Of a stretch of DNA of 27,722 nt, positions 1 to 27,722 are shown piece after piece. A program made the translations under genes and the position numbers. This DNA comes from Pseudomonadota bacterium (GTDB lineage: Bacteria > Pseudomonadota > Alphaproteobacteria > Parvibaculales > Parvibaculaceae), in contig JAJXZC010000728.1 of assembly GCA_021780275.1 (NCBI GenBank), positions 1 through 27,722 of the forward strand, written 5' to 3'. Every line of letters starts with the position of its first letter. Position 1 is the first letter of the stretch. The notes under the pieces were generated by a model that saw only the letters and a list, made by a program, of their open reading frames with translations, was not told the DNA's origin and did no database searches.

Positions 1-125
1 CCTGGATCGTGATCGGCTTCGCGCCCGAAAGCGCAGCTGCCGAAGCAGCTTCATCCGCGCGCCATAAAAGCTGATGACCAACGATCGCGACCGCCGCGAA
101 GACAATGACGAATTGGCGGTACCGC
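1..125. other. Left edge, no gene assigned
   Basis: No supportable gene. A short + strand frame closes at 72-74 and a - strand frame is open to the edge with a hydrophobic stretch, but neither shows a family signature. The - strand frame has no ATG, GTG or TTG start within the visible sequence. A 12-bp palindrome (115-126) abuts the stop codon of the adjacent leftward gene and has no T-tract, so it is not called a terminator. Confidence 0.4.
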
Positions 126-851
126 CTAAGGAGAAAGCTTCTCGATCGCGCCGCCCGTCATCAATGCCGATTTCATGGACTGAATGATCGGCGCGGGATC
201 GACTCCGGAACTCGTGAGAAATTGCCACTTTGCAGGAGAAACGAGGTATTGTGCCACGCCCTCCTCGAACGCGAGCCTGGATTGAAATCGGACCCAGTCA
301 CGATAGCCCGGCGCCCTGAAGGCGAAAATGCGATCCATGAACATCCGATACGGCGCGTTGCCCAAAAGGCCAGCCGGACTGTTCCACTGTTTGCGAGCCG
401 TTTCCAACGCATGAAAGCTCGACGCGACGGCGAGGGCCTCTTCCATCATCCGATCCTCGCTGCCGCCAAGAAGATGCCGGCTGACGTCGCAGAAGTAGTG
501 GAAGCGTTCGTGCGCATAGGTTTTGTAGACGGCGACTGTCGCCAGCCGCTTCAATTCGCGTGGCTCGATGAGAAGCCCCGCACGACACAGACCCGCGACG
601 TTATGCCAGAAGAATGCACCAATCCTCTCCCAGTACAGGGTGATGCAGCCGGGACTCGCCATTGACCGGTATGTGCCGAGGAAGTCCTCGCCTTCCGACA
701 GCACTACCTCAGGCGTGGGCTCCATTCGCTCAATTTCGGATAAGTACGCATCCGACAAGCGAACTTGCTGAAAGCCACCTTCGTCGCCAATCAACGTCTC
801 TTGCGGCACCATCGCGAGGATTTTGCCTACGGCGGCATCAACAATGCTCAT
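126..851 (-). CDS. HEXXH metallopeptidase-like protein, uncharacterised
   Basis: A 241-residue protein with no family I can name. It carries HERFH at residues 114-118, an HEXXH zinc-binding motif, followed after exactly 18 residues by Glu137 in MEEALA. HEXXH-X18-E is the spacing of M1-type gluzincin peptidases, so His114, His118 and Glu137 could bind zinc with Glu115 catalytic. No signal peptide or membrane segment is evident, so it is probably cytoplasmic. The ATG at 851 is preceded by GGAGAG with 5 bases of spacing. It lies 89 bp downstream of the PD-(D/E)XK nuclease gene on the same strand and is probably the third gene of that operon. The fold is not proven and the motif could be fortuitous, but its position in the helix-like segment AHERFHYF is convincing. 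A processing or effector protease in a defence operon is an inference. Confidence 0.72.
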   Translation of the reverse strand: MSIVDAAVGKILAMVPQETLIGDEGGFQQVRLSDAYLSEIERMEPTPEVVLSEGEDFLGTYRSMASPGCITLYWERIGAFFWHNVAGLCRAGLLIEPRELKRLATVAVYKTYAHERFHYFCDVSRHLLGGSEDRMMEEALAVASSFHALETARKQWNSPAGLLGNAPYRMFMDRIFAFRAPGYRDWVRFQSRLAFEEGVAQYLVSPAKWQFLTSSGVDPAPIIQSMKSALMTGGAIEKLSP

Positions 852-940
852 CCAAACTCTCCGCCGAAAAGCGCATCAGGGTCGTATTTTTTCGTCGGCA
901 AATCTCTATCTCGCATCGCGCGTTGTCATACGCATGGCCG

Positions 941-2194
941 TCAAGAGTCGCTCTTCGCAGGTATCAATTTTTTTGCGCAATCGCTTCCGTGGATTCCAGC
1001 GGGAACGGGAACAAGCGCGTCATGCAATTTATGCGCAAAGCCGATGATTTTTTGGCGCAAGGAACCATCGAGAATTGCGATCCAAGGCGTTATCGCATCG
1101 ACCCAATTGTCCTCAACAGCCAGCAGTTCCTCTTTGAGGTTTGCCTCTTTTTCCCATATGTACCATGGAGATCGCTTCCCATTGCCTAGAATTCTAACAA
1201 GGTTTGAGCGAATATCGTCATCGGCGTTCTTGCAGTTGGCGGGATCAGCGTCATTCGTTTTGACAGCGCCGAATATCAAATTTCGGTAGTCCGACGGCGC
1301 ACAAAACTGAAATCGAGCCGCATACCTTGTATAATCGTCGAACCTTATTGTGAAGTAATTGTGTTCTTTGCAGAACCACTCCAGCATCCATCCCGCGCCT
1401 GAAACATCTTCCTGCAATTGAAATTGTAGCTTCTCTATAAGTTGCTTTTTCGCTACGCTTGCCGCTTGCGCGACAGATAGCGCTGTATTCAGCATTTCCG
1501 TCGATGAGATTGCAATCGAGGCGATATGATGAATGCCGGTCATATTTTGAATACCTTGATAATTTAATCGAATATAGTCGGAGAAGTCGGCCATAAAAGT
1601 CCGCACCTTATCGGACCTGCAATCTTTCCGGCATGCGTCCAGCCAGTCGGCGATTTCAGCGTAGGAAAGACAAACCAATTGGCGGCGTTCGCGCAATGCC
1701 TTGCATTCAGCTTGTTCGATGCTTCCGGTCGTAGGAGGTCGGCCATTGGGTGTCAGGTAAACAAGCACGAACTCCTGACGCGCCTCGTTCTGTAGCTGAT
1801 CAATGTAATCCCGAACTTGCCGGGGCTGATCGAGGGCCCACAATTTGTTCTCGATCCCAATGACAAATCGAGGTGATTTCACCACAATGTCGATGCGGCG
1901 GTTAAAATTGCTGATGGCGTCCGTCTTGGATTCCGTCTTGACGGCGATGCGCCCAGTCGTCTCCCAGTCGAAACCGAGGACCTTCAAAAAAGCATCGAGG
2001 AAAAGCGCGCCCTGCGCATGCTCGGCCTCCACGTCTAATAGCCAAGCAAGAATTGATGAGATTTTATTCTCTCCCGGCTCGATAAGGTTGAAAACATTAA
2101 AACGTGGCGACAGAGTCGCCGCTGATGCGTCATGTGCAAACTGAAGTGCACGAAGGCGACCGTGCATCTCGGATAGAAAATTCTCGACATTCAT
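941..2194 (-). CDS. PD-(D/E)XK nuclease superfamily protein
   Basis: A 417-residue protein matching the PDDEXK_4-type pattern. The N-terminal segment has IEPGENKISSILAWLLD (residues 38-54), followed by the nuclease core RIDIVV (Asp102), then GIENK (Glu115, Lys117), and a QxxxY helix (Gln126 to Tyr130). These are the metal- and phosphate-handling residues of the restriction-endonuclease fold, so DNA cleavage is the expected activity. The C-terminal ~200 residues are not recognisable and may recognise the target. The ATG follows AAAGGA about 10 bases upstream and sits 22 bp after the AAA+ gene stop, which indicates co-transcription. The coding sequence is visibly more AT-rich than its neighbours (for example around 960-1000 and 2040-2110), suggesting separate acquisition. 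Relatives occur in phage-defence islands; the target and partners here are unknown. Confidence 0.8.
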   Translation of the reverse strand: MNVENFLSEMHGRLRALQFAHDASAATLSPRFNVFNLIEPGENKISSILAWLLDVEAEHAQGALFLDAFLKVLGFDWETTGRIAVKTESKTDAISNFNRRIDIVVKSPRFVIGIENKLWALDQPRQVRDYIDQLQNEARQEFVLVYLTPNGRPPTTGSIEQAECKALRERRQLVCLSYAEIADWLDACRKDCRSDKVRTFMADFSDYIRLNYQGIQNMTGIHHIASIAISSTEMLNTALSVAQAASVAKKQLIEKLQFQLQEDVSGAGWMLEWFCKEHNYFTIRFDDYTRYAARFQFCAPSDYRNLIFGAVKTNDADPANCKNADDDIRSNLVRILGNGKRSPWYIWEKEANLKEELLAVEDNWVDAITPWIAILDGSLRQKIIGFAHKLHDALVPVPAGIHGSDCAKKLIPAKSDS

Positions 2195-2216
2195 TTCTGA
2201 TTCGTCCTTTGAAGGC

Positions 2217-4238
2217 TCAAAAACCTATTTTCCTTCTGAGCGACTGAGGTTTGGCGTTCACTTCGTCTTCCAGCCATCTTGCTGCTTGCAATGGATCGCG
2301 AACTCCCAAAATCTCCGCCTTGCGGGCGACAACCGCAAAATCCCCGGGGGTTAGCAACTCCAGCTTGAGGATAGACCCGGGCGCCTCGACGCCGAAAGCC
2401 CGAATGAATGCTGCGGCGATTTGTCCTGCGTCCATTGGTAGAAAGCGAACCTTGAACAGAAAGCGCCTCGCCGTCGCTGGGTCGAGCACATCAGGCGCGT
2501 TGGTCGTGCATGCGAACGGCAGGGGATGCCGCTCCATCCAGGTCAGCATTTCATTGACCTGGGTGATCTCCCAGGAATGGCGCGCTGCGCCGCGATCCCG
2601 CAGCAGAGAATCCGCTTCATCCAGGATCAGGAAGGCGCCGAGATCGGCTGCTTCCTCGAAGGCGGCGGCGATCGCCTTTTCCGACTCGCCGAGATAGCTC
2701 GACGCCAGATTGGAATAGCGCTTCTCCAGGACCTCAAGTCCAAGCTCCGTCGCCAGATGGCGGGCATAGGCCGACTTGCCGGTGCCGGTCGGCCCAGACA
2801 GGCAGAAAGACAAGGCTTTGGACGACACCACCTTGATCTTCTCGGTCAAGGCGAGCAGATCGACGTCGGCTCGGCTCAGAGAGGGGTCAAAGACGATTGG
2901 CGCCGCCGGCGGCGCGATCTCGTCGAAACCCATCGCCTTCATCCCACCGCTCAGAATTTGCAGCGCGTCTTCTCCCGAACCGTGCATGCGCGCGGCAGAC
3001 AGGAGGGCGTTCTCGATCAATGCCGGCGCCGCCGGCAAGCGCGCTAATTGACCGATGGCTTTCAGGTCGAGGTCGATCCTGGCGCGACTGGCGACGCGTT
3101 CGACAATTCTTTGTCGGACCGCAACGCCCGGGCGGGGAAAACGCACGACCAGATTCATTCGCCGCACCACCGCCGGCCCAAGGCGCGAAAGATTGTTGGT
3201 GATCCAGATCGTCGGCACGCGCGTCTGCTCAACGAGGCGGTTCATGAAAACCTTTGAGCCGTGACGCGTCGAGGCGTCGTCTTCATCGCCGCCCGCGAAC
3301 AGATCGTCAGCTTCATCGACGACGACAATCATTTTTCCCGTGGCGGCGCCCAATTCGGTGGCGATCATGAGGGCGGCGACCCGCTCGCGGCGATTGGGTT
3401 CGTTGGCCTGCTTGTCGGCCTCACCAACGAAATGAACGCCGCGCCTTACGCGCGTGCCCAGTGTCTTGGCGAATTCGCTCTTGCCCGTGCCGGGCGGCCC
3501 ATAAAGCAAGATATTCGCGCCCTGGCCCTCGCTGTTTTCCACGATGCGTGCAGCGAGGTCACGCGACGCCCCGATATGCGTAAAGTCTTCCCATTCCAGC
3601 GTCGCATGACGGGCCAAGCCCAAAAGTTGGTCGCGAACTGCGCGCGCCGACAACCTCCGCATGGAGATGATCTGCTCGACAGTATCCGTAAGGCTCAAAT
3701 TTTCATTCGAATCCATCTCCACAAGGCCGAAACGGAACAAGGCGCCGTCCTTGCGCAGATCGCGCATGTCGATCCCGGGGCGGAAGACCGTGCGAAGCTC
3801 CTTGAGGTCGAAAGCTTGCTGACGAGTCCGGTACCGCCACGAGCCATTGGCGGCGGCAAGGAGTTCATTGCACATCCTATGTCGCGAAGCGCGCGCCAGG
3901 AGCGCGAGTAGGTAGCCCTGAGACGAAGTCAGTCCGCAACACTTGACGAAGAAATCAATGCGTCTTTGCAGTGGCGATGGGGCGGGCTCCGGCTCGCGCC
4001 CTTGCGCCAATGCAGAGGCACGCCAGGCTCGCCATTCCTCTCGTCGCACCCGCATGGATTCGATCGGCGTATCATACGGGTAGTCGCGTTCTTCAAGGCG
4101 CGGAAGCCGCAGACTGCGTCCATTGGATCTGATCCAGGTGAGAAAGTCGGATTCGACATCTGGCGCGGCGTTGCAGAGTTTCTCACCAAGCAGTGCACAA
4201 AAATATTGTCGGATGGCCCAACGATCGTGATCGTGCAT
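2217..4238 (-). CDS. Tandem AAA+ ATPase
   Basis: A 673-residue cytoplasmic ATPase with two AAA+ modules. The first has Walker A GPPGTGKS (residues 247-254), Walker B VVVDEADD (305-312) and an arginine pair at 359-360. The second has GPTGTGKS (482-489), LILDEADS (537-544) and an arginine pair at 591-592. Residues 1-220 form a helical N-terminal domain without a recognisable signature. The overall plan recalls Cdc48/FtsH-like two-ring remodellers, but the substrate is unknown. I chose ATG at 4238 over the ATG 60 bases upstream because AAGGA lies 8 bases before it and the extra 20 residues are low in order. It is first in a leftward operon with a PD-(D/E)XK nuclease and an HEXXH protein, divergent from a WYL regulator. 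A motor driving the nuclease or protease in a defence system is an inference. Confidence 0.88.
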   Translation of the reverse strand: MHDHDRWAIRQYFCALLGEKLCNAAPDVESDFLTWIRSNGRSLRLPRLEERDYPYDTPIESMRVRREEWRAWRASALAQGREPEPAPSPLQRRIDFFVKCCGLTSSQGYLLALLARASRHRMCNELLAAANGSWRYRTRQQAFDLKELRTVFRPGIDMRDLRKDGALFRFGLVEMDSNENLSLTDTVEQIISMRRLSARAVRDQLLGLARHATLEWEDFTHIGASRDLAARIVENSEGQGANILLYGPPGTGKSEFAKTLGTRVRRGVHFVGEADKQANEPNRRERVAALMIATELGAATGKMIVVVDEADDLFAGGDEDDASTRHGSKVFMNRLVEQTRVPTIWITNNLSRLGPAVVRRMNLVVRFPRPGVAVRQRIVERVASRARIDLDLKAIGQLARLPAAPALIENALLSAARMHGSGEDALQILSGGMKAMGFDEIAPPAAPIVFDPSLSRADVDLLALTEKIKVVSSKALSFCLSGPTGTGKSAYARHLATELGLEVLEKRYSNLASSYLGESEKAIAAAFEEAADLGAFLILDEADSLLRDRGAARHSWEITQVNEMLTWMERHPLPFACTTNAPDVLDPATARRFLFKVRFLPMDAGQIAAAFIRAFGVEAPGSILKLELLTPGDFAVVARKAEILGVRDPLQAARWLEDEVNAKPQSLRRKIGF

Positions 4239-4319
4239 GATTGACGTCCTTCTTGACACGGACAAGGAATGCCACGTTGATGCGTCAGGATCGGACATGG
4301 CATCGTTGGGCTGCTAGAC
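4239..4319. promoter_or_regulatory. Divergent promoter region, AAA+ operon / WYL gene
   Basis: An 81-bp intergenic region separates the start of the leftward AAA+ operon from the rightward WYL gene. A TTGACA hexamer at 4253-4258 could be a -35 element for the WYL gene, but its -10 partner about 17 bases on is poor. The AAGGA ribosome site of the AAA+ gene also lies here. WYL proteins commonly control divergent neighbours, so this is the natural operator region; no clear inverted repeat was found in it. Confidence 0.4.
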
Positions 4320-5402
4320 ATGAGACTTGAAAAAACCACCGCCATTCTCAAGTTGGCGCGCGCGCTGGCGAGCAATTGGGAAGGCCTGACGCTTGATGAA
4401 ATGGCTGACTTTATCGGCGCAGGCCGTCGCACCGCCGAGCGCATGCGCGATGCGGTTCAGGAAGTCTTCGGCCCGCTCGATTGCCGTGAGGATGGACGGA
4501 AAAAGCGCTTCCGCATCTCAGCGCGTAGCCTCGATCGTTTTGTCAAAACCCCGACCATCGACGAGCTGACCGAACTGGAAAACGCCGCCCGTGCGCTCGA
4601 AAATGGTCGGGCGCCGGACCGTGCCGCGCACCTTCATTCATTACGCGACAAGATCGGCGCCAGCCTGCGTGACGAGGATCGTCGACGTCTCACCCTCAAT
4701 GTCGAGGATCAGATCCGGGCCGAGGCGTTGGCCTGTCAGGTCGGCCCGAGACCCATGTCCGACGCTTCCGTCCTGTCGTCCTTGCGTCAGGGCTTGCTGG
4801 ACCAGCGGGTCATTCGTTTCAATTACGGCGGTGACGACGGCGAGGCGCCGCGCTGGCGCAAGGTCGTTCCCTACGGCCTGCTATTCGGGCCGCGCTATTA
4901 CCTTGTCGCTAGCGTCAAGAGTCGGCCCGGCCCCGTGTTGTTTCGTCTCGATATGATCCACGACGTGAAGGTGACTGACGAACCCGGCGCCCCGCCGGAC
5001 AATTTCGACCTCAAGGTTTTTGCGGAGCGCTCCTTTGGCGTGTTCCAGGAAGAGCCGGAAGACGTGGTGTTGCGCTTCTCGCCCTCGGCCGCACGCGACG
5101 CCCGCGCCTATCGGTTCCATCCGACGCAAAGTTTCGAGGATGAACCTGACGGCTCGCTGACGGTGCGCTTTCACGCGGGTGGTCTGCTGCAAATCGCCCA
5201 TCACCTGATGACCTGGGGCGAGGCGGCGACGATCGACGCGCCGCCGCGTTTGCAAGAGATCATGCGGGAACAGGTCGAAGCCCTTTATCGTCATTATGTC
5301 GCGGCCGCGCCGTCCATCGGCTCGAAACGCCGTCCGTCAACGCGGAACTCGACGAAGTCGTCGTCGCAGATGACACCGATCACGAGCGAAAGCGGCTCCT
5401 GA
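4320..5402 (+). CDS. WYL-domain transcriptional regulator
   Basis: A 360-residue regulator. Residues 1-65 form an N-terminal helix-turn-helix (LTLDEMADFIGAGRRTAERM). A central WYL domain (about 150-220) has the signature IRFNYG and the WYL-equivalent stretch RYYLVAS at 192-198. A WCX-type C-terminal domain runs to about residue 328 (VVLRFSP, HLMTWGE, MREQVEALYRHY). WYL domains bind nucleic acid or nucleotide ligands and are frequent repressors of defence operons. The gene is divergent from the AAA+/nuclease/peptidase operon, which it probably controls. The last ~30 residues are Ser/Thr/Lys-rich and outside the family pattern; they lie in the 109-bp overlap with the convergent gene ending at 5294, so they are probably a non-conserved extension. 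Confidence 0.88.
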   Translation: MRLEKTTAILKLARALASNWEGLTLDEMADFIGAGRRTAERMRDAVQEVFGPLDCREDGRKKRFRISARSLDRFVKTPTIDELTELENAARALENGRAPDRAAHLHSLRDKIGASLRDEDRRRLTLNVEDQIRAEALACQVGPRPMSDASVLSSLRQGLLDQRVIRFNYGGDDGEAPRWRKVVPYGLLFGPRYYLVASVKSRPGPVLFRLDMIHDVKVTDEPGAPPDNFDLKVFAERSFGVFQEEPEDVVLRFSPSAARDARAYRFHPTQSFEDEPDGSLTVRFHAGGLLQIAHHLMTWGEAATIDAPPRLQEIMREQVEALYRHYVAAAPSIGSKRRPSTRNSTKSSSQMTPITSESGS

Positions 5403-5677
5403 AAATAGGGGCTGCCAGCCGCCGTTTCGCTGGGATCGAAAATCGGCGCCGGCAAGACAGAAGTCACGATGGCCGGTTCGCCATAGTCCGGGAATTTCCG
5501 GTTCTTGAGGCCGGGCTTCCACACCACGAATTGGCCTTTGGCGAACGCGTGATATTGATAAAGTCGTTCCGCCAGCTCGGCGAGCATCTGCTTGTGCGAC
5601 GCGGCCGGATCATTGGATTCCGACGTCGATGCGACACGGAGCGCCGGAAATTGCCGATCAGATTTTTCATTGCGCAT
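5294..5677 (-). CDS. Conserved hypothetical protein
   Basis: A 127-residue protein of unknown function. Residues 25-47 form a helix (ASHKQMLAELAERLYQYHAF). The rest is a compact beta-rich domain with FVVWKPGLKNRKFPDYGEPAIV (written in two parts: FVVWKPGLKN at 50-59 and DYGEPAIV at 64-71), SPYFQEPLSLVIGV (89-102) and a closing RRFEP (116-120). The alternation of hydrophobic strands suggests an SH3-like barrel, which is an inference. The ATG at 5677 has GGGGA 7 bases upstream; a TTG 39 bases further upstream is a weaker start. It overlaps the 3' end of the WYL gene by 109 bp on the opposite strand and is divergent, 38 bp away, from the next unknown gene. I recall similar proteins beside AAA+ genes but cannot name the family. 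Confidence 0.62.
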   Translation of the reverse strand: MRNEKSDRQFPALRVASTSESNDPAASHKQMLAELAERLYQYHAFAKGQFVVWKPGLKNRKFPDYGEPAIVTSVLPAPIFDPSETAAGSPYFQEPLSLVIGVICDDDFVEFRVDGRRFEPMDGAAAT

Positions 5678-5715
5678 TCGGTTGTCCCCAACATGCCTGC
5701 TGCCAGGAATGAACA

Positions 5716-6153
5716 ATGAAAGTTGGAGGTGACAAAAGCGGACGCATTGACGATTGTGCGGAGACGCACGTCGGCATTTTCTGGCTGATCAAGACGAGTG
5801 GCGGTTCGCAATTGCTCGCGGCTTCCTGTCCCTTGTCGATCGCCGAGCCCTATGGCGATTTCCAGAACTTCGACCGTGGTCATTATCAGATTTGGCAAGG
5901 CTGGCGTCACTCGCGCGAGTTGGACGCCGCCGCGCGCAGTGTCGTCGTTGCCTACGAATATGAGGATTGGCCTCGGGGCAGGATCGTTTTCAATCAGACG
6001 ACGGCGCGTTTCATCCTCTACGCCGACCGCAAGCTGCTGCAACCTTCAGCGATCGCCGCAATTCAGCGACGATTTGCGCTGCCGGCCGACCGGACCGACA
6101 TCGAAACCGATTTCCATTATCAAAGCGCGGAGTCGCCTGGCTCTCTCGCCTGA
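5716..6153 (+). CDS. Conserved hypothetical protein
   Basis: A 145-residue soluble protein of unknown function. It starts at ATG 5716, with AGGA seven bases upstream. The N-terminal half contains IFWLIKTSGG and LLAASCPLSIAEPYGDF. The C-terminal half has YEYEDWPRGRIVFN (80-93) and RFILYADRKLL (98-108), then a helix and an ETDFHYQS tail. The WPRGRIVF/LYADRKL pattern looks conserved and beta-strand rich, but I cannot attach a function. It is divergent from the 127-residue gene and its last 34 bp overlap the convergent DUF2779 gene. The tight packing of overlapping genes on alternate strands suggests a compact island carried as a unit. Confidence 0.62.
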   Translation: MKVGGDKSGRIDDCAETHVGIFWLIKTSGGSQLLAASCPLSIAEPYGDFQNFDRGHYQIWQGWRHSRELDAAARSVVVAYEYEDWPRGRIVFNQTTARFILYADRKLLQPSAIAAIQRRFALPADRTDIETDFHYQSAESPGSLA

Positions 6154-7757
6154 CAATCGCCGCCAGCAGCGAGTTCCCGCAAGGCTTCGTGCGCCATCAC
6201 CATGGCAAGTGTGTCGCGTTCGCAATAGGCGAGCAACTGGTTGCGTAATCGCTGGACCTCATCTCGCGCGGAGGCCACGCCGCTGGCGATTTGCAAGAAC
6301 GCCCCAGCCGCAGCAACGCCGTCGGCTATTCCTTCGAGGTTGTCGTAGCTCATGTCCGGGCATAGAGCTGGCCCGACCGTCTTGATCGAGAAGCTAAAAT
6401 CGAAGGCCGGAAGATAGACCGCGCTGCGCACGACAGGCAGCAGATCGGCAAGTCGGGCAATCACCGCCTCCAGGGATGCGCAAAGATCAGGGAAAATGGC
6501 GGCGAGTTCCCGCAGCCGTGACTGCTCGTAAGCCGAGTAGACGATGATCGGCAAATTGGAATCTTCCAGCGCCGCGATCAATGTCTCAGCGAACTGTCGC
6601 CGGGGATCGCCGGTCCCGTCCGCCAGAAACTCGCGATGAGCAAGCTTGCCCGAGCCGTCACGTTCGTGGAGCGACCATTGAAAAGGCAATGTTTGATAGG
6701 GTCGCGTGCCCTCATAAAGCGGAATTGGCGGCATCATCGCTTCGAAATCAAGGTAGCAGGCGGGCGGCCCGAAAGGCACCAACAGGCGAGGCAGATCACT
6801 GGCGATGAAAGGCTTGCCGCTGACAATCGTGTCGCGGATAACCGACTGCTTGCCCGTGAGCGGGAAATCTGCCGGGATTGCCGAAACCGCTTCGATCCCG
6901 CGTGCCTTCAACAGCGCAGCGTTCGCTTCTGAGAGGCGCGGCAGGCGCATGACCCAGTCGGAGGGTTTTCCCGCTGTGCAATCCTCCCAAAACTCGCAGC
7001 CGTAAGGTGAATTGCATTGTCGGCCTATCTCGACAGCCGGAGCCTGATTTTTGGTCAGGCATTCGCGCATGCCCGGCAATCGGGCGAGAATCTCGCCTAT
7101 CCTCTTCTCAACTTCCGCGGCCAAGTCGACACGCGCGAAATAAGCGTTCCAATCAATGCCCTCACGGCCGCGGACATAAGAGTTATTCACGTGCAGAAGT
7201 TCGACCGAAGAGACCGCGACGCCGGCACCCCGTAGAACATGGACCTGAAGCGCGATGTCGTCGATGAAATGATCCTTCGGGCCAGTGCTGCTTTTGACTT
7301 CCCTCAGGCCCCAGGTTCGATCAGGCAACCGTTCCAGCACATCCACGCGAACGCGAATTCCTTCGTATTCAAACGCAGCCTCAAAAATCGCCGGCGCCCC
7401 GTAATCGCCCATCAGGGCGGCTGTCCTCGCGACCGCAGCGGCGTGCGCCCATGGTTCCTCGTCGATCAGCACGCCGCCAGGAAAAAGCAAATGGGCTTTG
7501 ATGCCAATTTGATGGCCGACTTCCATTGGGGAGCCAACCTCAGGCGGTTCGTACGGCGGCGGTTCATTGACCAGAAGCCAGAGCCGGCGCAGGCATTGCA
7601 GGCCGGCGATATAACGCGACTTGGTGAGATGCGCGCCCAAATAACACTCCGCTGATTTTGAATTCCTGCCATCATTGGTTATCGCTGCCAAGGTCGCAAT
7701 AGTGTATACCGCGGTGCGCGGGTCACATGCGGCCGCTTCTGACGTAATTAATTGCAT
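6120..7757 (-). CDS. DUF2779 protein: Cas4-like Fe-S nuclease fused to DEDD exonuclease fold
   Basis: A 545-residue protein with two nuclease modules. The N-terminal part resembles Cas4/RecB nucleases: TKSRYIAGLQCLRRLW (Cys55), RVDVLE (Asp139), REVKSS (Glu153, Lys155), then Cys248, Cys254 and Cys260. One early and three late cysteines are the layout of a 4Fe-4S cluster in Cas4 and AddB. The C-terminal DUF2779 part has YLDFEA (Asp337, Glu339), SAYEQSRL, and YCERDTLAM (Asp514), consistent with an RNase H-like DEDD exonuclease. ATG 7757 gives 545 residues, but the family similarity begins near residue 44. A TTG at 7640 with GCGGAG six bases upstream is a credible alternative start giving 506 residues. 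No cas1/cas2 or CRISPR array is visible. Role in DNA end processing or defence is inferred. Confidence 0.83.
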   Translation of the reverse strand: MQLITSEAAACDPRTAVYTIATLAAITNDGRNSKSAECYLGAHLTKSRYIAGLQCLRRLWLLVNEPPPYEPPEVGSPMEVGHQIGIKAHLLFPGGVLIDEEPWAHAAAVARTAALMGDYGAPAIFEAAFEYEGIRVRVDVLERLPDRTWGLREVKSSTGPKDHFIDDIALQVHVLRGAGVAVSSVELLHVNNSYVRGREGIDWNAYFARVDLAAEVEKRIGEILARLPGMRECLTKNQAPAVEIGRQCNSPYGCEFWEDCTAGKPSDWVMRLPRLSEANAALLKARGIEAVSAIPADFPLTGKQSVIRDTIVSGKPFIASDLPRLLVPFGPPACYLDFEAMMPPIPLYEGTRPYQTLPFQWSLHERDGSGKLAHREFLADGTGDPRRQFAETLIAALEDSNLPIIVYSAYEQSRLRELAAIFPDLCASLEAVIARLADLLPVVRSAVYLPAFDFSFSIKTVGPALCPDMSYDNLEGIADGVAAAGAFLQIASGVASARDEVQRLRNQLLAYCERDTLAMVMAHEALRELAAGGDCQAREPGDSAL

Positions 7758-7880
7758 TTATAAATGGGCTAGCAGATTCAACACCTTTATGCGGTCAAGG
7801 AGATCGTAATCTGAGATCGATATGCGTTTCAGAATGCGCAAAAAAGAACGCGCTAGGCGTTCGAACAGACGGTGGTGGGC
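7758..7880. promoter_or_regulatory. Divergent intergenic region with operator-like inverted repeat
   Basis: This 123-bp region lies between the leftward DUF2779 gene and the rightward HNH gene and must hold both promoters unless the DUF2779 start is the internal TTG. It is locally AT-rich (7755-7800). A perfect inverted repeat, GAACGC-GCTAG-GCGTTC, sits at 7846-7862, just upstream of the HNH start, and could be an operator. No convincing -35/-10 pair was identified. Confidence 0.35.
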
Positions 7881-9014
7881 ATGGCCTTAGATCGTGACGT
7901 CTTCACGCGGCAATTTGATATCTTCAAGAATCGTATCGCAAAAAAGGCCCGGCAGCCCTTCGTGTCTTTCAAAGAGGGTCTCCCGCTGGAATGGGAAGGC
8001 TACAAAGAGCAAATCCGCCTGAAGGCAATCGCTCGCCTGAGCGCAACGACTTGGCAGGCCAGTACGATTGGAAAAGGTGAGATTCTAAAACGTCTGATAT
8101 CGGCAATCGAAATTCCGCCGGAAGGAAACGACGATTACAATAATCTCGTCCGGTGGAGAGATGAAAACGGCCATGAGAGCCGATCACACCACATCCTCCT
8201 CGACGCGAGAAATGACTCCGCGTTGCGGGAAGATATCGAGGCCTGGGCATTCGAATTTTATCGTATGGATGCCGATCCGGGGACGGCATTCGAAAAACTG
8301 CGCGAGATCGTGGGGTCTCGATACGACCTCTTAGCCTACCTATTTTTTCTCAAAGATTCACAGACGTTCATGCCGATAGGCGCAAAGACCTTCGACAAGG
8401 CCTTTGAGGAATTGGAAATGGATGTCAAAACCGCGTGGAAATGCTCGTGGTCGAATTATCAGTTGTATCTCGACGCGCTACAAGAAATTCGCGACGCTCT
8501 GGGCGAGATGGACGGTCTGGCCGACGTGCGGCTTGTCGACGCCCATTCTTTTTGCTGGCTGCTAGTCCGGCCGGAAATGGAAAGACCTGACGTACTCTTT
8601 GTCGCCAGCGCTAAAGGCAAAGCTACAAACGCTAAACTCCATGGAGCGATGGAAAAATCTATCTACGAAATGGTCGAAATGACCCTAGCGACGGTCCGCA
8701 ACTCGAACGGGCAGCTCGTAACCTCAACCAAAAAGGTCAAGGAGCTTTGGATGTCGAAAAGCAGCCTCGACACTTATGTGAGGGCGTTGCTGGAGCAACA
8801 AGGCGGCAAGTGCAACTTAACCCAGCTCAACTTGCAATTTCGCGGCGAACATACAGACGAGGCGCTTCTCCCCTCGTTGGATCGGATTGATAGCGACAAG
8901 CAATACGAGGATGGCAATCTTCAGGTTGTCTGTCGCTTTATAAATAAGTGGAAAAGCGCCACACCAGACGAGGAGTTTCGTCGACTTCTGTCATTGGTTC
9001 GTGGCGGGATGTAA
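7881..9014 (+). CDS. HNH endonuclease with uncharacterised N-terminal region
   Basis: A 377-residue protein from the ATG at 7881 (two GTG codons lie just upstream; none has a strong ribosome site). Residues 145-230 (LLAYLFFLKDSQTFMPIGAK, then YQLYLDALQEIRDAL and DAHSFCWLL) resemble the region before the nuclease in restriction-type proteins, which is a recollection of pattern only. Residues 303-360 form an HNH-type core: GGKCNLT, then SLDRIDS (332-338), then YEDGNLQVVCRFINKWK (342-358). The usual CxxC zinc pairs are incomplete, with single cysteines at 311 and 351. Asp334 occupies the usual His position, as in phage-type HNH proteins. The gene is noticeably AT-richer than the plasmid backbone that follows, a sign of transfer. 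Probable DNA nuclease, perhaps restriction or defence. Confidence 0.75.
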   Translation: MALDRDVFTRQFDIFKNRIAKKARQPFVSFKEGLPLEWEGYKEQIRLKAIARLSATTWQASTIGKGEILKRLISAIEIPPEGNDDYNNLVRWRDENGHESRSHHILLDARNDSALREDIEAWAFEFYRMDADPGTAFEKLREIVGSRYDLLAYLFFLKDSQTFMPIGAKTFDKAFEELEMDVKTAWKCSWSNYQLYLDALQEIRDALGEMDGLADVRLVDAHSFCWLLVRPEMERPDVLFVASAKGKATNAKLHGAMEKSIYEMVEMTLATVRNSNGQLVTSTKKVKELWMSKSSLDTYVRALLEQQGGKCNLTQLNLQFRGEHTDEALLPSLDRIDSDKQYEDGNLQVVCRFINKWKSATPDEEFRRLLSLVRGGM

Positions 9015-9190
9015 CTTCGATTGCCGAAAGCGTGTGGTCAAGCCAGCCTTCGATTAGACGATTCTACGACAAGCCGCCAATTTGATCCGCCAAGATGGGA
9101 CCGAAAGAGAGAAGTCCCGCCGAGTTATTTTTCATTCCCATCGTTGCGCCTTTATCTCAATCGTTTCGAGAGGCAGAGGGCGGAACAGGT

Positions 9191-9241
9191 TCCGTGACGG
9201 AGTGAGTGTCGAGAGAAGAGTCTCCCGCGCCCGTCACGGAG
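9191..9241 (+). promoter_or_regulatory. Leader stem-loop overlapping the DUF932 ribosome binding site
   Basis: A perfect 10-bp stem pairs 9191-9200 (TCCGTGACGG) with 9231-9240 (CCGTCACGGA). Its loop contains a second small hairpin, GAGA (9211-9214) with TCTC (9221-9224). The GGAG ribosome site at 9238-9241 lies in the right arm of the outer stem. In RNA this would hide the site, implying translational control; in DNA it could also be a protein-binding palindrome. Related leaders precede the ParB-like and strawberry-notch genes. Confidence 0.6.
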
Positions 9242-9250
9242 TTGATTGCC

Positions 9251-10447
9251 ATGACCAATATTGAGATTTTGGAGCGCCGCCCGGAAACGTCCGGCGGCTA
9301 CAAGGTAGATGTGTCGCGCGGCCAGCGGGTTGGGCGCGTCTCGTCCGAATGGTTTTCTCGGCCCGACGATGAGCGCTATCTGTCGTTGAGCGAGCTTGCT
9401 CGCTCGGTTGGCGGCCGATCCCAGCGCAGCCGCACGCGCATGGTCGAGACTTCGTTGATCCATGTAGAGGCGAACCGCAGCGAGCCGGAGCGCCTGTCGC
9501 TGGCGCTTCCCGGCGCCTCCGCGCCGGTCGCGCCTACCCATTGGAGCTTCGGCCAGCTCGCGAGCCTTGTCGGCGCGCCGGCCGCCTATCTTCGCCAGCT
9601 CCCGGCCGCACTTGCCGGCATCAATCTGCAATATGGTCTTACGCAAAATCGCGGCGAACAGGTCAAGACGCTCGAAACCGAGGACGGCCGGGTCGAACTT
9701 CGCGCCGTCACCGGCCCGGATTACGGTCGCATCTTCGACCACGAACTGGTCGAAGCCGTGCAGCGCATCGCCGGGGATGGCACCGGCGACACGCGATGGA
9801 AAGTGCCTGGCGTGCTCGACTGGTCGACCGGAATTTACAATCCGAGAGTCGATATCACCAAGGACACGACCACACTTTATGCAAGCGATCGCGACGTCTT
9901 CCTGTTCCTGGTCGACGATCTGAATCCGATTGAAGCGGGACGCCTGCCGGATGGCTCGCCCGATATTTTCTTCCGCGGCTTCTACTGCTGGAATTCCGAG
10001 GTCGGCGCGAAGACGCTGGGCATCGCCAGCTTCTATCTGCGTGCAGTCTGCCAAAACCGCAATCTCTGGGGCGTGGAGGATTTCGAGGAGATCACCATCC
10101 GCCATTCCAAGTACGCGGCCTCGCGCTTCGCGCATGAAGCCGCGCCAGCCCTGCTGAATTTCGCGAACTCGTCGCCCATGCCCTTTATCAACGGCGTCAA
10201 AGCGGCGCGCCAAAAGATCGTGGCGCGCAATGACGAGGACCGTGCGGAATTTCTGCGCAAGCGCGGCTTCTCGAAATCCGAGACCGGCAAGATCATCGAC
10301 GCCGTCCTTTCTGAGGAAGGCCGGCCGCCCGAGAGCATTTTCGATTTCGTGCAGGGCATCACGGCGGTTGCGCGCGACAAGCCTCATCAGGATGCGCGCC
10401 TCGACTTGGAAGCCAAGGCGAAAAAGCTCCTCGATCGCGCCGCTTGA
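9251..10447 (+). CDS. DUF932 domain-containing plasmid protein
   Basis: A 398-residue protein of the DUF932 (phage/plasmid-like) family, recognisable from THWSFGQLASLVGAPAAYL (96-114), LQYGLTQNRG, the central FLVDDLNPIE segment, FFRGFYCWNSEVG and the FYLRAVCQNRNLWG block. The biochemical role is not established. Such proteins are frequent beside antirestriction and ParB-like genes on conjugative plasmids. I chose ATG 9251 because GGAG lies nine bases upstream and upstream residues are not family-like; a GTG at 9206 would add 15 residues. The gene is preceded by a ribosome-site-masking stem-loop and followed 29 bp after its stop by a strong terminator, so it is probably transcribed alone. Confidence 0.88.
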   Translation: MTNIEILERRPETSGGYKVDVSRGQRVGRVSSEWFSRPDDERYLSLSELARSVGGRSQRSRTRMVETSLIHVEANRSEPERLSLALPGASAPVAPTHWSFGQLASLVGAPAAYLRQLPAALAGINLQYGLTQNRGEQVKTLETEDGRVELRAVTGPDYGRIFDHELVEAVQRIAGDGTGDTRWKVPGVLDWSTGIYNPRVDITKDTTTLYASDRDVFLFLVDDLNPIEAGRLPDGSPDIFFRGFYCWNSEVGAKTLGIASFYLRAVCQNRNLWGVEDFEEITIRHSKYAASRFAHEAAPALLNFANSSPMPFINGVKAARQKIVARNDEDRAEFLRKRGFSKSETGKIIDAVLSEEGRPPESIFDFVQGITAVARDKPHQDARLDLEAKAKKLLDRAA

Positions 10448-10476
10448 ATATGACCGCTTTCATTCGCTGAGCCGCT

Positions 10477-10517
10477 GCGCCGCCCTTTTAGAGCAAGAGG
10501 GCGGCGCTTCGCTTTTT
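10477..10517 (+). terminator. Rho-independent-type terminator after DUF932
   Basis: A perfect 10-bp stem (GCGCCGCCCT at 10477-10486 with AGGGCGGCGC at 10498-10507), an 11-base loop, and a T5 tract at 10513-10517 five bases after the stem. It separates the DUF932 unit from the ParB-like gene. Confidence 0.75.
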
Positions 10518-10562
10518 GGCGGGTTTGGGCTGAGAGAGAGGCTCTCGGCGCCCGTCGAGGAG
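10518..10562 (+). promoter_or_regulatory. GAGAGA leader of the ParB-like gene
   Basis: An inner hairpin GAGAG-AGG-CTCTC (10534-10546) lies within a weaker outer pairing of GGCGGG (10518-10523) with CCCGTC (10551-10556, one G-U pair). The ribosome site GAGGAG (10557-10562) follows directly, eight bases before the ATG. The layout and the string GCGCCCGTC before the ribosome site match the DUF932 leader. Confidence 0.5.
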
Positions 10563-10570
10563 TAAAGGTC

Positions 10571-12709
10571 ATGGCGACTGCCGTTCAGAAAATCATACTC
10601 GCGTCCGCGCGCGATATTCCCTTCAACAAGCTGGCGTTGAGTCAGTCGAACGTACGCCGCGTCAAGGCCGGCCAGTCGATCGAGGAACTGGCGGAATCGA
10701 TCGCGCGCCGGGGCCTCATCCAGAGCCTGCATGTCAGGCCCATCCTTGACGCTGACGGGGTTGAGACGGGAACGTTCGAAGTGCCGGCGGGCGGGCGCCG
10801 CTATCGGGCGCTGGAAATGCTCGTCAAACAGAAGCGCCTCAACAAGACGGCGCCGGTCCCCTGCATCGTGTCCGACGCCAAAGGCAACATTCTGGTCGAT
10901 GAGGTCTCCTTGGCGGAAAACATCGAGCGTGCGCCGCTGCACCCGCTCGATCAGTTTCGCGCTTTTCAGGCCATGCGCGAAAAGGGCATGACTGAGGAAG
11001 CCATAGCGGCGGCGTTCTTCGTCGGTGTCAATGTCGTGAAACAGCGCCTGCGCCTGGTCGCCGTCTCGCCCAATCTGCTTGACGTCTATGCCGATGACGG
11101 CATGACGCTTGAGCAATTGATGGCCTTCACCGTCGCGCCCGACCACGCGCGCCAGGAACAAGTTTGGGAAGCCGTCCGCAACGGCTGGCAGAAGGAGCCC
11201 TATCACATCCGTCGCATGCTGACGGAAAGCGCGGTGCGCGCCTCCGACAAGCGCGCCATGTTCGTCGGCGTTGACGCATATGAAGCGACGGGCGGCGTCG
11301 TGCTGCGCGATCTCTTTCAGTCGGACGATGGCGGCTGGCTCCAGGATGTCGCGCTTCTCGATCGGCTGGCGTCGGAAAAATTGAAAGCCGCGGCTGACGA
11401 AGTCGCCGCCGAGGGCTGGAAATGGATCGAGGCAGCGTTGAACTTGCCATATGGAATCACATATGGACTGCGCCAATTGTCCGGCGCGCCCGTTGAACTC
11501 AACGACGACGAAAAGTCCGCCTTCGAAGCCTTGCAGGCGGAGCGGAACGAACTTGAAGCGCAGTACGAGGCTGCGGACGAACTGCCCGAATACGCCGATC
11601 TGCGCCTCGGCGAAATCGAAGCCGAGTTGGAGAAAATCAATCATCGCCTGCTGCGCTATGACGAAGCTGAAATCGCGCGCGCCGGCGCCTTTGTCAGCGT
11701 CGGCGCCAATGGCGCCCTCGTCGTCGATCGCGGCTATGTGCGACCCGCCGACGAAGCGCCGGAACCGATTGAACCGGTCGCCGCCGATGAAAGCGACGAT
11801 GTGTCGGCCAACGCGCCGACGCCTGAGCAGATCAGCCGACCTGCCGTCATCGTTTTGAATGGTGAAACTTTGCCGACCGAAGACGAGGAGGAGGACGGCA
11901 TCAAGCCGCTGCCCGACCGTCTCGTCGCAGAGCTGACGGCCCATCGCACACTGGCGTTGCGCGACGCGCTGGCGAACCACCCGCATGTCGCGATGACCGC
12001 CTTGCTGCACAAACTGGTGTCGGACAACTTTCTCCACCCGGCGGCGCCAGGCTGCATAGAAGCCAGCGTCCGGCATATCTATTTCCCCGCCCAGACCGAG
12101 GAGTTGAAAGACTGCGCCTCGGCGCAAGCCATCGATGAGCGGCGATTGAATTGGGGCGATCACATCCCCGCTGGCGACGAAAATCTTTGGGATTGGCTGA
12201 CGGCGCTCGACGATGGCCATCGCATGGCTCTGCTCGCCCATTGCGTCAGCTATGGCGTCAACGCCCTTCACGAAAGGCCGAACCCATATAGCGGCGCCGG
12301 CGTGAGCGAACAGGGATTGAAACTGCGAATGACCCAGGCCGACCGCTTGGCGCAAGCAACCGGCCTCGACATGGTGGAAGCGGGATGGAGACCGACAGTC
12401 GGCAATTATCTCGGCCGCGTCACCAAGGCGCGCATCCTCGAAGCCGTCCGCGAAGGCGCCGGCGAGAAAGCCGTTCAGCTCATCGGGCATCTTAAGAAGG
12501 GCGACATGGCGAAGGAGGCCGAACGGTTGCTCGCCGACACCGGCTGGCTGCCGGAGCCGTTGCGCGGATCGGGCGCTGGCGCACCGGCCATCGCAGAGGC
12601 GACCACAGACGCCGAGGGCGAAGACCGTGGCGAACTGCCGGATTTCCTTACGGAGGATGACGAAGGCGAGCCTGAGGATGAAACGGCGGCTCCGCTCGCC
12701 GCTGAATGA
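10571..12709 (+). CDS. ParB/RepB/Spo0J-family plasmid protein (long form)
   Basis: A 712-residue protein with an N-terminal ParB nuclease-like domain. It has LSQSNVRRVKAG (23-34), LAESIARRGLIQSLHVRP (40-57), AGGRRYRAL (73-81) and the box LAENIERAPLHP (114-125). A helix-turn-helix follows (about 138-165, MTEEAIAAAFFVGVNVVKQRL). True partition ParB proteins are about 300 residues. Here a further ~500 residues follow, including an acidic, coiled-coil-prone stretch (about 315-370) and an acidic C-terminus. No parA is adjacent; the only ParA-like gene is 12 kb away. A CTP-binding ParB-like role in DNA handling or regulation is likely, and classical partition less so. ATG 10571 has GAGGAG eight bases upstream. 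A long antisense frame runs through the gene but lacks family features. Confidence 0.87.
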   Translation: MATAVQKIILASARDIPFNKLALSQSNVRRVKAGQSIEELAESIARRGLIQSLHVRPILDADGVETGTFEVPAGGRRYRALEMLVKQKRLNKTAPVPCIVSDAKGNILVDEVSLAENIERAPLHPLDQFRAFQAMREKGMTEEAIAAAFFVGVNVVKQRLRLVAVSPNLLDVYADDGMTLEQLMAFTVAPDHARQEQVWEAVRNGWQKEPYHIRRMLTESAVRASDKRAMFVGVDAYEATGGVVLRDLFQSDDGGWLQDVALLDRLASEKLKAAADEVAAEGWKWIEAALNLPYGITYGLRQLSGAPVELNDDEKSAFEALQAERNELEAQYEAADELPEYADLRLGEIEAELEKINHRLLRYDEAEIARAGAFVSVGANGALVVDRGYVRPADEAPEPIEPVAADESDDVSANAPTPEQISRPAVIVLNGETLPTEDEEEDGIKPLPDRLVAELTAHRTLALRDALANHPHVAMTALLHKLVSDNFLHPAAPGCIEASVRHIYFPAQTEELKDCASAQAIDERRLNWGDHIPAGDENLWDWLTALDDGHRMALLAHCVSYGVNALHERPNPYSGAGVSEQGLKLRMTQADRLAQATGLDMVEAGWRPTVGNYLGRVTKARILEAVREGAGEKAVQLIGHLKKGDMAKEAERLLADTGWLPEPLRGSGAGAPAIAEATTDAEGEDRGELPDFLTEDDEGEPEDETAAPLAAE

Positions 12710-12717
12710 CGCGCCCT

Positions 12718-12790
12718 GCCGCCGACGGCCAATGGGATGTCGGCGGCGCAGATGACCGAACTCCCACCTGGCCATCGCGCCAGGCGTTTT
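12718..12790 (+). terminator. Tandem hairpins between ParB-like and DUF6117 genes
   Basis: Two hairpins follow the ParB-like stop. The first has a 9-bp perfect stem (GCCGCCGAC at 12718-12726 with GTCGGCGGC at 12739-12747) and no T-tract. The second (CCTGGC at 12767-12772 with GCCAGG at 12779-12784) is followed by TTTT at 12787-12790. Partial termination or message stabilisation is possible; read-through into DUF6117 cannot be excluded. Confidence 0.45.
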
Positions 12791-12807
12791 CACTTCAGGA
12801 GTCACAC

Positions 12808-13035
12808 ATGAGTATTCCCGATTACGCCCGCGCTAATTTCCAGACCCTGTTAACCGCCGCCGCCAAAGGCGACCTTGCGCTGATAGAATGCGCCGACGCC
12901 GTTTCCGGCGATCCGCACTTTGTCATTTGCGTGGTCGGTTGCGACGGCGAGGAATTCGTCTTCACGCCTTTCGGCCATCTCGCCGAGGGCAATCCGTACG
13001 AGGCCTATCATCCACCGGTTGCCACGCCGCCGTGA
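12808..13035 (+). CDS. DUF6117 family protein
   Basis: A 75-residue protein matching the small DUF6117 family of alphaproteobacterial plasmids. It begins MSIPDYARANFQTLLTAA, then has LALIECADAVSG, HFVICVVGCDGEEFVFTPF and the ending GHLAEGNPYEAYHPP. The function is unknown; it is a compact alpha/beta protein without a membrane segment. The ATG at 12808 is supported by AGGAG six bases upstream. It sits between the ParB-like and strawberry-notch genes, its usual neighbours as I recall them, and is closed by a strong terminator 43 bp downstream. Confidence 0.82.
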   Translation: MSIPDYARANFQTLLTAAAKGDLALIECADAVSGDPHFVICVVGCDGEEFVFTPFGHLAEGNPYEAYHPPVATPP

Positions 13036-13077
13036 CGTCGTTCAGGCGCGCAGACGGCAACCTGATCGAACATTTGA

Positions 13078-13107
13078 GGCGCCCTGCAACTGCTGGGCGC
13101 CTTTTTT
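13078..13107 (+). terminator. Rho-independent terminator after DUF6117
   Basis: A perfect 7-bp stem (GGCGCCC at 13078-13084 with GGGCGCC at 13095-13101), a 10-base loop and an uninterrupted T6 tract at 13102-13107. It is the clearest intrinsic terminator in the window and isolates the strawberry-notch gene as a new transcription unit. Confidence 0.85.
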
Positions 13108-13167
13108 CATGTCGGATCGAACAGAGGAAGAGGATCGCCGGAAAGGGGGAATTCGGGCGGTTCGTGA

Positions 13168-13207
13168 GAGAGCGCCGTCCGGGTCCTGACCTTTCCGCTC
13201 TCCGAGG
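13168..13207 (+). promoter_or_regulatory. GAGAGAG leader of the strawberry-notch gene
   Basis: A 7-bp stem pairs GAGAGCG (13168-13174) with CGCTCTC (13196-13202) around a 21-base loop, and the GAGG ribosome site (13204-13207) follows two bases later. It is a looser member of the same leader type as those at 9191 and 10518: a GAGAGA strand pairing just before the ribosome site. Confidence 0.42.
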
Positions 13208-13215
13208 TTTTGCCC

Positions 13216-16200
13216 ATGAACATCATGTCGCCCGTGACGCGCGCGCCGGCAGCGCTCGGCTCGTCAGCCTCCGCGATCTATGCCGCCGCCGAGGCGCTTC
13301 GCTCTCGTCTCGAAACCGGCGCCGCCATCGATGCGGCCTCGTTGCGCGCCGCCATGGAACAAGCTTTCGGCGCCTCGGATGCATCCGGCGCCTGGAGTTG
13401 GAAAGACGGCTATGACGCCTGCGAAGTCGCCACCGTCCTGTTCCTGCAAAAATATGGCAAGGCCCTGTTCCACAAGTCGCCGTCGACCCTGGCGCGCCTC
13501 GCCTCTCTGAACAAGATCGCCGGCCTTCTGCCGACCCACACCCGCCGCACCGAGGATAGCCAGGCCCTTCAGCAATTCTCGACGCCCGCACCGCTTGCCC
13601 TCGCGGCGCTGGCAGCGGCGGGCGTATCGCCGACCGATGTTGTCCTTGAGCCTTCTGCCGGCACAGGACTGCTTGCCGCTTTCGCGGAAATCGCCGGCGC
13701 GCGTCTCATCCTGAACGAATGGGCCGACCAGCGCGCCGATCTCCTTTCCCTGCTATTCCCGCAACATTCCGTGAGCCGTTTCGACGCGACGCAGATCGAC
13801 GATTATCTCGGCGTCGACGCCGCACCGACGGTCGTGCTGATGAATCCGCCCTTCTCCGCTTTGGCGCATGTCGAAGGACGAGTAGCGGACGCCGCCTTCC
13901 GCCATATCGTGTCCGCATTCAATCTTCTGGCGCCGGGCGGTCGCCTGGTGACAATCACCGGCGCCAATGTTTCGCCCGACGCGCCAGCCTGGCGCGACGC
14001 TTTCATTCGCTTGCAGGAGCGCGGCTCCGTCGTCTTCACCGCCGCTATCGCCGGTGCGGTTTATGCAAAGCACGGGACGACATTCCCGACGCGGCTCACC
14101 GTGATCGACAAGCGTCCGGCGCAAAATGCCAACGCGCTGCCGGCGTCAATTGGGCTGGCGCAGAATGTCGCGACATTGCTGGGCTGGATCGAGGATCACG
14201 CTCCTCCGCGGCTCGCCTCTCCTTTGGTTTCGGAGCCGCAACCACGCAAGTCTCCCGTCGCCGCGCGGAGACTTTTGCGTCCTGTGGCAAAGGCGCCCGT
14301 GCCGACCCGCCTGTCACTGATTGATCCCGAGGGCGTCGATCTCGCCTATGAGACCGTCGACTGGACGCAGCCCGAAGGCGCGCGACTGACCGACGCGATT
14401 TACGAGGAATACGGATTGCAATCGATCCGCATTCCGAAGGCTCAGCCGCATCCGACCAAACTTGTCCAGTCTGCGGCGATGGCAAGCGTTGCGCCGCCAA
14501 AGCCCGGCTATCGGCCAAAATTGCCTGCACGCGTCGTCACAGATGGCTTGCTGTCGGACGCCCAACTCGAAACCGTCATTTACGCGGGCGAGGCCCATGC
14601 CGATTTTCTTGCAGGCGCCTGGACGGTCGATGAGAACTTCGATGTCGTCAAAGCGGCGGCGAAAGGCGCCGAGGGCGCAATCCGCTTTCGCCGAGGCTTC
14701 ATGCTGGGCGACGGGACTGGCGCGGGCAAAGGCCGACAATCCTCCGGCATCATCCTCGACAATTTCTTGCGCGGGCGCCGCAAGGCTTTGTGGATCAGCA
14801 AGTCCGACAAGTTGATTGAAGATGCCCAGCGCGACTGGGCCGCGCTTGGCATGGAGCGCCTGCTGGTCACGCCGCTGTCGCGCTTTTCGCAGGGCAAGAA
14901 AATCGCGCTGGCGGAAGGCATTCTTTTCACGACCTATGCGACCTTGCGGTCGGATGATCGCGGCGAGAAAATTTCGCGCGTAAAACAGATCGTCGAATGG
15001 CTGGGCGCCAATTTCGACGGCGTGGTGATTTTCGACGAGAGCCACGCCATGCAGAACGCCGGCGGCGGCCAAGGCGAGCGCGGTGAGGTTTCAGCCTCGC
15101 AACAGGGGCGCGCCGGCCTGCGTCTCCAGCACGCCTTGCCCAATGCGCGCGTCGTTTACGTTTCCGCGACAGGGGCGACCTCCGTCCACAATCTCGCCTA
15201 TGCGCAGCGGCTCGGCCTATGGGGCGGCGAGGATTTTCCTTTCGCGACGCGCGCCGAATTCGTCACGGCGATCGAGGCCGGCGGCGTCGCCGCCATGGAA
15301 GTTTTGGCGCGCGATCTCAAGGCGCTCGGCCTCTATACCGCCCGCTCGCTCTCCTATGATGGCGTCGAATATGAATTGGTCGAGCACAAGCTTACCGACG
15401 ATCAGCGCCGCATTTACGATGCCTATGCCGGCGCCTTTGCGGTCATTCACAACAATCTCGACGCCGCCATGGAAGCCGCCAATATCACCGGCTCCGAGGG
15501 CACGCTGAACCGGCAGGCCAAATCCGCCGCGCGCTCAGCCTTCGAAAGCGCCAAGCAGCGTTTCTTCGGCCACCTGCTCACCAGCATGAAGACGCCGACA
15601 CTCATCGCGTCGATCGACCACGATCTTGAAGCCGGCCATGCCGCGGTGGTGCAGATTGTTTCGACCGGCGAAGCGCTGATGGAGCGACGCCTGGCGGAAA
15701 TCTCCCCCGAGGAATGGAACGACGTCCGCGTCGATATCACGCCTCGGGAATACGTGCTCGACTATCTCGCCCATTCCTTCCCGGTCCAGCTTTATGAGCC
15801 GTTCACCGACGCCGAGGGCAACCTGTCATCGCGCCCCGTCCATCGCGACGGCCAACCGGTCGAAAGCCGCGAGGCCGTGGCGCGGCGTGACCGCTTGATC
15901 GAACATCTCGCTTCGCTTCCGCCGGTTCCAGGCGCCCTCGACCAGATCGTCCAGCGTTTCGGCGCCGACGTGGTCGCCGAAGTCACCGGCCGCTCGCGCC
16001 GTATCGTCCGCAAATCTTCCGTTGCCGGCGATCGCCTGGTTGTCGAGAACCGCGCGGCCTCGGCCAATCTCGCCGAGACCGCCGCGTTCATGGACGACAA
16101 GAAGCGCGTCCTGGTGTTTTCCGACGCGGGCGGCACCGGGCGCAGCTATCACGCCGACCTGTCCGCCCGAAATCAGCGCTTGCGCGTCCATTATCTCTTG

Positions 16201-17541
16201 GAGCCTGGATGGAAGGCCGACGCCGCAATTCAGGGCCTTGGTCGCACCAATCGCACCAACCAGAAGCAGCCGCCGTTGTTTCGGCCAATAGCAACAGATG
16301 TCAAAGCGGAGAAGCGTTTTCTCAGCACCATCGCCCGCCGCCTCGACACATTGGGCGCGATCACCCGAGGGCAGCGCCAGACCGGCGGACAGGGCTTGTT
16401 TCGTCCCGAGGACAATCTTGAAAGCATCTATGCGCGCGATGCGCTCCGGCAACTCTATTTGCTGCTGGCGCGCGGCAAGATCGAAGGATGCTCGCTCGAA
16501 CGCTTCGAACAGGCGACCGGTCTCAAGCTCATGGACGCCAACGGGCTGAAGGACGACCTGCCGCCGATCACGACATTCCTTAATCGGCTGCTCGCCTTGA
16601 CCATCGAGCTTCAAGGCGTGCTCTTCATCGCTTTCGAGCAATTGCTCGACGCGAAAATCGCCGGCGCCGTCGCCTCCGGCGGCTATGATGTCGGCCTGGA
16701 GACCCTGACGGCGGCGAGTTTCGTTGTCACCGACCGCCGCACGATCTACACCCATCCCCTCAGCGGCGCGGAAACGCGTCTGCTCACCATCGCCGAAAAG
16801 CGTCGAAATCGCCCGGTTACCCTCGACGAGTCCCTGGCTTTGCTCGCCGATGGCTACGGCAAGCTTCTGATCAACGAGCGCTCGGGCCGCGCGGCGGTGC
16901 AAACTCCTGCGCCTGCAATCATGCTCGACGATGGCGAAATCGAACGCCGTATCCGCCTCGTCAGGCCTATGGACCAGATCCATGCCTCGCTGAAAGCGAT
17001 GGCGGAAAGCCATTGGCGCGACGCCGATCACGCCGAATTCGTCGCCGCGTGGAATGATGAACTCGCGCTGGTGCCGGAATTTGCCGAAAACATTCTCCAC
17101 ATTGTCGCCGGTCTGTTGCTCCCGGTGTGGAAGCGCCTGCCGGATGAATCCACGCGCGTCTATCGGCTGCAAACCGACGACGGCGAGCGGATCATCGGGC
17201 GTCGCGTGTCGGCGGCCTTGGCCGCCAACGCGGCTCTAACCGGTGGCGCCGGCATAACGCCAGAGGCTGTTCACGCGGCGCTGATTGCTGACGGCGCCCT
17301 CGTCGATCTTGCCGAGGGCTTGCAGCTGCGGCGCGTGAAGGTGATGGGCGCCAACCGCATCGAGCTGTTGAATTTCACCGAGGCGATGCGTGATCGCTTG
17401 CGCGCCTATGGCCTGTTCAGCGAAATCATTTCCTGGAAATTGCGGTTCTTCTCGCCGGTCGATTCCGGCGGCGTCGCCGTTCTCGCGAGATTGATCGAAA
17501 CCTACGCGGTCGAGCGCGTCTTGGATCGGGCGGTTGCGTGA
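13216..17541 (+). CDS. Strawberry-notch family methylase/SF2 helicase
   Basis: A 1441-residue protein. The N-terminal part is an adenine-specific DNA methyltransferase-like domain with the AdoMet motif EPSAGTG (145-151) and catalytic motif NPPF (210-213). The central part is a strawberry-notch helicase: GDGTGAGKGRQ (498-508) as Walker A, FDESH (606-610) as the DEAH-type Walker B, and VSATGAT as motif III. The C-terminal helicase part has FSDAGGTGRSYHAD and the motif VI-like GLGRTNRTNQ (about 1008-1017). It probably moves on or remodels DNA and may methylate it; the substrate is unknown. ATG 13216 is preferred to a TTG six bases upstream because GAGG lies eight bases before it. Its stop overlaps the toprim gene start by one base (TGATG), which indicates translational coupling. 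Confidence 0.9.
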   Translation: MNIMSPVTRAPAALGSSASAIYAAAEALRSRLETGAAIDAASLRAAMEQAFGASDASGAWSWKDGYDACEVATVLFLQKYGKALFHKSPSTLARLASLNKIAGLLPTHTRRTEDSQALQQFSTPAPLALAALAAAGVSPTDVVLEPSAGTGLLAAFAEIAGARLILNEWADQRADLLSLLFPQHSVSRFDATQIDDYLGVDAAPTVVLMNPPFSALAHVEGRVADAAFRHIVSAFNLLAPGGRLVTITGANVSPDAPAWRDAFIRLQERGSVVFTAAIAGAVYAKHGTTFPTRLTVIDKRPAQNANALPASIGLAQNVATLLGWIEDHAPPRLASPLVSEPQPRKSPVAARRLLRPVAKAPVPTRLSLIDPEGVDLAYETVDWTQPEGARLTDAIYEEYGLQSIRIPKAQPHPTKLVQSAAMASVAPPKPGYRPKLPARVVTDGLLSDAQLETVIYAGEAHADFLAGAWTVDENFDVVKAAAKGAEGAIRFRRGFMLGDGTGAGKGRQSSGIILDNFLRGRRKALWISKSDKLIEDAQRDWAALGMERLLVTPLSRFSQGKKIALAEGILFTTYATLRSDDRGEKISRVKQIVEWLGANFDGVVIFDESHAMQNAGGGQGERGEVSASQQGRAGLRLQHALPNARVVYVSATGATSVHNLAYAQRLGLWGGEDFPFATRAEFVTAIEAGGVAAMEVLARDLKALGLYTARSLSYDGVEYELVEHKLTDDQRRIYDAYAGAFAVIHNNLDAAMEAANITGSEGTLNRQAKSAARSAFESAKQRFFGHLLTSMKTPTLIASIDHDLEAGHAAVVQIVSTGEALMERRLAEISPEEWNDVRVDITPREYVLDYLAHSFPVQLYEPFTDAEGNLSSRPVHRDGQPVESREAVARRDRLIEHLASLPPVPGALDQIVQRFGADVVAEVTGRSRRIVRKSSVAGDRLVVENRAASANLAETAAFMDDKKRVLVFSDAGGTGRSYHADLSARNQRLRVHYLLEPGWKADAAIQGLGRTNRTNQKQPPLFRPIATDVKAEKRFLSTIARRLDTLGAITRGQRQTGGQGLFRPEDNLESIYARDALRQLYLLLARGKIEGCSLERFEQATGLKLMDANGLKDDLPPITTFLNRLLALTIELQGVLFIAFEQLLDAKIAGAVASGGYDVGLETLTAASFVVTDRRTIYTHPLSGAETRLLTIAEKRRNRPVTLDESLALLADGYGKLLINERSGRAAVQTPAPAIMLDDGEIERRIRLVRPMDQIHASLKAMAESHWRDADHAEFVAAWNDELALVPEFAENILHIVAGLLLPVWKRLPDESTRVYRLQTDDGERIIGRRVSAALAANAALTGGAGITPEAVHAALIADGALVDLAEGLQLRRVKVMGANRIELLNFTEAMRDRLRAYGLFSEIISWKLRFFSPVDSGGVAVLARLIETYAVERVLDRAVA

Positions 17542-18575
17542 TGGCCCGCCAAAGCATGTGCGAACTGGCCGATAGTCTCGGTCGACAGGCCGAGGCGGTG
17601 TGCCGCCATTATCTCTCCAACGGTCGCCGCCATGGCGGCTACTGGCTGGTCGGTGACGTCAGGAACAGTCCTGGCCGCTCGATGTTCGTCCGTCTGCGCG
17701 ATTCCGCCAGGGGTCGCGCGGGAAAGTGGCTCGACGCCGCAACCGGGGAACACGGCGATCTGCTCGACGTGATCCGCGTGGCGCGCGGCCTTGCCGATTT
17801 CGGCGATGTGCTGCGGGAAGCGAGAGATTTCCTCAATCTCGCGCAACCTCATCCTGAAAAATGCAAACAATTTCGTGAACGTGTTCCGACCGGTTCTGCG
17901 GAGGCCGCGCAGCGCCTTTGGGCCATATCGAGACCGATTGCCGGCACGATTGCCGAGACCTATCTGCGACGGCGAGGCGTCGCCACTTGCCGCGACTTTA
18001 ACTCCTTGCGGTTCCACCCACGATGCTTCTATCGCCCGGACGACGGCATCTCGACTGAAACATGGCCAGCATTGATCGCAGCGGTGACGGACGCCTCTGG
18101 CAACATCACAGGCGTCCAACGCACATGGCTCGCGCGCGACGGTTCGGCAAAAGCGCCAATCTCAGCGCCGCGAAAGGCGATGGGCGATATATTGGGCCAC
18201 GCCGTCCGCTTCGGACGTCCCGGCGCGATCATGGCGGCGGGCGAAGGCATCGAGACCGTGTTGTCGCTGAAATGCGCGCTGCCACATATGGCTGTCGTCG
18301 CAGCGCTGTCCTCGGCACACCTCGGCGCCTTCCAATTTCCTGCCGACCTGCGCAGAATTTATATCGTCCGCGACAACGATCACGCGGGCGACGCGGCTCG
18401 CGACCGGTTGATCCAGCGTGCCAACGATACCGAAATCGACGCCATCGTGCTGTCGCCACGGCTCGGGGACTTCAATGAAGATCTCTCGACTTTCGGCATG
18501 CGTGCGGTTCAGGCTGACATTCGGCTTCAGCTCGCGCCCGAGGATGTCGCGCGCTTCATGCAGATTGCGGCATAG
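17541..18575 (+). CDS. Toprim-domain primase-like protein (DUF7146 type)
   Basis: A 344-residue protein. The N-terminal segment (CRHYLSNGRRHGGYWLVG at 21-38, RLRDSARGRAGKWLDAATGE at 51-70) is the DUF7146-type region related to plasmid primases. The C-terminal toprim fold has GEGIETVLS (Glu235) and VRDNDHAG (Asp278, Asp280), the metal-binding Glu and DxD residues, followed by LGDFNEDL. RNA primer synthesis or nicking-type chemistry on incoming or replicating plasmid DNA is expected, but there is no full zinc-finger/catalytic primase core, so activity may need a partner. It is translationally coupled to the strawberry-notch methylase/helicase (1-base overlap), suggesting the two work on the same DNA. 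Confidence 0.85.
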   Translation: MARQSMCELADSLGRQAEAVCRHYLSNGRRHGGYWLVGDVRNSPGRSMFVRLRDSARGRAGKWLDAATGEHGDLLDVIRVARGLADFGDVLREARDFLNLAQPHPEKCKQFRERVPTGSAEAAQRLWAISRPIAGTIAETYLRRRGVATCRDFNSLRFHPRCFYRPDDGISTETWPALIAAVTDASGNITGVQRTWLARDGSAKAPISAPRKAMGDILGHAVRFGRPGAIMAAGEGIETVLSLKCALPHMAVVAALSSAHLGAFQFPADLRRIYIVRDNDHAGDAARDRLIQRANDTEIDAIVLSPRLGDFNEDLSTFGMRAVQADIRLQLAPEDVARFMQIAA

Positions 18576-18888
18576 CCGGAACGAGGAGGAAACTCGCGGA
18601 CCTTCATCGCAAGTCGCGTGCGTCCATGGCTGCGCCTGACAGAACCGCGCTCTTGGCCTTCCAAAGGGGCGAACGGCTGGCAAGCGGTCCGAACCGGCAA
18701 CAGCTATGGCCAACGATTTTCCGCCGCCCCTGACGGGGCTTTGCATCGCGAAACAAAATCGCCTGCCTTCGCCGTCCTCCGCTCCGCTTCGGCCCTGCGC
18801 TTTGCTTCGGGTGCAAATTCGGTCCGCCCGCCAGCTTCGGCGCCCACGAAGGCCGCGACGGGCGCGGTCCAATCAGACGGAGCCGATC
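18576..18888 (+). promoter_or_regulatory. 313-bp non-coding leader upstream of DUF2493
   Basis: No gene is supported here. The right half (about 18690-18795) is a diverged copy of the sequence before DUF736 (about 21710-21805). The best-conserved core is 18771-18795 against 21781-21805, 25 positions with two mismatches, beginning GCCGTCCTCCGCT in both. It is rich in short CGCTTCGG-type self-complementary runs, suggesting a structured RNA leader or ssDNA element. It is open in frame with DUF2493 but lacks protein-like composition. Confidence 0.5.
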
Positions 18889-19815
18889 ATGAACAAGCGC
18901 GAGCCTTTCGAACCGCATCATAGCGCCTCTCCGACCGAACATATCCTGCAAGAGCTTCAGCTATACGGATTTCGCCCTTTCTCGGACGAGCCCGACCCAA
19001 GGCCTTTGCCAGAGGGCGACCGCGTCGCCGGCGCCATAGCCGATATTTTCGACGCCCTGATTGCGACGCTTAGCGACACGCGCCTTGAGCCCGACCTCGA
19101 AGACCTGTTGTGGTCCACCGTCAATCTCTTTCACCGCGCCACAAGCCGGATTGAGCGCGAACTCGATGACAACGAGCAGGCGCAGCGCCGCTCGCAAAAG
19201 GAACAAGATGGCAGCGAGGTCAAATCCGTCGAACTGGAACGACTGACCGCCGAAGGGCAGACGCTGATCGAACGCCGCGACGCTTTCGAGTTGATGCGCG
19301 ATCAGGCCGCCGACCAGTTCGAGCGCCAGACGGGTTCGAGCTGGAGACCGCGCGCGGGCTCCATGGTCAACCATCGCCAAATGACTGCGGCCATGGTCGA
19401 CAGCCGCGAATTTCTGGCGGCGAAGAAACGCGCGGAGCAAGAAGTGCTATTGCCAGCAGGGCCGAAGATCGTCTTTTCCGGCGGCGAGGCCGGCGACCAC
19501 AAGCTGATCTGGGCCAAGCTCGATCAGGTCCACGCCAAACACCCGGACATGGTCCTGCTGCATGGCGGATCGGCGAAAGGCGCCGAGAAAATCGCGGCGC
19601 GCTGGGCCGATCATCGCAAGGTCCCGCAGATCGCCTTCAAGCCAGACTGGAGCAAGCACGCCAAGGCGGCGCCCTTCAAACGCAATGACCAGATGCTGGC
19701 CGTCCTGCCGATTGGCGTCATCGTCTATCCCGGCACGGGCATTCAGGACAATTTGGCCGACAAGGCTCGTAAGCAGGGCATTCCGGTTTATCGGATCGAT
19801 GCCGGCGGAGCGTGA
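18889..19815 (+). CDS. DUF2493 (SLOG superfamily) protein
   Basis: A 308-residue protein. The C-terminal domain (about 190-305) is DUF2493, a SLOG/Rossmann-like nucleotide- or ligand-binding fold: KIVFSGGEAGDH, then MVLLHGGSAKGAEKIAARWA, then KPDW and FKRNDQMLAVLPIGVIVYPG. GGSAKGAEKIA is the glycine-rich ligand loop. The N-terminal ~180 residues are charged and helical (IERELDDNEQAQRRSQKEQD), with coiled-coil character. SLOG proteins sense or make nucleotide-type signals, and the plasmid role is unknown. ATG 18889 has GGAG six bases upstream. It lies behind a repeated leader shared with DUF736. Confidence 0.85.
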   Translation: MNKREPFEPHHSASPTEHILQELQLYGFRPFSDEPDPRPLPEGDRVAGAIADIFDALIATLSDTRLEPDLEDLLWSTVNLFHRATSRIERELDDNEQAQRRSQKEQDGSEVKSVELERLTAEGQTLIERRDAFELMRDQAADQFERQTGSSWRPRAGSMVNHRQMTAAMVDSREFLAAKKRAEQEVLLPAGPKIVFSGGEAGDHKLIWAKLDQVHAKHPDMVLLHGGSAKGAEKIAARWADHRKVPQIAFKPDWSKHAKAAPFKRNDQMLAVLPIGVIVYPGTGIQDNLADKARKQGIPVYRIDAGGA

Positions 19816-19836
19816 TGCGCCGCCTCCGCGCAGTGC

Positions 19837-20391
19837 CTACCGCAATTCGGATGCCGGAATGACAGTCTGATGGGGCGCTTTGAACCATACCTTTCGGGCT
19901 CGGAAATCCAGTCCCATGAAATCAATGAGGTCAGGCCAATCCGGGTGGGGGCGCTTCAGATAAGGCGTGCAAAAATCACCCTTCCACCAGCGATTCAGAA
20001 CCGTCACTGGGTTCGGCGGCAATTTCTTTGTCTTTTTCTCATTGAGCGGCAGGTGCATGAAATAGGCGTGCAGCCACTCCGCATAACTGAGAGTGGTCCG
20101 GGTCGCTTGCTGCCTTTTTCCGGCTGGCTCCGCAGTGGCTATCTCGCCAAGCCAAAACGTCGTGTGGGGGTCCAAGGTTTTCAATTTGTGGTGCGCTGGG
20201 TTGCTCGCGCGCCCGCAGAGCCCGCCGTTGCTAATGCCGATATATTGCGGCTTCCTTTTGTGGTTGCCCTTGCCCGCTTTGCGCCCAATTGCGAAATAAA
20301 GGCCACCCTCAAAAAATTCCTCCGCCTGGGCGACTTCCGTCCGTGTGTATGGACCGAACCAATCAACACCAATCACAAGCCTTTTCGCCAT
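19837..20391 (-). CDS. Putative GIY-YIG-like nuclease
   Basis: A 184-residue protein antisense to its neighbours. Residues 30-80 read like the GIY-YIG core: GGLYFAIG (29-36), then QYIGISNG (49-56), a following Arg61, then HHKL (67-70) and TFWLGEI. A later helix, YAEWLHAYF (103-111), places Glu105 where the family has its metal-binding Glu, followed by LN and a basic stretch. That would make it a small DNA endonuclease, perhaps selfish or defensive. ATG 20391 is chosen by length and family-like start (MAKRLVIGVDW); its ribosome site is weak, and upstream ATG and other codons reach 20439. It may be a cargo insertion between DUF2493 and the micro-protein gene. Confidence 0.55.
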   Translation of the reverse strand: MAKRLVIGVDWFGPYTRTEVAQAEEFFEGGLYFAIGRKAGKGNHKRKPQYIGISNGGLCGRASNPAHHKLKTLDPHTTFWLGEIATAEPAGKRQQATRTTLSYAEWLHAYFMHLPLNEKKTKKLPPNPVTVLNRWWKGDFCTPYLKRPHPDWPDLIDFMGLDFRARKVWFKAPHQTVIPASELR

Positions 20392-20804
20392 GGCAATCCA
20401 CTCAAAATGCATCCCCGCGAAAACCGCGGGATTTAGCAACGCATCGCTTTAAAGCACAGTTTACGCCTTTCACGCTCTTTCCAACAGGCTGCCGTCAGCC
20501 GGATTAAGACCGCATGGGACAAATCCATATCTTGGGGCTGTCAGCGCGATGTTCCTAAATCGGTTTCGGCATTTTGCGCATCGTCGATTCCGGCTCTGGT
20601 CGATCGAACGCATCCCTCCGCAACAAAAGGCGCTGATCCTTGGTCCAGCCCAAAGCCTGGCGCCATCAACCCGTAAAGGGTCGGCTACGCGTGCGCGTGC
20701 CGCCGCTGTGGCATTCGCCTTCGCGGTGATTGCGGCTTTCGTCTGGACACATCGGGCGCCCGTCAGCGGGGGAAGGTCCTCCGCTCGAAACGGGAGCCGG
20801 ATCG
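20392..20804. other. Intergenic stretch without a recognised gene
   Basis: About 410 bp between the leftward GIY-YIG-like gene and the rightward micro-protein. It presumably holds both promoters. The 20640-20700 part contains short self-complementary segments (GGCGCT with TGGCGCC; CCCGTAAAGGG), and a GTCCTCCGCT string at 20776-20785 echoes the core of the leader repeat found before DUF2493 and DUF736. No convincing -35/-10 pair or coding signature was found. Confidence 0.4.
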
Positions 20805-20969
20805 ATGACCTTCAAAGACGCTCAAGCCTTTGCCTTCAGCCTCGCCGCCAGCCTGATGGTCGCCATTGTGATCTTTCGCGCCGGAGACGGCAGCCTCTCG
20901 GTCACGCCCGCCAACGAATTTGACGGCGACGAAACGCAGATCCTCGTCGAAATCGACCCCTTCGCCTGA
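20805..20969 (+). CDS. One-TM micro-protein
   Basis: A 54-residue protein with one hydrophobic segment at residues 7-24 (AFAFSLAASLMVAIVIF), a short positive/glycine turn (RAGDGS) and an acidic tail (NEFDGDETQILVEIDPFA). This is typical of a small inner-membrane protein. No named family was recognised. The ATG is supported by GGGAG eight bases upstream. It sits in the plasmid-backbone stretch and could be a small conjugation or stress peptide; function is not assignable from sequence. Confidence 0.58.
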   Translation: MTFKDAQAFAFSLAASLMVAIVIFRAGDGSLSVTPANEFDGDETQILVEIDPFA

Positions 20970-21000
20970 TAGGATCGCAATGATCACCGATGCCGGCTTC

Positions 21001-21027
21001 AGGTCGCGGACTCGGATTTCGCGACCT
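21001..21027. promoter_or_regulatory. Inverted repeat before the antitoxin pseudogene
   Basis: AGGTCGCG (21001-21008) and CGCGACCT (21020-21027) form a perfect 8-bp inverted repeat with an 11-base centre, 23 bp before the antitoxin ATG. The lack of a T-tract argues against a terminator for the micro-protein gene; an autoregulatory operator is more likely. Confidence 0.42.
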
Positions 21028-21050
21028 CATTCGTAACCTTCAGGGCTCGA

Positions 21051-21442
21051 ATGATCGCCCAAGTGCGCAAAGCTGTTTTGGAAAGTGCAACCTGGATGAC
21101 GGCCGCGCAGGTCGCGGACGCTGAGGGCGTCAGCATGCCTGATCCAAGCGCACAGCTGAACAATTGGAAAAAAGAGGGTCGGTTTTCGCCTTGCGCCATC
21201 TCGGCGTCGATTATTTTCCTGCCTATGCGCTCGATGCGCCCGCCGGTTATTCGCCACTGAAGGGACTGGCCAAGATCCTTGCGATTTTTGACGGACGCAA
21301 GGATGACTGGGGCCTGGCCTATTGGTTCGCATCGGCCAACAGCTTTCTGGGCGGCCAGCGTCCGCAGGATCTGCTGGGCGTGCGGGCAGACAGGGTCGCC
21401 TTGGCGGCGGAGGACGAACTTGCCGGTGTGGCGCATGGCTGA
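21051..21442 (+). pseudogene. Frameshifted MbcA/ParS/Xre-type antitoxin
   Basis: Two overlapping frames together encode an antitoxin of the MbcA/ParS/Xre type that pairs with RES toxins. The first frame gives VLESATWMTAAQVADAEGVS and LNNWKKEGR. The second continues VFALRHLGVDYFPAYALDA, LKGLAKILAIFDGRKDDWGL, AYWFASANSFLGGQRPQDLL and EDELAGVAHG. The reading frame is lost between 21168 and 21185. A one-base deletion in the A6 run (21168-21173) or at the GGTTTT junction would explain it. The domain is otherwise well kept, so the mutation is recent, a sequencing error, or ribosomal slippage on the A-run. Confidence 0.72.
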
Positions 21443-21503
21443 GCCCACGAAGATTCGCGGCGCCACCGTGACCTCGCTACTCCAGGCCGCGAGCGTGGGC
21501 TGA
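21435..21503 (+). pseudogene. Possible remnant of a RES-type toxin start
   Basis: An ATG overlaps the antitoxin stop, as in many toxin-antitoxin operons, and reads MAEPTKIRGATVTSLLQ before a stop after 22 codons. The KIRGATVT start is reminiscent of RES-toxin N-termini, but nothing downstream to 21.65 kb shows the RES domain. If correct, the toxin body is deleted. The call rests on position and a short resemblance only. Confidence 0.22.
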
Positions 21504-21889
21504 ATCGATCCATAGCCAGAGCTGTCTGCGCTCCGAGTTGAATGGCTGCGCGCCATCAACTTTGTTGAGCGGATTGCCAGCGACGAACGTGGTCTGCCGT
21601 TTCGGCAAAGGCCGCCGACCCGCATCGTTCACTCCCAACGACTGCTCCCAAACCGCCGCGAACGGCCTCTCTGTTTGGCTGGTCTGGCGCCGGGCCGGAC
21701 CTCAAGCCCGCAACGGCTTCGCCGACCTTCTTCCCCTGCGGCTGCGCCGCATTCCTCGCGGATCAACAAGCTCGGCTGCCGCCGTCCTCCGCTGCGCTGC
21801 GGCCCAGGTGGGTGCGGGCGGCCGACCCAGCGCCTGAAGACCGCCATCGAGGCCGCACGGGCGGCCCGGAAAACAGTCAGGAGATACAA
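21504..21889 (+). promoter_or_regulatory. Non-coding leader upstream of DUF736
   Basis: No gene is supported across this stretch. Bases about 21710-21805 are the second copy of the leader element found before DUF2493, with the conserved core at 21781-21805. The sequence is GC-rich and full of short complementary runs (for example CTGCGGCTGCGCCGC), which suggests a structured RNA or DNA element. The DUF736 ribosome site AGGAG follows at 21879-21883. Confidence 0.48.
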
Positions 21890-22189
21890 ATGGCTCAGAT
21901 CGGCACCTTCACCCGCGACACCGACGGCACGTTCACCGGCACGATCCGCACCCTCAACATCAACGTCAAGGCAATCATCCGGCCCGCTGGAAAGGACAGC
22001 GAGCGTGCGCCCGACTACCGCGTCACCGCCAACGGCGTCGAATTCGGCGCGGGCTGGAGCAAAGTGGCCAAAGAATCCAGCGTCGAATATCTCTCGCTCA
22101 AATTGGACGACCCTTCGTTCACCGGCCCGGTTTACGCGACCCTCATCCAGAGCGACGGCGGCGAGTACAAGCTGATCTGGTCCCGCTGA
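21890..22189 (+). CDS. DUF736 family protein
   Basis: A 99-residue protein that matches DUF736 from end to end. It begins MAQIGTFTRDTDGTFTGTI (1-19) and continues RTLNINVKAIIRP, DYRVTANGVEFGAGW and SVEYLSLKLDDPSF, ending YATLIQSDGGEYKLIWSR. DUF736 is a small beta-rich protein almost universal on alphaproteobacterial conjugative plasmids and integrative elements, with unknown function. The ATG at 21890 follows AGGAG with six bases of spacing. It is preceded by a long leader and closed by a strong terminator, so it is a single-gene unit. Confidence 0.92.
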   Translation: MAQIGTFTRDTDGTFTGTIRTLNINVKAIIRPAGKDSERAPDYRVTANGVEFGAGWSKVAKESSVEYLSLKLDDPSFTGPVYATLIQSDGGEYKLIWSR

Positions 22190-22195
22190 TTTCCA

Positions 22196-22236
22196 TCGGC
22201 GCCGCGCAGCCAGCGCGGCGCCGACCCTCATTTTTC
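22196..22236 (+). terminator. Rho-independent terminator after DUF736
   Basis: A perfect 12-bp stem (22196-22207 with 22213-22224, GGCGCCGCGC-type arms) around the loop AGCCA, followed six bases later by a T5 tract within 22230-22236. It ends the DUF736 unit seven bases after its stop codon. Confidence 0.78.
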
Positions 22237-22386
22237 CATTCAGCGCCCGTGGAAAACAGCATGGCCGGCTGCGCGAAAAACCCGGTGCCTTGAATTTTCT
22301 GTTTGTGCATAACTCGGCATTTAGACGCCTGGAATATATCGCGGCTTTTCGCGCGCGTTCGAGCGCCGTTACGTCTCAAGGATTTC

Positions 22387-24069
22387 ATGCTGCGCTTCAT
22401 CGCCATCGTCGTCCTAGCCGCCTTTGTCTTGGCCCTCGATTATCCGCTGGCCGAGTACGTTCAGCATGGACTCGATCCTCAATTTTGGCCGGATGAAGCG
22501 ATCACGCCGCGCACCTGGTTCCACGCGCTTGCCTCGTTGAATCTCGCCTTACCGGCCAAAGCCTACGCGCAAATACTCATGGGCTCGTCTGAAGTCTTTG
22601 CGCACGGTGGCTGGTGGTGGCAGCCGCTCATCATGCCAATCACGGTTTTGCTCGGCGCCGCCGTCATGACTGCCAAACGTCCCGAGCTTCCGCGCGATCC
22701 GAGCAATCTTTTCGGCTCCGCGCGTTTCGCCGATGATGCCGAGCGCGCTGCCATGCGACATGGTCTTGAGCTTGGAATCGATCGCAAAACCGGGCGCGCC
22801 GTGCGCGTTTCCGTCGAGGGAACATTGGTGTCAATCGCGCCGCCGCGCACAGGCAAGACTTCGGGCCTCATCATTCCCAATCTCGCCTATCCAGAACCAC
22901 AGGCGTGGAATGGCCCCGCCGTCGTCATCGATCCGAAAGGCGAAGTATATCAGGCGGTCGCCGGCCGTCGCCGCGTGCTGGGAAGACGCGTCATCTGCAT
23001 GGATCCTCTCGGGTTGGTCGGCGGCGACGACACCTGGAACCCCATGGCGGGACTCAATGCGTCGGACGTACTTTACCTCCAGCGCACTGCACGCGCACTT
23101 CTGCCGGAACAAGCCGGAAATGATGACTCTTCGGCCTATTTTCGGAATCGCGCCATCGACCTGATTGCCGGCGCCATGGTGGTCGCCCTGAACGGGCCGA
23201 ATCCCTCGGTTGTCGAAGTGCACAGGCTGCTGAACGACGAAGACCAACTAATCCGGGAATTGCAAAACATCCTGGAAAAAAGCGCCGAACCAGCAGTGTC
23301 GTCCGCGCTCGATATCATGCAATCGGATTCAAAGACCCGCGACCCTATCAAATCCACGGCGTCGCAGGCGTTCCAATGGCTTGCCGACAAGCGCATGCAA
23401 AAGCATGTCGAAAAGAACACGTTCCAACTTTCCGATCTATTGGCGGGGGATTGCGATCTTTTCGTCGTGCTTCCCACGGAAGATATGGAAACCTTGGCGC
23501 CGTTCCTGCGCTGGTTCTTGTCAGATTTATTCAATGCAGTTCGCCGGAATCGACCTGCCGAACGGATCATCGTCTTCCTCGATGAAGCCAAGGCAATCGG
23601 CCGTTTCAGCGCGATTCTCAATGCGGCCGGCGAGCTTCCTGGCTACGGCCTGAGCATCTGGACGTTCTGGCAATATCGATCGCAAGTGGTCGGTCTTTAT
23701 GGCGAGGAAGGCGCCTCGACGATCGTCAACACCGCGGAAGTTGTCACGGTATCCGACCTCAGCGCTGTCGATCCGCAAGAAACCGAGCGCTGGTCCCGCG
23801 CAATTGGGGCTTACACCGCGAAGGTGGAAACATTGAGCCATCCCACAGACGGCGGCAAGTCCAGTCCCACCAAATCGCAGGCGCCTCAAGCCGCGCCATT
23901 AATGTCGAAGGAGGAACTGGTTGCCATGCCGAGCACCGACCTCTTGGTTTTCCTCAATAGCCGCAATTACCCGCGCCATCCGCTGCGGATTCGGAAGACC
24001 GTTTCCTTCAAGGACGCACGCTTTAAGCGGTTCATTCAAAACGTCGCGCCGACCGGAAAGTCCAGATAG
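22387..24069 (+). CDS. traG: VirD4/TraG-type conjugal coupling protein
   Basis: A 560-residue type IV coupling ATPase that brings the relaxase-DNA complex to the secretion channel at the inner membrane. Two membrane segments lie at about 4-20 and 79-97, flanking a short periplasmic loop (GWWWQP near its end), as in VirD4/TraG. The cytoplasmic part has Walker A APPRTGKTS (151-159), VVIDPKGEVY (179-188), WNPMAGL, and Walker B VFLDEAKAIG (about 395-404), then FWQYRSQVVGLYG. The length is slightly short of some TraG proteins (about 600-650). ATG 22387 has AAGG five bases upstream; upstream codons back to 22303 are not membrane-protein-like. It stands convergent to the operon ending at 24096, with 26 bp between stops. 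Confidence 0.92.
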   Translation: MLRFIAIVVLAAFVLALDYPLAEYVQHGLDPQFWPDEAITPRTWFHALASLNLALPAKAYAQILMGSSEVFAHGGWWWQPLIMPITVLLGAAVMTAKRPELPRDPSNLFGSARFADDAERAAMRHGLELGIDRKTGRAVRVSVEGTLVSIAPPRTGKTSGLIIPNLAYPEPQAWNGPAVVIDPKGEVYQAVAGRRRVLGRRVICMDPLGLVGGDDTWNPMAGLNASDVLYLQRTARALLPEQAGNDDSSAYFRNRAIDLIAGAMVVALNGPNPSVVEVHRLLNDEDQLIRELQNILEKSAEPAVSSALDIMQSDSKTRDPIKSTASQAFQWLADKRMQKHVEKNTFQLSDLLAGDCDLFVVLPTEDMETLAPFLRWFLSDLFNAVRRNRPAERIIVFLDEAKAIGRFSAILNAAGELPGYGLSIWTFWQYRSQVVGLYGEEGASTIVNTAEVVTVSDLSAVDPQETERWSRAIGAYTAKVETLSHPTDGGKSSPTKSQAPQAAPLMSKEELVAMPSTDLLVFLNSRNYPRHPLRIRKTVSFKDARFKRFIQNVAPTGKSR

Positions 24070-24095
24070 CAGTCGCGCGGGAAGCGCCCGAGCCA

Positions 24096-24656
24096 TCAAA
24101 AGTTGACGTGCGCTTCCGCATAGCCGGTGCTGGGAATCCACATACGCAGAATGCCTTTTCGGCCTTGATGCCGATAAAGCAGATAGCGCTGACCCGCTTT
24201 GACCCAATCGCCGGCAATTCGTCCGTCCGCAAGCAGCCACGTCATGGCGATGTCACGATTGGTGGGCTCGGTCCAACCTTCGGGCGTCTGATTGTTTGCC
24301 ACGATGAACATGGCGCCGCCGATGACAATCAAGACCGCGACGGCAGTCAGGGATGCGACATTGTAAGCCAGCCGCGAACGCCAAATAGCCAGTCGGTTTG
24401 CAGTTTTCGCGGGAAAGACCCGTTTGGCAGCTTCCTTGGCTTGCAGACTTCGAAGCAGTTCGCGCCGATGCTCCAGCGTCAGTTGCAAATCCAACTTTTC
24501 AAACGCTGAAAATCGCTCGTCGAGCGACAGGCTCAACAAGCGATTCAGCTCTGCTTGGCTGATTTCTCGGGCGACGTCTTGCTCGGCTTCCACAGCGCGC
24601 CTGACATCGGATCGCGCCGACGAATAACGTTTCTCGACGTCATTTTGATCAGGCAT
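24096..24656 (-). CDS. One-TM protein of the conjugation region
   Basis: A 186-residue protein. Residues 1-80 are charged and helical, with coiled-coil character (RRAVEAEQDVAREISQAELN, LEHRRELLRSLQAKEAAKR). One membrane segment lies at 97-120 (LTAVAVLIVIGGAMFIVA). The remaining ~65 residues should be periplasmic (GWTEPTNRDIAMTWLLADG and AGQRYLLYRHQGRKGILRMW). No family was recognised. The start codon overlaps the end of the ParA-like gene by 8 bases, so the two are translationally coupled. A bitopic protein joining the ParA-like ATPase to the membrane or coupling protein is a reasonable inference. Confidence 0.75.
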   Translation of the reverse strand: MPDQNDVEKRYSSARSDVRRAVEAEQDVAREISQAELNRLLSLSLDERFSAFEKLDLQLTLEHRRELLRSLQAKEAAKRVFPAKTANRLAIWRSRLAYNVASLTAVAVLIVIGGAMFIVANNQTPEGWTEPTNRDIAMTWLLADGRIAGDWVKAGQRYLLYRHQGRKGILRMWIPSTGYAEAHVNF

Positions 24657-25395
24657 TGACCACCCACATCGCTGCCGGTTTCACCGCCTCCATCGCTTCC
24701 AGCCGGAACCGCGCAAGATCACGCTTGATCCGCGCGCCCTGCGCCAGCCCGTACATCTGAGTCAGCGAGGCGGACTCGATTTTCGGTATGTCTCGCATGC
24801 CCCGATCTTGCAGAATTTCGACGGCCTTCGCCTCCATAATTTGCTCATCGAAAGCGGTTATGGTCGCGCCCTGCGCGATCATGGCGAGCTGTTTGGAATC
24901 AACGCCACCGCGCATCCTGTTTTCCATCAGGAACACGGCGTCAGCCCATGGCTTGGCCAAACCGATAAGCTTCGGCGCTTCCGACAGCGCGCCCGCCTCG
25001 GCGGTCACAACGATCAATACGCCGAGTTCGATGTTGGCGGCTTTCAGGTCGGGCGCGAGATCGGAAAGAGCCGAGAACAAACTCGCGCAGGTGTTCGCTC
25101 CGACATCGACCACGGTCGACGCCCTCGCGGTCGCCACGGCGTCAATGATGCCGTCGAATTCCGCCCTCGCGGCTTTGCCGCCGCTTTTCTCAATCGCTTG
25201 CCGATCCGCGCGCATTGGGAAAAAGCGAACCTGGCGCCTTTCGGTTTTCGACTTTCCAGCGTCGAATTCGATCAGGCGCTGACTGATGTCGACTTCAATG
25301 ATGTCGATATCAGGAATGGCTTCAGCCAACGCGCGCACAGCCGTGGATTTGCCAGATCCACCTTTGTCCTGTCCGACGAGTAAGATGCGAGTCAT
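24649..25395 (-). CDS. ParA/MinD-superfamily ATPase of the transfer region
   Basis: A 248-residue P-loop ATPase with a deviant Walker A motif, KGGSGKST, at residues 11-18 (signature lysine Lys11). It continues with DIIEVDISQRL (switch I region) and VVDVGANTCASLFSAL, where ParA proteins have the Walker B Asp. The later LIVVTAEAGALSEAPKLIG strand-helix is also family-like. There is no adjacent ParB and it sits between two transfer-region genes. A TraL/VirC1-like role in positioning the relaxosome at the cell pole is therefore more likely than plasmid partition. The ATG overlaps the upstream gene's stop by four bases (ATGA). Confidence 0.83.
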   Translation of the reverse strand: MTRILLVGQDKGGSGKSTAVRALAEAIPDIDIIEVDISQRLIEFDAGKSKTERRQVRFFPMRADRQAIEKSGGKAARAEFDGIIDAVATARASTVVDVGANTCASLFSALSDLAPDLKAANIELGVLIVVTAEAGALSEAPKLIGLAKPWADAVFLMENRMRGGVDSKQLAMIAQGATITAFDEQIMEAKAVEILQDRGMRDIPKIESASLTQMYGLAQGARIKRDLARFRLEAMEAVKPAAMWVVNA

Positions 25396-25871
25396 CGTTG
25401 TTCCTTCTTGAAAAGGCTCGAATGCTTGTCGAAATTGGCGCGCCTAATTTCCTCTTCCGTCATCGAGGCGGAAGGCTCCTCTTGCCGCGCCCCATGCGTC
25501 AATTCGTGGGCAAGTTTCAAGGGCGATCCGCGATGGTCTGGCGACGGTGCAGAGAGGAGATCCTGACGTTGCGATCGCGCCGCATGCTTCTCCGCTTTGC
25601 GCGCGGCCTGCCGTTTGACGCTGGCGATCAACGCGGTCAAACGTTTCGACGTGATCGGTTGATTGTCGCCCTGCGTGACGCCTTGTTTCGCGAGAGCCGC
25701 AGCTATTGCAACCCAGCTTTTGCCCGCCGCATTCAGCGCCTCAATTTCCTTGAGATTGTCGCGCACGACCGCCATCGCTCCGGTCAGACGCCGAGCGCCT
25801 GGAGCGGTAGCACGTTCCACTTCATGTTTTTTGATGTCAGCGCCCAGGCGCTTCAGATCAAGCTTCGCCAT
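25392..25871 (-). CDS. Putative plasmid-mobilisation accessory protein
   Basis: A 159-residue basic, helical protein, first in a leftward operon that starts next to the putative oriT. Residues 38-78 (DNLKEIEALNAAGKSWVAIA, AALAKQGV, then ITSKRLTALIASVKRQA at 73-89) have the pattern of a small DNA-binding domain with a GKSW turn, seen in TraK/TraC-like accessory proteins. The C-terminal half is polar and probably disordered until EEEIRRANFDKHS. I cannot name a family. The ribosome site before the ATG at 25871 is poor. An oriT-binding relaxosome subunit is the best guess from location. Confidence 0.62.
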   Translation of the reverse strand: MAKLDLKRLGADIKKHEVERATAPGARRLTGAMAVVRDNLKEIEALNAAGKSWVAIAAALAKQGVTQGDNQPITSKRLTALIASVKRQAARKAEKHAARSQRQDLLSAPSPDHRGSPLKLAHELTHGARQEEPSASMTEEEIRRANFDKHSSLFKKEQR

Positions 25872-25935
25872 ACGCGCGGCATAACAGACGGGGATTAACT
25901 ACCCTGCCGCGAATCGCTTAACAGTTGAGCAAGAA

Positions 25936-26018
25936 CCACAAGGGCTTGTTAGGGTCCACCAAGGACCACAAGCGCCTACAACATGACCATAAAGGCCCTA
26001 CCAGATGGCCACAAAACA
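25936..26018 (+). repeat. Helically phased CCACAAGG direct repeats
   Basis: Five related units start at 25936 (CCACAAGGGC), 25956 (CCACCAAGG), 25966 (CCACAAGCGC), 25987 (CCATAAAGGC) and 26009 (CCACAAAAC). Start-to-start steps are 20, 10, 21 and 22 bases, which are close to whole turns of B-DNA. All would therefore face the same side of the helix, as expected for cooperative binding of a relaxosome or replication protein. Confidence 0.6.
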
Positions 26019-26062
26019 AGAGGTATCACACCCCACGCACTGAAGTTGCTTTTGGTTAACCA

Positions 26063-26077
26063 CGCCGCCAAGCGGCG
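26063..26077. repeat. Short perfect hairpin in putative oriT
   Basis: CGCCGC (26063-26068), CAA, and GCGGCG (26072-26077) form a tight 6-bp hairpin. MobF relaxases recognise a hairpin next to nic, so this is a candidate recognition hairpin. It could equally be a transcriptional feature of the accessory gene at 26137. Confidence 0.42.
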
Positions 26078-26087
26078 GTGGGAAATC

Positions 26088-26126
26088 GCCGGAATCCGTG
26101 CCCAATGCCAGCACTGCCGGAATTCG
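26088..26126 (+). repeat. GCCGGAAT direct repeats before the accessory gene
   Basis: GCCGGAATCCG at 26088-26098 and GCCGGAATTCG at 26116-26126 differ at one position and start 28 bases apart. The second ends 10 bp before the ATG at 26137 and abuts its GGAGG ribosome site. They look like binding sites for the small accessory protein encoded next, as in autoregulated relaxosome genes. Confidence 0.4.
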
Positions 26127-26136
26127 GAGGCGCAAT

Positions 26137-26424
26137 ATGGCTACCCTACAGGAATTCACGATCCAGGTCGATCGCGACCTCGCCCAGCGGCTTGTCATGG
26201 GGGCCAAAGACCGCGGCTTGACGCCTGAAGCGCTGATCGCGGAATGCGTCGCGCAGCAGCTGGAACTCGCCATCCGTTATCGCACGGTTCTCGATCGGCT
26301 GGAGGCCGTGGACGAGCATATCGTGACGCTAGCACAATTTGTCGGTGAGGCGACGCCGGACGCTGCCGGGATCGATCTCAGCCGCGTCTGCCGCTACCGC
26401 CAGGAGACGCCCGAAGGCAAATGA
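26137..26424 (+). CDS. Small relaxosome accessory protein candidate
   Basis: A 95-residue protein directly upstream of, and overlapping by four bases (ATGA), the MobF relaxase gene. It begins with a beta-strand-like stretch, MATLQEFTIQVDRDLAQRLV, then GAKDRGLTPEALIAECVAQQ. A strand followed by two helices is the layout of ribbon-helix-helix DNA-binding proteins such as TrwA or TraY-type factors. Residues 55-75 (LDRLEAVDEHIVTLAQFVG) could form a coiled coil for oligomerisation. The ATG has GGAGG with seven bases of spacing. Binding to the adjacent repeats and stimulation of nicking is inferred from position and fold pattern. Confidence 0.68.
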   Translation: MATLQEFTIQVDRDLAQRLVMGAKDRGLTPEALIAECVAQQLELAIRYRTVLDRLEAVDEHIVTLAQFVGEATPDAAGIDLSRVCRYRQETPEGK

Positions 26425-27620
26425 CTGCCTCGCTCCATCGCATTGGAGCCGGCGCCCAGGCCGGCCTTTATTACACGAACGATTCCGCCCGGGAGGCGCG
26501 ACCAAACCGACGCGATGAATATTACGCGCAGGATGGAGGCGGTGTCTGGTGGTCGTCTGGTGAGAGCGTCGTCCGCCATGTCGCACCAATCGATGTCGCG
26601 TCTTTTCGCGACCTCTGCGCTGGACGAGATCCGCGCACTGGCAAAGCGCTCGTGCGCGGCGCCGGCGAAGGCCATTGGGCGGGCCTCGACATTACCTTCA
26701 CGCCGGGAAAGTCCGTTTCGATTTTGTGGATGTCGGGCAGGCCGGAGCAGCGCGACAAGATCGAACAGGCGCATCAGGCTGCCGTCGATCGGGCGCTAAA
26801 GTTTATTCTGGATGAGAAACTTATCTCTGTCCGGCAAGGTGCTGGAGGCTCAGAGCATGGTGCGCCCAGCGACCTCATCGTCGCGCAATTTACGCATTTC
26901 ACTACGCGCGAAGGGGACCCAAATATCCATTCTCATAATGTAATTATGAACGTAGCCGGGGCGCCCGCCGACCGAGTTTCCGACAGATACGCAACGCAGC
27001 ATCTCACCATCGAACCCAAAAAGTTGTTCCGATGGCAGCTAGCCGCAGGTGCCGCATACAGATCGGCGTTGGCGCAGCAGCTCGCGGCTGAAGGGCTTCA
27101 GCCGCGGCCGGCTGGTCGTGGACAATGGGAAATCTCTGGTCTGCCGCAGCCGTTACTTGACTTGTTTTCCAAGCGCGCTCGGCAAATCGCCGAGAAGGTC
27201 GGACGCGCGGCGTCCGCATCTCAAAAGGAAATTGCCGCGCTGCAAACGCGCAATGCAAAGGAGACCGTCGCCACGGGCGACGAGCTTGAACACCGTTGGC
27301 GAGCGGAGCTGGCCTCGACCGGTGTTCAACCGTGGGAAGCCGCGGGTCAGCATTCTCCCGTTCAGGGCATCGAACTCGACCCAACACGCGGCGTTGAACG
27401 TGAGTTGTTTGATCCGCCGGAAGTTGCCGGTCAGGGGCCGGTCGCAATTGCCGCCTCGAAATTGTTTCGGCATGAGAGCGTGATCGATCGTCACCACCTA
27501 CTTGAAGCAGGTTTGGTGGAAGCCGCATTGCAAAAACTCGGTCCGGACGCGGTTTATGCCGAGTTGGCCGAGTTGGAACGCAATAGCGACCTCCTGCTGT
27601 TGATTTCCGCGAGGAACTGA
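26421..27620 (+). pseudogene. MobF (TrwC/TraI-type) relaxase, truncated by an IS end
   Basis: The N-terminal relaxase domain is intact. Tyrosines lie at Tyr17-Tyr18 (GLYYTND) and Tyr34-Tyr35 (EYYAQDG). GLDITFTPGKSVSILW (88-103) carries the metal/active-site strand. THFTTREGDPNIHSHNVIMN has the three-histidine metal site (His159, His170, His172). It would nick oriT and bond to the 5' end through tyrosine. MobF proteins normally continue with a helicase to about 900-1500 residues. Here family sequence stops near base 27600 (ELERNSDLLLL) and the frame closes at 27620 inside insertion-sequence-like DNA. The fragment could still nick but lacks the unwinding domain needed for transfer. The gene starts ATGA-coupled to the accessory gene. 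Confidence 0.82.
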
Positions 27621-27722
27621 CCCGGGCTTTTCACTGAGAACTGACCCACCTGGATTTATGGTTTGAGGATCGGGCTGGGGTCAAGTTTTGGCTTTCTCCT
27701 TTCGTCCTTTTGAGGCTGCTGC
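27601..27722 (-). mobile_element. Insertion-sequence terminus (IS21-like), partial
   Basis: From about 27601 the relaxase sequence gives way to DNA with two GAACTGACCC-type units (GGAACTGACCC at 27613-27623; GAGAACTGACCC at 27636-27647). Repeated terminal GGGTCAGTTC motifs (the reverse strand) are typical of IS21-family ends as I recall them. The exact left boundary is uncertain by about 15 bases, and the element continues beyond the window, so the target duplication cannot be seen. Confidence 0.55.
27656..27722 (-). CDS. C-terminal end of a probable transposase-operon protein
   Basis: An open - strand frame enters from the right edge and ends at TAA 27656-27658. The last 21 codons read QQPQKDERRKPKLDPSPILKP, a basic, proline-rich tail. 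Its place next to the insertion-sequence terminus suggests the last gene of that element (IstB-like if the element is IS21). Only the tail is visible, so the family is not proven. Confidence 0.4.
   Translation of the reverse strand, partial: QQPQKDERRKPKLDPSPILKP

Follow-up and report, generated by a model that had tools for sequence, protein, structure and literature searches.

An AAA+/WYL locus with exchangeable nucleases and an occasional HEXXH protein: a candidate undescribed defence-type system on a conjugative element

Do the AAA+ ATPase, nuclease and HEXXH genes that lie divergent from a WYL regulator in a Parvibaculaceae genome form one undescribed defence system, as an initial annotation proposed? 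Within the window, the whole 27,722-bp stretch of DNA analysed, three genes follow each other on the minus strand: a tandem AAA+ ATPase of 673 aa with an N-terminal part of about 200 aa (2217–4238), a PD-(D/E)XK nuclease (941–2194) and a 241-aa HEXXH gluzincin-like metallopeptidase candidate (126–851), separated by gaps of 22 bp (2195–2216) and 89 bp (852–940). A WYL regulator starts 81 bp away on the plus strand (4320–5402). Order, strands and gaps are as first described; domain matches (AAA+, nuclease and WYL) and intact catalytic residues (AAA+, nuclease and HEXXH) bear out the identities given. Three further genes, absent from that annotation's gene set, lie next to them: a small conserved protein of 140 aa with a WKPGLKNR motif, overlapping the 3′ end of the WYL gene (5294–5716, minus strand), a small conserved protein of 145 aa belonging to cluster C45 (5716–6153, plus strand) and a DUF2779 RecB-like nuclease identified by profile match (6120–7757, minus strand).

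The conserved core of related loci is the AAA+ ATPase with the WYL regulator. Both halves of the tandem ATPase are matched in Pfam (PF00004, 1.7e-35, two stretches), the Walker A and B residues of both AAA domains are invariant in 21 aligned rows, and the best PDB relatives are VCP-like ATPases. We collected 92 AAA+ loci, window included, and counted the distance to WYL in 80 related genome loci. A WYL gene lies at most 500 bp from the AAA+ gene in 53 of the 80, at any distance within the locus in 63, and in none of the 14 control stretches used for comparison. This upholds the earlier description of a WYL-linked AAA+ operon, and its surroundings are of defence type. In the window the regulator carries WYL (1.4e-12) and WCX (1.1e-15) domains, both above the Pfam cut-offs; for an N-terminal HTH there was a match under the cut-off (HTH_17, E = 0.054).

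The AAA+ reading frame is open to position 4298; as the 20 other aligned relatives all begin at its Met21 (position 4238), we place the start there, leaving 81 bp to the WYL gene at 4320. This interval (4239–4319) contains a 17-bp block (4282–4298) common to the window and four close relatives, with minus-strand consensus ACGTCCRATATTGACGT. The arms of the block, ACGTC and GACGT, are perfect in three of the five and degenerate in the window and L012. We regard the interval as a putative divergent promoter/operator, to which the WYL protein may bind. Promoter and terminator scans gave about the same numbers as shuffled sequence (3 vs 2.9 and 10 vs 9.1).

The window nuclease belongs to PDDEXK_4 (PF14281, 4.8e-30, 105.3 bits against a cut-off of 22.3), with residues E42, D102, E115 and K117 of its PD-(D/E)XK site invariant in all five aligned rows, window included; sequence comparison with the PDB gave matches at E = 0.24 or worse only. 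It also matches the PADLOC PDC-S26 candidates (9.9e-38), a match that covers the nuclease alone and not the AAA+/WYL operon. At least one of five nuclease profiles was found in 42 of the 92 AAA+ loci, and the kinds of nuclease around AAA+/WYL are swapped between loci, including PDDEXK_4, DUF2779, AddAB-like, HNH and Tiamat-like. PDDEXK_4 itself accounts for 8 loci with the window included (one match weak), DUF2779 for 14, also with the window, and AddA-like and AddB-like profiles for 19 each. The next operon gene is HNH_2 at L102 and REase-ARP/PDDEXK_13 at L069, REase-ARP being seen once in the 20 partner genes scanned. In 49 AAA+ genomes, 4 of 17 PDDEXK_4 genes lie at the AAA+ locus against about 0.1 expected from length, and 13 lie elsewhere; this count leaves out L064, which was chosen for its PDDEXK_4 gene (with it, 18 matches in 50 genomes), and the chance figures are our own arithmetic. 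By eye, we also read nucleases at L103 (GIY-YIG-like and PD-(D/E)XK-like), L036, L034, L085, L062, L074 and L081 and in two L113 genes; where scanned these had no Pfam support, and they enter no count.

Searches of Pfam, NCBIfam, PADLOC and PHROGs gave no match for the HEXXH protein, whose PDB sequence matches were likewise at E = 0.24 or worse only. Gluzincins (clan MA(E)) are marked by HEXXH followed, some 18 or more residues on, by a glutamate that is the third zinc ligand. This downstream glutamate is present in the HEXXH family at a spacing of 18–20, the pattern HEXXH-x18-20-EE being kept in 12 of 12 sequences, window included. Compared with M1-type gluzincin peptidases, the protein is a single small domain without a sequence match, and structural Z scores were insufficient and level with those of unrelated folds. 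A structure model from nine sequences replaced a weaker four-sequence one (pLDDT 74.4), and neither model found anything at E ≤ 0.001 in a viral fold library.

Searching with the HEXXH protein or its profile alone led to three other readable contexts, and the AAA+ gene adjoins the HEXXH gene in all three (L109, L111 and L113), so that the two recur together as the initial annotation would have it. The hosts are a Thiodictyon plasmid (L109), a gammaproteobacterial genome and a Desulfuromonadia-class genome, and the three AAA+ proteins fall in separate parts of a 100-row tree. On the Thiodictyon plasmid a TmtA (Tiamat)-like gene (2.5e-70) takes the middle position of the operon, between AAA+ and HEXXH, and 1 bp separates the HEXXH gene from its 5′ neighbour. 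At L111 the HEXXH gene directly follows the AAA+ gene after 166 bp; at L113 it lies just past the WYL gene on the same strand, adjoining a DUF2779 gene, with an ADP-ribosylglycohydrolase (ARH) gene further along.

Most AAA+ loci are without a HEXXH gene. None was found in 49 AAA+ genomes searched whole (the 50th record, the Thiodictyon plasmid, matched) or among the viral contigs, and HEXXH strings were not enriched near AAA+ genes (11/503 near genes, 21/760 far genes). An M8-like peptidase adjoining AAA+ at L052 was dropped because, judged by eye, its sequence resembles that of a secreted lipoprotein. The three genes AAA+, PDDEXK_4 and HEXXH were seen together only in the window. With PDDEXK_4 in 8 of 92 loci and HEXXH in none of the 49 genomes, the three rarely co-occur, and by the initial annotation's own test they are not a fixed unit; what stands of its one-system claim is the pairing of AAA+ with WYL, joined by nucleases that vary between loci and, now and then, by a linked HEXXH protein.

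The HEXXH protein could instead act as an antirepressor, cutting the WYL regulator in response to a signal, which would leave AAA+, WYL and nuclease as the defence module. ImmA/IrrE peptidases use HEXXH and cleave their repressors, and the window protein, small and single-domain, shares this motif. A WYL gene is present in three of the four HEXXH contexts (window, L109 and L113), the 3.1-kb contig of L111 being too short to show one, and at L113 the HEXXH gene follows it on its own strand. However, most AAA+/WYL loci are without HEXXH, so WYL does not need it; the protein has no Pfam match, and at L111 it is the AAA+ gene that it directly follows. We consider this role, proposed by analogy, unlikely.

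A second alternative, unlikely in our view and drawn by analogy with IetAS, is that the locus serves not phage defence but mobile-element competition or plasmid stability. IetAS, an AAA+ ATPase paired with the subtilase IetS, first came to notice through plasmid incompatibility. The window is a conjugative element, with a TraG/VirD4-type protein (22303–24069) and a TrwC relaxase (26421–27620), and relatives of the locus occur on plasmids and viral contigs. In both cases an AAA+ motor adjoins a protease-type gene, and IetA, the best named anti-phage AAA+ profile here, resembles the second AAA domain (2.7e-27). IetA membership nevertheless fails (NF042959, 88 bits vs a cut-off of 510): two AAA domains are found here rather than one, a HEXXH protein rather than a subtilase, and Pfam scans of window proteins (two sets of 9) showed no subtilisin-type IetS protease. 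Related loci, moreover, carry relatives of named anti-phage genes (ZacA/ZacB and TmtA), and defence and competition are not mutually exclusive.

Those neighbours suggest a defence role. Azaca ZacA and ZacB lie near the AAA+/WYL locus L082, and profiles for ZacA (4), ARH (14), a HEPN-type C5 protein (14) and calcineurin-like phosphatase (8) were found in the 92 AAA+ loci in addition to the Tiamat-like gene; none of TmtA, ZacA or ZacB was found among ten window proteins scanned. Relatives of the WKPGLKNR protein occur at L012, L102, L103 and L108 and, between WYL and AAA+, at L109, and cluster C45 relatives at L014, L015, L039 and L103. The small gene C24, also between WYL and AAA+ (L014 and L016), gave no match as a member of the WKPGLKNR family.

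The ARH genes raise a third reading, that the locus is a variant of ADP-ribosylglycohydrolase-centred conflict systems in which AAA+ is an overlooked component. Section 3.8 of the account of these systems describes WYL/Nudix regulators, phosphatases, helicase-linked REases and swapped modules (Iyer et al. 2022, PMC9503650), and the locus shares the regulator (WYL with WCX in the window), REase/nuclease modules, phosphatases and a conserved core with swapped modules. The ARH, phosphatase, AddA-like and AddB-like counts, the single REase-ARP and the ARH gene at L113 all fit. Here, though, the core is AAA+ with WYL; section 31 of the paper names neither AAA+ nor a HEXXH peptidase, and AAA+ is not named in the other searched passages either. 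No ARH profile matched among the window ORFs (the window stops 125 bp past the HEXXH gene), nor in the stretch examined at 78 of 92 loci, and we find this reading quite improbable.

That the nuclease and HEXXH genes are independent cargo unrelated to AAA+ is highly improbable: unrelated systems do gather in defence islands, and most PDDEXK_4 genes lie away from the AAA+ locus, but each protein has relatives in other genomes where the linkages are seen again, with AAA+ beside HEXXH in all three readable contexts outside the window, spacings down to 1 and 166 bp, and PDDEXK_4 genes at AAA+ loci far above the 0.1 expected.

We favour, at a probability of roughly 55%, a modular system of defence type, apparently undescribed, that would act against foreign DNA and travels as cargo on a conjugative element; an anti-phage role, any abortive action and the mechanism are conjectural. 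Word-based searches of open-licence PubMed Central papers found no description of the AAA+/WYL/nuclease/HEXXH set, and Cdc48 membership fails like that of IetA (TIGR01243, 60.7 bits vs a cut-off of 802.65), in line with the initial view that this is not a named system. The ATPase resembles Cdc48/p97 (VCP) in its tandem AAA+ domains and differs in its own N-terminal part and its links to WYL and nucleases.

In the mechanism we envisage, the WYL regulator would occupy the 81-bp divergent promoter and damp expression of the operon until released by a ligand arising from infection, either a nucleic acid or a nucleotide. The Cdc48-like ATPase would assemble into a hexameric motor and bind its target, a protein or nucleoprotein of phage or plasmid origin, through its N-terminal part. 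It would then remodel this target and hand it to, or activate, the effectors: the PD-(D/E)XK nuclease would cut DNA and the gluzincin-like peptidase would cleave protein. Nuclease partners are exchanged between loci, and the peptidase would be an occasional extra effector needing this AAA+. More tentatively, the HEXXH protein may found a new gluzincin-like peptidase family working only with this AAA+. The two would make up a bipartite unfold-and-cut immune protease, switched on when AAA+ engages a phage protein, and DNA would be attacked by a nuclease of the exchangeable set (PDDEXK_4, Tiamat-like or DUF2779) from the same locus.

If this is correct, a widespread AAA+/WYL pair would provide the frame shared by many defence loci that still await characterisation, with nucleases and a new peptidase family as add-ons. 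Many orphan defence-island genes would then be explained together, and the locus would allow a direct test of whether bacterial immune effectors can be driven by a Cdc48-like motor.

Re-reading of the open reading frames (ORFs) confirmed the positions, strands and gaps of all four genes in the initial annotation: HEXXH (126–851), PD-(D/E)XK (941–2194) and AAA+ (2217–4238) on the minus strand, and a divergent WYL gene (4320–5402, plus strand). Although the AAA+ reading frame extends to 4298, all 20 other aligned relatives begin at Met21 of the window ORF, which most likely puts the gene start at 4238. Pfam matches are tandem AAA domains, PDDEXK_4 (PF14281), and WYL with WCX; the 241-aa HEXXH protein, a gluzincin-like metallopeptidase candidate, has no match in Pfam, NCBIfam, PADLOC or PHROGs. 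In the divergent region, the window shares a conserved intergenic block (4282–4298) with four close relatives. Its arms, ACGTC/GACGT, flank 7 bases, are perfect in 3/5 sequences and degenerate in the window and the related locus L012, and form a candidate WYL operator.

The neighbourhood extends past the four annotated genes to two small conserved genes with relatives at other loci (5294–5716 and 5716–6153) and a DUF2779 RecB-like nuclease identified by Pfam (6120–7757). The 140-aa gene at 5294–5716 and the end of the WYL gene share 109 bp on opposite strands (5294–5402); L012 has the same overlap (8578–8949 and 8853–9935, 97 bp). Elsewhere, the window resembles a conjugative element of Alphaproteobacteria, with genes for DUF932-like, ParB, strawberry-notch helicase, Toprim, TraG/VirD4-type coupling and TrwC relaxase proteins. 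Its backbone is matched by 87 plasmid records, most commonly of Rhizobium, Mesorhizobium and Methylocystis, at 60–80% identity in 84 of them. One stretch of the helicase (13210–17541, plus strand) matches mad2 of the MADS defence set (2e-12), and the C-terminal part of a 380-aa protein (7872–9014, plus strand) that has no Pfam match is matched by phage endonuclease families in PHROGs (1.4e-12).

We scanned a genome collection with the AAA+ alignment and used the loci of the best 80 of 471 relatives, which with 5 plasmid loci, 6 viral-contig loci and the window gave 92 AAA+ loci (two pairs have identical AAA+ proteins). A clustered WYL gene is present at 66/92 loci and a WYL-profile match at 74/92. 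Of the 80 best loci from genomes, 53 have WYL no more than 500 bp from AAA+ (36 same-strand downstream, 15 upstream and divergent, 2 other) and 10 have it farther away; at 17 it was not found. There was no WYL gene in 14 control stretches (~200 kb in total) from AAA+-bearing genomes; since the profiles derive from these same loci, contig ends cut many loci and the control set is small, the linkage is a strong trend, not a calibrated test. The core of the locus is AAA+ with WYL. By record titles, the sources of these best 80 loci include many Alphaproteobacteria as well as Desulfuromonas, Gemmatimonadota, Nitrospira, Binatia and one Latescibacteria bacterium. The last (L046) encodes two AAA+ family genes (10004–12085 and 18686–20767) with PDDEXK_4 between them. 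All six viral-contig relatives (IMG/VR; L006–L011) have a WYL-profile match; prophage-like elements carry the core too. An AAA+ lineage of acetic acid bacteria (L018, L019, L027, L029, L031, L041) has no WYL-profile match in the stretch covered and keeps other neighbours, protein clusters C11 and C16; it is perhaps a domesticated branch.

Nuclease partners are exchanged between AAA+ loci. At least one match to five nuclease profiles was found at 42/92 loci and none at 50/92 (AddA-like, 19; AddB-like, 19; DUF2779, 14; TM0106, 8; PDDEXK_4, 8, including a weak match at L002). Among the four nearest tree relatives of the window AAA+, L012 has PDDEXK_4 next to AAA+, L102 has an HNH_2 nuclease in its place (9783–10700), L103 has proteins there that by eye are GIY-YIG-like and PD-(D/E)XK-like, with no Pfam match (10241–12514), and the L013 contig stops after AAA+. 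Across 49 AAA+ genomes chosen by list order there are 17 PF14281 genes, of which coordinates place 4 at the AAA+ locus (L012, L014, L046, L055) and 13 elsewhere. From locus length we calculate an expectation of about 0.1, so PDDEXK_4 is enriched at the AAA+ locus. Other partners are ADP-ribosylglycohydrolase (ARH; 14/92, with a phosphatase domain also in the ARH protein scanned), the C5 protein (14/92, labelled HEPN in one record, L003) and a calcineurin-like phosphatase (8/92). Tight operons, L073, L076 and L091 among them, tie an AddAB-like pair to the core in the order AAA+, WYL, ARH, (C5), AddB-like, AddA-like. In these three, the operon occupies about 10–21 kb of the locus and is followed by ZacA (L073) or another gene. 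Azaca genes, which PADLOC counts as defence genes, stand near AAA+/WYL/AddAB-like loci: it matches ZacA (3.2e-137) and ZacB (8.7e-143) at L082 (2–2682), where ZacB was scored, and the ZacA profile also matched at L061, L073 and L087.

The HEXXH protein has few relatives. Searching 5.8 billion proteins with the single sequence yielded three beyond the query, and a profile search added five. Among 72,556 plasmids the sole relative is on Candidatus Thiodictyon syntrophicum pTs417, which is also the sole match for three more queries and among the AAA+ search matches. The profile used for genome searches, which takes in the Thiodictyon sequence, matched 0/385 genomes from the class to which the L012 genome belongs and 1/369 in that of a Pseudomonadales genome (misses are possible in both, with at most seven candidates per genome scored among the matches shown), and 1/146 in that of a Desulfuromonadales genome. 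Order-level searches refound the same two genomes (1/3 and 1/136), two further phyla gave 0/24 and 0/64, and among the 49 AAA+ genomes and the Thiodictyon plasmid only the plasmid matched. Single-sequence searches gave 0/248 and 0/5 genomes.

HEXXH is absent from most AAA+ loci. The HEXXH–AAA+ link had seemed the weakest of the set. In all three readable contexts beyond the window, HEXXH lies by AAA+. On pTs417 (L109), WYL is divergent from a small 141-aa gene followed by AAA+, a 1659-aa protein (7020–11999) and, 1 bp further, HEXXH; the intervening protein resembles TmtA (Tiamat; 2.5e-70) and contains a sacsin-type ATP-binding domain. In a gammaproteobacterial contig of 3.1 kb (L111), HEXXH lies 166 bp past the AAA+ end on the same strand. 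At a Desulfuromonadia-class locus (L113), WYL is divergent from AAA+ and HEXXH follows on the WYL strand, ~1.9 kb from the AAA+ start; next come DUF2779 and a C56-cluster protein (one cluster member is a metallo-beta-lactamase-fold protein), with ARH further along. In a FastTree of 100 AAA+ proteins, HEXXH-linked members fall in three parts: the window with L012, L113 with L033 and L047, and L109 with L111 in an outlying clade, where the program flags long branches. The HEXXH label needs three changes, at least two forced by starred branches; it was compared only against seven PDDEXK_4 rows, where shuffles do equally well (236/500). The pattern fits repeated gain as well as a single early gain followed by many losses.

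The mechanism as a whole most likely combines these functions: the WYL protein would gate operon expression, the tandem AAA+ would recognise a protein or nucleoprotein of the invader and remodel it, the nuclease would destroy DNA and the HEXXH peptidase would cleave protein. Alternatively, HEXXH could be an antirepressor of WYL, or the locus, carried on a conjugative element, could serve inter-plasmid competition. A third alternative is membership of published ARH-centred systems: in the part of Iyer et al. (PMC9503650) consulted, regulator and partner gene types are common to the AAA+ loci here, but no ARH was found in the window. IetAS is the closest named AAA+/protease pair, but its features were not found among the window proteins scanned. 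Coincidental grouping is the remaining alternative, set against HEXXH recurring with AAA+ in every readable context.

The lead of the initial annotation was sound and its genes real; what recurs, in every readable context, is the HEXXH–AAA+ association, not the three genes as a fixed set. The locus is a modular variant among defence-type loci, apparently undescribed, and includes one new protein family.
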